The notes under the pieces were generated by a model. That model did no database searches, was not told where the DNA came from, and saw only the letters and a list, made by a program, of their open reading frames with translations. From Sphingomonas bacterium (GTDB taxonomy: Bacteria > Pseudomonadota > Alphaproteobacteria > Sphingomonadales > Sphingomonadaceae), in contig NZ_JAQGLG010000205.1 in the NCBI RefSeq assembly GCF_028292965.1, positions 1-51,758 on the forward strand: DNA of 51,758 nt, in the 5' to 3' direction. The position numbers and the translations under genes are program-made. Below, piece by piece: positions 1 through 51,758 of this stretch (position 1 is the stretch's first letter; each line of letters begins with the position of its first letter).

Positions 1-672
1 GAGGATCATTTCGACATCGCCTATGAACTCGAGACGACGATGGCGCATCGCGGCAAGTCGATGGAGTTGCTCCATCAGACGCGCCTCAAGCCAGGTGCGG
101 TCGCCTATGTCCGGCAACAGGAGCCGATGGGTCTGGGCCATGCCGTGTGGTGCGCGCGCGACATCGTCGGCGACGAGCCGTTCGCGGTGCTGCTCGCCGA
201 CGACTTCATGGTGGGCGCGCCGGGCTGCCTCAAGCAGATGGTCAAGGCCTATGAGAAGGTCGGCGGCAACATGATCTGCGCGCAGATCGTACCCGACGAC
301 CAGACCGACAAATATGGCGTCATTACGCCGGGCATGCGCGACGGCCCGCTGACCGAGGTCAAGGGACTGGTCGAGAAGCCTCGCACGGGCACATCGCCCT
401 CGAACCTCGCGGTGATCGGGCGCTATATTCTCCAGCCGGAAGTGATGCGCGTGCTGGAGACGCAGCAGAAGGGCGCGGGCAACGAGATTCAGCTCACCGA
501 CGCCATGGCGCGGATGATCGGTGACCAGCCGTTTCACGGCCTGACCTTCGACGGCAAGCGTTACGATTGCGGCGACAAGGCCGGCTATGTGCAGGCCAAT
601 ATCGCCGTCGCGCTCGGCCGCGAGGATATCGGGCCATCGGTGCGCGCCTTCGCGGTCGACCTGCTGCGCTGA
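1..672 (+). CDS. galU: UTP-glucose-1-phosphate uridylyltransferase, 3' part (partial)
   Basis: The frame is open from base 1, so the true start lies before the window and about 223 C-terminal residues of a protein usually near 290 are visible. Visible family motifs are FDIAYELE at the edge, GLGHAVWCA, the LLADD metal/nucleotide segment, GLVEKP, IGRYIL and EIQLTDAM. GalU makes UDP-glucose from UTP and glucose-1-phosphate in the cytoplasm. UDP-glucose is the precursor of UDP-glucuronate, which later genes here (decarboxylase, 4-epimerase) would consume, so its position at the edge of an EPS locus fits. The ORF track starts at 40, but that Met is internal to the conserved fold. Confidence 0.93.
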   Translation, partial: EDHFDIAYELETTMAHRGKSMELLHQTRLKPGAVAYVRQQEPMGLGHAVWCARDIVGDEPFAVLLADDFMVGAPGCLKQMVKAYEKVGGNMICAQIVPDDQTDKYGVITPGMRDGPLTEVKGLVEKPRTGTSPSNLAVIGRYILQPEVMRVLETQQKGAGNEIQLTDAMARMIGDQPFHGLTFDGKRYDCGDKAGYVQANIAVALGREDIGPSVRAFAVDLLR

Positions 673-682
673 GGAATATTCC

Positions 683-790
683 TTTCCCGGCGGAGGCCGG
701 GATCCAGTCACGCAGCGGCCGTAAGGGAGCGTGGCGCGTCGTCACTTCGACCTTCCCAACTAGGCCTCGGCCTTCGCCGGGGTGGGAAGA
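683..790. repeat. Imperfect inverted repeat (intergenic, REP-like)
   Basis: The gap between galU and rmlA holds two imperfect inverted arms about 55 bases apart: cccggcggaggccggga near 686-702 and cggccttcgccggggtggga near 769-787. The arm sequences resemble dispersed short repeats that I know from intergenic regions of sphingomonad genomes. No open frame with coding character was seen here. It could act as a transcript end or be an inert REP-like element. Copy number elsewhere cannot be seen from this window. Confidence 0.45.
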
Positions 791-864
791 AGGAGGGAGC
801 CGCATCAAGCCGTTAACCATTTCGCACTAGCCCCGATGCTCTGACAGCGACGGCTGCGAAACGC

Positions 865-1730
865 ATGATCTCGCCGGGGGCAGCGGTACGCGGCTCTACC
901 CGGCGACGCTGGCGATCTCGAAGCAGCTGCTACCGGTGTTCGACAAGCCGATGATCTATTATCCGCTGTCGGTGCTGATGCTTGCCGGCATCCGCGATAT
1001 CCTGATCGTCTCGACCCCGCGCGACCTGCCGATGTTCCGTCTGTTGCTTGGCGATGGATCGGTGTTCGGTATCAACCTGTCCTATGAAGAACAGCCTGAG
1101 CCGGGCGGCCTGCCCCAGGCCTTTCTGGTCGGCGAGCGATTCCTCGCCGGCGAACCGTGCGCGATGATCCTCGGCGACAACATCTTTCACGGCGATGGAC
1201 TGGCGAGCAAATGTCGCGCTGCAGCAACGGCGGCGATGGAAGGTCGTGCCACCGTGTTCGCCTATCAGGTGGATGATCCCGAGCGCTATGGCGTGGTGGC
1301 GTTCGATGCCAATGGGCGCGCGCAATCGATCGAGGAAAAACCGGAGGTCGCACGGTCGCCCTGGGGGCTGACTGGCCTGTATTTCTGCGATTCGCGTGTC
1401 GTCGCCATCGCGCGCCGCCTTGCGCCATCGCCACGCGGCGAGTTGGAGATCGTTGACCTGCTCAAGGCCTATATGGCCGCCGATGCTCTTGACATCAGGC
1501 GGCTCGGGCGGGGTTATGCGTGGCTCGACACCGGCACCCATGACAGCCTTCACGATGCCTCGTCCTTCGTGCGCGCGATCGAGCGGCGCCAGGGTATCAA
1601 GATCGCCTGCCCCGAGGAGATCGCATTGGATCACGGCTATCTCGACCGCAGCGCGGTGATCGCCCGCGCCGACGCGATGGGACGGACGGACTATGCCGCC
1701 TATCTCCATCGCTGCGCGGCGGCGGCGTGA
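865..1730 (+). pseudogene. rmlA: Glucose-1-phosphate thymidylyltransferase RmlA, apparent 1-base frameshift near N-terminus
   Basis: RmlA makes dTDP-glucose, the first step to dTDP-L-rhamnose. The body is intact: SKQLLPVFDKPMIYYPLS, LGDNIFHG, VEEKP-like IEEKP, TGLYFCD and WLDTGTHDSL. The signature nucleotide-binding loop AGGSGTRLYP is encoded at 873-902 in the same frame, yet no start codon lies upstream of it in that frame before the stop at 828-830. An ATG at 865 joins it perfectly as MILAGGSGTRL if one C is added near 870, giving about 288 residues, the usual size. The ORF track instead starts at GTG 936, which would delete the catalytic loop. Either a real frameshift or a sequencing error explains this. 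The 3' end overlaps rmlB by GTGA. Confidence 0.8.
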
Positions 1731-2745
1731 ACGAGGCACCGGCCGAACGGACGATCCTGGTTACCGGCGGTGCCGGATTCATCGGCTCGGCGGTGTGCCG
1801 CCACCTGATTCGCGGCGGACGGACGCGCGTGATCAATCTCGACAAGCTGACCTATGCGGCATCGCTCGATTCGGTGGCGGAGATCGCCGCATCGCCACGG
1901 TATCGCTTCGTGCAGGGCGATATCGGTGATCGCGTGCTGGTCGCGGCGCTGTTGGCGGAGGAACGGGTCGATGCGGTCATGCATCTCGCCGCCGAGAGTC
2001 ATGTCGATCGTTCGCTTGCCGATGCCGGGGTGTTCATGGAGACCAACATTACCGGCACCTATCAGCTGCTCGAGGCGGCGCTCGATCACTGGCGCGCGCT
2101 GAACGGCGAGGCGAGGGGCGGTTCCGCTTTCATCACGTCTCGACCGACGAGGTGTTCGGTGACCTCTCCGATGATGTGAGCCGGTTCGACGAGAATTCGC
2201 CCTATCGGCCATCGTCACCCTATTCGGCGTCCAAGGCGGCGTCGGACCATCTCGTCCGCGCATGGCACCATAGCTATGGCCTGCCGGTGGTACTGACCAA
2301 TTGCTCGAACAATTACGGGCCGTTCCAGCATGCCGAAAAGTTGATCCCGCTGACGATCACGCGAGCGATTCGCGGGGAGGAGCTGCCGGTCTATGGCGAT
2401 GGCGCCAATATACGGGACTGGTTGCATGTCGAGGACCATGCGCTCGCGCTGGAAATCGTGCTGCAACGCGGCATGATTGGGCGAAGCTATGCGATCGGCG
2501 GACGCGAAGAGCATCGCAATATCGGGGTGGTGACGATGATCTGCGATCTGCTCGATGCGCGCTTGCCTCTGCCGGGCACGCGGCGCCGCGAGTTGATTCG
2601 CTTCGTTGTCGATCGACCGGGACATGATCGTCGCTATGCGATCGATCCGGCGCGGATCGAAGCTGAGCTGGGTTGGCGGGCCGGCTGGACGTTCGCGGCC
2701 GGATTGGCAGGGACGGTCGACTGGCATCTGGCCCGGGCCGACTGA
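1727..2745 (+). pseudogene. rmlB: dTDP-glucose 4,6-dehydratase RmlB, split by a 1-base frameshift
   Basis: RmlB turns dTDP-glucose into dTDP-4-keto-6-deoxyglucose. The first frame (1727-about 2118) carries the Rossmann motif TGGAGFIGSAVCRHL and [12 protein letters not shown]. The second frame carries STDEVFGDL, the catalytic YSASK, NNYGPFQ and DWLHVEDH. They join if one G is restored in the gggg run at 2115-2118, reading [13 protein letters not shown] across the junction, for about 340 residues, the normal length. As written the gene cannot make a full protein. Start GTG 1727 overlaps the rmlA stop by four bases. rmlC and rmlD are not seen in the window. This is the same class of lesion as in rmlA, so sequence error and shared decay are both possible. 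Confidence 0.85.
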
Positions 2746-2760
2746 CGCAAACTTCTCATA

Positions 2761-2855
2761 GCCCTTCTCCTTCAGGGGAGAGGGTTGGGGTGGGCAGTGC
2801 CGCAAATGCCGGTCTTGGTGAGACTACCACCCTCAAACCCCTCCCCTGAAGGAGC
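2761..2855. repeat. Inverted pair of CTCCTTCAGGGGAG-type palindromic repeats
   Basis: Just after rmlB, ctccttcaggggag (2768-2781) is matched in reverse orientation by ctcccctgaaggag (2841-2854). The outer G/C-rich parts, gggttggggtgg and ccaccctcaaaccc, also pair imperfectly. The two can form one long hairpin with a loop of about 40 bases. A related core recurs at 3399-3416. No protein is encoded here. It may end the rmlB transcript or be a dispersed REP-like element. Confidence 0.55.
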
Positions 2856-3107
2856 CTATACACGTGCGTGACCCTCGCGAGCGCGGAAGCGCTCGATCGC
2901 GATCGCAGCTATCAACGGAAGAAACGCGTCCTTCATGGCTGCGGTGATGCCGGCTATTAAGATAATATAACGATCACCCCGAAGGTATGAGTCCCGCAGC
3001 GCGCTCCACGTGTTATTAGATATGCTGAGCGCAAAAATCAGCACCGCCAGACCAAACAAGACCCGCGATCCGTTGCGAACCGTCCATTGAAACACACGCT
3101 CGAACAT
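2856..3107 (-). CDS. Small two-segment membrane protein, unknown function
   Basis: I do not recognise this 83-residue protein. The track's 169-residue ORF begins upstream, but the ATG at 3107 has a good ribosome site (taggggacgcatc before ATG), so I chose MFERVFQWT as the start. It has two hydrophobic stretches, roughly residues 17-30 (VLFGLAVLIFALSI) and 47-72, with an Arg-rich end (RFRAREGHARV), so a small inner-membrane protein is likely. It is divergent from another tiny hydrophobic ORF at 3206, with a perfect hairpin between them. The residues upstream of the chosen Met are Arg-rich shadow-like sequence. Function unknown. Confidence 0.55.
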   Translation of the reverse strand: MFERVFQWTVRNGSRVLFGLAVLIFALSISNNTWSALRDSYLRGDRYIILIAGITAAMKDAFLPLIAAIAIERFRAREGHARV

Positions 3108-3130
3108 GATGCGTCCCCTATGTCGGAACG

Positions 3131-3177
3131 CTACCACGAAAAAGCCCGGCCCAACCAGCCAGGCTTTTTCGTGGTAG
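3131..3177. other. Perfect 16-bp inverted repeat with A/T-tract flanked GC core
   Basis: ctaccacgaaaaagcc (3131-3146) is followed after 15 bases by its exact reverse complement ggctttttcgtggtag (3162-3177). The inner AAAAAGCC/GGCTTTTT part has the form of a bidirectional intrinsic terminator. It lies between two divergent small ORFs, that is, in both possible 5' leaders, where a simple terminator role is not expected. Alternatives are an attenuator, a protein-binding operator, or a relic of a mobile element. Confidence 0.7.
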
Positions 3178-3205
3178 CGAGGCGCACAAAGCATGGAGGC
3201 GAAGC

Positions 3206-3367
3206 GTGAAGCCAAAGATTTTGCCTGCATTCGTCGCCGGCGGATTAACTGCCGGCCTTTCGCACTCCCTGGGCTTGATCGCCGCAATGGCGATCGGCGT
3301 TGGGTGCGGACTGGCGATCGATGTTGGCCCGTATCTTTACCGCCGCTATCGCGGGCATAGCGCATAG
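3206..3367 (+). CDS. Small hydrophobic protein (53 aa), unknown
   Basis: This ORF is absent from the track because of its length. GTG at 3206 is preceded by a well-placed ribosome site (catggaggcgaagc before GTG) and reads VKPKILPAFVAGG to YRRYRGHSA, with a stop at 3365-3367. The middle (about residues 8-44) is almost entirely hydrophobic and glycine-rich, and the end is basic, which fits a single membrane-spanning hairpin or holin-like peptide. No family is recognised. The divergent neighbour at 2856-3107 is also a small membrane protein, so the two may form a pair. Existence is plausible, not certain. Confidence 0.4.
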   Translation: MKPKILPAFVAGGLTAGLSHSLGLIAAMAIGVGCGLAIDVGPYLYRRYRGHSA

Positions 3368-3398
3368 CACCTTGCTTAGGTCACACACGTAAATAGGT

Positions 3399-3416
3399 CC
3401 TCCCCTGAAGGGGAGG
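3399..3416. repeat. Short palindrome CCTCCCC-TGAA-GGGGAGG
   Basis: The arms cctcccc and ggggagg are exact complements around a TGAA tetraloop. The core matches the inverted pair at 2761-2855, making three related copies in 660 bases. It lies just after the 53-residue ORF and could form part of its 3' end, although no T-run follows directly. Confidence 0.55.
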
Positions 3417-3508
3417 GGCTTTAAGATGGGAGCGAAGCGGGCCACACACAGGCGCCTGATCCGCAGCACACCACCGCCAGAAGCGCTCGTCCCGAAACGA
3501 GACGGACA

Positions 3509-3537
3509 TAAAAAAAGGGCCGAGCTTTCGCCCGGCC
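3509..3537 (-). terminator. Intrinsic terminator for the FecR-like gene
   Basis: Reading on the minus strand after the stop of the gene at 3562-4002, a stem gggccg/cggccc (3516-3521 with 3532-3537) is followed by a run of seven T residues (plus-strand aaaaaaa at 3509-3515). Position and shape fit a rho-independent terminator of that gene. Confidence 0.75.
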
Positions 3538-3561
3538 CCTCTATTTGCTTTGCCGCAGCGC

Positions 3562-4002
3562 TTACGGGCTGACGGGCTTCGAGCTGCTGTTGCTCGTGGC
3601 GGCAATGATGCCGCCCGCAACCGCCAGCAGCGCAAGGCCACCAACGACATAACCGCTTGAGCTGCCACCGCCAGCCGCACCTTCGTCCGTGCCGTCCTGG
3701 CCGCCAGCGGCGAAGGACTTGCCCGACGAGCCGCAGCCCGCAACCGAAAGCATTGAGGTCGGAGCGACCGTGTAGCTGCAGCCCTGCGACTGCACGCTTG
3801 CACGTGCCTTGCCGCGCGTCACCACGCGGTCACCAGCATAGAGCTGCTGACCGGCGAACGCCGGAACCAGCTTGCCGTCACGAGACACGAACGTACCCTG
3901 ATCAGCCGAAGTCAGCTTACCAATCGCCTGCTCGGCGCCCGCGAAAAGCGGCGAAGAAAGGCTCACCATCACAATGGCGGCGGTTACCCGCGAAAATTTC
4001 AT
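3562..4002 (-). CDS. Secreted/anchored FecR-like domain protein
   Basis: The 146-residue protein starts at MKFSRVTAA, chosen over the longer track ORF because ATG 4002 follows a strong aggaggag ribosome site. Residues 1-22 look like a signal peptide ending SPLFA. The middle (about 28-90) resembles a FecR-type beta domain: GQQLYAGDRVVTRGKARASV followed by a short cysteine pair (QGCSYTV, VAGCGSS) that could form a disulfide. A Gly/Ser-rich linker leads to a hydrophobic segment (YVVGGLALLAVAGGIIAA, about 115-133) near the C-terminus, suggesting membrane anchoring. The role is unknown; a periplasmic or cell-surface scaffold near the EPS locus is an inference. It is followed by its own terminator. 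Confidence 0.7.
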   Translation of the reverse strand: MKFSRVTAAIVMVSLSSPLFAGAEQAIGKLTSADQGTFVSRDGKLVPAFAGQQLYAGDRVVTRGKARASVQSQGCSYTVAPTSMLSVAGCGSSGKSFAAGGQDGTDEGAAGGGSSSGYVVGGLALLAVAGGIIAATSNSSSKPVSP

Positions 4003-4147
4003 TATCAGTCTCCTCCTGAACCGCGTCGAAACAGGCTCACACGAAGGGAAATAACCTGACCCCCCTTCATTGTCCACCCGAAAACGCTCGCGGTTGCACA
4101 ACGATTTCATCCAGTGGCCTAAACACCACAAACAGTAAAAAGTTTCC

Positions 4148-4915
4148 TCACAAAGTAGCGCGAAGATAGCGCCGGCTCGTCCCCTCGATACAGATCGCCG
4201 TCAGCACGCCGGACGCATAAGCCCCGGTATCGATGCCGATTCGATTGTTCTGCTCGTCGGGCTCGGGTGTGATGGTGTGGCCGTGCACCACCATATAGGG
4301 ATGTGGAACGGCGCTGGTCAGGAAATCCTCGCGAATCCAGCGCAGGTCGCGCGTCGACTGCTCGTCGAGCGGCACGCCGGGCCTGATGCCGGCATGGACG
4401 AAGAGATAGTCGCCGAATCGAAAGCTGTCGGCAAAGCCGGCGATGAAGTCGCGATGCTCCTGCGGGATGGCCGCACCGACCAGCGCCGCGCCATGCTCCA
4501 CGTCGAGCACCGCCAGACGCCCGACCTCGACGCCATAGCTCTGTGCGCATTCGTACCCGCCATAGCTCAGCCAGTCGCGAAACTTCTCGTCCGGCTTTTC
4601 GAGCACGCGCAGCATCATCTCCTCGTGATTTCCCATCAGGAACACCGGGTGGGGCAGGTATTTTTTGCTGCGGAGCAGCAAATCGACCACGCCGCGCGAA
4701 TCGGGGCCACGGTCGATCAGGTCGCCGACGAAAATGAGATATTCGCGCTCGCACGGCCGCGCGCGACTGTCTGCCTCGATCTCGCGCAACAGCACCCGCA
4801 ACAGGTCGAGCCGTCCGTGTACGTCACCAATGGCATAGGCGCGCGCGTTCGTCGGGCCGCTCGGTACGGTATTGACGGCTGGTGCGTTCGCCTTGCGGCG
4901 CAATTTCCCGAACAC
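4148..4915 (-). CDS. PPP-family metallophosphatase (Ser/Thr phosphatase or diadenosine tetraphosphatase type)
   Basis: The 255-residue protein has all phosphoprotein-phosphatase metal motifs: GDVHGR (residues about 33-38), GDLIDRGPDS (about 67-76), GNHEEM (about 95-100), a mid-protein VHAGI and VVHGHT near the C-terminus. Such enzymes use a two-metal centre to remove phosphate from proteins or from dinucleoside polyphosphates. The start is GTG 4915. It is divergent from the EPS export operon that includes a Wzc-type tyrosine kinase, and no low-molecular-weight tyrosine phosphatase (Wzb) is seen in the window. A role in reversing kinase signalling is therefore possible but unproven. Confidence 0.85.
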   Translation of the reverse strand: MFGKLRRKANAPAVNTVPSGPTNARAYAIGDVHGRLDLLRVLLREIEADSRARPCEREYLIFVGDLIDRGPDSRGVVDLLLRSKKYLPHPVFLMGNHEEMMLRVLEKPDEKFRDWLSYGGYECAQSYGVEVGRLAVLDVEHGAALVGAAIPQEHRDFIAGFADSFRFGDYLFVHAGIRPGVPLDEQSTRDLRWIREDFLTSAVPHPYMVVHGHTITPEPDEQNNRIGIDTGAYASGVLTAICIEGTSRRYLRATL

Positions 4916-5243
4916 TGCAATCTCTTCTTCTTGCCGGGCCCGAATATGTCGGGCGGGGAGGCGGCTATCCAGTCCTGTGGCCAGTCCTGTGGCAAATTAT
5001 CGCCCGGCCGTTAAGAGGCCTGTCGTGGAAATCCCCATTTTTGCCTCACGCCATGCGCCGTTCTTGCATGGCGGGGTATGAAATCGCGCGGATCGGCGGC
5101 ATCCGGCGGGACCGCGCTTCGCGAATCGGATGACGGTGCGCGAGTTTGATCTATGTCATTGCCGCGGCGTTACCCCGGCATCATCGCTTGATTCATGCGG
5201 TACGGTCGCTAGGACGGGGCTAGGGTGTTGGAGCTATGGTGAT
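4916..5243. other. Intergenic region upstream of EPS export operon
   Basis: These 328 bases separate the divergent phosphatase and export lipoprotein genes, so both promoters must lie here or very near. It contains an exact 12-base tandem duplication (ccagtcctgtgg, 4969-4992). The ORF track extends the lipoprotein frame back to 5130, but those residues lack coding character and would hide the signal peptide. I see no convincing sigma-70 boxes. Confidence 0.5.
4969..4992. repeat. 12-bp perfect tandem duplication
   Basis: ccagtcctgtgg occurs twice head to tail in the phosphatase/EPS intergenic region. It is non-coding; it may be a slippage duplication or a double binding site for a regulator. 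Confidence 0.85.
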
Positions 5244-5960
5244 ATGCGTACCAGCGGGATGAATCAGGTGTGGCGGCGGCTTTCGACATGGGTCGTGATG
5301 GCGGGTGCGGCGGCGGCGCTGGCCGGTTGCGCGACGCGCGGCGGACCGGTCGCCTATGCGACGGACCCGCTTGCGAAGCCCGATATTCCGACCGAAATCG
5401 CACCGAACAACGATTATCATCTCGGGCCGGCGGACGTGCTCAACGTCTCGGTCTATGGCGTGTCGGAATTCAGCGGCGACTATACCGTTGACACCGTCGG
5501 TCGAATCAAGCTGCCACTGGTCGGTGACGTCGCCGTGCAGGGCCAGACCGCCGACCAGGTCGCGGTGGCCCTGACGCAGAAACTCCAGGCGACCTATCTG
5601 CGCGATCCTAAGGTGCAGGTGATCCTCAAGACCGCGCAGAGCCAGCGCATCACGGTCGATGGCTCGGTCACCCAGCCCGGCCTCTATGCCATCGGCGCCG
5701 ACACGACACTGATCCAGGCGATCGCCACGGCCAAGGGCGTGTCTGATGGCGGCAACCCTCGGCGCGTGGTGATTTTCCGCAAGATCAACGGCGTGCGCCA
5801 GGCGGCGGCGTTCGACCTGACCGACATCCGCCGCGGCAAGATGCCGGACCCATTAGTTTACAGCAACGACATCATCGTCGTTGACGGCAATGCTGCGAGC
5901 AAGACGTTCCATGACGTGCTGAGTGCTCTGCCGATCGCCGCTCTGTTCCGACCCTTCTAG
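5244..5960 (+). CDS. Polysaccharide export lipoprotein (Wza/GumB type)
   Basis: Outer-membrane polysaccharide export (OPX) protein, about 238 residues, close to the short GumB/GelD type and much shorter than Wza (about 380). ATG 5244 was chosen because MRTSGMNQVWRRL leads into a lipoprotein signal with lipobox LAGC (Cys near residue 29). ATG 5259 is the alternative, and the track start 5130 is too early. After the lipid anchor, NDYHLGPADVLNVSVYG and IKLPLVGDV mark the poly-export domain, and ITVDGSVTQPGLY marks a SLBB-like beta-grasp domain. It forms the outer-membrane side of the export channel together with the Wzc-like protein encoded 20 bases downstream. Confidence 0.9.
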   Translation: MRTSGMNQVWRRLSTWVVMAGAAAALAGCATRGGPVAYATDPLAKPDIPTEIAPNNDYHLGPADVLNVSVYGVSEFSGDYTVDTVGRIKLPLVGDVAVQGQTADQVAVALTQKLQATYLRDPKVQVILKTAQSQRITVDGSVTQPGLYAIGADTTLIQAIATAKGVSDGGNPRRVVIFRKINGVRQAAAFDLTDIRRGKMPDPLVYSNDIIVVDGNAASKTFHDVLSALPIAALFRPF

Positions 5961-5980
5961 AAAATCAGGTTCCCCCTTCG

Positions 5981-8266
5981 ATGAACGATTACAGCGGGTC
6001 CGTCCCCGATATTGCCGATCGTGGCCGGGGCGGCGCGATCGCGCCGCTCGGTCAGAACCTCCAGGTCTCGCAAGGGCCGACGATGTTCGACATGGATTCG
6101 CTCGAAGGCGATGCGGGCGGCTTCAACCTGCGCGACGTCTGGCGCGTACTGTATCGCTGGCGCTGGCTGATCGCTGCCGTGACGCTGGTGTCGGTGCTCG
6201 CCGCCTTCGGCCTTAGCCTGCTGACGACGCCGCTATATCGCGCCTATTCGTCGCTCGAGATCACCCAGCCGCAGTCCGAACTGATCGCGCGCGCCAATAC
6301 CGAGCCGGTCGTGCAGCGCGACCCGGCGTTCCTCGCGACGCAATATGGCCTGCTCAAGAGCCGCTCGCTGACCGAGCGCGTGGTGCGCCAACTCAACCTT
6401 GCCAATGATCCGTCGATCGCGCCGAGCCGGCTGAGCCTGGAGCAGCGCGAGCGAATCGCCGGAAATGTCGTTCAAGCCAATTATCTCGTCAATCCGGTAC
6501 TCGGCAGCCGGCTGATCAACCTGAGCTATGTCGACAGGGATCCGGTGCGCGCGGCGCGCATCGTCAACACCTTCGGCGACGCGTTCATCGCCTCACAGCT
6601 CGAGCGCAAGTTCGGCCAGACCGCCTATGCGCGGCAATTCCTGCAGACCCGGCTCGACGCCACCAAGAAGACGCTCGAGGCGTCCGAGGCGGCGGTGGTG
6701 AATTACGCCCAGAGCCAGGGGCTCGTCATGGTCAGCGGCGGTAGCGGCGGCGGTGCGACCGGCGACGGCGGTGGTGGCGGCGGTGGCGGCAGCGGCCCGA
6801 CATCGCTCGAAAGCGGTTCGATGGTGGCGATCAACGCGGCCTTGTCGCAGGCGACGAGCGACCGCATCGCGGCAGCGGCGCGTTGCCACCAAGGCCAATC
6901 GGGCAGCGAAATCCAGCGTGACACGGCGATGCAGACGATGCGGTCACGCCGCGCCGAGCTGCAAGCCGATTACGACCAGAAGCTGACCCTCTACAAGCCG
7001 GAGTTCCCGGCGATGGTGCAGTTGCGCGCGCAGATCGCGGCGCTCGACAACCAGCTGCGCCAGCAAGGCGGCAACATTTCGGGCGGCGTGTGCTCGGACT
7101 ATAATGCGACACTGTCGCGCGAGAGCGCGCTCAAGGCGCGTGTCGGCCAGCTCAAGGGCGCGGTGCTCAACGTCCAGGAGCGCAGCATCAAGTACAATAT
7201 CCTGCAACGCGAGGTGGATACCAACCGCGCGCTGTATGACGCGCTGCTGCAGCGCTTCAAGGAGATCGGGGTCGCCGGCGGCGTCGGTGCCACCACCGTG
7301 GCGGTGGTCGACCGCGCTGATGTGCCGGGCGCCCCGTTCCAGCCGAACCTGTTCAAGAACGTGTTCCTGGCGGTGATCCTGGGCCTCGGCCTGGGTGTTG
7401 CGCTCGCCTATCTGATCGAGTTCATCGACGACACGGTCAAGGCGCCGGAAGACGTCAAGCAGAAGCTGCGCGTGCCGGTGCTCGGCGTGGTGCCGATCGT
7501 CACCAAGGGCGAGACGATCGCGGACCAGCTTGCCGATCCGCAATCGCCGGTGTCCGAGGCCTATTTCTCGATCAGCGCGGCGATCCAGTTCTCGACCAGC
7601 GGTGGTTCGCCCAAGTCGCTCTTGGTCAGTTCGTCGCAGCCGGCCGAAGGCAAGTCGAGCACCTGCTATGCGATCGCGCAGAATTTCGCGCGGCTCGACC
7701 GCACGGTGCTTTTGATCGACGCCGATATGCGCAAGCCGAGCTTCTTCATCGAGGATAGCGAAAAGGCCAAGACCGTCGGCCTGTCGGCGCTGCTGACCAG
7801 TGATTCGAGCCTGGTGTCCCACGTCAGCGCGACGCGCAGCCCGAACCTGTTCCTGCTCTCCTCGGGTCGCGTGCCGCCGAACCCGGCCGAGCTGCTCGCC
7901 AGCGTGCGCATGCGCGCCATCCTGGAAGAGGCGATGTCGCGCTTCGACATGGTGATCATCGATGCCCCGCCAGTGCTCGGGCTTGCCGACGCGCCGCTGC
8001 TCGCCTCGATGGTGCAGGGCACGTTGCTCGTGGTGCAGTCGGGCGCGATCCGTCGCCCGGCGGTGAGCAACACGATCAACCGGCTGCGTTCGACCGGCGG
8101 CCATATCATCGGCGCGGTGCTGACCAAGTTCGATCCCAAGACCAGCGCGTACGGCTATGGCTACGGCTATGGGTACGGCTATGGTTATGGTTATGGGCGC
8201 GACGCCTATAAATATGGCGTGACGGCCGGCGACGACGGCGGAACGCGCCGCATCCAGCTGTCCTGA
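5981..8266 (+). CDS. Polysaccharide co-polymerase fused to BY-type tyrosine kinase (Wzc-like)
   Basis: The 761-residue inner-membrane protein sets EPS chain length and drives export. The first membrane segment (about 62-85, LIAAVTLVSVLAAFGL) opens the Wzz domain, and the second (about 456-480) follows the GNVR-like region and leads to the cytoplasmic kinase. Kinase motifs are Walker A (QPAEGKSS, about 551-558), Walker A' (LLIDADMRKP, about 577) and Walker B (MVIIDAPP, about 657). The C-terminus is a (Tyr-Gly)8 run plus DAYKYG, an unusual form of the tyrosine cluster that BY-kinases autophosphorylate. A glycine-rich insert (about 251-274) interrupts the periplasmic domain. Sphingan loci often split this function into two genes; here it is one. 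Confidence 0.93.
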   Translation: MNDYSGSVPDIADRGRGGAIAPLGQNLQVSQGPTMFDMDSLEGDAGGFNLRDVWRVLYRWRWLIAAVTLVSVLAAFGLSLLTTPLYRAYSSLEITQPQSELIARANTEPVVQRDPAFLATQYGLLKSRSLTERVVRQLNLANDPSIAPSRLSLEQRERIAGNVVQANYLVNPVLGSRLINLSYVDRDPVRAARIVNTFGDAFIASQLERKFGQTAYARQFLQTRLDATKKTLEASEAAVVNYAQSQGLVMVSGGSGGGATGDGGGGGGGGSGPTSLESGSMVAINAALSQATSDRIAAAARCHQGQSGSEIQRDTAMQTMRSRRAELQADYDQKLTLYKPEFPAMVQLRAQIAALDNQLRQQGGNISGGVCSDYNATLSRESALKARVGQLKGAVLNVQERSIKYNILQREVDTNRALYDALLQRFKEIGVAGGVGATTVAVVDRADVPGAPFQPNLFKNVFLAVILGLGLGVALAYLIEFIDDTVKAPEDVKQKLRVPVLGVVPIVTKGETIADQLADPQSPVSEAYFSISAAIQFSTSGGSPKSLLVSSSQPAEGKSSTCYAIAQNFARLDRTVLLIDADMRKPSFFIEDSEKAKTVGLSALLTSDSSLVSHVSATRSPNLFLLSSGRVPPNPAELLASVRMRAILEEAMSRFDMVIIDAPPVLGLADAPLLASMVQGTLLVVQSGAIRRPAVSNTINRLRSTGGHIIGAVLTKFDPKTSAYGYGYGYGYGYGYGYGRDAYKYGVTAGDDGGTRRIQLS
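8150..8197 (+). repeat. Hexanucleotide-type repeat coding (Tyr-Gly)x8
   Basis: Eight consecutive TAY-GGN codon pairs encode the tyrosine cluster of the Wzc-like kinase. Codons vary (tac/tat, ggc/ggg/ggt), so protein-level selection is suggested, but the repeat could still change length by slippage. That would alter the number of phosphorylatable tyrosines. Confidence 0.9.
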
Positions 8267-8291
8267 CGATATTGCCGGGACCAGAGGGGAC

Positions 8292-9479
8292 ATGGCGGAT
8301 CTTCGTCGTACCTCAGGCCTGATCGCCGGGGCCGCTCTGTCGCTCGGCGTGGCGGCGGCGGCGTTATGGTCGACGGGCCATGCATGGCGCCAGCCGGCGC
8401 GGACAGAGGCGGAGAATGGCTATATCTCGGCGCTGAATGCGGCGATGCTCGATCCGCAGCAGGCCCGGCCGGCCGCACCGGCGGCGCTCGCATCGCCCGC
8501 GGCACGGTTGGCACATCGGCCGCTCGATCGTGGCGCACTGGCCCAGGTGGCGCTCGAGGCGACGCTGGTGGGCAAGCGCGATGTGGCGCGCCCGATCATG
8601 CAGGAAGTGGTGCGGCGCGATCCGCGCGCCAAGGCGGGGCGGATCTGGCTGATGGCGGACGCGCTGCGCCGTGACGATCTGCGCGCGGCGACCGGGCAGA
8701 TCGAACGGCTGATGGCGATCGATCCGGCGCAGAGCCTGGCCTATTTTCCGATCCTTGCCGATATTGCGAAGCAGCGCGGTGGCGAGCGGCTGATCGCGGG
8801 CATTCTTTCGCGCGGGCCGATGTGGCGGACGCAGTTCCTTGGTTTCCTGACCACGCGCGGTGTCGTGCCGGAATTGATCTTCCGCCTCAACACCGGTCCG
8901 TCGGGGAACACCAAGGTCGGTGGGGAGCCGGCCCAGGCGGCACTGATCCAGCAATTCATCGCCCGGGGCGATTATGACGGCGCTTATGTCGCCTGGGTCA
9001 ATTTCCTGCCGCCCGCGGCGCTGGCCAAGGTCACCACGGTGTATGACGGCGGTTTCGCCGGCTTGCCGGGGCCGCAGCCGTTCAACTGGTCGTTCAACGA
9101 TGGCGATGCCGCGTCGGTCGGCATCGATCGCGGGCATGGCCTGCACATCGAATATTCGGGCGCGCAGACCGCGCGGCTGGCCAGCCAGACCGTGCTGCTG
9201 AAGCCGGGCAGCTATCGCCTTGATTATACCGCGCAAGGGACAGGCGAGCTTGCCGATGGCGGCGCGATCAGCTGGCGCCTGCTGTGCGTGCCCGACAACA
9301 AGCCGGTGCTCGACCTGCCGATCACCGGCCTGACCGATCGCACCGTTGGCCGGGCGGCGCGGTTCACCGTGCCCGTCGGCTGCAACGCCCAGCTGCTGTC
9401 GATCGATGCGACGCTCGGCACCTTCCCGCAATCGCGCTCGCTGACCATCGCGCAGGTCGCGATCAACAGGGGTCCGTGA
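8292..9479 (+). CDS. Membrane-anchored TPR-like protein of the EPS operon, unknown function
   Basis: The 395-residue protein sits between the co-polymerase and the ligase-family gene, with a clear ribosome site (agaggggac before ATG). Residues about 9-28 are a membrane anchor or signal (LIAGAALSLGVAAAALW). Residues about 75-200 are Ala/Leu/Arg-rich helices with TPR-like spacing (ALAQVALEATLVGKRDVARP, AKAGRIWLMADAL). The C-terminal third looks like a beta-sandwich (FNWSFNDGD, LLKPGSYRLDY, ISWRLLC), which might bind carbohydrate. I do not recognise the family. Context suggests a periplasmic assembly or chain-handling factor. It ends in TGATG with the next gene, so the two are translationally coupled. 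Confidence 0.7.
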   Translation: MADLRRTSGLIAGAALSLGVAAAALWSTGHAWRQPARTEAENGYISALNAAMLDPQQARPAAPAALASPAARLAHRPLDRGALAQVALEATLVGKRDVARPIMQEVVRRDPRAKAGRIWLMADALRRDDLRAATGQIERLMAIDPAQSLAYFPILADIAKQRGGERLIAGILSRGPMWRTQFLGFLTTRGVVPELIFRLNTGPSGNTKVGGEPAQAALIQQFIARGDYDGAYVAWVNFLPPAALAKVTTVYDGGFAGLPGPQPFNWSFNDGDAASVGIDRGHGLHIEYSGAQTARLASQTVLLKPGSYRLDYTAQGTGELADGGAISWRLLCVPDNKPVLDLPITGLTDRTVGRAARFTVPVGCNAQLLSIDATLGTFPQSRSLTIAQVAINRGP

Positions 9480-10915
9480 TGGCCAGCTCTTCACGCTCAC
9501 GCCGGTCGAGCCGCTCGCGCAGCAGTTCGCTGACGCCAAGCTTCGCGCCGCGTACGTTGGCATTGCCAGGCTATCTCGCTGCGGCGATCGTGCTGGGCGG
9601 GGCTTCGGCGGCGGGGCTGATTCCCAATCTGCTGCTTCAGCTCGGCGGCGCAGCGGTGCTGTTCCTCGCTTTTCTGCGGCCGTCGCATCGTCCCGCCGCC
9701 GCGGCCGAGAAGATGCTGTTGTGGATAGGCGTGGCGTTCGTCGTGGTGGCGCTGATCCAGCTCATCCCATTGCCGGCGAGCCTGTGGTCGTCGCTTGGCG
9801 GCCGCGCCTCGGTGGCGCACGGCTTCACCCTTATCGGCGCGCCGCTGCCCGCCTTGCCGCTGTCGCTCGATCCGAGGGCGACGGTGGCCAGCCTGTTGAG
9901 CGTGACCGTCGCGGCAGGGATGTTCGTGCTGGTCCGCCGCGCCGACGACCGCCAGCTCGCCGCCTTCGCGGTGACGCTGACGGTGATGGCTGCATTGTCG
10001 GTGGTGCTGGGCTTGATCCAGCTGGTCAACGGCCAGAATTCGCCGCTGTATCTCTACACCAACACCAATCGTGGCCAGCCGGTCGGCTTCTTCGCCAACA
10101 GCAACCATCTGGCGACCCTGGTGCTGAGCGCCGTGCCGTTCCTGGCGGCGCTGGTCGCCACCGCGCGCGCGCGCGGCGCCGAGAAGGTCGGCGGCGGGGC
10201 GGCGGACATCATCGTGCTCGGTGCATTGGCGGTGATCCTGTTGCTTGGTGCCGTGGTCGATGGTTCGATTGCCGGGCTGGGCCTGTTGGTGCCGACCTTG
10301 CTCGGCTCTTTTTTCCTGATCCGGCGCGGGCGCGACCGGCGGCAGTTGCTGATCGGCGCGGCGGTGTTGCTGGTGCTGGTCGGTATCTTCGTCGTGCTGG
10401 CCTTCAACAGTCCGATTCTCGACGGTTATGCCAAGACCTCGATCGATGCCGGTCCGACCTCGCGGCTCGGTTTCTACCAGCATGGTATCGCGGCGATCAG
10501 GGCCTATTTTCCGCTCGGGACGGGGCTGGGCAGTTTCGTGTCGGTGTTCCCGGCGTTCGAGAACCCGCAATTGGTCGACTCGATCTTCGTCAACCACGCG
10601 CATAACGACTATATCGAGATCGCTCTTGAACTGGGGCTGGCGGGGATCGTGCTGATCATCGCTTTCCTTGCCTGGTGGGCGTGGCGCGCGCTGGCGATCT
10701 GGCGCGATCGCGACAACGGGTTGCTGCCGCGCGCGGCGACGATCAGCTCGGCGATCATCCTGGCGCACAGCCTGGTCGACTATCCGGCGCGGACCGCCGC
10801 GATCCTGGCGGTGATGACCGCGTGCTGCGCGATCATGGCGCGGCCGACGCGGATATTGCCGCCACCGCCGCCGGCCGACGAGGCTGCGGCGCCGGCACGC
10901 CATCTGGCGGCGTGA
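9479..10915 (+). CDS. O-antigen ligase/polymerase family membrane protein (Wzy_C type)
   Basis: About 478 residues with a basic, Ser/Arg-rich N-terminus (SSRSRRSSRSRSSS) and around ten or more hydrophobic segments. The diagnostic periplasmic loop NHAHNDYIEIALELGLAG near residues 367-384 belongs to the WaaL/Wzy_C family. Such proteins join lipid-linked oligosaccharides into a polymer or transfer polymer to an acceptor at the periplasmic face. ATG 9479 overlaps the upstream stop (TGATG), so the track start at 9284 is a shadow extension. In sphingan loci a gene of this class next to the co-polymerase usually acts as polymerase. A second, unrelated polymerase candidate lies at 29994. Confidence 0.87.
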   Translation: MASSSRSRRSSRSRSSSLTPSFAPRTLALPGYLAAAIVLGGASAAGLIPNLLLQLGGAAVLFLAFLRPSHRPAAAAEKMLLWIGVAFVVVALIQLIPLPASLWSSLGGRASVAHGFTLIGAPLPALPLSLDPRATVASLLSVTVAAGMFVLVRRADDRQLAAFAVTLTVMAALSVVLGLIQLVNGQNSPLYLYTNTNRGQPVGFFANSNHLATLVLSAVPFLAALVATARARGAEKVGGGAADIIVLGALAVILLLGAVVDGSIAGLGLLVPTLLGSFFLIRRGRDRRQLLIGAAVLLVLVGIFVVLAFNSPILDGYAKTSIDAGPTSRLGFYQHGIAAIRAYFPLGTGLGSFVSVFPAFENPQLVDSIFVNHAHNDYIEIALELGLAGIVLIIAFLAWWAWRALAIWRDRDNGLLPRAATISSAIILAHSLVDYPARTAAILAVMTACCAIMARPTRILPPPPPADEAAAPARHLAA

Positions 10916-11007
10916 CGAGGCGCGATCGATAGCTGTATCGCAGTGCAGCATGCGCCGCTATGCATCGCCGGCTTCCCGCGGCACGGGTAATGATTCGAGG
11001 GGTTTTT

Positions 11008-12066
11008 GTGACCAAGACGGCGCTCATTACCGGCATTACGGGTCAGGACGGGGCCTATCTCGCCGAATTGCTGCTGGCCAAGGGTTATATGGTGCACGGC
11101 ATCAAGCGCCGCTCTTCGTCATTCAACACCGGCCGTATCGACCATCTCTATGAGGATCCGCACGAGCAGGGCGTGAAGCTCAAGCTGCATCATGGCGACA
11201 TGACGGATTCGACCAATCTGATCCGCATCGTGCAGGAGACGCAGCCCGACGAAATCTACAATCTCGCCGCGATGAGCCATGTCCAGGTCAGCTTCGAGAC
11301 GCCGGAATATACCGCCAATGCCGACGGCATCGGCACGTTGCGCCTGCTCGAGGCGATCCGGCTGCTCGGCATGACCGAGAAGGTGCGTTTTTACCAGGCG
11401 TCGACATCGGAGCTGTACGGCTGGGTGCGCGAGATTCCGCAGAGCGAGACGACGCCCTTCTATCCGCGCTCGCCTTATGCCGCGGCCAAGCTCTACGCTT
11501 ACTGGATCACAGTGAACTATCGTGAGGGGTATGGGATGCATGCCTCGAACGGCATCTTGTTCAACCATGAGAGCCCGCTGCGTGGCGAGACCTTCGTCAC
11601 GCGCAAGATCACGCGGGCGGTGGCGGCGATCACGCTGGGGCTGCAGGACACGCTGTATCTCGGCAACATGGATGCCAAGCGTGACTGGGGCCATGCGCGA
11701 GATTATGTCGAGGGCATGTGGCGCATCCTGCAGCAGGACACGCCCGACGACTATGTGCTGGCGACCGGCGAAACGCGCACCGTGCGCGAATTCGTCGAAC
11801 TGGCGTTCCGCGAAGTCGATGTCGAGATCGTATGGAGCGGCGAGGGGGTCGACGAGATCGGCCGTTGCGCGAAAACCGGCCGCGCGCTGGTCAAGGTCGA
11901 TCCGCGCTACTTCCGCCCGACCGAAGTCGATATCCTGATCGGCAACCCGGCCAAGGCGAAGGAAAAGCTCGGCTGGACCGCGACGGTGAAACTGCCGGAG
12001 CTGGTCGCCGAGATGGTCCGTTCGGACCTCGACACGATCAAGCGTGAGGGGCGGTCGGGCTCTTGA
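11008..12066 (+). CDS. gmd: GDP-mannose 4,6-dehydratase
   Basis: Converts GDP-D-mannose to GDP-4-keto-6-deoxy-D-mannose, the branch point to GDP-L-fucose and other deoxy sugars. It has 352 residues from GTG 11008, chosen because gaggggttttt precedes it and [17 protein letters not shown] is the usual N-terminus; the track's 10960 start is longer than the family. NADP-binding [23 protein letters not shown] and the catalytic YAAAK are present, with [16 protein letters not shown] typical of Gmd. The gene is followed by fcl with a TTGA overlap, so the two steps are coupled. Confidence 0.95.
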
Positions 12067-13028
12067 GCGATACGATGTTCGATCTTGCCGGAAAGCGCGT
12101 CTATATCGCCGGCCATCGCGGGATGGTCGGCAGTGCGTTGATGCGCCGGCTGGCCGGCGAGGGCTGCACGCTGCTGACCGCAGCGCGGGCCGAGCTTGAT
12201 CTCAGGCGTCAGGATCAGGTCGAGGCATGGTTCGCAGCCAACAAGCCCGATGTGGTGTTTCTTGCGGCGGCGCGTGTCGGCGGGATCTGGGCGAACAGCA
12301 ATTTCCCCGGCGAGTTCATCTACGAAAACATGATGGTCGAGGCGAATGTGATCGAGGCGGCGCGTGCCAATGGCGTCGCCAAGCTGCTGTTCCTCGGCTC
12401 GGCCTGTATCTATCCGCGCGACGCACCGCAGCCGATTCCGGAGAGCGCGCTGCTCACCGGGCCGCTCGAGCCGACCAACGAATGGTATGCGGTGGCCAAG
12501 ATCGCCGGGATCAAGCTCGCGCAAGGCTATCGCCAGCAATATGGCTGCGACTTCATCTCGGCCCAGCCGACCAATCTCTACGGGCCGGGGGACAATTTCG
12601 ACCTGAAACAGAGCCATGTCATACCGGCACTGATCCGCAAGGCGCAGGCCGCCAAGGACGCCGGCGATGCGACGATCCCGATCTGGGGCTCCGGCACACC
12701 GCAGCGCGAATTTTTGCACGTCGACGACCTAGCCGATGCGCTTGTGTTTCTCACCCAGACGTATAGCGACGCGGGCATCGTCAATGTCGGCAGCGGCGAG
12801 GAAGTGACCATCCGCGAACTCGCCGAAACGGTGAACCGGGTGGTCGGTTATGACGGCACGCTGACGTTCGACGCCAGCAAGCCCGATGGCGTGATGCGCA
12901 AGCTGGTCGATGTGAGCAAGATCAATGCGCTGGGTTGGCGACACCGGTACGGGCTGGCGGAGGGGCTGGCCCATACCTATCGCTGGTTTCTTGAACATCA
13001 TGCCGACGCGCGCGGGCTGGACGGCTGA
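12063..13028 (+). CDS. fcl: GDP-L-fucose synthase (epimerase/reductase)
   Basis: Takes the Gmd product to GDP-L-fucose by double epimerisation and NADPH reduction. The 321-residue SDR has [43 protein letters not shown] with the catalytic Tyr/Lys, and [13 protein letters not shown]. Start TTG 12063 overlaps the gmd stop; ATG 12075 is the alternative and loses only four residues. Together with gmd it implies fucose or a fucose-derived sugar in the polymer. Confidence 0.95.
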
Positions 13029-13039
13029 AAGGGGATTTG

Positions 13040-14008
13040 ATGGCGCGGAGTTATGACAGCCGGAAGCGTATTCTCGTGACCGGCGGAGCAGGATTTCTCG
13101 GGTCGCATCTGTGCGACCGGTTGCTCGATGCCGGGCATGAGGTGCTGTGCCTCGACAATATGTACACCGGCACCAAGCGCAATATCGACCATCTGCACGC
13201 CAACCCGCGCTTCGAATTCATGCGCCACGATGTGTGCTTCCCGGTCTATGTCGAGGTCGACGAGATCTACAATCTCGCCTGCCCGGCCTCGCCGGTGCAT
13301 TATCAGCATGACCCGGTGCAGACGACGAAGACCTGTGTCCACGGCGCGATCAACATGCTTGGTCTCGCCAAGCGGTTGCGCTGCCGCATCCTGCAGGCCT
13401 CGACCAGCGAGGTTTATGGCGATCCCAGCGTCCATCCGCAGACCGAGGATTATTGGGGCCACGTCAACCCGATCGGCATCCGCTCCTGCTATGACGAGGG
13501 CAAACGATGCGCCGAGACGCTGTTCTTCGATTATCACCGCCAGCACGACCTGGAGATCAAGGTTGCGCGGATCTTCAACACCTATGGCCCGCGCATGCAC
13601 CCCGCCGATGGGCGCGTGGTGTCGAACTTCGTCGTCCAGGCGCTGAAGGGCGAGCCGATCACGATCTTCGGCGACGGCCAGCAGACGCGCAGCTTCTGCT
13701 ACGTCGAGGATCTGGTCGATGGCCTGATCCGGCTGATGGAGAGCCCGGCCGAGATCACCGGCCCGGTCAATATCGGTAATCCGAATGAATTCTCGATGCG
13801 CGAACTGGCCGATGCCGTACTGGCGCAGGTCGACACCAAATCCACCATCACGCAGCTGCCGCTGCCGGCGGACGATCCCAAGCAGCGCAAGCCCGACATC
13901 ACCACCGCGCAGACCAAGCTCGGCTGGGAACCCAGGGTGCAGCTGCGCGAGGGGCTGACCAACACGATCGCCTATTTCCGCGAGTTGGTTGAGCAGGGCG
14001 AAGCCTGA
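13040..14008 (+). CDS. UDP-glucuronate decarboxylase-like SDR (UDP-xylose synthase)
   Basis: The 322-residue extended SDR starts [15 protein letters not shown] and carries the hallmark [18 protein letters not shown] of UDP-glucuronate decarboxylases, plus STSEVYGDP, the catalytic SCYDEGKR and [10 protein letters not shown]. The expected reaction is UDP-glucuronate to UDP-xylose with bound NAD. Start ATG 13040 follows aggggattt; the TTG just before it is a less likely start. It needs UDP-glucuronate, so a UDP-glucose dehydrogenase must act from outside the window. Confidence 0.9.
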
Positions 14009-14009
14009 C

Positions 14010-15014
14010 GTGACACCGGTGCGGGTTGCCATGGTCGGTTGCGGCGCGATCGCCGAGCTCGGGCATCTGCCCGGGGCGGCCGTCGCGCCCGATGTCGACG
14101 TGACCGTGCTGATCGACCGCGATGAGTCACGCGCCCGCGCCATGGCCGAGGCGTTCGGCATCGCGCATGTCGAGACCGACATTGCCCGCGCGGCCGACCA
14201 TGCCGAGGCGGCGATCGTGGCGCTGCCGCCGCATCTCCATCGCCCGGCGGCCGAGACGCTGTTCGCCGCCGGCTTGCACGTGCTGATGGAAAAGCCGCTC
14301 GCCACCTCGGTCGCCGACAGCGACGCGATGATCGCGGCGGCGGCAAAGGCCGACCGGGTGCTGGCGGTGGCGATGATGCGCCGCTTCGCGCGCTCGGCCC
14401 AATATCTCAAAACGTTGATCGATTCGGGCATGCTGGGCAAGATCAAGCGCTACCATGCCGCTAGTGGCGCCGCCGACGCCTGGCCGTCGCGCTCGCCCTT
14501 CACCTTCGACGCGGCGCAGGCCGGCGGCGGCGCGTTGATTTCCAATGGCTGTCATGACGTCGACCTGATGCTGTGGTTGCTCGGCCCGATCGAGACGCTC
14601 GATTTCCGCTCCGATTCGGACGCGCGGATGGAGGGCAATTGCGTGCTGGAGTGCCGGCTGCAATCGGGCACCGAGGCGCTGATCGAGATCAGCCGTACCT
14701 GCACCCTGTCCAACGCGATCCACATCGAGGGCGAGCGCGGCACGGTGATCGCACCGTTGATGGGCGAGGCCATCACGCTGCTGCCGCTCGGTGCCGGGCG
14801 CGAGCTGCTCCCCGACGTTCCGCCGCCGCCGCTGCAGTTCGACCAGACGATGGCGCGGCAGATGGCCGATTTCGTGGCCGCCGTGCGCGGTGAAAAGGCG
14901 CCGATCGCCGATGGCGAGGCGGGGCGCGACATGATCGCGCTGGTCGAGCGCTGCTATGCCGAGGCCAGGCCGTTGAGCTTTGCCTGGGATGTGCCCGTGA
15001 CGGTGGCGGCGTGA
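14010..15014 (+). CDS. Gfo/Idh/MocA family NAD(P)-dependent oxidoreductase
   Basis: The 334-residue protein (GTG 14010; the track start 13989 lies inside the previous gene) has an N-terminal Rossmann fold (VAMVGCGAIAELGHLPG), the family-defining EKPLATS near residue 95, and the second alpha/beta domain (ISNGCHDVDLMLWLLGP with the usual GxH...D pattern). The family oxidises or reduces hydroxyl groups on sugars, inositols or nucleotide sugars. It sits between the xylose synthase and an SDR and overlaps the latter by GTGA. A two-step nucleotide-sugar conversion is therefore likely, but the substrate is unknown. Confidence 0.88.
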   Translation: MTPVRVAMVGCGAIAELGHLPGAAVAPDVDVTVLIDRDESRARAMAEAFGIAHVETDIARAADHAEAAIVALPPHLHRPAAETLFAAGLHVLMEKPLATSVADSDAMIAAAAKADRVLAVAMMRRFARSAQYLKTLIDSGMLGKIKRYHAASGAADAWPSRSPFTFDAAQAGGGALISNGCHDVDLMLWLLGPIETLDFRSDSDARMEGNCVLECRLQSGTEALIEISRTCTLSNAIHIEGERGTVIAPLMGEAITLLPLGAGRELLPDVPPPPLQFDQTMARQMADFVAAVRGEKAPIADGEAGRDMIALVERCYAEARPLSFAWDVPVTVAA

Positions 15015-16180
15015 ACCTGCAGGGCAAGACGGCGTTCGTCACCGGCGGCAGCGGTTTTATCGGCGGCCGCTTGATCGAGGTGCTGCGCCGCCAATATGGC
15101 ATGCGCGTCAAGGCGCTGGTGCGCGGCACGACCAGCGCCGGTGGCGGGGCGTTCCGCGCTGCGGCGGCGGGCGCGGAGATCGTGTTCGGCTCCCTGATGG
15201 ACGAGGCCGTGCTCAGCGAGGCGCTGGCGGGCTGCGACCTGGTGTTCCACTGTGCCTATGGCACGCATGGCAGCGCCGCCGAGCAGCGCACGGTCACGGT
15301 CGACGGTGCGAGGTTGCTGGCCCAAGGCGCGGCGAAGGCAGGGGTGGGGCATTTTGTCCATCTCGGCACCGTGTCGAGCTATGGCGGCGGCAACACGCCA
15401 GCGGTGGTCGAGGCGGATTACGTCAATCCTAAGCTGTGGGCCTGGCCCTATGCGCATGACAAGCTGGATGGCGAAGCCGCGCTGGGAACGGCGGCGCGGG
15501 CAGGGGGGATGCCCTATACGATCCTGCGATTGGGTTCGGTCTATGGGCCTTATGGCGCCTCGTTTACGACGGGGCCGCTTCATGCGATGCGCGTCGGCCG
15601 GCTGGCCATGGTCGACCAGGGCGAGGGGCTGACGAGCGCGGTCTATGTCGATGACGTTATCCAGGCGATGTTGCTAGCCGCGGCCAAGGACGGATCGGGG
15701 CAGACCTATATGGTGCGCGGGCCGGACAATGTGAGCTGGCGCGATTTCTACGGCGCCTATGACGCGATGCTCGGGCTGGATTCGCTGGTCGGCATGTCAC
15801 GCGCCGAGATGAACGCGGCGCGGCGCGGCGTATGGCGCTCGGCCTTGCGCAAGGTCGTGCCCGAGGCGCTCGTCGCGCTCAAGGCGAGCCCGAGCTTCCG
15901 CGCCGCGGCGGGTGCGCTGCCGCTGGTGCGCACGGCATATTCCCGCTTCGGCAGGAAACTGATCAAGCCCCCCGCGCCGTCGCCGGCGAAGCGGACGGTC
16001 GCCACGGACGATCGGGGGATCCTGCTGGTTCCGGAACCCATGATCGACTATTTCAGCAACCCGTCGATCTTCAGCATCGAAAAGGCGCGAAACGAACTCG
16101 GCTATCAGCCGATCTATTCCCTCAAAGACGGGATGGCCTTGACCGAACAGTGGGCGCGTTGGGCAAATCTGATTCCCTAG
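15011..16180 (+). CDS. NAD-dependent epimerase/dehydratase (extended SDR)
   Basis: The 389-residue SDR has FVTGGSGFIGGRLIEVLRR at the N-terminus, GTVSSYGG, a YAHDK Tyr-x-x-x-Lys catalytic pair near residue 151, and LRLGSVYGPYG. The C-terminal 110 residues are longer than in simple epimerases (basic AARRGVWRSALRKVVPEAL, then PPAPSPAKRTV), similar to sterol-dehydrogenase-like SDRs. GTG 15011 overlaps the preceding oxidoreductase stop, so the two are made together. The likely substrate is a keto sugar nucleotide; the exact reaction is unknown. Confidence 0.82.
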   Translation: MNLQGKTAFVTGGSGFIGGRLIEVLRRQYGMRVKALVRGTTSAGGGAFRAAAAGAEIVFGSLMDEAVLSEALAGCDLVFHCAYGTHGSAAEQRTVTVDGARLLAQGAAKAGVGHFVHLGTVSSYGGGNTPAVVEADYVNPKLWAWPYAHDKLDGEAALGTAARAGGMPYTILRLGSVYGPYGASFTTGPLHAMRVGRLAMVDQGEGLTSAVYVDDVIQAMLLAAAKDGSGQTYMVRGPDNVSWRDFYGAYDAMLGLDSLVGMSRAEMNAARRGVWRSALRKVVPEALVALKASPSFRAAAGALPLVRTAYSRFGRKLIKPPAPSPAKRTVATDDRGILLVPEPMIDYFSNPSIFSIEKARNELGYQPIYSLKDGMALTEQWARWANLIP

Positions 16181-16188
16181 ACACCTCC

Positions 16189-17724
16189 GTGACGGAGGAT
16201 CCCCGGGCTCATGCGAAGCTGAATCTCGCGACCACGGTCATCGGGTTTCTGGTTTCGATCGGCACCGGCCTGTGGTTCACGCCGTTCCTAGTGCATAAGC
16301 TGGGGCCGGCGGCGTACGGCATCATTCCGCTCGCCACGACGGTCGTGTCCTATTTCAGCCTGCTGACCCAGACACTCTCCTCGGCGCTCAACCGCTCGAT
16401 CAGCGTGGCGCTGGCCGGCAACGACCTGCCCCGTGCCGGCCGTGCATTCAGCAGCGCGCTTGGTGGCGTGGTGCTGATCGTGCTCGCGCTGCTGCCGCTG
16501 ATCGCAATCCTGTCGATCGCTGCGCCGGCTTTGTTCGAAGTGCCCGATGGCGAGGCGGTGGCGACGCGCGCGCTGTTCGCGATCGTCGGTGCGACGCTGC
16601 TGTTCTCGATCATCTCCACCCCATACCTGTCGATCGCCTTCGGGCAGAACAAGATCTACTGGAACAACTTCAACTCGCTGATCCAGACCGCGCTGCGCAT
16701 CGGCCTCACGGTGGCGCTGTTCAGCATCTCAGCGAACATCTTCAACGCCGGCATCGCAATCCTTGTCGCGGCGTCCGCCGGCGTGCTGTTGAGCATGCTG
16801 TCCGCGCGCATCAATTCGCGCGGGATCGGCATCTTCCGCCCGTCCTTCCACCGCGAGGAACTGCGCGCACTGTCCCGCACGTCGAGCCATGTGCTGCTGA
16901 TGCAGCTCGGCACCGTGCTGACGATGAGCTGCGAGGTGGTCATCGCCAACAAGCTGTTCGGCGCCTATCAAGGCGGCCGTTATGCGGCGGTGATCCAATG
17001 GCTGTTGCTGCTGCGCAATGCCAATATGGCGCTCGTCGTGCTGTGTGTGCCGACGATCCTGCGGCTGGTCGGCGAGCACAAGCATGCCGAGTTGATCAGC
17101 TATACCCGCACGGCGATGAACTGGTCGGCGCTGTTCATCGCGCTCCCGGCGGGCTTTGTTTGCGGCGTTTCGCCCCTGCTGTTGACGGCGTGGCTCGGCC
17201 CGCATTTCACCGATATGTGGCCGATCGTCGTCGTCCAGCTGACACCGATGGTGTTCACCTGCACCGTGCTGCCGCTCTATTCGATCTCGCTCGGCACCGA
17301 CAAGATGCTGGTCGGCGGCATCGCCCAACTGATCCTCGGTGCGGTCGGTGTTGTGATCGCCATCCTATTCGGCTGGCAATGGGGCATGATCGGCGTGGCG
17401 ATCGGCGTGAACTGGAGTTTCGGGATCAAGGAACTGGTGTTCACTCCGGCCTATGCCGCGCACAATATCGGGGCCCCGGCACGGACCTTCCTCCAGCCGC
17501 TCGTCACGGTAGGCCTGTTGTTCGTCCTCGTCATGGCCCTGAGCTGGGGGGGCGGGCAACTGTTCCATCCGCACAACATGATTCAGCTCTTCTATGTCGG
17601 GGTTGGCGTGGCCTGCATCTATGCTGCGATCGGTTTCGTCGCGTTCCGCCCGATGGTGATGGGCGCGCTGGCCACCCTGTTCGGGAAGCGGGCGCCGGCG
17701 GCCGCGGCGGCGCAACAGGCTTGA
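16189..17724 (+). CDS. Polysaccharide flippase (Wzx-like, MOP superfamily)
   Basis: A polytopic protein of about 511 residues with roughly 12-14 hydrophobic segments. The N-terminal pattern ATTVIGFLVSIGTGLWFTPF...LGPAAYGIIPLATTV is typical of oligosaccharide flippases. It would move lipid-linked repeat units from the cytoplasmic to the periplasmic face of the inner membrane. The track frame runs back into the SDR gene and is not real there. GTG 16189 is the best-placed start, with TTG 16159 as alternative; no strong ribosome site is visible for either, so the start is uncertain. Confidence 0.88.
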   Translation: MTEDPRAHAKLNLATTVIGFLVSIGTGLWFTPFLVHKLGPAAYGIIPLATTVVSYFSLLTQTLSSALNRSISVALAGNDLPRAGRAFSSALGGVVLIVLALLPLIAILSIAAPALFEVPDGEAVATRALFAIVGATLLFSIISTPYLSIAFGQNKIYWNNFNSLIQTALRIGLTVALFSISANIFNAGIAILVAASAGVLLSMLSARINSRGIGIFRPSFHREELRALSRTSSHVLLMQLGTVLTMSCEVVIANKLFGAYQGGRYAAVIQWLLLLRNANMALVVLCVPTILRLVGEHKHAELISYTRTAMNWSALFIALPAGFVCGVSPLLLTAWLGPHFTDMWPIVVVQLTPMVFTCTVLPLYSISLGTDKMLVGGIAQLILGAVGVVIAILFGWQWGMIGVAIGVNWSFGIKELVFTPAYAAHNIGAPARTFLQPLVTVGLLFVLVMALSWGGGQLFHPHNMIQLFYVGVGVACIYAAIGFVAFRPMVMGALATLFGKRAPAAAAAQQA

Positions 17725-17860
17725 AAACGCCGACACGCTCGTCTTAACCTTGTGCCGCTCCCCGAATACGCATAGCCACTTACGCCAATGAAGCCTCGCA
17801 ACACGGGGCTCGGCGGTGGGGGCCGCTGTGACGGGTCGGCAAGGGAAGCCAAGTAACAAG

Positions 17861-18850
17861 ATGAAAATATCGACGGTGATTCCGGCCTATAACCGGGCCG
17901 ATTTGATCGGTGAGACGTTGCGCACGATCGTGTCGCAAACCCGCCCGCCGATGGAGGTGATCGTGGTCGACGACGGATCGACCGACGGCACGGCCGAGGT
18001 GGTGGAAAGCTTCGGTGGGCCGGTCAGGTTGGTGCGCCAGGCCAATGCTGGCGCCGGCGCGGCGCGTAATGCCGGTTTCGCGCTCGCGCGCGGCGAGCTG
18101 ATTCACTTCATGGACAGCGACGACCTTTCCTCGCTCAACACTTATAACGTGCAGGCGCGCGCGCTCGAACATGGGGCCGAGATGGCCTATGGTCCCTGGC
18201 TTCGCACGCGATTCGACGGTCAGGCGCTGATGCCCGATCCCGCCGCGTTGCAGCAGAGTCCGGTGCGCGCAGACACCCCGATCGATCAGCTCGTTCTGTC
18301 GGGGCGTTGGGTGACGGTATTCCAGCCCTGCCTGTTTCGCCGCGAGTTGATCGAGCGTGCCGGCCCCTATCGCGTCGACCTGAAGCCGAGCGAAGACACC
18401 GAGATGCTGTACCGCCTGACGCGGTCGGCGCGCGGCATCGTCCACACGCCCGAATCGGTCGTGCTTTACCGGGTTCATCCCGAACATCAGATTTCGATGA
18501 CCAACGCCCCCAAGCGCATGCTCGATCAGGCAAGGCTCTGGTCGGTGTTCCAGCAGCATCTCGCCGAACGCAGCGACGTCAGCTGGTTGACCCGGCTTCG
18601 CTTCAGTCAGCGCCTGATCCAGGCGTCGCGTGATGTGCGGCCTTATGAAGCCGCGCTGTCCCGTGACCTCGCCCAGCAGGCTGGCGGCTTCGCCCGGGCG
18701 GTCAAGCCGGTGCTCGATCTCACCGATCGGGTCGCGGCGCGCTACCGCCTCATGACCACCGGCCTGCGCGACCTTGCCGACCTGCGCGCTGGACCCGTCA
18801 GCGCGGTGCAGCGCGAAGAGATTACGCGGCTCGGTTATAATCTGCCGTGA
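17861..18850 (+). CDS. Glycosyltransferase family 2
   Basis: The 329-residue GT-A enzyme has the nucleotide-binding opening KISTVIPAYNRADLIGETL, VVDDGSTDGT, a metal-binding DSDD in HFMDSDDLSS and ED in KPSEDTEMLYRLTRS as likely catalytic base region. ATG 17861 starts the canonical fold; the track's extra 15 residues are unlikely. It adds one sugar to the EPS repeat unit; donor and linkage are unknown. It stands alone between the flippase (136-base gap) and the methyltransferase (144-base gap). Confidence 0.9.
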   Translation: MKISTVIPAYNRADLIGETLRTIVSQTRPPMEVIVVDDGSTDGTAEVVESFGGPVRLVRQANAGAGAARNAGFALARGELIHFMDSDDLSSLNTYNVQARALEHGAEMAYGPWLRTRFDGQALMPDPAALQQSPVRADTPIDQLVLSGRWVTVFQPCLFRRELIERAGPYRVDLKPSEDTEMLYRLTRSARGIVHTPESVVLYRVHPEHQISMTNAPKRMLDQARLWSVFQQHLAERSDVSWLTRLRFSQRLIQASRDVRPYEAALSRDLAQQAGGFARAVKPVLDLTDRVAARYRLMTTGLRDLADLRAGPVSAVQREEITRLGYNLP

Positions 18851-18994
18851 TCGCGGCGGTGTCGTTCTGACAGGGGCTCCCATTCCCGAACATTATGCTG
18901 CACTGCGGTCAGCAAGGGCGAGACGTGGGCCAAACGATCCGCTATCGCCCTGTGCGAAAGATTCGGTGAGTGCAATTTTCACGCGGGGACTGAA

Positions 18995-20242
18995 ATGAAG
19001 CGTACCAAGTGCATGAATTGTGGCGAAGCGCGGCTTCACGAGTTCATCGACCTGGGCGACCAGCCCAACGGCAACAGCTTTCTCTACGCGAACGAACTCG
19101 ATCAGGAAGTCAGCTTCTCGCTGGCGATGATGGTGTGCGACAATTGCTGGCAGGTGCAGATCAGCGAATTTCCGTCGCAGGAAGTGCTGTTCAACGACCA
19201 TGCCTATATCACCGGCCGCAACGCGCCGGTGGTGGCGCATTTCAAGAAGCTCGCACCGCACATCATCGACAAGATCGGTCTCAAGGAGAACGACCTCGTC
19301 ATCGACGTGGGTTGTAACGATGGCACCTTCCTCAAGGCGTTCGCAAGCCAGGGCATGCGCGTGCTTGGCGTCGATCCGTCGGAGCGCACCGGCCTGCTCG
19401 CGCGCGACCAGGGCGTCACGGTGTTCCGCCAGTTCTGGTGCCACGAAACCGGAAAATCGCTGAAGCAGCTCGGCGTGAAGCCCAATGCGATCACCGCGAC
19501 CGCGGTGTTCTACCACGTCCCCGACCTGCATGATTTCGTCGCCGGCCTGGCCGAGGTGATGGGGCCTGACACGGTGTTCGTGGTGCAGGGCGTCAATTGC
19601 CTCGACCTGATCGAGCATAACGAGTTCGACCATTTCTATCACGAGCATAGCTGCATCCATGCCGTCGGCCCGCTGCAGCGACTGTTCGCGGCGCACGGCC
19701 TAGCCATTCGCGACGTGGAATTCTCGCCGATCCATGGCGGCAGCTTCATCCTCTACGTCTATCGCGAAGAGAATCCGATCGCCGAGAGCCCGGCGGTCGC
19801 CGCGGCGGTTGCGGCAGAAGAGGCCGCAGGCCTGTTCAAGCTGCAGACCTATGAGGATTTCGCCGCGCGCGTGCGCCACAACATGGCCGAGCTGCGCACT
19901 TTGCTCGAAAAGCTCAAGGCCGAGGGAAAGACGGTTTACGGGCTCGGCGCACCGGTCAAGGGTTCGACCGTGCTCAACTATGCCGATATCGGCCCGGACC
20001 TCGTTCAGGCGGTGACCGAGGTCAACGAGTTCAAGATCGGCCGCGTCACGCCGGGCACGCATATCCAGGTGATCGACGAAAATGCGGTCGACAAGCAGCC
20101 CGATTATTATCTCGTGCTCGCGTGGAACTTCCTCGACTTCCTGTTGAAGAAGAATGAGGATTATCTGCAGGCCGGCGGGCGGTTCATCACCCCCGTGCCC
20201 GAAGTGCAGATCCTTGGGCCGGGCGGCGTGCGCGAGGCGTGA
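18995..20242 (+). CDS. SAM-dependent sugar C-methyltransferase (NovU/TylC3-type)
   Basis: The 415-residue three-part protein matches deoxysugar C-methyltransferases. It has an N-terminal zinc site (CMNCGE at about 6-11 with CDNCWQ at about 46-51), a central SAM fold (VIDVGCNDGTFLKAF about 104-118), the active-site stretch EFDHFYHEHSCIH (about 211-223) with a Tyr-His-Glu-His cluster, and a C-terminal Rossmann domain (GKTVYGLGAPVKGSTVLNY). These enzymes methylate carbon next to a keto group on a nucleotide-bound deoxysugar. It overlaps the next SDR by GTGA. With gmd in the locus, a GDP-linked keto-deoxysugar is a reasonable substrate, giving a branched sugar. Confidence 0.87.
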   Translation: MKRTKCMNCGEARLHEFIDLGDQPNGNSFLYANELDQEVSFSLAMMVCDNCWQVQISEFPSQEVLFNDHAYITGRNAPVVAHFKKLAPHIIDKIGLKENDLVIDVGCNDGTFLKAFASQGMRVLGVDPSERTGLLARDQGVTVFRQFWCHETGKSLKQLGVKPNAITATAVFYHVPDLHDFVAGLAEVMGPDTVFVVQGVNCLDLIEHNEFDHFYHEHSCIHAVGPLQRLFAAHGLAIRDVEFSPIHGGSFILYVYREENPIAESPAVAAAVAAEEAAGLFKLQTYEDFAARVRHNMAELRTLLEKLKAEGKTVYGLGAPVKGSTVLNYADIGPDLVQAVTEVNEFKIGRVTPGTHIQVIDENAVDKQPDYYLVLAWNFLDFLLKKNEDYLQAGGRFITPVPEVQILGPGGVREA

Positions 20243-21195
20243 GTTCAGCCATGAAGAACGTCATTGTCACCGGGGCGACGGGGTTTGTCGGGCAGACGCT
20301 GGTGCGCGAGATCGCGGCCCGCTTTCCCGAGGCGAACATCATCGCGCTGGGCAGCAAGGCGGTCAATCTGGCCGACAAGGATGCGCTGTGGACGTATCTC
20401 GAGAACCTACAATGGACCTTCGAGTGCGACCACATCATTCACCTCGCCGCGCTGTACAAGGCGGGGGACTGGCCGGTGCATCACCCGGCGACGCAGTTCC
20501 ACGTCAACATGGCGATCAACATCAACATCCTCGAAGGCTGGCGGCGTTTCTTGCCCAAGGCGAAGATGACGTCGATCGTCTCCTATTGCCTCTATCCTTC
20601 GACCGAGCACCCGCATCCCGAGAGCGAGCTGTGGGGGCATGAGCCCGAAGATTATCTCTTCGCTTATGCCTTCACCAAGAAGGCGCTGCTGATCGGCCAG
20701 CGGGCGTACAGGCAGGAGCATGGCCTGACTTCGACCAGCGTGGTGCTGCCGACGGTCTATGGCGGCGGCGACAGCTTTGCCGAGAACAGCCATGTCGTGG
20801 GCGCGCTGGTCGGCAAGTTCGTCCGCGCGGCGCGCGCCGGCACGCCGACCGTCGAGGTATGGGGCACCGGCGAGCAGCAGCGCGAATTCCTGCTGGTCGA
20901 GGATGCCGCCGACGGGATCATCAAGGCGGCACTGCATTCGGAAGAGGCAGCGCTCAACCTCGGCATGGGCGATGCCTATGCCATTTCCGACATCGCCCAC
21001 TGGATCAAGGAAGCCGCCGGCTTCAAGGGCGAGATCGTCTATAACAACAACAAGTTCGTCGGCGTGCGCAAGCGCATGCTCGATGTGACCAAGGTGCGTG
21101 ACGTGCTCGGTTGGACCGCCGAAACATCGATCCGCGACGGGCTGAAGAAGACGGTCGACTGGTACAATGCCGATCTGGATCGCGTGGCCGGTTAA
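20239..21195 (+). CDS. NAD-dependent epimerase, GDP-fucose-synthase-like SDR
   Basis: The 318-residue SDR has VIVTGATGFVGQTLV, SYCLYPST in the place of the fucose-synthase CIYP motif, FAYAFTKKALL (Tyr/Lys catalytic pair) and PTVYGGGDSF. Start GTG 20239 is coupled to the methyltransferase stop; ATG 20251 is equally possible. It is a second, divergent relative of fcl (12063), which suggests it epimerises and/or reduces a modified sugar, probably the C-methylated 4-keto sugar made by its neighbour. The next gene is convergent, only 3-4 bases apart. Confidence 0.83.
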   Translation: MSSAMKNVIVTGATGFVGQTLVREIAARFPEANIIALGSKAVNLADKDALWTYLENLQWTFECDHIIHLAALYKAGDWPVHHPATQFHVNMAININILEGWRRFLPKAKMTSIVSYCLYPSTEHPHPESELWGHEPEDYLFAYAFTKKALLIGQRAYRQEHGLTSTSVVLPTVYGGGDSFAENSHVVGALVGKFVRAARAGTPTVEVWGTGEQQREFLLVEDAADGIIKAALHSEEAALNLGMGDAYAISDIAHWIKEAAGFKGEIVYNNNKFVGVRKRMLDVTKVRDVLGWTAETSIRDGLKKTVDWYNADLDRVAG

Positions 21196-22127
21196 CGCTC
21201 GTCCGGCGCTGAACGATAGGCGTTGTCGAAAGCGGTAGCGATGGCGTCGACGGCTTCTGTCCGGTCGATTTCACGCGCGGCGGCCAGCACCGCGTCGAGC
21301 CGTTCCAACACGGATGACGTGTAGATCAGCTTTGCGGCCGGAGCGTTCCGCGCGACCAGGCAATAAGGGAGCAGAATCGCGAGTGCGTTTCGTGGTGCGA
21401 GCTTGGCGAAGGCGTCGAGTACCTGATCGGCGGCGGCGGCATAGCGCGGGTCGTTGGCGCGTGCCCAGCCGTCGGTCTTAACCAGGGTGTGGAGGATCGT
21501 GGGTGCGTCGGGCAGCATGGTCGGCGCGAGCAGCATCGCCGGATCGATGGCAGCCTGCATCGTCCAGTGTGCCGGGCAGGCGGCACGCAGGGCAGGGTCG
21601 TAGACCGTCCCGTTGGCGATGCCGACATGGCCGGCGCGTCCCTCCGCGAGAAGGCGGTCGAGGAAGGCGACGATATGCGGCGCCGGTGGCGCGGCATGGC
21701 TTTCGTGCAGCAGAAGCTGATCGATCGGCGTGCGTCGCAGCTTCCTCGCCGTAATGGCGAACGACTCCGCCATGAAGGCGGGATCGAAACAGCCCTCCGC
21801 CGCATGGCCCTGGCCCGGCATCGACGGTTGATAGGGCGGGGTCGCGCGCGGACCGCCACGCACCAGCCGCAGCGCGCGCCGCGCCACCGTCTTGAGCAGT
21901 GGCGCTGCCGGCCGGGCCGAGCCGATCTTGGCGGTGATCGCGACCTGCGGGTCGTCGCCAAAGGCTTGCCCGACGACATCCTCGGCGGTGCCGATGCCAT
22001 AGGAAGGCGCGGTGTCGAAATGGCCGATACCGCTCGCCCGGGCATGGTCGAGAAGCCGGCGCGACTCAGCGGTAGAGGCGCCGCCGGTCAGGTGACCGCA
22101 ACCCAGCACGAGACGCGGAATCAGCAT
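21192..22127 (-). CDS. Aldo/keto reductase
   Basis: The 311-residue protein starts at ATG 22127 (MLIPRLVLGCGHLTGG) and overlaps the end of the GMC oxidoreductase by seven bases. The track's 698-residue ORF is a frame extension antisense-like through that gene. The catalytic tetrad is visible: Asp and Tyr in FDTAPSYGIG, Lys in AITAKIG, His in LLLHES. It reduces carbonyls to alcohols using NADPH or NADH. Tail-to-tail overlap with the fcl-like SDR (4 bases) and coupling to the GMC enzyme place it in a sugar-modifying group. Confidence 0.87.
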   Translation of the reverse strand: MLIPRLVLGCGHLTGGASTAESRRLLDHARASGIGHFDTAPSYGIGTAEDVVGQAFGDDPQVAITAKIGSARPAAPLLKTVARRALRLVRGGPRATPPYQPSMPGQGHAAEGCFDPAFMAESFAITARKLRRTPIDQLLLHESHAAPPAPHIVAFLDRLLAEGRAGHVGIANGTVYDPALRAACPAHWTMQAAIDPAMLLAPTMLPDAPTILHTLVKTDGWARANDPRYAAAADQVLDAFAKLAPRNALAILLPYCLVARNAPAAKLIYTSSVLERLDAVLAAAREIDRTEAVDAIATAFDNAYRSAPDER

Positions 22128-23692
22128 CGACCGTCTCCGATATCGGCATCGAGGCGCTCGGCCAGCCTGAGCGCGAGCGCGATCGCGGTCAATGTCGGGT
22201 TGGCGAAGCTGCCGGAAGGGAAGGTGGCCGCGCCGAGCACCGACAGATTGTCGCAACCGAAGACGCGCAGGTCGCGGTCGACCACACCTTCGCCGGCGTC
22301 TGCCGCCATGCGCGCGCCGCCCATATGATGGAAGGCATCGTGCAGATCGGCGAACAGCGCCGGGTCGCGCGCCGCCACCCGCGGGTCGAGCGTAATCGTG
22401 CCGAGCCCGTGCTCGGCGAAACTGCGCGCCAGTTCGGCGCAGAACAGGTCCGCTGCCTCCAACTCGCGGCCATCGAACGCCCAATGCAGGCCGATCGCGG
22501 CGGTCTCGGGTGGGGCGGCGGGGTCGAGAAACAGGTACGATTCGGCAACCGGGATCTGTTCGATCTCGAGCCCGAGGAGAATGCCGCGATCGAACAGCGA
22601 ATAGGAGCGGCGGCGCACCAGATAGGTCCACAGGATCGGCGCGAGCATGCGCACGGTGCGGGCCGCTTCGGCCAGCGTCGCGCCGGCATGGCGCCAAGCG
22701 CCTTGGGCGAAGACGCGACGGAACAGGTCGCGCGCATCGGCCACTGCCTGCCTGATCGATCCGCTCGCGTTGAGGGTCGCGGCGCAGTTGGCGATGCCGT
22801 GACGCTCGAGGAATTCGTCCGAAGCGCGGACCTTGACCGAATATTTGCAGCCGTTGACGAGAATGTTCTCGAAGCCGGCACGCAGCCTGGCGACGTCGCC
22901 GCCCTCGACGCGACCCACGATGCCGTGGACGTGGTCGATGAAGCCGCGCCCGATATGGACGTTGCCCGCGAAGGGGCAGTCGGTTGCCGTGGCCGCGGCG
23001 CGCAACAGCAGGCGGGCCGCCTCCATGGTGCCGTTTGCGAGGACTACCTGCGGTGCGGTCAGGCGGTGGATGACTCCTTGGCGCGAGGTCGCCCGCACCG
23101 CCGCCACGCGCCCGTCTGGCGCGAACTCGAGCGCGGTCGCCTTGATGTCGGTGACGATGCGCAGCGTCGGCAGGTCGGCGATCTCGGTGGCGAACAATTT
23201 GGTGAAGTCGGCGACCGGCAGCCAGACATTCATCGTCGCCTCGAACGAGGCGCCAAGGTCGATCGGTGCGCCGCCGACGCGGCGCCACACGGCCCCAGGA
23301 TCGCGCGTCGCTTCCGCGACCCGAAGGAATTCGAAGGCGCGGTCGAACCAGGGCCGCAGCTCTTCATAATCGATCGGCCAGGCCGGCTTGCCGGCATAGG
23401 TGGCGCGAAAGTCGCTCGGACCGAACGGAACGAGCTGGCCGCCCCACAACCGCGTGGTGCCGCCAAGCGCCTTCATCCGGCCCTCGACTAAGCCGATATG
23501 ACCCAGGCCGGTGTTGGGCCCATGGTTGCGGGCCATGAAATCGGCCGGGGGCGTGGCTGGCCCTCCCTCGATCAGGGTGACGCGGCGCCCCGATCTGGCG
23601 AGCGCGAGCCCCAGCACAAGGCCGACCGCGCCGGCCCCGATAACCAGTATCTCCGGATCATTGCCGGGGAAGGGAGGGCCGTTGTTCAACAT
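22121..23692 (-). CDS. GMC-family FAD-dependent oxidoreductase
   Basis: About 523 residues from ATG 23692 (MLNNGPPFPG); the track start at 23752 adds 20 unlikely residues. The FAD-binding VIGAGAVGLVLGLALARSGRRV is at the N-terminus, GGTTRLWGGQLVPF follows, and the C-terminal HHMGGARMAADAGEGVVDRDLRV plus SGSFANPTLTAIALALRLAE is the GMC_oxred_C signature with the catalytic His region. Such enzymes oxidise alcohols, often sugar hydroxyls, with FAD. It is divergent from a glycosyltransferase (103-base gap) and coupled to an aldo/keto reductase. A sugar oxidation role is inferred. Confidence 0.88.
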   Translation of the reverse strand: MLNNGPPFPGNDPEILVIGAGAVGLVLGLALARSGRRVTLIEGGPATPPADFMARNHGPNTGLGHIGLVEGRMKALGGTTRLWGGQLVPFGPSDFRATYAGKPAWPIDYEELRPWFDRAFEFLRVAEATRDPGAVWRRVGGAPIDLGASFEATMNVWLPVADFTKLFATEIADLPTLRIVTDIKATALEFAPDGRVAAVRATSRQGVIHRLTAPQVVLANGTMEAARLLLRAAATATDCPFAGNVHIGRGFIDHVHGIVGRVEGGDVARLRAGFENILVNGCKYSVKVRASDEFLERHGIANCAATLNASGSIRQAVADARDLFRRVFAQGAWRHAGATLAEAARTVRMLAPILWTYLVRRRSYSLFDRGILLGLEIEQIPVAESYLFLDPAAPPETAAIGLHWAFDGRELEAADLFCAELARSFAEHGLGTITLDPRVAARDPALFADLHDAFHHMGGARMAADAGEGVVDRDLRVFGCDNLSVLGAATFPSGSFANPTLTAIALALRLAERLDADIGDGRC

Positions 23693-23795
23693 GCCTGCGA
23701 CGCTTTTTTGTCTCTTTGGTGCAGTGCGGGATGGCGTTCCGATACGGGCCATGCGAAGCGCTGACCAGTATCTTTACGGTCAGCGATGGGGAAAT

Positions 23796-25085
23796 ATGTC
23801 GGCCGGGACAAGCATTGGTTCGGGCGCCGGGGGCGAACGCGAGCGCTCGGCGATCGAATACACCATCCTGCGCGGCAGGCGGATGCTCGTCGTCGAGGAG
23901 GCGCTCAAGAACGAGAGCGGCCATTGGTATGAATATGTGAAGTCGGTCGCCGAGCTCAATCGACTGGCGGGCGCTGAGACCGTCGTGGTGTCGCATGTCG
24001 ATACCGACCCCGCCATTCGCCGTGAGATCGGCGCCCATGCGCTCTTTCCCTGGACCAGCTGGGACAATGTCTACCGCTACCCGCAGGCGTGGCGGCGCTA
24101 TCTCGGCATCGCCCACCACAATATCCGCGTTTACCGCGTGATGAGCCGCTTCGTGAAGCAGCATGGGCCGTTCGATATAGTGTTCGCGCCGACCGTGGCG
24201 ATCCATCATGTGCTAGGCTGGCGCTTGCTGATGGCGCGGCATGGCGGACGCGGGATCGGCCAGATCATCCTGCTGTTTCGCAACAATGCCGGCAGCTATG
24301 CCGATGACAGCAAGACCCCGGTGTTCAAGCGCTCGACCAACATCCTGAAATGGGCGCTGCAAAGCTTCCGGCCGCTGCTCGCGCGGGGGCGTGCGCGCTT
24401 CGCTACCGACAGCAAGAAGCTGGCGTTCGAGTATCGACACCTTTGCGGTATCGAACCGGAGGTGTTCCCCAGTCCGCGCATCGCACCGCCCGCGCCGCCG
24501 TCCCCACTGCTGCGCGCGCCGGGCGCGCCGGTGATCTTCAGCTGCCTCGGGCCGGCGCGATTCGAAAAGGGCATCGACGTGATGCAGGCGGCGATCGGGG
24601 CTTATCTCGAGCGCCATCCGCTAGGGCGGGCGCGCTTCGTGATTCAGTGGAACGATCCGATCCTCAATGCGGACGGCGCGCCCTATCTGCCCGACCCGGC
24701 ATTGCGCGCCGACCCCCGCGTCGAGTTGATCGAGCAGACGATGAGTAGCGCGGCCTATGACGCTGCGGTCGCGCGTACCGACTGCATGTTGTTGCCCTAT
24801 CGCCGCGCATCCTATTTCGCTCGGATCTCCGGCGTCGCGGTGGAGGCGGTCACGGCGGGCGTGCCGGTGATCTATACGCGCGATACCTGGAATGAGGATC
24901 TGGTGGTCGATCTCGGCGCCGGGATCGGTGTCGCCGATAATGACGTGAGCGGCCTGGCCGACGCGATCGCCACGATGGTCGAGGATTTCAATCGCTTCAG
25001 TGCCGAGGCCGTCGCCCGCGCCGACGCGGCGCGGCGCAGCCATTCGCCGATGGCGTTCGTGAGCAAGGCCTGGGGGCTCGATTGA
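23796..25085 (+). CDS. Glycosyltransferase, GT4-like
   Basis: A 429-residue GT-B type protein. ATG 23796 has a good ribosome site (gatggggaaat); ATG 23751 is the alternative and the track start 23511 runs antisense through the GMC gene. The C-terminal half has FSCLGPARFEKGIDVMQAA and LLPYRRASYFARISGVAVEAVTAGVPVIYT, the donor-binding region of GT4 enzymes. The N-terminal acceptor domain is less typical (LVVEEALKNESGHWYEYV). It probably adds one EPS sugar. A TTGA overlap couples it to the next glycosyltransferase. Confidence 0.8.
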   Translation: MSAGTSIGSGAGGERERSAIEYTILRGRRMLVVEEALKNESGHWYEYVKSVAELNRLAGAETVVVSHVDTDPAIRREIGAHALFPWTSWDNVYRYPQAWRRYLGIAHHNIRVYRVMSRFVKQHGPFDIVFAPTVAIHHVLGWRLLMARHGGRGIGQIILLFRNNAGSYADDSKTPVFKRSTNILKWALQSFRPLLARGRARFATDSKKLAFEYRHLCGIEPEVFPSPRIAPPAPPSPLLRAPGAPVIFSCLGPARFEKGIDVMQAAIGAYLERHPLGRARFVIQWNDPILNADGAPYLPDPALRADPRVELIEQTMSSAAYDAAVARTDCMLLPYRRASYFARISGVAVEAVTAGVPVIYTRDTWNEDLVVDLGAGIGVADNDVSGLADAIATMVEDFNRFSAEAVARADAARRSHSPMAFVSKAWGLD

Positions 25086-26320
25086 AAGACGCCCCCGCCG
25101 ATACGCCATGGGTCGTGTGCCAGTTGGGCGCACGCGAACATTATGTGCTGGCCCGGGCGCTGCATGAGCGCGGGCGGCTCAGCGCGCTGGTCACCGATAT
25201 CTGGTCGCGGCCCGGCTCGATCGCGGCGCGGTTGCCCGGCGGAATCGGTCGCCGGGTCGGCGAACGTTATGCCGAAGGGCTCGATGATGCCAGGGTGGAG
25301 GATATTACAACCGCGGCCCTCATCTACGAAGCGCGCCAGCGTATCGCCCGCGCGCCGCTCATGGGCTGGCCGACGATCATGCGACGCAATGCCTGGTTCC
25401 AACGTCGGGCCGTTGCGCGGCTGACGCAGTCGGGGGTGCTGCGCGCCAAGCCTGTCGTGTTCGCATACAGCTATGCCGCGCGCGACATTCTGCGCGTTGC
25501 GAAGGAAGCCGGATGCCTGACGGTGTTGGGCCAGATCGATCCGGCGATCACCGAGGAGGATATCGTCGCGGCCGCGACCGCGGCACATCCCGAACTTCAG
25601 GCCGATTGGCAGCGCGCGCCCGAGAGCTATTGGTCGGCCTGGCGGCAGGAATGCGCGGTCGCCGATTGCATTATAGTGAATTCGTCCTGGGCACGCGACG
25701 GGCTGGTCGCCGCCGGCGTTGCCGCCGACAAGCTGCGGGTGGTGCCTCTCGCCTATGATGGCGCTGCGCGCGATGCGTCGCGAACCTATCCCGCGCTATT
25801 CGATGCGGCGCGGCCGTTGCGGCTGTTGTTCCTAGGTTCGCTGATCGTTCGCAAGGGCATTGCCGCATTGATCGCGGCAACCCGCCTGTTGCGCGATGCC
25901 CCGGTCGAGTTCCATCTCGTCGGCCAGACTGATATTGCCTTTCCCGACGATGTCGTGGCCAATCCCAGGGTGATCCGGCACGGCCCTGCGTCACGCGGCA
26001 CGGTCAATGCGCATTATGCCCAGGCGGATGCGTTCATCTTGCCCAGCCTATCCGACGGATTCGGTCTGACCATGCTCGAGGCGATGGCCTTCGGTTTGCC
26101 CGTGATCGCCTCGCGACATTGCGGTGACGTGGTCAGCGACGGCGTGGATGGCATATTGCTCGACGACGTGTCGGGCGCGGGGATCGCCGCCGCCGTCACG
26201 CGTCTCCTCGCCGAACCGGCACGCCTGCCGGCCATGTCGCGCGCGGCGCGCGAGCGTGTGGCGGCGTTCCGCCCGTCCACCATCTGCGACGAGCTGATCG
26301 AGGCGGCCGGTGAGCGCTAG
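25082..26320 (+). CDS. Glycosyltransferase family 4
   Basis: A 412-residue GT-B enzyme with LLFLGSLIVRKGIAALIAAT (donor domain entry) and ADAFILPSLSDGFGLTMLEAMAFGLPVIAS, including the E-x7-E pattern that holds the nucleotide sugar. TTG 25082 overlaps the upstream stop, and the C-terminus overlaps the next gene by 11 bases, so three glycosyltransferases are tightly coupled. Donor and acceptor are unknown. Confidence 0.88.
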   Translation: MKDAPADTPWVVCQLGAREHYVLARALHERGRLSALVTDIWSRPGSIAARLPGGIGRRVGERYAEGLDDARVEDITTAALIYEARQRIARAPLMGWPTIMRRNAWFQRRAVARLTQSGVLRAKPVVFAYSYAARDILRVAKEAGCLTVLGQIDPAITEEDIVAAATAAHPELQADWQRAPESYWSAWRQECAVADCIIVNSSWARDGLVAAGVAADKLRVVPLAYDGAARDASRTYPALFDAARPLRLLFLGSLIVRKGIAALIAATRLLRDAPVEFHLVGQTDIAFPDDVVANPRVIRHGPASRGTVNAHYAQADAFILPSLSDGFGLTMLEAMAFGLPVIASRHCGDVVSDGVDGILLDDVSGAGIAAAVTRLLAEPARLPAMSRAARERVAAFRPSTICDELIEAAGER

Positions 26321-27485
26321 GCCGATCCTGCTCTTCTCGCGTTCGGTCGATGGCGGCATCTCGGAATATATGCACGCCCAGGGCAATGAGCTGGCGCGTC
26401 GCGGCCTGGCGGTGGTGGTGCTCGCGCCGCGGCGTTTCCTCTCGGCGCATCCGGTCCGTGGGTATGTCGCGCATGCGCTGCCGGCCGTGCCCGATGGGAT
26501 TCAGTCGCGACTGCTGCGGCGTGCGCTGTTCGTGGTGCTCGCGATCCTCAATCCCTTCATCCTTGCCTGGCATGTCGTGCGGCTGCGCCCGCGCTTCGTG
26601 CTGCTCGATTCGATGAGCGAGCTGTTCGCGCCGCTCTGGGCATGGCCGCACCGGCTGCTCGCCCGTTTCGGCGGCGTGCGATATGTCGCGACGCTGCACG
26701 ATCCGGTGCGTGAGCGTGCGCTGGGCGCGGAATGGTGGCACCGGTGGTCGCTGCGTGCGGCCTATGCGCCTTTGGCGATCGGTCTGGTTCATGATCTTGC
26801 GACGGCGAAAAAGGCCGGGGTGCCGGCCCATGTCCGCCTCGTCGAAGTGCCACACGGCATTTTTCCGGTAACCGCGGACGGGTCGGGCGTCGACCTGCGC
26901 GCCACGCTCGGCATCGAATCGGAGGCGCCGGTAGCGCTGTCGTTCGGCTATGTCGTCGATCGCAAGAATCTCGGCCTCGCGATCGATGCGCTGGCTGCGG
27001 TGCCTGAATTGCACCTGATCATCGCCGGCCGTCGCGGTTCCACGCAGGATCGCTCGCCTGAATCCTACGAGGCGCAGGCCGAACAGCTTGGCGTGGCCGA
27101 TCGATGCCATATCGTCGATCGCTTCATCGACGATGCCGAACTCGGTCGTTTCTTTGGAGCGGCGGATTTCCTGCTGATGACCTATACGGGTGCCTTCGTG
27201 TCGCAGAGCGGCGTGCTGCACGTCGCGGCGAACTGGAGCCGTCCGGTGCTCGCCTCTGGTGGGCCGGGGCCGATGGTGGAGACGGTGCGTCGCTACAAGC
27301 TGGGAGAAGTCGTGGAGCCGGATTCGGTCGAAGCACTGGCTGACGGCATGCGGCGCATGATCGGCCGCAGCGATTCGGCCGCGGATAGCGAGGCGTGGCA
27401 GCGGTTCCGCGACGAGGCGTCATGGGCGCGCAACGTCGATCTGCTGCTGGCTGCCGTCGATCAACTGCCGGGGGAGGGCGCATGA
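26310..27485 (+). CDS. Glycosyltransferase, GT-B/GT4-like
   Basis: A 391-residue protein, GTG start inside the previous gene. The N-terminal domain has ILLFSRSVDGGISEYMHAQGNEL and RYVATLHDPVRER; the C-terminal domain has ALSFGYVVDRKNLGLAIDAL and LIIAGRRGST, with ADFLLMTYTGAFVSQSGVLHVAANWSRPVLAS as the donor pocket. The acidic E-x7-E motif is not obvious, so it may be a diverged member. It is coupled by ATGA to the acyltransferase that follows, suggesting a sugar that is then O-acylated. Confidence 0.8.
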   Translation: MSARPILLFSRSVDGGISEYMHAQGNELARRGLAVVVLAPRRFLSAHPVRGYVAHALPAVPDGIQSRLLRRALFVVLAILNPFILAWHVVRLRPRFVLLDSMSELFAPLWAWPHRLLARFGGVRYVATLHDPVRERALGAEWWHRWSLRAAYAPLAIGLVHDLATAKKAGVPAHVRLVEVPHGIFPVTADGSGVDLRATLGIESEAPVALSFGYVVDRKNLGLAIDALAAVPELHLIIAGRRGSTQDRSPESYEAQAEQLGVADRCHIVDRFIDDAELGRFFGAADFLLMTYTGAFVSQSGVLHVAANWSRPVLASGGPGPMVETVRRYKLGEVVEPDSVEALADGMRRMIGRSDSAADSEAWQRFRDEASWARNVDLLLAAVDQLPGEGA

Positions 27486-28021
27486 CGTTTCGTGTCTGGC
27501 TGGGTGCCGTGCTTGCCTGGAGCTATAACGACCTGATCGGGCGAATCCCGTCGCGCACGCTGCGCCATCTGTTCCTGCGTTTCTGGCTGCGCGAACTGGC
27601 GGCAGGTGCCGGCGTGCAGTTGCGTTGTCGCTTCCTCAACGGCCGCAAGGTGACGTTGGGGCCACGCACGGTAATCAATTTCGGCTGCCTGCTCGACGGG
27701 CGGCACTATCCGATCGTCACCGGCAGCGACGTGTCGATCGGCCCCGAGGCGTCGATCCTCACGCTCGGGCACGATCCGCAATCCGGCGATTTCGCGACGA
27801 AGGGCGGGCCGGTGACGATCGGCGATCGCGCCTGGATCGCCTATCGCGCGGTGATCCTGCCGGGTGTGACGATCGGCGAAGGCGCGGTGGTTGCTGCCGG
27901 TGCGGTGGTGACGGCGGATGTCGCGCCCTACACCATCGTCGGCGGCAATCCGGCGCGTGAGATCGGCAAGCGCAGCGAGGCACTTAGCTACCGCCTTACC
28001 TATCAGCCATGGCTGACCTGA
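27482..28021 (+). CDS. Hexapeptide-repeat O-acyltransferase (WcaF/NodL-like)
   Basis: The 179-residue protein has left-handed beta-helix hexapeptides (ISI-like DVSIGPEASIL, VTIGDRAWIAYRAVILPGVTIGEGAVVAAGAVVTADV) and ends PYTIVGGNPAREIGKR, the usual close of maltose/galactoside acetyltransferase-type enzymes. His in LTLGHDPQS is the likely catalytic base. ATG 27482 overlaps the upstream stop (ATGA); the track start 27395 is within the glycosyltransferase. It probably transfers acetyl from acetyl-CoA to a sugar hydroxyl of the EPS unit. Confidence 0.87.
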   Translation: MTFRVWLGAVLAWSYNDLIGRIPSRTLRHLFLRFWLRELAAGAGVQLRCRFLNGRKVTLGPRTVINFGCLLDGRHYPIVTGSDVSIGPEASILTLGHDPQSGDFATKGGPVTIGDRAWIAYRAVILPGVTIGEGAVVAAGAVVTADVAPYTIVGGNPAREIGKRSEALSYRLTYQPWLT

Positions 28022-28103
28022 CGCCGTTGTTGTTGCATCGCAGCGAAAGTTCGCGGATAGAACCGTGACCAAGTGATCTGCCGGGTGGCGTAGGGGGAAG
28101 AGC

Positions 28104-28121
28104 ATGGCGGCGCCGGCATGA
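28104..28121 (+). CDS. Possible five-codon leader minicistron before the NUDIX gene
   Basis: ATG 28104 is preceded by the best ribosome site in the gap (taggggga, about 8 bases before). It encodes only MAAPA and ends in an ATGA overlap with the NUDIX start at 28118. The strong site fits this ATG better than the NUDIX ATG, so ribosomes may reach the enzyme by re-initiation. It may equally be chance. Confidence 0.2.
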   Translation: MAAPA

Positions 28122-28660
28122 GCGATGCGTGGACGGTGCTCGATCGCGCCGAGTTATTCTCCGCCGAACCCTATGTGTCGATCGCGCGCGAGCGGGTGCG
28201 CACCGCGTCCGGCACGGTGATCGATGATTTCTACCGTGTCGAACTAGCCACCTTCGCGCTGTGCGTTCCGCAATTGCCGAGCGGCGAGATCATTACCCTG
28301 TGGGAATATAAGCATGGCGCGCGGCGTTTTGGGCTAGGCTTCCCGGCTGGCTTTGTTGAGGTCGACGAGACACCCGACCATGCGTGTGGCCGCGAATTGA
28401 CCGAGGAAACCGGCTATCGCGCTGGCAGCCTCGAGCCGCTCGGCAGCTATGTCGACAATGGCAACCAGCGCGGATCGCTGGGGCATTATTTCTTCGCGCG
28501 TGATTGCGTGCGCGTCACCGAACCGCTCGTCGACGAACTGGAGGTCGCCGAAATCCGTCTGTTGCGGCCCAACGCGATCGATCGGGCATTGGCCGAGGGG
28601 CAGTTCAGCGTGATCCACCATGTCGCGGCCTGGGCGCTGGCGCGTCCGCACCTCGGTTGA
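28118..28660 (+). CDS. NUDIX hydrolase (ADP-ribose/nucleotide-sugar pyrophosphatase type)
   Basis: A 180-residue enzyme with an intact Nudix box: GFVEVDETPDHACGRELTEETGY, which gives the G-x5-E-x7-REU-x-EE-x-GU pattern that binds metal and cleaves a nucleoside diphosphate bond. The preceding FGLGFPAGFVE is like ADP-ribose or nucleotide-sugar pyrophosphatases. Its place between an acyltransferase and a glycosyltransferase gene suggests control of a nucleotide-sugar pool, but this is inference. The start codon lacks its own strong ribosome site (see the minicistron at 28104). Confidence 0.87.
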   Translation: MSDAWTVLDRAELFSAEPYVSIARERVRTASGTVIDDFYRVELATFALCVPQLPSGEIITLWEYKHGARRFGLGFPAGFVEVDETPDHACGRELTEETGYRAGSLEPLGSYVDNGNQRGSLGHYFFARDCVRVTEPLVDELEVAEIRLLRPNAIDRALAEGQFSVIHHVAAWALARPHLG

Positions 28661-28668
28661 TCCGCGGC

Positions 28669-29892
28669 ATGACCGTCACTCCTTCCGCCGTCGCGATCTA
28701 TTTTCGCATGTTCAGTCCCTACATCCTCGCGCGTATCAACGGCGCAGCCGCGCGCATGCCGGTGATCGGAATCGAAGGATCCCGGCGCAGCACCGTCTAT
28801 GCCTGGGAACCGCGCGTCGGCGAGGAGCGGTTCGCGCGGCGAACCTTGTTCAGCGACGGCGCAATCGACGACAAGCCGGCGGTGGAGATGGTCGACGCGG
28901 TGCGCAAGGCACTGGACGAGACGGATCCTGAGGTGGTGTGCATCACCGGCTGGTCGCATAGCGAGGCGCTGGCGATGCTGTCATGGGCGCGCGAGCGCGG
29001 GCGGCCGGTGGTGATGATGTCGGAATCCACCGCGCACGACGCCACACGGAGCTTTCTGCGTGAGGCGATCAAGCGCCATATCGTCGGGCTGTGCGATGCT
29101 GCACTGGTCGGCGGCAAGGCACAGCGCGCCTATGTCGAGGCGCTCGGTATGCCGGCCAAGCGGATATTCATCGGCTATGACGCCGTCGACAACGACTTCT
29201 TCGCAGCCGGCGCGGCGATCGCGCGGAGCGATGCGGCGGCGACGCGCGCGCGTCTGGGCCTGCCCGAGCATTATTTCCTCACCTCGTGCCGGTTCATCGC
29301 CAAGAAGAACCTCGCGCGGCTGCTTGATGCCTTTGCCGCCTATCGCGCCGCTGTCGGCATCGGCGCATGGCATCTGGTGCTGGTGGGCGACGGTGAATTG
29401 CGCGCCGAACTGGAGGCGCAGGCACAAGCGCTGGGCATCCGTGATGCGGTTCATTTCATGGGCTTTCGCCAATATGACGACCTGCCGGCCTTTTACGGGT
29501 TGGCCGGTGGTTTCGTGCATGTCAGCACGGTTGAGCAATGGGGCCTGGTGGTCAACGAGGCGCTGGCTGCCGGCTTGCCGGTGGTCGTGTCGCGGACATC
29601 CGGATGCGTCGGGGACCTGGTAGATGAAGGCGTCAATGGCTGGACGGTCGATCCGTTCGATGTCGCCGCGATCACCGCACGGCTCACCGACCTTGCCGCA
29701 CCGGCCACCGATCGCGCCGCGATGGGCCTGGCGAGCGCGCGGATCGTTGCCGATTACGGGCCGGACCGTTTCGGTGACGGCCTGGCGGCGGCGATCGAAA
29801 GCGTCCGCGGGGCGGCCCCGCGCCGTGCGGGGTGGCTATCGCGCTTGTTACTGGCGCGACTCGCCGCGAGGAACACACGCGACGGGGGATGA
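28669..29892 (+). CDS. Glycosyltransferase family 4
   Basis: A 407-residue GT-B enzyme. ATG 28669 (MTVTPSAVAIYFRMF) lies just after the NUDIX stop; TTG 28657 is a coupled alternative and the track start 28504 is a shadow extension. Donor-domain motifs are YFLTSCRFIAKKNLARLLDAF, LVLVGDGELRAELE and GFVHVSTVEQWGLVVNEALAAGLPVVVS, with the E-x7-E pair. It adds one EPS sugar of unknown type. Confidence 0.88.
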   Translation: MTVTPSAVAIYFRMFSPYILARINGAAARMPVIGIEGSRRSTVYAWEPRVGEERFARRTLFSDGAIDDKPAVEMVDAVRKALDETDPEVVCITGWSHSEALAMLSWARERGRPVVMMSESTAHDATRSFLREAIKRHIVGLCDAALVGGKAQRAYVEALGMPAKRIFIGYDAVDNDFFAAGAAIARSDAAATRARLGLPEHYFLTSCRFIAKKNLARLLDAFAAYRAAVGIGAWHLVLVGDGELRAELEAQAQALGIRDAVHFMGFRQYDDLPAFYGLAGGFVHVSTVEQWGLVVNEALAAGLPVVVSRTSGCVGDLVDEGVNGWTVDPFDVAAITARLTDLAAPATDRAAMGLASARIVADYGPDRFGDGLAAAIESVRGAAPRRAGWLSRLLLARLAARNTRDGG

Positions 29893-29997
29893 ATGCAGAT
29901 ATTTAGGGTCGCGAGCGAGCGTGATAGCGCTTACAGCCCCAGACGCTGTTGCGTGGGGAATCTGCGCCCGGCCAACGCGATGGAGGCGGTTGGATGA
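29893..29997 (+). CDS. Possible 34-codon leader ORF coupled to the wzy-like gene
   Basis: Directly after the glycosyltransferase stop (TGA-ATG), a 34-codon frame with a gggggat ribosome site reads MQIFRVASERD to NAMEAVG and ends in an ATGA overlap with the polymerase start at 29994. It exactly fills the gap. No similarity is recognised and base composition is ordinary. It could be a leader peptide, a relic, or chance; the polymerase has its own ggaggcgg site. Confidence 0.25.
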   Translation: MQIFRVASERDSAYSPRRCCVGNLRPANAMEAVG

Positions 29998-31412
29998 ATG
30001 CGGCTATGGTCAATCAGCCTTGGGTTGCGCCGGCGAACCCGCGTTTCAAATTATTCTCGACCCTGGCGGTCTGCTTTGGTTCGCTCATCATCTATTTTAC
30101 GATGCCGACGGATACGACCGAACTGGTGACCTATCGTTATTGTGCGTACGGACTGCTGGTCGTGCTGGGTGTAGCGCTTGGGGTTGAGGGTCTTGCCGGG
30201 GTTCGATCGTTGGCACGCGTCGATGTCGTCGCCCTATGGACGCTTTATTTCTTGACCTTCGCCGAATTTCTTCATCCGCACGTGCGCATTCTTTACACAG
30301 CCGCCACGGGCGACGCCGGCGTTGCGTGTGGTTTGGCCTTGGTCGGATTCGTTGGTATTGCGGTAGGCAGGCATATCGAAGTGCCTATCCGCGCGCGGCC
30401 CGAGCGGGCCAGGCTTCCGGAAATATCCCCGGCCAGCCTGCTTCGTATTTTTTTCCTGTTTTCATTCTTGGGTTATTTATATGTTCTGCTGACCACATCA
30501 TTTAATCCGTTCGAGATTTTTAGCTCATTGCTTCAGCAGCGCTTCGATCGTCCGTGGCAGAGAAATCAAGTTGGTGGCTGGGTATCTTTTTTGACCGAGC
30601 TAAACTTACTTCTTTATATTGTGGCGGCATTTGGTGGTCTCATTTTTGCTAATGCCAAATACTATGGGTTAAGCTCTAGGATCTCGGTCCTTGCCTTGCT
30701 TACATTCATGGCGTATTTTGATTTCTGTGAGGGTGCTCGTAATATACTTCTTATCAAGGCAGGATTGTTTCTGTGCACTTTCTTTATTGCCAGCCGCGAA
30801 ACACATACTGCCCGCCTCCTGATTACGGCGGCAGCTAGCATAGCATTGTTATGGGTGGTTTCCGGCTACATGTTGGATTTTCGCAACCAAGGATTGGGAA
30901 GTTATATTTCTACTGGTGCGGCGCAGCAACAGGATGATGGTTTCATGATCGACAACAACATGGTGTCGATTGCTCGCGTTGTCGGCGTCTTTCCTGACAC
31001 ATACCCATTTCCCGGTAGCGACATCGTTGTGCAGATGTTCACGAAGTGGATTCCTCGCGCACTATGGTCCGGTAAACCGGTTGCTTGGTCGACCAGCATC
31101 GAGGATGCATTGGCGACGGGCGGCGGCTATACGATCGCGGTGACCTGTGTGGGTGAAGCGTATCTTATTGCGGGTTATCCGAGCCTCATTGTCATTTCGT
31201 TGTTGATCGGAGCACTGACCTCGTGGTGGAATCGCGTTGGATTTGCTGCGCAGACCAATCTCGATCTTGTTTACTACGCCAGCGGCTTCTTCGCTGCCGC
31301 ACTGGGCATGCGCAGCCTTCAGTTTGTGTCGATCGCGATCGTGCCAACGTTGGCTTTATATATTTGTGGGCGAGTAATGTCTAATCCTAGATCAAGACTC
31401 TATAAGGCATGA
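29994..31412 (+). CDS. Oligosaccharide repeat-unit polymerase (Wzy-like)
   Basis: A 472-residue polytopic protein with about ten or more hydrophobic segments and a periplasmic loop (MLDFRNQGLGSYIS, then WIPRALWSGKPVAWS). The end, VTCVGEAYLIAGYPSLIVISLLIGAL, is typical of Wzy polymerases that join flipped repeat units at the periplasmic face. ATG 29994 follows ggaggcggttgg; the track start 29949 is upstream. From about 30400 the base composition is clearly more AT-rich than the surrounding genes, which suggests recent acquisition, as is common for wzy. It is distinct from the ligase-family protein at 9479. Confidence 0.85.
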   Translation: MNAAMVNQPWVAPANPRFKLFSTLAVCFGSLIIYFTMPTDTTELVTYRYCAYGLLVVLGVALGVEGLAGVRSLARVDVVALWTLYFLTFAEFLHPHVRILYTAATGDAGVACGLALVGFVGIAVGRHIEVPIRARPERARLPEISPASLLRIFFLFSFLGYLYVLLTTSFNPFEIFSSLLQQRFDRPWQRNQVGGWVSFLTELNLLLYIVAAFGGLIFANAKYYGLSSRISVLALLTFMAYFDFCEGARNILLIKAGLFLCTFFIASRETHTARLLITAAASIALLWVVSGYMLDFRNQGLGSYISTGAAQQQDDGFMIDNNMVSIARVVGVFPDTYPFPGSDIVVQMFTKWIPRALWSGKPVAWSTSIEDALATGGGYTIAVTCVGEAYLIAGYPSLIVISLLIGALTSWWNRVGFAAQTNLDLVYYASGFFAAALGMRSLQFVSIAIVPTLALYICGRVMSNPRSRLYKA

Positions 31413-31524
31413 TATAATGCTGTTAGATTAACCGCCGCTGCTTACCTAGCAAGGTCACCGATGTTAAATTAATCGATTCGGAATAATTGAATAACCTATC
31501 ACTATTGAGCGAATTTATATTAAC
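31413..31524. other. AT-rich intergenic spacer
   Basis: These 112 bases (for example gttaaattaatcgattc) are far more AT-rich than the window average and continue the low-GC zone of the polymerase gene. No clear terminator or ribosome site for the next gene is visible, but a promoter is possible. Confidence 0.5.
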
Positions 31525-32688
31525 GTGAGTAATATATTGACTGACGAATATCGAGAAGATAAAAATAGGATGCCGCATCTTGATATGATTCGTGGCCTTG
31601 CTGCCGTTGAAGTTGCCATTGGGCATCTGCGAGCATTTTTTTTCGTGGATTATGAACAGAGCCACGGCGGCTTGATGGCGAGGATATTCTATACGGTTAG
31701 CGGCTTGCATCATGAGGCCGTAATGATTTTTTTCGTGCTGAGTGGATTTCTGGTCGGCGGCAGCATCATTCGATTGAACCGAAGTGGCAAGTGGCGCTGG
31801 CAGAATTATCTTTTACGACGCCTGTGCCGCTTGTGGATCGTGATCATACCTGCATTGCTGCTGACCTTGATCTGGGACTCGCTTGGTGCACGCCTCAATC
31901 CCGCTGGCTATCAAGGCGCTTTTTATCCCCAGTTGTTGAGCGGTCCGATTGCGGGAAACGATTTGTCGCTAAAGGCCTTCGTCGGCAATCTGTTGTTTTT
32001 GCAGCGGATCGTCGTTCACTGCTTCGGCACCAACGGACCGATCTGGAGTCTCGCTAACGAGTTCTGGTATTACCTTCTGTTTCCACTTGGATTACAAGTC
32101 GTACTGCGCAAGGAGTCGCTTCTCGCAAGGGCCGCGGCTGTGGTTTTGCTCGGCGCGATTTATGCGCTTCTGCCCGCCTCGATCCTGTTATATGGCTCGG
32201 TATGGCTATTTGGCGTGCTCGCCTTTCTTGCGCTCGATCATCCGGCGACATCGCGCTCGGCATCGCACTGGCTGGTAGGCGTTGTTGCCTTGATCGCACT
32301 AGTCGCGGCGTTGCTCGCCAGCCGTGCGCGATTGCACTTCGACAATGATTTCGTCATAGGCGCCGCCTTCGCGATTGCGCTGCCATTCATGGCGCGGGTC
32401 GGAGCATCCTCGAGAGCTTATCGGCGGACTGGCTTCGCCCTGTCGGAAATGTCGTACACGCTTTACCTTGTCCACTTTCCGCTATTGGCTTTCGCCTACT
32501 TCACCTTGGCGGCGCCCGGCCAGTGGCAGTTCAGCCTGATCTCCATCGCCATGTTCGCGGGCATCCTGCTCTTGGTGATGGTCTATGCTATGGCGATCTG
32601 GTGGCTGTTCGAACGCAACACGGATCGCCTTCGCGCGTTTGTCGTGCAATGTCTTCAACGTGCCGGATGGCGGCGAACCTATGCCTGA
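31525..32688 (+). CDS. Membrane O-acyltransferase (acyltransferase 3 family)
   Basis: A 387-residue integral membrane protein with about ten hydrophobic segments. The opening HLDMIRGLAAVEVAIGHLRAFF has the R-G-x-A and conserved His typical of acyltransferase-3/OafA-type proteins, followed by FVLSGFLVGGSIIR and, near the end, SYTLYLVHFPLLAF. These move acetyl or other acyl groups to extracytoplasmic sugars. The start is uncertain: GTG 31525 has no clear ribosome site, and ATG 31570 begins just before the conserved region. The 5' part is AT-rich, and the 3' part returns to high GC. Confidence 0.87.
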   Translation: MSNILTDEYREDKNRMPHLDMIRGLAAVEVAIGHLRAFFFVDYEQSHGGLMARIFYTVSGLHHEAVMIFFVLSGFLVGGSIIRLNRSGKWRWQNYLLRRLCRLWIVIIPALLLTLIWDSLGARLNPAGYQGAFYPQLLSGPIAGNDLSLKAFVGNLLFLQRIVVHCFGTNGPIWSLANEFWYYLLFPLGLQVVLRKESLLARAAAVVLLGAIYALLPASILLYGSVWLFGVLAFLALDHPATSRSASHWLVGVVALIALVAALLASRARLHFDNDFVIGAAFAIALPFMARVGASSRAYRRTGFALSEMSYTLYLVHFPLLAFAYFTLAAPGQWQFSLISIAMFAGILLLVMVYAMAIWWLFERNTDRLRAFVVQCLQRAGWRRTYA

Positions 32689-33271
32689 CAAAGTGACCGC
32701 CATTGCCTCCGGCCGCATATTGCCTGCCCGCCAAGTGCTCGTGCGGCAGCCGCCGACATCTTTCTACAGCAAAGCAGGGCGCGGCCTTTGGAATATCGCC
32801 TGGTTCCTGCTTTACCGGCCATCGCCTCGTCCGCTTCATGGCTGGCGGCGGATGCTGTTACGCAGCTTCGGGGCGAAGATCGGGCGCGGCGCGAAACCTT
32901 ATCCCAGCGCCGTCATCTGGGCGCCGTGGAATCTGGTGATGGGCGAGCACAGCACGCTGGGCGACGCCGTAGATTGCTATTGCGTCGCCAGGGTCGAGAT
33001 CGGTGATCATGCCTCGGTCAGCCAGCGCGCTTATCTTTGCGCCGCGAGTCGCGATGTCGATGATCCTGACCACCCGCTAATGACCGCGCCGATCGTCATC
33101 GAGCGGCGCAGTTGGGTCGCGGCCGAAGCTTATGTCGGGCCGGGCGTGACGGTCCGCCAGGGCGGGGTGGTCGCCGCCCGCGCCGTCGTGGTGCGCGATG
33201 TCGAATCTTGGTCGGTGGTCGGCGGCAATCCCGCCAAACTTATCCGCAAACGTCAGCGACGGGAGGGCTGA
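32681..33271 (+). CDS. Colanic-acid-type acetyltransferase (WcaF-like, hexapeptide)
   Basis: A 196-residue protein from ATG 32681, overlapping the preceding gene by eight bases. SFYSKAGRGLWNIAWFLLYRPSP and LHGWRRMLLRSFGAKIGRG match the WcaF N-terminal region, followed by the hexapeptide beta-helix (VMGEHSTLGDAVDCYCVARVEIGDHASVSQRAYLC, IERRSWVAAEAYVGPGVTV) and a VVGGNPAKLIRKR close. It would acetylate a cytoplasmic sugar intermediate. The stop overlaps the next ATG (TGATG). Confidence 0.87.
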   Translation: MPDKVTAIASGRILPARQVLVRQPPTSFYSKAGRGLWNIAWFLLYRPSPRPLHGWRRMLLRSFGAKIGRGAKPYPSAVIWAPWNLVMGEHSTLGDAVDCYCVARVEIGDHASVSQRAYLCAASRDVDDPDHPLMTAPIVIERRSWVAAEAYVGPGVTVRQGGVVAARAVVVRDVESWSVVGGNPAKLIRKRQRREG

Positions 33272-34491
33272 TGACACCTCCACGCTTGTTGTTTGTCAAT
33301 CGCTTCTACCATCCCGATCACAGCGCTACTGCCCAAATCCTCACCGATCTGGCGGAGGCGCTGGTAGCGGGCGGTTGGGAGGTCGGCGTTATCGCCAGCC
33401 GATTGCGCTATGACGACCCCACGATGCTGTTGCCGGCGCGTGATTGCCATGCCGGCGTTACGATCCGGCGACTGTGGAGTTCGCGTTTCGGTCGCGCCGG
33501 GCTGCTGGGTCGGGCCGTGGATTATCTCTCTTTCTATATTACTGCCTTTTTCGCTATTCTTGTGACGGCACGCAGCGGCGACTTGGTCATCGTCAAGACG
33601 GACCCGCCATTGCTCTCTGTGGTTGCTAGCGCCGCGGTGCGCCTGCGTGGCGCCACGTTAATCAACTGGCTGCAAGATCTTTATCCCGAGATCGCCGCGG
33701 AGTTGGGCGTCGGCGCGATGCATGGGCCGCTGGGTCGACTCTTTCGCTGTTTGCGCAACGCATCGCTGCATCATGCACGTTTCAACGTCGCGATCGGCGA
33801 ACGCATGGCGGAGCGCCTCGTGGCGCTTGGTGTGGCGAAAAGCAAGGTTGTTGTGATGCCAAATTGGACCGATGATACCGCGATTCGGCCGATGGAGCAG
33901 GTTGAAGTGGGATTGCGCGAGGAATGGGGCCTGGGAGACAACTTCGTCGTCGCTTATTCAGGCAATCTCGGTCGTGCCCATGAATTCGAAACTCTCCTCG
34001 GCGCGGCGAAATTATTGTCTCTACGCAAGGAAATCGTTTTCCTGATGATTGGCGGCGGTCATGAAAGTGATCGCCTTGCCGCGCGTGTCGCTGAAGAGGG
34101 TTTGACGGCCCAGTTTCAATTTCGCCCTTATCAATCACGTTCACGCCTCAACGAGACACTAGCCGTGGCGAATTTGCATTGGCTGTCATTGCGGCCCGAA
34201 CTGGAAGGATTGATCGTCCCAAGTAAATTCTATGGTATCGCTGCAGCTGGCCGTCCTGTGATTGCCATCACAAACCTTGATGGCGAAATCGCGCGAATCG
34301 TGACGCGCGAACGTTGCGGCCTGGCCATCGCGCCGGGTGACTCTGCCGGTCTGGCCGCCGGAATATCCATGATGGTGGGCGATCCGAACCTTACTGCGAG
34401 GTTCGGAACGGCAGCCCGAGATTTGCTTGATCGTGAGTTCACCCGGGATAATATTTTTGAACGGTGGGTCCGCTTACTCCGTTCAGTATGA
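33271..34491 (+). CDS. Glycosyltransferase family 4 (WbuB/WcaI-like)
   Basis: A 406-residue GT-B enzyme starting MTPPRLLFVNRFYHPDHSATAQ, characteristic of WcaI/WbuB-type transferases. KTDPPLLSVV and INWLQDLYPEIAAELG mark the N-terminal half; VVAYSGNLGRAHEFETLLGAA and GLIVPSKFYGIAAAGRPVIAI mark the donor domain. Ribosome site gggaggg and TGATG coupling to the acetyltransferase fix the start. It likely adds fucose or an amino sugar, as in colanic acid and O-antigen clusters, though the donor cannot be read from sequence. Confidence 0.88.
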   Translation: MTPPRLLFVNRFYHPDHSATAQILTDLAEALVAGGWEVGVIASRLRYDDPTMLLPARDCHAGVTIRRLWSSRFGRAGLLGRAVDYLSFYITAFFAILVTARSGDLVIVKTDPPLLSVVASAAVRLRGATLINWLQDLYPEIAAELGVGAMHGPLGRLFRCLRNASLHHARFNVAIGERMAERLVALGVAKSKVVVMPNWTDDTAIRPMEQVEVGLREEWGLGDNFVVAYSGNLGRAHEFETLLGAAKLLSLRKEIVFLMIGGGHESDRLAARVAEEGLTAQFQFRPYQSRSRLNETLAVANLHWLSLRPELEGLIVPSKFYGIAAAGRPVIAITNLDGEIARIVTRERCGLAIAPGDSAGLAAGISMMVGDPNLTARFGTAARDLLDREFTRDNIFERWVRLLRSV

Positions 34492-34595
34492 ATGAATGTC
34501 GTTAGTTAGCTACTGGTTTAAAAATTTTATCATGATGAGCTTTAACGTATTTTCGCAATACTGTCTGTACGTCGATCTGAGATGAGGCCGGAAAC

Positions 34596-35510
34596 GTGAT
34601 AGCATTTTTGATACTGGCACATAATGATCCGAGACAAGTTGCTCGACTAGTATCTAAGCTACAACCCCATCATGTTTTTATACATCTCGATAAAAAAACT
34701 TCCATGAGTCAAGAATGGGAAAGCATCCAAGCTGCGTTTGTTAAAGATCGCGTACCGGTTTATTGGGGAGATTTCTCACAGATCGAGGCCACTATAGCTC
34801 TCGTCAAACTTGCGCTTAGCTCAAGTGTTATTTATAGTAAATTAGTTCTAATTTCCGGATCTTGTTACCCGATAAGGCCGATGCGTGAGCTGGAAGCTTT
34901 ATTCAATTCGGATAATGGTTACAATTATATTGGCCGCATTCCCGTCGACGCTTCTGAAAAGCTGCGATGGATGACCGAACACAGATTCCACTGTGGTGGT
35001 TTTGTGCCCTGGCAGCTGAGCAGCCGCAGTGCGTGGGCGCGGTTGGTTGATCGTGGGCTACGAAGAATCTATTTTGAAACGGTCAGCAAGATAAGGCGTC
35101 CATGGACCAGTCGCGTTCGCCGATTCCATGGGAGTCAATGGTGGGCATTAAGCCCTGAATGCGGCGGATATGTCATTGAGCGGTTCGCAGATGAAGAGAC
35201 AGCATCTCTATATCGAAAGTCTATGATCCCCGATGAACAATTCTTTCATTCTATAGTGGCAGATTCTGTTTTCAAAGAAATAAGCGGCCCAGATGTGCCA
35301 TTTATTGGTGTAGGTGCGCACGTTGCGGCCAATCTTCATATTATAGATCCCGCACTGAAAAAGTGGTTCACTATCAGTGACTTTGAAGAAATAGGCATGA
35401 GCGAAAGGTTTTTTGTTCGCAAGGTGTCTACATCGGCATCGGCAGAACTGCTGGATAAGATAGATGATATGGTTGCCGCACGAGACGCAGGCTTTCGGGA
35501 TCGTTTGTGA
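34596..35510 (+). CDS. Core-2/I-branching-type glycosyltransferase (GT14)
   Basis: A 304-residue protein starting GTG 34596. FLILAHNDPRQVARLV, VFIHLDKK, VYWGDFSQIEATIALV and LVLISGSCYPIRP are the ordered motifs of the branching-enzyme family, which in animals adds beta-1,6-GlcNAc and in bacteria appears in capsule and EPS loci. The base composition of the gene and its 104-base upstream spacer is plainly AT-rich against high-GC neighbours, indicating lateral transfer. In this locus it may add a side chain. Confidence 0.85.
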   Translation: MIAFLILAHNDPRQVARLVSKLQPHHVFIHLDKKTSMSQEWESIQAAFVKDRVPVYWGDFSQIEATIALVKLALSSSVIYSKLVLISGSCYPIRPMRELEALFNSDNGYNYIGRIPVDASEKLRWMTEHRFHCGGFVPWQLSSRSAWARLVDRGLRRIYFETVSKIRRPWTSRVRRFHGSQWWALSPECGGYVIERFADEETASLYRKSMIPDEQFFHSIVADSVFKEISGPDVPFIGVGAHVAANLHIIDPALKKWFTISDFEEIGMSERFFVRKVSTSASAELLDKIDDMVAARDAGFRDRL

Positions 35511-35733
35511 GCGCGCGGACGATAGGATTGTAGACCGACCCACAAATGCGGCCCTGCGCGGTACAGCAGCGAATCGGGGCGATGACCAATGGGTTGCAGT
35601 CGGTGTCGGATCGCGTAGAGCTATTGGGTAGGCGGGCGCCCTCACGCTTCGTCACGGGTAATGATCCGGCGCGATGCGTGATGTCGACGTCGGCTGGCGA
35701 ACATAGGCCTGTAAGTAGGCCAAGGGCGAATAG
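35511..35733. other. Intergenic spacer
   Basis: 223 bases between the low-GC GT14 gene and the high-GC methyltransferase. Composition returns to high GC within it, so it marks the right edge of the foreign-looking segment. No coding frame with a ribosome site, transposase remnant or clear terminator was seen. Confidence 0.4.
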
Positions 35734-36495
35734 ATGCGAGTTGCCAGCGAACAGGATCGAATATCTGAATTTTTCGAAAAGCACTCGGAGAATTACGGTG
35801 ATTTCTTCAAGGAAGACACGCGCACCGGCGCGTCGGAGATGTTTCGCGCGCGCTTGGCGATCGTCGCCGGGTTGCTGGCGGGCAAGACGGGCGCGCTGCT
35901 CGACTGTGCGACCGGGACAGGCGAGATCACCCAGGCGGTGAATGCGTCCGGTCGTTACGATCAGCTATGGGCGAACGATGTCAGCGCCGGTATGCTGCGC
36001 GCGGCGAGCCAGTCGCTTCAGCCGACGCATGACGGTGAGGCGCTGCGTTTCATCAACCGCGATATCTTCACCATCGAGGAAGAGCCCGGCCTGCCGGCAT
36101 TCGACGTGATCCTGTGCCTTGGCCTGATCGCGCATGTCGGCCGGCTCGACGATCTGTTTGCGAGCTTCGCGCGCTTGCTCGGCCCCGGCGGCACGGTGGC
36201 GATGCAGACCACGGTGGCCGATCAATTGTGGGTTCGCGTCGCGCGGATGGTCAACAATCGGCGCGTTGCGGCGGGCAAGCTCCACCAGATCCACTATTTC
36301 GATATTCCCTCGATCGAGGCGGCGGCGGCCAAGGCGGGTTTTCGCAAGATCGCCGTGCGCCGCTTCGGCGTCGCGCTGCCGTTCGGAGACAAGTTGCTAG
36401 GCCGACTCAACCAACGGGTCGAGCATCGCTTCGCGCGCGGCGCAACGCGTCACGGCAGCGACGCGGTGCTGATCTTCGAGCGCCACCCCGCGTGA
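35734..36495 (+). CDS. Class I SAM-dependent methyltransferase
   Basis: A 253-residue single-domain enzyme starting MRVASEQDRISEFFEKHS with an aagggcg ribosome site. SAM motif I is LLDCATGTGEITQAV (about 54-68), motif II NDVSAGMLRAA, and motif III-like FDVILCLGLIAHVG. The substrate is not readable from sequence; context suggests O-methylation of a sugar or of the chain end. Its stop overlaps the next glycosyltransferase start (GTGA). Confidence 0.85.
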   Translation: MRVASEQDRISEFFEKHSENYGDFFKEDTRTGASEMFRARLAIVAGLLAGKTGALLDCATGTGEITQAVNASGRYDQLWANDVSAGMLRAASQSLQPTHDGEALRFINRDIFTIEEEPGLPAFDVILCLGLIAHVGRLDDLFASFARLLGPGGTVAMQTTVADQLWVRVARMVNNRRVAAGKLHQIHYFDIPSIEAAAAKAGFRKIAVRRFGVALPFGDKLLGRLNQRVEHRFARGATRHGSDAVLIFERHPA

Positions 36496-37601
36496 AGATC
36501 GTCCATGTCGTCGATACGGCGTCGCGTCATGCCGGCGGCATGTTTGAAAGCGTCAAAGGGCTGGCGCGCGCGATGCTGATCGGTGGCGAGCAGGTCAGCG
36601 TGATCGCCGGACTTGATCGGTGGTCGGACAATGATCGCGAAACCTGGGCACCGGTGCCGTTGAGCGAAGTGCCGACAGCGCGCTTTGCCGACAAGATTCT
36701 CGGGCGGTCGATGATCGCCGCGCTTGATGCGGCCGCGCCGGATCTGGTTCACCTTCATGGCATTTGGGGTGTTGCCGCACGCGCCACCACCGCTTGGGTT
36801 CGGCGCAGCGGAAAGCCTGCCGTGATCTCGCCGCATGGCATGATCGATCCTTGGGCGTGGAATCGAAGTAGGACAAAGAAGCGTATTTCTGCCTTGATTT
36901 GGGAAGGCCGGCTGCTGCGCAGCGCGGCGTTGCTGCACGCGCTCAATCCCGACGAGGCCCAGGCCATCTCGGATCATCGCTTCGGCACCCCGGTAAGGGT
37001 CATTCCGAACGGCGTTTCCTTGCCGGACAAGCTCTCTGATCGCCTGCCAGAAGATGGCCGGCGTTCGCTGCTATTCATCGGCCGCCTACACCCGAAGAAG
37101 GGGCTGGAGGAAATGATCGTTGCCTGGGGTCTGGTGCAACCGGCGGTTCGCGCCGCATGGCGGCTGACGATCGCCGGCTGGGATGAGATCGGCTTGCTGG
37201 CGAAGCTGAAAAGTCAGACGAACGCGCTCGACCTCACTCGCGATATCTCGTTTATCGGCCCGGTCTTTGACGCAGCCAAGGATGAGGCTTTCCGTGCCGC
37301 CAGCGCCTTCATCTTGCCGAGCTATAGCGAAGGCTTGCCCATGACTGTTCTTGAGGCGTGGTCTTATGGTTTGCCGGCATTGATGACCGACGCGTGCAAC
37401 CTGCCCAAGGGCTTCAGAGAGGGTGCGGCGTTCAGGATCACGACCGACCCGGCGAGCATGGCAGTCGCGATGGACGCTGTGTTGTTGGACGAGACGCGTC
37501 TGAGTGCCGCCGGCGCGCGGGGGCGCGCACTGGCCGAAAAGGACCATGATTGGGCGGCGATCGGCCGGGCGATGACGGCGGCCTATCGCGAGATCGTCTG
37601 A
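36492..37601 (+). CDS. Glycosyltransferase family 4
   Basis: A 369-residue GT-B enzyme, GTG 36492 overlapping the methyltransferase stop; the track start 36114 is a shadow. Features are the N-terminal HVVDTASRHAGGMFESVKGLA and VHLHGIWG, VISPHGMIDPWAW (WcaI/WcaL-like), then SLLFIGRLHPKKGLEEMIVAW and FILPSYSEGLPMTVLEAWSYGLPALM in the donor domain, with the E-x7-E-like acidic pair. It is the last plus-strand EPS gene; its end is convergent with the priming transferase, three bases away. Confidence 0.89.
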   Translation: MKIVHVVDTASRHAGGMFESVKGLARAMLIGGEQVSVIAGLDRWSDNDRETWAPVPLSEVPTARFADKILGRSMIAALDAAAPDLVHLHGIWGVAARATTAWVRRSGKPAVISPHGMIDPWAWNRSRTKKRISALIWEGRLLRSAALLHALNPDEAQAISDHRFGTPVRVIPNGVSLPDKLSDRLPEDGRRSLLFIGRLHPKKGLEEMIVAWGLVQPAVRAAWRLTIAGWDEIGLLAKLKSQTNALDLTRDISFIGPVFDAAKDEAFRAASAFILPSYSEGLPMTVLEAWSYGLPALMTDACNLPKGFREGAAFRITTDPASMAVAMDAVLLDETRLSAAGARGRALAEKDHDWAAIGRAMTAAYREIV

Positions 37602-37604
37602 AGC

Positions 37605-38894
37605 TTATTTCGAGCCGAAACCCGTCAGCATGGTGCGGATCGTCCGCAGCACGATCAGCATGTCGAGCCAGGGCGAGAAATATTTGATGTAATAGAAATC
37701 GTACTGGAGCTTGCGGTGGACGTCGTGGACGTCGGCGACATGGCCCTGGTTGACCTGCGCCCAGCCGGTGATGCCGGGATGGACGATGTGGCGATAGCGG
37801 TAGAACGGGATCTCGCTCTCATACCACTCGGACAGCGTACAGGCTTCCGGCCGTGGGCCGATCCAGCTCATCTCGCCGCGCAGGATGTTGATGATCTGCG
37901 GCAGCTCGTCGATCCGGCTGTGGCGGAGATAGCGTCCGAGCCGGGTGATGCGCGCGTCGCCATCCTGCGTGATCGCACTGTCGCGTTCGTTACGGATCAC
38001 GGGATCGTAGCGCATCGTACGGAATTTATAGACCGTGATCGGCACGCCGCGATAACCGACGCGGCGTTGCTTGAAGAGCGCCGGCCCGCGCGAATCGAGC
38101 TTGATCGCCAACGCTGCGAGCAGCAATGCCGGCAACAGCAACAGGCCAACCGCCACCGCTGTGACCAAATCGATCAGCTGCTTGATCTTGATATAGCCCA
38201 GCCCAGGGACCAGCGACCCGAAGCTGTTCTCCGATAGATGCTCGATATCGACCCGGCCGGTGACCGATTCCTCGATCTGCTTGACGTGATAGACCGGAAC
38301 CCCGCCGATCGCCGATTCGGCGATGAAGCGTTCCCAATCGTCCGACAGATCGGCCCGCAGGTCGGCGACGATCCCGTCGCATTCGGGTAGCGCCGCGTCA
38401 CTGTCGCGCAGCCAGATCCAGTCGATATTGGGGATGCGATTGACCTTGCGCGCCTTGCCGACGGGGATCACCGCGAGGCGTCGCGGCCGCGCGCGGGCGC
38501 CCATCACATGGCAGGCGAAATACCAGGATTCGCACAGCAGGAAGCTCGTCGCGAAGGTCAGGCGGCTGTAATCGATGCGGAAGAAGAAGAAGGTCGTCAG
38601 CGCGATGGCATAGGTCGCGGTGAAGATCGGCACGACATAGGATGAGCTCCGCGCGCCGGGGAAGAACACGAAGCGGCGGAAGAAATAATGCCCGACCACG
38701 ACCGCGGCCAGGCTGGCATAGAGCACATCCTTCTGCACGGTCTCGGCGGCAGCGAAATCGGTCCCGGCAAAGGCGATGAAGGGCAGGCCCACGGCCACGA
38801 CCAGGCCGCCGAGCAACTGGGCAAAGCCATTATTGGCGATCACCCGCTGGTTGACCGAAGCCTTGCGAATAGCCGTGATGCGATGGACATTCAT
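37605..38894 (-). CDS. Undecaprenyl-phosphate glycosylphosphotransferase (EPS priming enzyme)
   Basis: About 429 residues from ATG 38894 (MNVHRITAIRKAS); the track start 38930 adds 12 residues. The N-terminal half has four or five membrane segments and a soluble loop (PRRLAVIPVGKARKV). The C-terminal half is the bacterial sugar transferase domain: a membrane helix after LIDLVTAVAVG, FKQRRVGYRG, VYKFRTMRYD, SRIDELPQIINILRGEMSWIGPRPE and GITGWAQVNQG. It transfers a sugar-1-phosphate (often glucose or galactose) to the lipid carrier, the first step of repeat-unit assembly, as GelB/SpsB/WcaJ do. It is transcribed toward the end of the big plus-strand gene group. Confidence 0.92.
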   Translation of the reverse strand: MNVHRITAIRKASVNQRVIANNGFAQLLGGLVVAVGLPFIAFAGTDFAAAETVQKDVLYASLAAVVVGHYFFRRFVFFPGARSSSYVVPIFTATYAIALTTFFFFRIDYSRLTFATSFLLCESWYFACHVMGARARPRRLAVIPVGKARKVNRIPNIDWIWLRDSDAALPECDGIVADLRADLSDDWERFIAESAIGGVPVYHVKQIEESVTGRVDIEHLSENSFGSLVPGLGYIKIKQLIDLVTAVAVGLLLLPALLLAALAIKLDSRGPALFKQRRVGYRGVPITVYKFRTMRYDPVIRNERDSAITQDGDARITRLGRYLRHSRIDELPQIINILRGEMSWIGPRPEACTLSEWYESEIPFYRYRHIVHPGITGWAQVNQGHVADVHDVHRKLQYDFYYIKYFSPWLDMLIVLRTIRTMLTGFGSK

Positions 38895-39055
38895 CGTCCC
38901 GTGCAATCCCCTTTGCCGTCGACGAGCCAATCAAGCATCGCGCCTACTCCCACAGGCACGTTCGTTCGATTTACCTTGCTGCGCTGCGGTAACACATCGC
39001 GCATACGAAGGAAAACCCGCCTTTTCTCGTTTCGAAACAATGCGTTTGATGCAGG

Positions 39056-40057
39056 TTAAACGCGGTAGCCACGAAACCAGTCGACGAACAGCGGCACACC
39101 CTGCTCGATCGTGGTGGTCGGTACGAAGCCGATGTCACGAGCGATGTCGCTGATATCGGCGAAAGTGTCCTTCACATCGCCTGGCTGGATCGGCTGATTG
39201 ATACGAATCGCCGGGCGTCCGCAGGCCTCCTCGATCAGGTCGATCAGACGTTCCAGCTGTTCGGACCGGTGATTGCCGATATTATAGAGCCGGTGCGGGC
39301 TGACGCTGCCGCCGGGCTTAGCGGCGCCGTCATCGGGCGGTGGCTGGTCAACGCAGGCGAGGACGCCGGTGACGATATCGTCGATGAAGGTGAAGTCGCG
39401 CCTCATATCGCCGCTATTGAACACTTGGATCGGCCGGCCGGCGAGGATCGCGTCGGTGAACAGCCACATCGCCATGTCGGGCCGACCCCAGGGACCATAG
39501 ACCGTGAAGAAGCGCAGGCCCGTCTGGGGCATGCGGAAGAGATGGGCGTAGGTCTCGCTCATCAACTCGTCGGCGCGCTTGGTCGCGGCGTAGAGCGACA
39601 GCGGTCGGTCGGCGCGCGCCGCGACCTCGAAGGGCAAGCTTGCGCCGCCGCCATAGACCGAGGAGGACGAGGCATAGACAAGATGCGCGACCCCACGTGC
39701 CCGCGCCAGCTCGAGCATGTTGACGTGCCCGACCAGGTTCGACTGGACATAGGCATGCGGATTTTCCAGCGAATAACGCACGCCGGCCTGCGCGCCGAGA
39801 TGGACGATGCGATCGAAGCGGTGCGGTGCGAGCGCCGCGGTCAGCGCGTCATTGTCGGCGAAATCGATCCGCAACATGGTGAAGCGGCCATCGGCGCCGT
39901 GCGTGATCTCGGCGAGGCGATCTTCCTTCAGGCCGACATCGTAATAGGCATTGAGATTATCGATGCCGATCACGCGTTCACCGCGCGCCAGCAGCGCTTT
40001 CGCGACATGCATGCCGATAAAGCCCGCGGCTCCGGTGACGAGAACAGCTTCGCTCAT
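39056..40057 (-). CDS. UDP-glucuronate 4-epimerase-like SDR
   Basis: 333 residues from ATG 40057, chosen because aagagggtgaaa sits properly before it (the GTG two codons earlier is too close). It has VTGAAGFIGMHVAKAL, HLGAQAGVRYSLENPHAYVQSN (the marker of UDP-glucuronate epimerases), ASSSSVYGG, the catalytic YAATKRADE and RFFTVYGPWGRPDMA. The expected product is UDP-galacturonate. It lies 53 bases downstream of wecC on the same strand, in an acidic-sugar precursor group. Confidence 0.9.
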   Translation of the reverse strand: MSEAVLVTGAAGFIGMHVAKALLARGERVIGIDNLNAYYDVGLKEDRLAEITHGADGRFTMLRIDFADNDALTAALAPHRFDRIVHLGAQAGVRYSLENPHAYVQSNLVGHVNMLELARARGVAHLVYASSSSVYGGGASLPFEVAARADRPLSLYAATKRADELMSETYAHLFRMPQTGLRFFTVYGPWGRPDMAMWLFTDAILAGRPIQVFNSGDMRRDFTFIDDIVTGVLACVDQPPPDDGAAKPGGSVSPHRLYNIGNHRSEQLERLIDLIEEACGRPAIRINQPIQPGDVKDTFADISDIARDIGFVPTTTIEQGVPLFVDWFRGYRV

Positions 40058-40110
40058 TTTCACCCTCTTGCCGCCGAGGCCTGGGCCTTAGCGCCAAGTG
40101 ACGACAGCTT

Positions 40111-41403
40111 CTAGACCGCGATGCGCAACGGCTCGCTTGCGGGACGGATGCGTGGCTGGTCGGGCCAGATGCCGCGCGTGTCATAGACCAGCTTGGTCAC
40201 GCGCTCGTCGAGCGGGACCGACTTGAACACGTCGTGATCGACCAGCACGATCATCGCGCCGCAGCTTTCGATCGCGGTGTCGATATCGGTCAGGCCTGCG
40301 CCGCTGCCGTCGAATTCCCTGGGCAGTTGGTCGGCATAGGGCTCGACGACCTGGATTCGATCGCCGAAGCGTGCGGCCAGCGCGGCGGCCACCTTGAGCG
40401 CGGGGCTCTCGCGGAAATCGTCGATGTTCGCCTTGAAGGCGAGGCCTAGGCAGGCGACCTTCATGCCGGGATGGTCGGCGATCAGTGCTGCGGCGCGCTC
40501 GATGACGTAGTCGACCTTGGCATCGTTCACCTCGCGCGCGGTGCGGATCAGCGGGGTGTTGGCGCGGTCGGCATTGACCAGGAACCACGGGTCGACCGCG
40601 ATGCAATGCCCACCGACGCCCGGCCCGGGCGACAGGATGTTGACGCGCGGATGGCGGTTGGCGAGGCGGATCACCTCCCAAACATCCACCTCCATCGTGT
40701 CGGCGATGCGCGACAATTCGTTAGCGAAGGCGATGTTGACGTCGCGGAAGGCATTCTCGGTCAACTTGGTCATTTCCGCCGCGCGGCTCGTCGTGGTGAC
40801 GCAGGCGCCGCGCACGAAGCGGCGGTAAAAGGCCAAGGCCTTGCGCGCGCAGCGCGGCGTGATGCCGCCGATGACGCGGTCATTGTCGATCAGCTCGACC
40901 AGGATGCGGCCGGGCAGCACGCGCTCGGGGCAATAAGCGATGGCGATATCGGGGCTGTCGGCGCAGCGACCCGGCACTTTCAGGTCCGGGCGCAGCTCGG
41001 CGAGCAGGTCGCGGACCTTCTCGGTCGTGCCGACCGGCGAGGTCGATTCGAGGATCACCGCATCGCCGGCCTTGAGCACGGTGGCAATGGTGGTCGCGGC
41101 GCGCAACACATAGCCGATATTGGGCGCGTGATCCTCGCCGAACGGTGTCGGCACGGCGATGACGAACACGTCCGCCGGCTCGATCTGCACCGAAGCGCGC
41201 AGATTGCCGCGCGCGACGACGCCCGAGACGAGGCCATCGAGATCGACTTCCTCGATATGCACCTTGCCGGAATTGACCGTGTCGACCACCGACTGGGTCA
41301 CGTCCACGCCGAGCACCGATGCTCCGGTGCGCGCGATCACTGCGGCGGTGGGCAGGCCGATATAACCCAGCCCGAGGACGGCAACCTTCAACTCAGCGTT
41401 CAT
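40111..41403 (-). CDS. wecC: UDP-N-acetyl-D-mannosamine dehydrogenase
   Basis: 430 residues from ATG 41403 (MNAELKVAVLGLGYIGLPTAAV). NAD-binding GLGYIGLP, PTPFGEDHAPNIGYV, ESTSPVGTTEKV, the CPERVLPG stretch and GPGVGGHCIAVDPWFL with the catalytic Cys-relatives identify the WecC/UDP-ManNAc dehydrogenase branch rather than UDP-glucose dehydrogenase. It oxidises UDP-ManNAc twice to UDP-ManNAc-uronate. The 11-base overlap with wecB couples substrate supply and oxidation. It implies ManNAcA in the EPS or in another glycan. Confidence 0.92.
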   Translation of the reverse strand: MNAELKVAVLGLGYIGLPTAAVIARTGASVLGVDVTQSVVDTVNSGKVHIEEVDLDGLVSGVVARGNLRASVQIEPADVFVIAVPTPFGEDHAPNIGYVLRAATTIATVLKAGDAVILESTSPVGTTEKVRDLLAELRPDLKVPGRCADSPDIAIAYCPERVLPGRILVELIDNDRVIGGITPRCARKALAFYRRFVRGACVTTTSRAAEMTKLTENAFRDVNIAFANELSRIADTMEVDVWEVIRLANRHPRVNILSPGPGVGGHCIAVDPWFLVNADRANTPLIRTAREVNDAKVDYVIERAAALIADHPGMKVACLGLAFKANIDDFRESPALKVAAALAARFGDRIQVVEPYADQLPREFDGSGAGLTDIDTAIESCGAMIVLVDHDVFKSVPLDERVTKLVYDTRGIWPDQPRIRPASEPLRIAV

Positions 41404-42520
41404 CGGCGACGATCCTCGCAATCCTTGCCGACGCATGGCCATCGCCGAACGGATTGTGGGCGCGGGCCATGGCGGAATAGGCGCTGCTATCGTCGAGCAG
41501 GGTGAAGATTTCGGAAACGATCCGATCAGCGTCAGTGCCGATCAGCTTCGCGGTACCCGCGACGACGCCTTCCGGGCGTTCGGTCGTTTCGCGCATCACC
41601 AGCACCGGCTTGCCGAGGGCGGGTGCCTCTTCCTGCACACCGCCGGAGTCGGTCAGCGCGATGTGGCACAGGCCGAGCGCGCGCACGAAGTGCGGATAAT
41701 CGAGCGGGTCGATCCGCGCGACATTGGCGCGATCGCCGAGCAGGCGGTCCATCACCGACACGACATTGGGGTTGGGATGGACCGGGAACAGGATCGCGAC
41801 ATCGTCGCGGTCGGCGATACGGCCGATAGCGCGGGCGATATTCTCCATACCCTCGCCGAAATTCTCGCGGCGATGGGTGGTGACGAGAATGATGCGCTTG
41901 CCGGCGAAGCGCGCGGCGATGTCGTCCAGCCCGGATGCCAGGCTTGGATCGGCGGCGAGCCGCGCCTGCGTGGCGAGCAGTGCGTCGATCACCGTGTTGC
42001 CGGTGACATGGATCGTCGCCGGTGCGATATTCTCGCGGCGCAGCGCCTCGGCGGCGGTGTCGGTCGGCGCGAAATGCTGGTCGGCGATCGGCGCGACGAT
42101 GCGGCGGTTCACCTCTTCCGGCCAGGGCTGCCAGATGTCGCCCGAGCGCAGGCCAGCCTCAACATGGCTGACCCGAACCTTGCGATAATAAGCGGCCAGC
42201 GCGCCGACCATCGCGGTGGCGGTGTCGCCTTGGACGATGACGCGATCGGGCCGCTCGGCATCCATCACCTCGCCCAACCCGGTCAGGAGGCGCGCGGTGA
42301 GGCGATCGAGCGACTGCCCCGGCTCCATCAGGTCGAGATCGATATCCGGCTGAAGCCCGGCAATGGCGAGCACCTGGTCGAGCAGACCGCGATGCTGGGC
42401 GGTGATGCAGATGCGCACGTCGAGCCCGCTCACCTCGCGCAGGGCGGCGACGACCGGGAACAGCTTGATCGCTTCCGGCCGGGTGCCGAAGATGACGAGG
42501 ATCTTGCGTGGGGCAGACAT
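41393..42520 (-). CDS. wecB: UDP-N-acetylglucosamine 2-epimerase (non-hydrolysing)
   Basis: A 375-residue GT-B-fold epimerase that interconverts UDP-GlcNAc and UDP-ManNAc. Motifs are ILVIFGTRPEAIKLFPVV, QGDTATAMVGALAAYY, VSHVEAGLRSGDIW, LVTTHRRENFG and LTDSGGVQEEAPALGKPVLVMR. It is followed by wecC with an 11-base overlap. Upstream it lies only 34 bases after the ThiF/MoeB gene on the same strand, so it may be read from the housekeeping operon as well as its own promoter. Confidence 0.94.
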   Translation of the reverse strand: MSAPRKILVIFGTRPEAIKLFPVVAALREVSGLDVRICITAQHRGLLDQVLAIAGLQPDIDLDLMEPGQSLDRLTARLLTGLGEVMDAERPDRVIVQGDTATAMVGALAAYYRKVRVSHVEAGLRSGDIWQPWPEEVNRRIVAPIADQHFAPTDTAAEALRRENIAPATIHVTGNTVIDALLATQARLAADPSLASGLDDIAARFAGKRIILVTTHRRENFGEGMENIARAIGRIADRDDVAILFPVHPNPNVVSVMDRLLGDRANVARIDPLDYPHFVRALGLCHIALTDSGGVQEEAPALGKPVLVMRETTERPEGVVAGTAKLIGTDADRIVSEIFTLLDDSSAYSAMARAHNPFGDGHASARIARIVADER

Positions 42521-42554
42521 GCCCCCCGTTAGGCCAGAGAGGCTTAAGACCGCG

Positions 42555-43304
42555 CTAACCGCAGACCGGGCAGCCGGGGTCCTTGGGCAGGCTGATGGTG
42601 CGGAAGCGGAAGGCGAGCGCGTCGGCGAGCAGCAGCTTGCCGGCGGGGTCCTCCCCGAACGGCACGATCGCTCGGATCGTCTCGAGCGCGGCGAGGCTGC
42701 CCATCACCCCGGTCATTGCGCCCATAACACCGGCTTCGGCGCAGTTCGCCTCGGCGCGGTCGGGGTCGGCGCCGACAAGGCACCGGTAACAGGGCTTGTC
42801 CGCCTCCCAGCCGCGATAGACGGCGAGTTGGCCATCGAACTGGCCGACCGCGGCCGACACCAGCGGAATTCGTAAAGCAAAGGCGGCATCGGCGACTGCC
42901 AGGCGGGTGACAAAATTATCGCACCCATCAAGGACCACATCGGCACCTGCAAGGAGGGCTCGAGCATTGGCGGCATCGATACGCTGGGCGAATTTTGTCA
43001 GGTGTACATGGGGGTTCAGTCGCTCAATCGCCTCCTCCGCTGCCGCAACCTTTATCTTGCCGATATCTGCCTCGCCAAACAGGGTCTGGCGTTGCAGATT
43101 GGACAGGTCGACGCGGTCATCGTCGATCAGGATCAGCCTACCGACGCCGGCGGCGGCAAGATACTGGATCGCCGGCGAGCCGATGCCGCCTGCACCGATC
43201 ACTGCCACGGTTGCGGCGCGCAGCTTGCGCTGTCCGGCGCCGCCGATTTCCTTGAGCACGATATGGCGGGCATAGCGCGCCAGCTCGGCGTCGCTCAGCG
43301 TCAC
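42555..43304 (-). CDS. moeB: ThiF/MoeB-type adenylyltransferase
   Basis: 249 residues. [24 protein letters not shown], the ATP loop [21 protein letters not shown], the Asp-rich [15 protein letters not shown] with the catalytic Arg, and zinc cysteines CYRC and CPVCG near the end identify a MoeB/ThiF/HesA E1-like enzyme, which adenylates the C-terminal Gly-Gly of MoaD or ThiS. No rhodanese domain is present. Its start overlaps the dut stop by four bases. Choice between MoeB and ThiF cannot be settled from sequence alone. Confidence 0.88.
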
Positions 43305-43744
43305 CGCCCGGTCGACCCGAATCCCCCGGCACCGCGCGCCGTGTCGTCGAGGCTGTCGACCTCGGCCAGCGTCGCGCGTTGCACCGCGGCCGGAACCAAC
43401 TGCGCGATACGGTCGCCGCGCGCGATGGTGAAGGGTTCGCTGCCGAGATTGGCGAGAATCACCTTCACTTCGCCGCGATAGTCGCTGTCGATGGTGCCAG
43501 GCGTATTGAGACAGGTGACGCCGTGTTTCAGCGCGAGGCCGGAGCGCGGCCGCACCTGAACCTCGTAGCCAACGGTTATGGCGATGGCGAAGCCCGTCGC
43601 GACGGCGGCGCGAGCGCCGGGTGCGAGCACCAGTTCCTCGGCGGCGACCACATCCATGCCGGCGGCGCCGTCGGTGGCATAGGCCGGTGGTGTCAGGCCC
43701 TCGCCGTGCGGCAGGCGCATCAGGCGGATCTCGATCGGGGTCAT
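43301..43744 (-). CDS. dut: dUTP diphosphatase
   Basis: A 147-residue trimeric dUTPase that removes dUTP and supplies dUMP. All five motifs are visible: [44 protein letters not shown] and the flexible C-terminal [10 protein letters not shown]. It is coupled to coaB upstream and moeB downstream by four-base overlaps. Dut next to coaBC is common in proteobacteria. Confidence 0.96.
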
Positions 43745-44373
43745 GTCAGGTTCTCCGCGATGCGCCGCGCCAGACGCTCGGCGACTTCATCCTTGGGCAG
43801 GCGTTCCCAGCTTTCGACGCCCTGGGCAGTGACGATATGCACGGCGTTGCTCGCCCCGCCCATCACATCGCCCGACACGTCGTTGGCGACGATCCAGTCG
43901 ACATTCTTGCGCGTTCGCTTGGCGATGGCGTGCTCGACCACCTTCTCGGTCTCGGCGGCAAAGCCGATCAGCAAAGCCGGGCGGCGCGGGTCCGCGGCCA
44001 GGGTGGCGAGGATGTCGGGGTTCTCGACCAGCGTCAGCACCGGGGCGCCGTCGCCCTTCTTGATCTTCTGACCCGAAGCCTCGACGCGCCAGTCTGCGAC
44101 CGCTGCGACCATCACCGCGGCATCGGCGGGCAGGGCGGCAAACACCGCGTCGCGCATCTCGATCGCTGTCTCGACATCGATCCGGGTCACGCCAACGGGG
44201 GTGAATAATGTCACAGGTCCTGCGACCAGGGTGACACGCGCGCCCAGCGTGGCGAGCGCACCCGCAATAGCGAAACCCTGCTTCCCCGATGAGCGATTGG
44301 CAATGTAGCGCACCGGGTCGATCGGCTCATGGGTCGGGCCGGCGGTGACGATAATATGCTTCTCCGACAGCAT
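43741..44373 (-). CDS. coaB: Phosphopantothenate-cysteine ligase (CoaB domain as separate ORF)
   Basis: About 210 residues from ATG 44373 ([21 protein letters not shown]), the normal start of the CoaB half of Coa[44 protein letters not shown] and NPDILATLA are family motifs. It joins phosphopantothenate and cysteine with CTP. In most bacteria this is fused behind CoaC; here the CoaC frame stops exactly where this ATG begins (TGATG). The two subunits would be made by coupled translation unless the stop is a frameshift artefact. Confidence 0.85.
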
Positions 44374-44909
44374 CAGGCGGCGAGCAGACCCTGGATCGCG
44401 GCCAGGATCGCCTCGGGCGTGGGCAAGCGGCCGGGGCCATATTCGCCGCACGCCATCTCGCCCTCGTCGGGCTCCATCACCGTGACACCATCGCCGCGCA
44501 ACGTGCTGACATTGCGCCTTGTGGCAGCGTGCTGCCACATGCGCACGTTCATCGCCGGCGCGGCCAGCACGCGCTTGTCGGTGGCGAGCAGCAGGGTCGT
44601 GGCGAGATCATCGGCGATGCCGGCGGCCATCTTGGCCATAAGGTCGGCGGTGGCCGGCGCGATGACGACGAGGTCGGCTTCGCGGCTAAGCTGGATATGG
44701 CCCATCTCGGCCTCGTCCTTGAGATCCCAGAGCGAGGTGAAGACCTGGTTCTCGCTGAGTGCTGCGAGGGTCATCGGTGTGACAAAATTCGCGCCGCTGG
44801 CGGTCAGCACGCAGCGCACGCCGATCCCGGCCTTGCGCGCCAGCCGGATCAGCTCGCACGCTTTGTACGCCGCGATGCCGCCGCCGACGATCAGCAGGAT
44901 CTTCTTCAT
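44373..44909 (-). CDS. coaC: Phosphopantothenoylcysteine decarboxylase (CoaC domain as separate ORF)
   Basis: About 178 residues from ATG 44909 (MKKILLIVGGGIAAYKACELI). FMN-binding GGGIAAYK, TASGANFVTP, APATADLMAKMAAGIADDLATT and the PAMNVRMWQH segment are present, with ACGEYGPGRLPTPE holding the catalytic Cys region. It makes 4'-phosphopantetheine in CoA synthesis. Its stop overlaps the CoaB start, and its own start overlaps the stop of the membrane protein gene upstream (ATGA). Confidence 0.87.
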   Translation of the reverse strand: MKKILLIVGGGIAAYKACELIRLARKAGIGVRCVLTASGANFVTPMTLAALSENQVFTSLWDLKDEAEMGHIQLSREADLVVIAPATADLMAKMAAGIADDLATTLLLATDKRVLAAPAMNVRMWQHAATRRNVSTLRGDGVTVMEPDEGEMACGEYGPGRLPTPEAILAAIQGLLAA

Positions 44910-46027
44910 CGCACCATCCGCGTGATGATGATGCGCCGCCGGTCGGTCGCCGCGACATACAGGTCGCGCAGCGCATCGGGCGCGAAGGCCAGGCCGACGA
45001 GAAGGGCAGGGGCGATCATCAGCCCCCAATAGAAGGTATCGGTGCGTCCGAACAGCGACAGCAGCACTGCATAGCTGGCGTAGATCGCGATCGCGCGCAG
45101 CGCGAGTGGCTCACGCCATGCCGACCAGCCGATCAATGTCAGTCCGACCAGCAAAGCGGCGAGTGCCGGCGGGGCGAGGGCGAGAGCCGTCGAGATGCTC
45201 ATCGTCTTCACGAAGAAGCCGAAACCGAGCATGCCGGCCCAGCCCGGGGATGCAGGATCGGCGGGTGTGACGACTTGCCCGACGGCATGGGCGTGCAGCG
45301 CCACGACCAGGGCGAAGATCGCGATCGTCGCGCCCCAGGCGAGGCTTTCGCGGCGATTGCCTTCGAGCCAGGCCAGCGCGGCCATGATTGCGACATAGAG
45401 ACCGGCGGTCTCGCGCACGAGCATGGCGATCATGCCGAAGGCGACCGCCTCGACCCACCGATCCTGACGGCGCAGCGCCAGCGACAGCGCAATCAGCAGC
45501 CCGGCCCAGATTTCGTGAAAGGCGACGAGTTCGCTCTGGACGAAGGCGGTCATGCCACCGGCGAGCAGCACCAGCGCAATCATCAGCGGCGGCACGCGCA
45601 CAAAGGCGGGGCGCAGCCGGGTGAACCATGCCAGCATCACGCACGCCGCCAGCACGTAAAGCAGGATGGTCGACACGAAGGTCGGCATGCTGGCCTCGAA
45701 CAGCGCCAATGTCGGCAGGCGGAAAGTGACGAACGGGCGCAGCGGATAGTCGCCGGCGCGCAGCGCCTGCGCAGTCACGGCGTAATAATTGCCGCCGCCG
45801 CGCACCCCGGCGACGATCGATTCGTACAGCACGACATCGGCCTGGTCGTTGGCGCGCGCGGCCGGATCATGGCTCACCGGCGGCGGGCTGGGCGCGGCAA
45901 GCGCGAGCAGGGTAGCGGCGAGCAGCAGCGCGCAGAGCGCCAGCACCATCCGCGCCGGCGTGCGCTTTATCCCCGAGAAGCGCGACGGGGTCGCAAGCCA
46001 GAAAGGCGAGGGCGCGCGGCTGGCCAT
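44906..46027 (-). CDS. Polytopic membrane protein, unknown function
   Basis: 373 residues with about nine hydrophobic segments; N-terminal anchor near 28-45 (LALCALLLAATLLALAA), then a periplasmic loop with NYYAVTAQALRAGDYPLRPF. The pattern of an early acidic loop (ANDQADVVLYESIV) and repeated membrane helices is loosely like GT-C-type or DUF2029-type proteins, but I cannot assign a family. It is coupled to coaC by ATGA and separated from ubiB by five bases, so it belongs to this operon. Function unknown. Confidence 0.75.
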   Translation of the reverse strand: MASRAPSPFWLATPSRFSGIKRTPARMVLALCALLLAATLLALAAPSPPPVSHDPAARANDQADVVLYESIVAGVRGGGNYYAVTAQALRAGDYPLRPFVTFRLPTLALFEASMPTFVSTILLYVLAACVMLAWFTRLRPAFVRVPPLMIALVLLAGGMTAFVQSELVAFHEIWAGLLIALSLALRRQDRWVEAVAFGMIAMLVRETAGLYVAIMAALAWLEGNRRESLAWGATIAIFALVVALHAHAVGQVVTPADPASPGWAGMLGFGFFVKTMSISTALALAPPALAALLVGLTLIGWSAWREPLALRAIAIYASYAVLLSLFGRTDTFYWGLMIAPALLVGLAFAPDALRDLYVAATDRRRIIITRMVR

Positions 46028-46032
46028 GGGGC

Positions 46033-47568
46033 CTAGTGCAGCACTGCCCAGGTTGCGGCAACGCTAACCGCCGCCGTCAGCACCCCAACGGCGAAATAGC
46101 GCCAGCCGCCGCCGATCCGCACCACTTCGATCTCCTTGAGCGGCGGCGAGGGAGGCGCGCCACCTGGGGCAGGGTACCGTGCCTCGATGTTGCGGATCAG
46201 ATCGGGCAGCCGGGTCAGCGTCTTGATATCGGCCATCAGCCGGTCGGCCAGCGCCGCTTCGGGGCCGAGTTCGGTCCTGATCCACTCGCGCACGAACGGC
46301 GCGGCCGATTCCCACAGATTGATATCGGGGTCGAGGCTGGTTGCCACGCCCTCTACCATCACCATGGTCTTTTGCAGCAGCAGCAGATGCGGCTGGGTCT
46401 GCATGTCGAAATCGCGGGTGATCGAGAACAGCCCGTCGAGCATCATGCCGATCGACATGTCCTTGACCGCCAGCCCGCGCATCGGCTCGCCGACGGCGCG
46501 CAGCGCGGTAGCGAACTCGGCGACATTGTGATGCGGCGGCACATAACCGGCCTCGAAATGGATTTCGGCGACGCGTTTGTAGTTGCCGGTGATCAGCCCG
46601 TAGAGAATCTCCGCCAGCCACACCCGGGCGCGCCGGTCGATCCGGCCCATGATTCCGAAATCGATCGCGGCGAGACGATTGCCCGGCAGCGCGAACAGAT
46701 TTCCCTGGTGCATGTCCGCGTGGAAGAATCCTTCCGAGATCGCCTGACGCAGGAAGGCGTGCACCAGTGTGTCGGCGAGCTTCTTCAGATCATAGCCGGC
46801 GGCGACCAGCGCGGGGCGGTCGGCCAGCTTGATGCCGTCGACCCAGGCGAGGGTCAGCACCTTGCCGGTGGTGCGCTGCCAGTCGATCGCCGGCACGACG
46901 TAATCGGGCTCGGCGGTCATCGTATCGGCCAGCTCGGAGGCGGATGCCGCCTCGCGCCGCAGGTCGAGTTCGCGCGCGGTCCAGCGCTTGAAGGTCTCGA
47001 TGACAAGGCGCGGGCGCAACCGCGCCAGTTCGCCGCCCATCGCCTCCACCTGCGCGGCGGCCCATTGATAGGTATCGATCGCGCGAGCGAATTCCTCTTC
47101 GACGCCGGGCCGCAGCACCTTCACCGCGACGGTGCGGCCGTCGGTGGTCACGGCGCGGTGCACCTGCGCGATTGATGCTGCACCGATCGGCACGGGGTCG
47201 ATCGAGGTGAACAGTTCCTCGGTCGGCCGTCCAAAGGCGCGAATCATCGCGGCGTGGATCTGCTCCCATGGCACCGGGGGGAGGGCGTCCTGCAGTCGCA
47301 ACAGGTCGTGCGCGGCATCCTCACCAACCAGATCGGGGCGTGTGGCGAGTGTCTGGCCGAGCTTGATCGCTGCGGGGCCGATTTCCTGAAACGCGTCGGC
47401 ATAGGTCGGCACATCCGGCACACGCGCACCGAACCGCGCGATCCGCGCCAGGCGGCGCACCGGCGCCGGCGTGTTGGGATCGCGCTCGATTCCGCGCAGC
47501 GCGCCGTGCCGTGCAAGAATCCGGCCCCATTTCAGAAGTCGTACGATGTGGACGATGGGCGCTGTCAC
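46033..47568 (-). CDS. ubiB: UbiB/ABC1/ADCK-family ubiquinone biosynthesis ATPase
   Basis: 511 residues. The N-terminal KxGQ motif (AIKLGQTLATRPDL), the alanine-rich nucleotide loop (IGAASIAQVHRA), the invariant Lys in VAVKVLRPG, HADMHQGN and DFGIMGR define the atypical kinase fold of UbiB. Two hydrophobic stretches close the C-terminus (YFAVGVLTAAVSVAATWAVL), as expected for membrane anchoring. It supports aerobic ubiquinone synthesis. It is 55 bases downstream of ubiE in the same orientation. Confidence 0.94.
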   Translation of the reverse strand: MTAPIVHIVRLLKWGRILARHGALRGIERDPNTPAPVRRLARIARFGARVPDVPTYADAFQEIGPAAIKLGQTLATRPDLVGEDAAHDLLRLQDALPPVPWEQIHAAMIRAFGRPTEELFTSIDPVPIGAASIAQVHRAVTTDGRTVAVKVLRPGVEEEFARAIDTYQWAAAQVEAMGGELARLRPRLVIETFKRWTARELDLRREAASASELADTMTAEPDYVVPAIDWQRTTGKVLTLAWVDGIKLADRPALVAAGYDLKKLADTLVHAFLRQAISEGFFHADMHQGNLFALPGNRLAAIDFGIMGRIDRRARVWLAEILYGLITGNYKRVAEIHFEAGYVPPHHNVAEFATALRAVGEPMRGLAVKDMSIGMMLDGLFSITRDFDMQTQPHLLLLQKTMVMVEGVATSLDPDINLWESAAPFVREWIRTELGPEAALADRLMADIKTLTRLPDLIRNIEARYPAPGGAPPSPPLKEIEVVRIGGGWRYFAVGVLTAAVSVAATWAVLH

Positions 47569-47623
47569 GCGTTTCGAACCGGGACCCCGGCGGGCGTCGG
47601 GGTTTGACCACGCTGATGCATGG

Positions 47624-48355
47624 TCAAATCTTCCAGCCGCTATGGATCGCGACCAGCCCGCCGAGCATCGGCTCCACCTTGGTGCGAATGAATCCCGCTT
47701 CGCCGATCATCCGCTCGAAGGTCGGCATGTCGGGAAAACGCCGGATCGATTCGATCAGATAGCGGTAGCTGTCCTCGTCATGCGCCAGCAGCTTGCCGAC
47801 CTTGGGCACGATCCTGTGCGAATAGGTGTCGTAGATCTCGGCGAAACCGGGCCACAAAGTGGTCGAGAATTCGAGGCAGAAGAAGCGCCCGCCGCGCTTC
47901 AGCACGCGGTGCGCCTCGCGCAGCGCCTTTGGGATATCGGTCACGTTCCGGATGCCGAAGGCGATGGTATAGGCGTCGAAGAAGCGATCCGGGAATTGCA
48001 GTGTCTCGGCATTGGCTTCCGACCAGACCAGCCCGTCGATCCCGCGCTTGGCGGCGCGTTCGATGCCGACATCGAGCATCGCCGGGTTGATATCGGCGAC
48101 GGTGACGCTGGCGCCCGATTTGGCCAGCCGGAAGGCGATGTCGCCGGTGCCGCCGGCCATGTCGAGGATCGTCTCGCTCTCGCGCGGCTGCACGCGGCGC
48201 ACGAAGCGGTCTTTCCACAACCGGTGCATGCCGCCCGACATGGCGTCGTTCATCAGGTCGTAGCTCGAGGCAACGCTGGTGAACACGCCACCGACGCGGC
48301 TGGTCTTCTCTTCCGGGGCGATGTCTTCGTAGCCGAAGGAAACGGTGTCGGTCAT
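47624..48355 (-). CDS. ubiE: Ubiquinone/menaquinone biosynthesis C-methyltransferase
   Basis: 243 residues from ATG 48355 (MTDTVSFGYEDI); the track start adds 14. VGGVFTSVASSYDLMNDAMSGG and LWKDRFV are the UbiE/COQ5 signature, ILDMAGGTGDIAFRLA is the SAM loop, and FGIRNVTDIPKALREAHRVLKRGG is motif III. It C-methylates the benzoquinol ring. It is divergent from mutM with 56 bases between. Confidence 0.95.
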   Translation of the reverse strand: MTDTVSFGYEDIAPEEKTSRVGGVFTSVASSYDLMNDAMSGGMHRLWKDRFVRRVQPRESETILDMAGGTGDIAFRLAKSGASVTVADINPAMLDVGIERAAKRGIDGLVWSEANAETLQFPDRFFDAYTIAFGIRNVTDIPKALREAHRVLKRGGRFFCLEFSTTLWPGFAEIYDTYSHRIVPKVGKLLAHDEDSYRYLIESIRRFPDMPTFERMIGEAGFIRTKVEPMLGGLVAIHSGWKI

Positions 48356-48411
48356 GAAAGGCGCTCTAGCCAAGGCTTGTGGCATCGGCAAACGCAACCT
48401 AGCTCCCTTGC

Positions 48412-49224
48412 ATGCCTGAGCTTCCAGAAGTCGAAACCACCGTTCGCGGGCTCGAGCCCGTCCTTGCCGGTCAGCGCCTGACGCTGGTCGAGACGCGGCG
48501 TGGCGATCTGCGTCGCCCGTTCCCGGTCGATCTGCGTCAGCGGCTCACCGGGGCAACCGTCACCACGCTCGGCCGGCGCGCCAAATATGGCCTGATCGAC
48601 ACCGACCGCGGCGACACGATGATCTTCCATCTCGGCATGTCGGGGCGCTGGCGCGTCGATCCCGCGGAACTGTTGCCACACGACCATCTTCTGCTGGAAA
48701 CCGCGAACGGACGCCGGGTGGCGCTCAACGATCCGCGCCGCTTCGGCTCGGTCGATCTGCTGGCGACGGCTGACGTGGCCGACTGGCCGGCGTTCCGCGC
48801 TCTTGGCCCAGAACCGCTCGGCCCCGACTTCACCGCCGATTATCTCCTCGAAGCGCTCAGCGGTCGCAAGGCGTCGATCAAGCTGATGCTGCTCGACCAG
48901 CGCATCGTCGCCGGGCTCGGCAACATCTATGTCTGCGAGGCGCTGTTCATGGCGCGCATCTCGCCGAAGCGCGCCGCCGGACGAATCTCGCTGCCTCGGC
49001 TCGAACGGCTGGTCGAGGCGATTCGCGCCGTTCTGCTGTCGGCGATCGAGGCTGGAGGATCATCGCTACGCGATTATGCCCGGCCCGATGGCGAGCTGGG
49101 ATATTTCTCGAAGCAGTTCGCCGTCTATGGCCGCGAGGGTAAGCCCTGCGCCTGCGGCGGTACCGTCCAACGCTACACCGAAGGCGGTCGCTCAACATTC
49201 TGGTGTCCGAAATGCCAGCGTTGA
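48412..49224 (+). CDS. mutM: Formamidopyrimidine-DNA glycosylase
   Basis: A 270-residue Fpg/Nei enzyme that excises 8-oxoguanine and nicks the strand. MPELPEVETTVRGL carries the catalytic Pro-2 and Glu-3 after Met removal, GRRAKYGL the conserved Lys, IVAGLGNIYVCEALF the helix-two-turn-helix, and the C-terminal zinc finger CACGG...FWCPKCQ is intact. Divergent from ubiE. Confidence 0.96.
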   Translation: MPELPEVETTVRGLEPVLAGQRLTLVETRRGDLRRPFPVDLRQRLTGATVTTLGRRAKYGLIDTDRGDTMIFHLGMSGRWRVDPAELLPHDHLLLETANGRRVALNDPRRFGSVDLLATADVADWPAFRALGPEPLGPDFTADYLLEALSGRKASIKLMLLDQRIVAGLGNIYVCEALFMARISPKRAAGRISLPRLERLVEAIRAVLLSAIEAGGSSLRDYARPDGELGYFSKQFAVYGREGKPCACGGTVQRYTEGGRSTFWCPKCQR

Positions 49225-49243
49225 GTTTGTTTCGCACCGTCCG

Positions 49244-49260
49244 GGTCAGCCTCGCTGACC
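49244..49260 (+). terminator. Stem-loop after mutM, no T-run
   Basis: ggtcagc-ctc-gctgacc is a perfect 7-bp stem with a three-base loop, 19 bases after the mutM stop. No T-run follows, so intrinsic termination is doubtful; it may stabilise the mutM 3' end. Confidence 0.4.
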
Positions 49261-49281
49261 GCTAAAGATTTCAGCGCTGAG

Positions 49282-49310
49282 TTGACCCGCAAAGGGCGAC
49301 TCGCTAAGGG
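49282..49310 (+). promoter_or_regulatory. Possible sigma-70 promoter for rpsT
   Basis: ttgacc (49282-49287), a 17-base spacer and taaggg (49305-49310) give a good -35 and a weak -10. It would start transcription just before the hairpin at 49323. No better promoter is seen between mutM and rpsT. Confidence 0.3.
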
Positions 49311-49322
49311 CGACGCCTTCCG

Positions 49323-49353
49323 GGGCAGCGGATGCGATTCCGCAGCCCTTTTT
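49323..49353 (+). terminator. Intrinsic terminator inside the rpsT leader
   Basis: The stem gggc-a-gcgga pairs with tccgc-a-gccc (one A/A mismatch) and is followed by ttttt at 49349-49353, 27 bases before the rpsT ATG. It either ends mutM transcripts late or attenuates rpsT transcripts from an upstream promoter. Confidence 0.72.
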
Positions 49354-49380
49354 CATTGACGATATATTCGAGGTTTTTCG

Positions 49381-49644
49381 ATGGCGAACACGCCGCAAGC
49401 GAAGAAGCGCATCCGCCGCAACACGCGCCGGGCCGAAATCAACGGCAACCGCGTCGGCCGGATCCGGACCTTTGTGAAGAAGGCCGAAGCCGCGCTCGCC
49501 GCTGGCGACAAGTCCGCCGCGACCGAAGCCATGGCGCAGGTCCAGCCGGAACTGATGCGTGGCGTCGCCAAGGGCGTGCTGCACAAGAACACCGCGTCGC
49601 GGAAGTTCTCCCGCCTGACCAAGCGACTCGTCGCCCTGGCCTGA
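49381..49644 (+). CDS. rpsT: 30S ribosomal protein S20
   Basis: An 87-residue, strongly basic protein. [21 protein letters not shown] and the helical [42 protein letters not shown] match S20, which binds 16S rRNA in small-subunit assembly. gaggtttttcg before the ATG is the ribosome site. It is followed by a clear terminator. Confidence 0.97.
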
Positions 49645-49672
49645 TTCGTCCGTTTCGGACCAGAAATGATTG

Positions 49673-49702
49673 CCCGCCGGGATCATGTTCCGGCGGGTTT
49701 TT
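49673..49702 (+). terminator. Intrinsic terminator of rpsT
   Basis: cccgccgg (49673-49680) and ccggcggg (49690-49697) form a perfect 8-bp GC stem with a nine-base loop and a following ttttt. It begins 29 bases after the rpsT stop. Confidence 0.88.
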
Positions 49703-50113
49703 GCTGTCCGTCGTATGTCGTCCGGCAATGTTCCTAGATCGTTCGCATACCGGTTTTTTGAAAACAGCTGGCGCGATTCCGGAAAAGGCAGGGTTTACCG
49801 CGATTCGCACGGTATAGCATTGGGCGCATTCCCGATTTCTTGTACGAAAACAGCGCCTTGTTATTTTTTTAACGGGAAACCTAGGCGGAATCAGAGTCAA
49901 CCGGTTTATTTCGGTTTTATGACCGTTCGTGGACTTGATCGACTCGCTCCAATCTCTCCATAAACGCCCTTCGCCGCGCAGACGATTCCGTCTCGCGACT
50001 AGCAAATGATCGTTGAGGTAGGCGGGCGGTGATTCCGGCCGTGGGGGCTTTTTGACTGTCTGAAAGTGGCGACGGCGGCGCGGTGGGCGCGCCGCGCGGG
50101 AGAGGGATGAGGC
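49703..50113. other. dnaA upstream region
   Basis: 411 bases between the rpsT terminator and dnaA. The centre (about 49850-49925) is locally AT-rich with T-runs (gttatttttttaac, aaccggtttatttcggtttt). I found no TTATNCACA-type DnaA box on either strand, so an origin here is not supported. A dnaA promoter is expected in this stretch. Confidence 0.5.
49935..49964 (+). promoter_or_regulatory. Possible sigma-70 promoter for dnaA
   Basis: ttgatc (49935-49940), 18 bases, then cataaa (49959-49964). It matches consensus moderately and lies about 150 bases upstream of the dnaA start codon, at the edge of the AT-rich pocket. Confidence 0.25.
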
Positions 50114-51520
50114 GTGGCGGGTTTCGGTGTCGATGATGCGTTGAGCGGGGGTGCCGTGGCCAAGGCTTGGGCTACGGTGCGGACGCATCTGCGCGAATCG
50201 GCTGGCACGCGGCTGTTCGACCAGTGGCTCAAGCCGATGGAACTCGTCGCCGGCAGTGATGTCGAATCGATCCGCCTGGCGTTGCCGTCCGCGTTCATGA
50301 CCAACTGGGTCCGCAATCACTATGCCGACCGGCTGCTGCAGGAATTCCGCGGCATCCTGCCGGGGGTGACCAGCGTCGCGATCGAAACGCGGAGCGCGGC
50401 GCCCGCGCCCAAGGTGCTGAGCGTCGAGGCGCCTGCTGCTGTCGCTCCGGCGCCCCGGGCCGCGACCGCAAAGGCGCCGCCCGCCTTCGACACGCGCTTC
50501 ACCTTCGACCATTTTGTCGTCGATCATTCCAATCGCGTCGCGTTCAACGCGGCGAAGGCGCTCGCCGAGCCCGGCAAGCCGCGCTTCAGCCCGCTGTTTC
50601 TTCACAGCGGCACGGGGCAGGGCAAGACCCATCTGATGCACGCGATCGGCGCGGCCTATCTCGCCGCGGTGCCCGATGCCAATGTCATCATGATGTCGGC
50701 CGAGCGCTTCATGTTCGAATTCGTCCAGGCGGTCCGCGCCCGTGCGCAACGCCAGAGCGACCAGGACACCCACGCCTTCAAGACCCGCCTGCGCGCCGCC
50801 GATCTGCTGATGATCGACGACCTGCAGTTCATCGCCGGCAAGGATTCGACCCAGGAAGAATTCTTCCACACGATCAACGAGGTGATGGCCTCGGGCAAGC
50901 GTCTGGTGATCAGCGCCGACCGCTGCCCGCAGGGGCTGGACGGGGTCGAGGCGCGGATCGTGTCGCGGCTGTCGGTCGGCCTCGTCGCCGACATCAAGGC
51001 ACCCGACCTCGCGCTGCGCCGCGCGGTGCTCGATCGCAAGTTGGCCGATTTGCCCGATGTCAGTGTGCCCGAGGAAGTGCTCGACATACTCGCCTCGCGC
51101 ATCACCGTCAGCATTCGCGATCTTGAAGGCGCGCTCAACCGCGTCATCGCCTATGCCCAGTTGACCGGTGAGACGATCACGCTCGATTTCGCCATCGCCA
51201 CCTTGGGTGACGCGCTACGCGGCGCCGAGCGCCGCGTGACGATCGACGAGATTCAGAAGGCGGTGTCGACCCATTTTGCCCTGAAGCCGGTCGACCTCAT
51301 CTCGGCACGTCGTGCGGTGGTGGTGGCCCGGCCGCGCCAGATCGCGATGTACCTCGCCAAGCGCCTGACGACGCGCTCGCTGCCCGAGATCGGCCGTAAG
51401 TTCGGCGGCCGCGACCATTCGACCGTGATCCACGCGGTGCGCCGCATCGAGGAATTGCGCGATACGGATCGCGAACTCGACGGCGCGGTCAGGACGTTGC
51501 TGCGCGAGCTTGAAGGCTGA
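50114..51520 (+). CDS. dnaA: Chromosomal replication initiator protein DnaA
   Basis: 468 residues, GTG start after gagagggatgag. Domain I is AWATVRTHLRESAGTRLFDQWLKPM; a variable Ala/Pro linker spans about 95-120; the AAA+ core starts FTFDHFVVDHSNRVAFNAA with Walker A SGTGQGKTH and Walker B LLMIDDLQFIAGK; domain IV carries the DnaA-box signature GRDHSTVIHAVRRIE. It binds DnaA boxes and opens the origin. The Walker A reads SGTGQGKTH where many DnaA proteins have GGxGLGKTH, a conservative difference that keeps GKT. No dnaN follows; the next ORF is an antitoxin. Confidence 0.97.
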   Translation: MAGFGVDDALSGGAVAKAWATVRTHLRESAGTRLFDQWLKPMELVAGSDVESIRLALPSAFMTNWVRNHYADRLLQEFRGILPGVTSVAIETRSAAPAPKVLSVEAPAAVAPAPRAATAKAPPAFDTRFTFDHFVVDHSNRVAFNAAKALAEPGKPRFSPLFLHSGTGQGKTHLMHAIGAAYLAAVPDANVIMMSAERFMFEFVQAVRARAQRQSDQDTHAFKTRLRAADLLMIDDLQFIAGKDSTQEEFFHTINEVMASGKRLVISADRCPQGLDGVEARIVSRLSVGLVADIKAPDLALRRAVLDRKLADLPDVSVPEEVLDILASRITVSIRDLEGALNRVIAYAQLTGETITLDFAIATLGDALRGAERRVTIDEIQKAVSTHFALKPVDLISARRAVVVARPRQIAMYLAKRLTTRSLPEIGRKFGGRDHSTVIHAVRRIEELRDTDRELDGAVRTLLRELEG

Positions 51521-51525
51521 GACAC

Positions 51526-51554
51526 TTGCGGCTGATGGGCCGAAGATATACATT
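51526..51554 (+). promoter_or_regulatory. Likely promoter of the antitoxin gene
   Basis: ttgcgg (51526-51531), 17-base spacer, tacatt (51549-51554). The -10 box overlaps the left arm of the palindrome at 51545-51570, as expected for an autorepressed promoter. Confidence 0.45.
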
Positions 51555-51570
51555 GCTTTCGTTGTATATC
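51545..51570. promoter_or_regulatory. Palindromic operator upstream of antitoxin
   Basis: gatataca (51545-51552) and tgtatatc (51563-51570) are exact inverted copies around a ten-base spacer, 13 bases before the antitoxin ATG. AbrB/MazE-type antitoxins bind such sites and repress their own operon. Confidence 0.75.
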
Positions 51571-51583
51571 TTGGGAGCGTGCG

Positions 51584-51758
51584 ATGCAGATCGCGAGATG
51601 GGGTAACAGCCTTGCCGTGCGGCTGCCCAAGGCGCTGGTCGATCGCCTGGGCCTCAAGGAAGGCGATGATATCGAATTGCGCGCCGTCGAGGGCGACGCG
51701 CTGGAAATCGCCCGCACCGTCACCCGGGAACAGGCGCTGGAACGACTACGCTCATTCC
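51584..51758 (+). CDS. AbrB/MazE-family antitoxin, 5' part (runs off the window)
   Basis: 58 residues are visible from ATG 51584, which follows a gggag ribosome site. MQIARWGNSLAVRLPKALVDRLGLKEGDDIEL is the swapped-hairpin DNA-binding fold of AbrB/MazE/VapB antitoxins; the tail (TREQALERLRSF) would continue into the toxin-binding part. The frame is open at the window edge. Such genes are normally followed by a PIN-domain (VapC) or MazF toxin, which would lie outside. The absence from the ORF track is due only to the missing stop. Confidence 0.85.
   Translation, partial: MQIARWGNSLAVRLPKALVDRLGLKEGDDIELRAVEGDALEIARTVTREQALERLRSF

Follow-up and report, generated by a model that had tools for sequence, protein, structure and literature searches.

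A C-methyltransferase and a diverged GDP-fucose-synthase-like reductase that probably serve methyl-branched sugar synthesis, next to a separate GMC–aldo/keto reductase pair, in a Sphingomonas polysaccharide cluster

The window analysed here, 51,758 nucleotides from a Sphingomonas bacterium (GCF_028292965.1, contig NZ_JAQGLG010000205.1), contains four overlapping genes at positions 18995–23692. On the forward strand, a sugar C-methyltransferase gene (MT; 18995–20242, ATG start, 415 amino acids) overlaps by 4 bases with fcl2 (20239–21195, GTG start, 318 amino acids), a diverged homolog of GDP-L-fucose synthase genes. Genes for an aldo/keto reductase (AKR; 21192–22130, coding from the ATG at 22127, 311 amino acids) and a GMC oxidoreductase (GMC; 22121–23692), both located by homology, lie on the reverse strand; AKR meets fcl2 tail to tail in the 4-base palindrome TTAA (21192–21195) and shares the 7 bases ATGCTGA (22121–22127) with GMC. 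The longest form of GMC spans 22121–23752, and the start at 23692, the second in-frame ATG, is the better fit to aligned homologs. A GT4 glycosyltransferase gene follows on the forward strand (23511–25085; its true start is probably after ~23600), and the same strand carries gmd (10960–12066) and fcl1, which encodes a canonical GDP-L-fucose synthase (12063–13028). The four reading frames and the 4- and 7-base overlaps described in the original prediction were confirmed on the sequence, and its family assignments were borne out by Pfam and curated profile matches. The arrangement is not a product of chance: MT and fcl2 are 72–97% conserved across other species and GMC and AKR are adjacent in five other genomes.

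Based on its sequence, MT is a TylC3/TcaB9-type NDP-deoxysugar C-methyltransferase, predicted to transfer a C-methyl group to an NDP-4-keto-sugar. The domains Methyltransf_13, Methyltransf_23 and Methyltransf_14 each score above their Pfam cut-offs, and the best PDB match is TylC3 (4rv9; 2.6e-85, 36% identity over 407 residues). Two CxxC pairs (C6/C9 and C48/C51) and a SAM motif are present, and the conserved residues H174, Y215, E217 and H218 correspond to H181, Y222, E224 and H225 of TcaB9, which we take to be the catalytic residues of that enzyme. Membership in this zinc-containing class agrees with what had been predicted. MT is the only Methyltransf_14 gene of the genome, and a search of plasmids yielded only matches below 60%.

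Fcl2 matches the Pfam families Epimerase and GDP_Man_Dehyd. Its nearest curated family is GDP-L-fucose synthase (NF047922), with a score of 164 bits (next family, 71) that is far under the 500-bit equivalog cut-off passed by Fcl1 at 503.5 bits. Nevertheless, all five equivalents of the catalytic residues S107, C109, Y136, K140 and H179, as listed in PMC3539893, are retained, residue 108 is tyrosine rather than serine, and nucleotide-side positions are mostly kept (W202, R209, V180, L184). We considered whether fcl2 might just duplicate a fucose synthase function and rejected this, as its product fails the curated cut-off and falls into a clade of its own with MT-linked SDRs. This score and the retention of the pair in relatives uphold the reading of fcl2 as a diverged fcl homolog partnered with the methyltransferase.

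Close copies of the pair occur in three other sphingomonads (MT, 73–97% identity; Fcl2, 72–96%), and MT lies immediately upstream of fcl2 in all three close relatives found by fcl2 alone. The closest proteins, those of Sphingomonas AR_OL41, are 96–97% identical to the window copies and are encoded in the same locus as a canonical Fcl. GT4 is 57–70% identical in loci L024–L026 and adjoins fcl2 in L025 and L026. MT-linked SDRs form one clade (support 100/100 in one tree and 98/94 in another; rows L105 and L108 were left out of the final SDR tree), and methyltransferases paired with such SDRs group apart from the other sampled ones and from TylC3/TcaB9 (100/98), with one archaeal protein inside. 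Both supported subclades also include pairs from two other alphaproteobacterial lineages; MT and Fcl2 have diverged together. An SDR of the Fcl2 clade was present in 2 of 64 other MT-bearing Alphaproteobacteria, in both cases adjoining MT, and a phylum sample searched with an Fcl2 profile gave matches solely at the level of ordinary Fcl. Adjacency in loci L064 and L083 is no independent test because both were found via MT. No Gmd gene was visible near either pair, and that of L064 is accompanied by genes for an HddA-like kinase and a guanylyltransferase-like protein.

The AKR product matches Aldo_ket_red (51.7 bits; Pfam cut-off, 24), its tetrad D38-Y43-K67-H141 is invariant in an alignment of paired AKRs, and its predicted model (pLDDT 89) resembles NADPH-dependent AKRs in foldseek searches (TM ~0.6). 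The protein is a divergent aldo/keto reductase with a fold of the (beta/alpha)8 type and intact catalytic residues. GMC matches GMC_oxred_C (72.3 bits; cut-off, 24.6) and has an invariant H447/N490 pair in alignments (numbered from base 23668). GMC_oxred_N (PF00732) was unmatched at E≤0.001; nevertheless, the predicted fold (pLDDT 85) matches fructose and glucose dehydrogenases and pyranose or C-glycoside oxidases. GMC is an FAD-dependent GMC oxidoreductase, nearest in fold to sugar-oxidising members. A plasmid-derived row was left out of the input to the structure predictions. The pair likely acts by oxidation and subsequent reduction, i.e. epimerisation, of a sugar hydroxyl. It is found without adjacent MT or fcl2 in five other sphingomonads, and related pairs occur further afield. 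GMC-AKR does not always lie in a sugar locus (in L052 it is next to a GTP cyclohydrolase II gene, in L049 next to a transposase gene). A search of plasmids for AKR found none.

The four genes are two independent modules, MT-fcl2 and GMC-AKR, lying side by side. The original prediction had combined them into one route to a methyl-branched sugar with an extra oxidation/reduction step, in which GMC and AKR would modify the C-methyl sugar made by MT and Fcl2. Adjacency with overlapping ends speaks for such a route, as does the position of AKR-GMC exactly between fcl2 and GT4, the putative user of the product, and yet AKR-GMC is encoded on the opposite strand to MT-fcl2. Moreover, the four genes are not kept together in the other loci compared: MT-fcl2-GT4 order is kept in three other species, where none of the three close MT-fcl2 loci has AKR or GMC, and none of the five GMC-AKR loci has MT. 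A single four-enzyme route is therefore unsupported, and we regard it as unlikely. GMC-AKR is a separate, swappable add-on, whose slot is occupied by an FkbM methyltransferase in AR_OL41; of the original idea, the methyl-branched sugar stands, supported by MT-fcl2 and gmd, and the AKR/GMC step within the same route does not.

In a cluster for slime polysaccharide, MT and Fcl2 probably convert an intermediate of the fucose pathway into a rare methyl-branched sugar. Gmd, as had been anticipated, would supply GDP-4-keto-6-deoxy-D-mannose: it scores 601 bits against TIGR01472 (cut-off, 415) and is the sole copy in the assembly (single match in its own genome at E≤1e-15). With SAM, MT would then deprotonate next to the C4 ketone and methylate a ring carbon, most likely C3, and Fcl2 would reduce C4 of the methylated 4-keto intermediate with NADPH. 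Fcl2 may also invert C5 because its epimerase residues are intact; C3, left without a hydrogen by methylation, would no longer be open to epimerisation. This would yield a C-methyl-6-deoxyhexose bound to GDP, perhaps an L sugar resembling virenose, and the linked GT4 is the candidate transferase for placing it into the polysaccharide. Encoded between fcl2 and GT4, GMC may separately oxidise a secondary hydroxyl group of a sugar, and AKR would reduce the resulting ketone again, probably with inverted configuration. We favour this sequence of Gmd, MT and Fcl2 plus a separate GMC-AKR tailoring pair as the reasonably probable explanation; against it count the long branches that carry the Fcl2-clade rows in our trees, the lack of a visible Gmd gene near the L064 and L083 pairs, and the GMC-AKR pairs that lie outside sugar loci.

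The nucleotide and the methyl position are open to other readings. MT might act on dTDP-4-keto-6-deoxyglucose made by RmlA and RmlB, as TylC3-type enzymes do, with Fcl2 reducing a dTDP-sugar. All solved relatives of MT in the PDB match list are presumably dTDP-sugar enzymes, rmlA lies within the window, and an intact rmlB is present elsewhere in the genome (C238), the copy at 1727–2745 being frameshifted. Likewise, characterised C-methyltransferases of the TylC3 class use dTDP- (or CDP-) rather than GDP-sugars (PMC3539893), which counts against a GDP route. However, the family nearest to Fcl2 is GDP-fucose synthase, the nucleotide-side residues named above are retained, gmd and fcl1 belong to the same gene run here and in AR_OL41, and fcl1 adjoins MT in L025; we thus hold the dTDP route to be rather unlikely. 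Methylation of C5, after which Fcl2 would act as a 3-epimerase/4-reductase or a plain 4-reductase, appears quite improbable. NovU is a C5-methyltransferase of the same family as the TylC3-type enzymes, and the sequence of MT does not fix the position, but its nearest solved relatives bear the names of C3 enzymes.

A farther-reaching version of the GDP-linked scheme joins two proposals. MT-Fcl2 would be a dedicated GDP-linked C-methylation pair, in which a special Fcl subfamily reduces and 5-epimerises C-methylated 4-keto sugars beside ordinary Fcl, and GMC-AKR would be a sugar epimerase of a kind not yet described, in which one enzyme oxidises by flavin and the other reduces with NADPH, and which enters different polysaccharide clusters. 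The combination seems doubtful. Its epimerase part resembles the logic of DprE1/DprE2, where a flavoenzyme oxidises a sugar hydroxyl and an NAD(P)H-dependent enzyme reduces it; GMC and AKR differ from these proteins in fold and family, and their activity is predicted from sequence and models. The nearest solved folds to GMC (pyranose oxidases, C-glycoside 3-oxidases, glucose/fructose dehydrogenases) share its His/Asn pair at only 12–19% identity in the fold search, and the curated pyranose oxidase model stays under its cut-off. Literature searches for a GMC and AKR pair in polysaccharide synthesis returned nothing relevant.

Methyl-branched sugars are rare surface markers. A GDP route to them has long been proposed, and the literature searched contained no tested methyltransferase or reductase; the AR_OL41 locus, with its near-identical MT and Fcl2 and a canonical Fcl as control, would make this route directly testable. 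The slot that holds GMC-AKR here and FkbM there illustrates how such clusters diversify their sugars.

TylC3 (4rv9) and TcaB9-KijD1 (3ndi), both NDP-sugar 3-C-methyltransferases, share full-length three-domain homology, CxxC pairs and the catalytic H/Y/E/H set with MT at 34–36% identity; they are partnered by antibiotic-pathway reductases, whereas MT stands with an Fcl-like SDR in a Gmd context. To our knowledge, the Bacillus cereus operon for CDP-cillose and CDP-cereose operates without Gmd/Fcl logic. It is reported to be a small operon (Li et al. 2017, cited in PMC9095892) making rare branched, CDP-linked (PMC7725333) sugars for a surface glycan, as proposed here. Literature searches for 3-C-methyl sugars in Sphingomonas gave nothing relevant. 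That no pathway with this gene set had been described holds for a set including AKR-GMC, none being found, and not for Gmd plus a C-methyltransferase and an Fcl-like enzyme, which were already proposed for virenose (6-deoxy-3-C-methylgulose) of Coxiella burnetii (CBU_0688/0689/0691; PMC3539893, with a related scheme in PMC3204966). The methylation and reduction steps stand as proposals in both papers. As in the window, one polysaccharide region of C. burnetii combines Gmd, a TylC3-type C-methyltransferase and a GDP-fucose-synthase-like SDR. The Coxiella Fcl, however, is near canonical (45% identity to that of E. coli; PMC3539893), whereas the window has a canonical Fcl1 and, in addition, the distinct, diverged Fcl2.

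The four open reading frames encoding a C-methyltransferase (MT; 18995–20242, + strand), a diverged GDP-fucose-synthase-like SDR (Fcl2; 20239–21195, +), an aldo/keto reductase (AKR; 21192–22130, −) and a GMC oxidoreductase (GMC; 22121–23692, −) are genuine, and they overlap exactly as the original prediction stated. Their contig (C18, of which the window is the whole; assembly size 4.6 Mb) carries a polysaccharide locus according to family assignment of its genes. These include Poly_export, Wzz/GNVR and Wzy_C polymerase/ligase-type genes, gmd and the canonical fcl1 (12063–13028, +), genes for a UDP-glucuronate decarboxylase, a UDP-glucose dehydrogenase family member, a Gfo/Idh/MocA oxidoreductase, one further SDR and a sugar-phosphate transferase (Bac_transf), and numerous glycosyltransferase genes. 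One gene for a Core-2/I-branching glycosyltransferase (34596–35507) has a GC content of 46% (41% at third positions) within a locus of 60–70% GC and, judged by this composition, is probably foreign; genes at 29949–34491 are likewise lower in GC.

MT and Fcl2 belong together, and as a gene pair this branched-sugar half is well supported. With fcl2 alone as query, 84,980 species genomes yielded three close relatives (72–96%), present in Sphingomonas sp. AR_OL41 (the nearest named one, 96%), a Sphingomonadaceae MAG and Novosphingobium flavum. Given this 96% match, the window presumably comes from a Sphingomonas or a closely related bacterium. In all three, MT (73–97%) is located immediately upstream of fcl2, and a GT4 glycosyltransferase gene (57–70%; 23511–25085, +, in the window) downstream. 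Two further Alphaproteobacteria have MT adjoining an Fcl2-like SDR (33–35% identity). The MT-linked SDRs form one clade in trees without (branch supports 100/100) and with (98/94) an outgroup, and their partner MTs are likewise separate from other sampled MTs and TylC3/TcaB9 (100/98) in a group that includes one archaeal MT; deep relations within both groups are uncertain because the joins involve long branches. A profile search of 64 other MT-bearing Alphaproteobacteria detected an Fcl2-clade SDR only in the two just mentioned (475–478 bits; both adjoining MT), all remaining matches being below 193 bits; since the profile itself included the SDRs of these two genomes, this result shows rarity and not independent linkage of MT and the Fcl2 clade. 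No other genome of a 400-genome Sphingomonadaceae sample contained an fcl2 relative at E ≤ 1e-50. A distant MT–Fcl2-like pair (L123:8380–12386) is accompanied by an HddA-like kinase gene and a guanylyltransferase-like gene, company that hints at GDP-heptose or another GDP-sugar as possible substrate there.

MT possesses the three domains of zinc-containing sugar C-methyltransferases, each above the Pfam cut-off. Among solved structures, TylC3 (4rv9, E = 2.6e-85; 36% identity) and TcaB9 (34% identity) match it best, and residue comparison located all of the catalytic His/Tyr/Glu/His residues of TcaB9 in MT. It is the sole gene of its kind in its genome; members of the broader family are common, occurring in 65 of 337 sampled Alphaproteobacteria at E ≤ 1e-60, with no member in these 337 genomes exceeding 39% identity to MT, the window's own gene aside. 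Fcl2 scores 164 bits against the curated GDP-fucose synthase model (cut-off 500 bits), compared with 503.5 bits for Fcl1 of the same locus. It has kept S107, C109, Y136, K140 and H179, the residues of Fcl reduction and epimerisation (PMC3539893).

We propose that Gmd would act first, followed by MT and then Fcl2. The mechanism of the MT family needs a C4 ketone, and thus methylation should precede C4 reduction. On the C3-methylated intermediate Fcl2 could epimerise only C5, because the methylated C3 has no hydrogen. The same order (Gmd, MT, Fcl) was proposed in PMC3539893; PMC3204966 suggests a different one. As a GDP route, the branched-sugar half is moderately supported. A dTDP route instead is possible because the window contains rmlA and the genome encodes an intact RmlB elsewhere (G000:C238:44749–45750, another contig of the assembly). 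The window's own rmlB (dTDP-glucose 4,6-dehydratase; 1727–2745) is split into overlapping frames (1754–2098 and 2077–2742), pointing to a frameshift or an assembly error, and the neighboring rmlA frame (936–1730) is missing the first ~26 model positions.

AKR and GMC constitute a different module. In a sample of 301 genomes from the order, a close GMC (E ≤ 1e-86) with a directly adjacent AKR is encoded in five genomes other than that of the window. MT was seen in none of these five loci, and neither AKR nor GMC in any of the three other MT–fcl2 loci (AR_OL41, the Sphingomonadaceae MAG, N. flavum). Hence, the single four-gene route of the original prediction is disfavoured, and that prediction is partly right. 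In AR_OL41 an FkbM-type methyltransferase (L024:5378–6496) occupies the place of AKR–GMC between fcl2 and GT4, which is a variable tailoring slot. Three of the five GMC–AKR pairs (L050, L051, L053) stand among glycosyltransferases, L051 and L053 also containing gmd and fcl1. The pair in L052 lies beside GTP cyclohydrolase II and not among glycosyltransferases, and that in L049 (about 9158–11593), low in third-position GC, is found away from sugar genes next to an IS1595-family transposase and may move by itself. Codon-position GC gave no sign of AKR and GMC being a recent foreign arrival in the window. Less closely related GMC–AKR neighbors are present in a further alphaproteobacterium and in Cupriavidus metallidurans. 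On the megaplasmid of C. metallidurans CH34 (L060:10010–12647), an AKR of this type, sharing about 21% with that of the window, comes directly after GMC in order; the region contains other oxidoreductase and CoA-transferase genes and is no polysaccharide locus.

The predicted structure of GMC (pLDDT 85) matches fructose and glucose dehydrogenases, pyranose oxidases and C-glycoside oxidases, and that of AKR (pLDDT 89) aldo-keto reductases; the His/Asn pair of GMC and the AKR tetrad are invariant across the aligned pairs. The overlap of oxidase and reductase genes suggests that a hydroxyl would be oxidised to a ketone and then reduced stereospecifically, on a substrate whose carrier may be a nucleotide, a lipid or a polymer.

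The Gmd, C-methyltransferase and Fcl-like part has a precedent in a set proposed for virenose of Coxiella burnetii (PMC3539893; PMC3204966), whose methyltransferase and reductase steps are proposals in these papers. The locus described here is like the Coxiella proposal in this combination; new are the diverged Fcl2 beside a canonical Fcl1, the joint divergence of Fcl2 and MT, and the conservation of the GT4.
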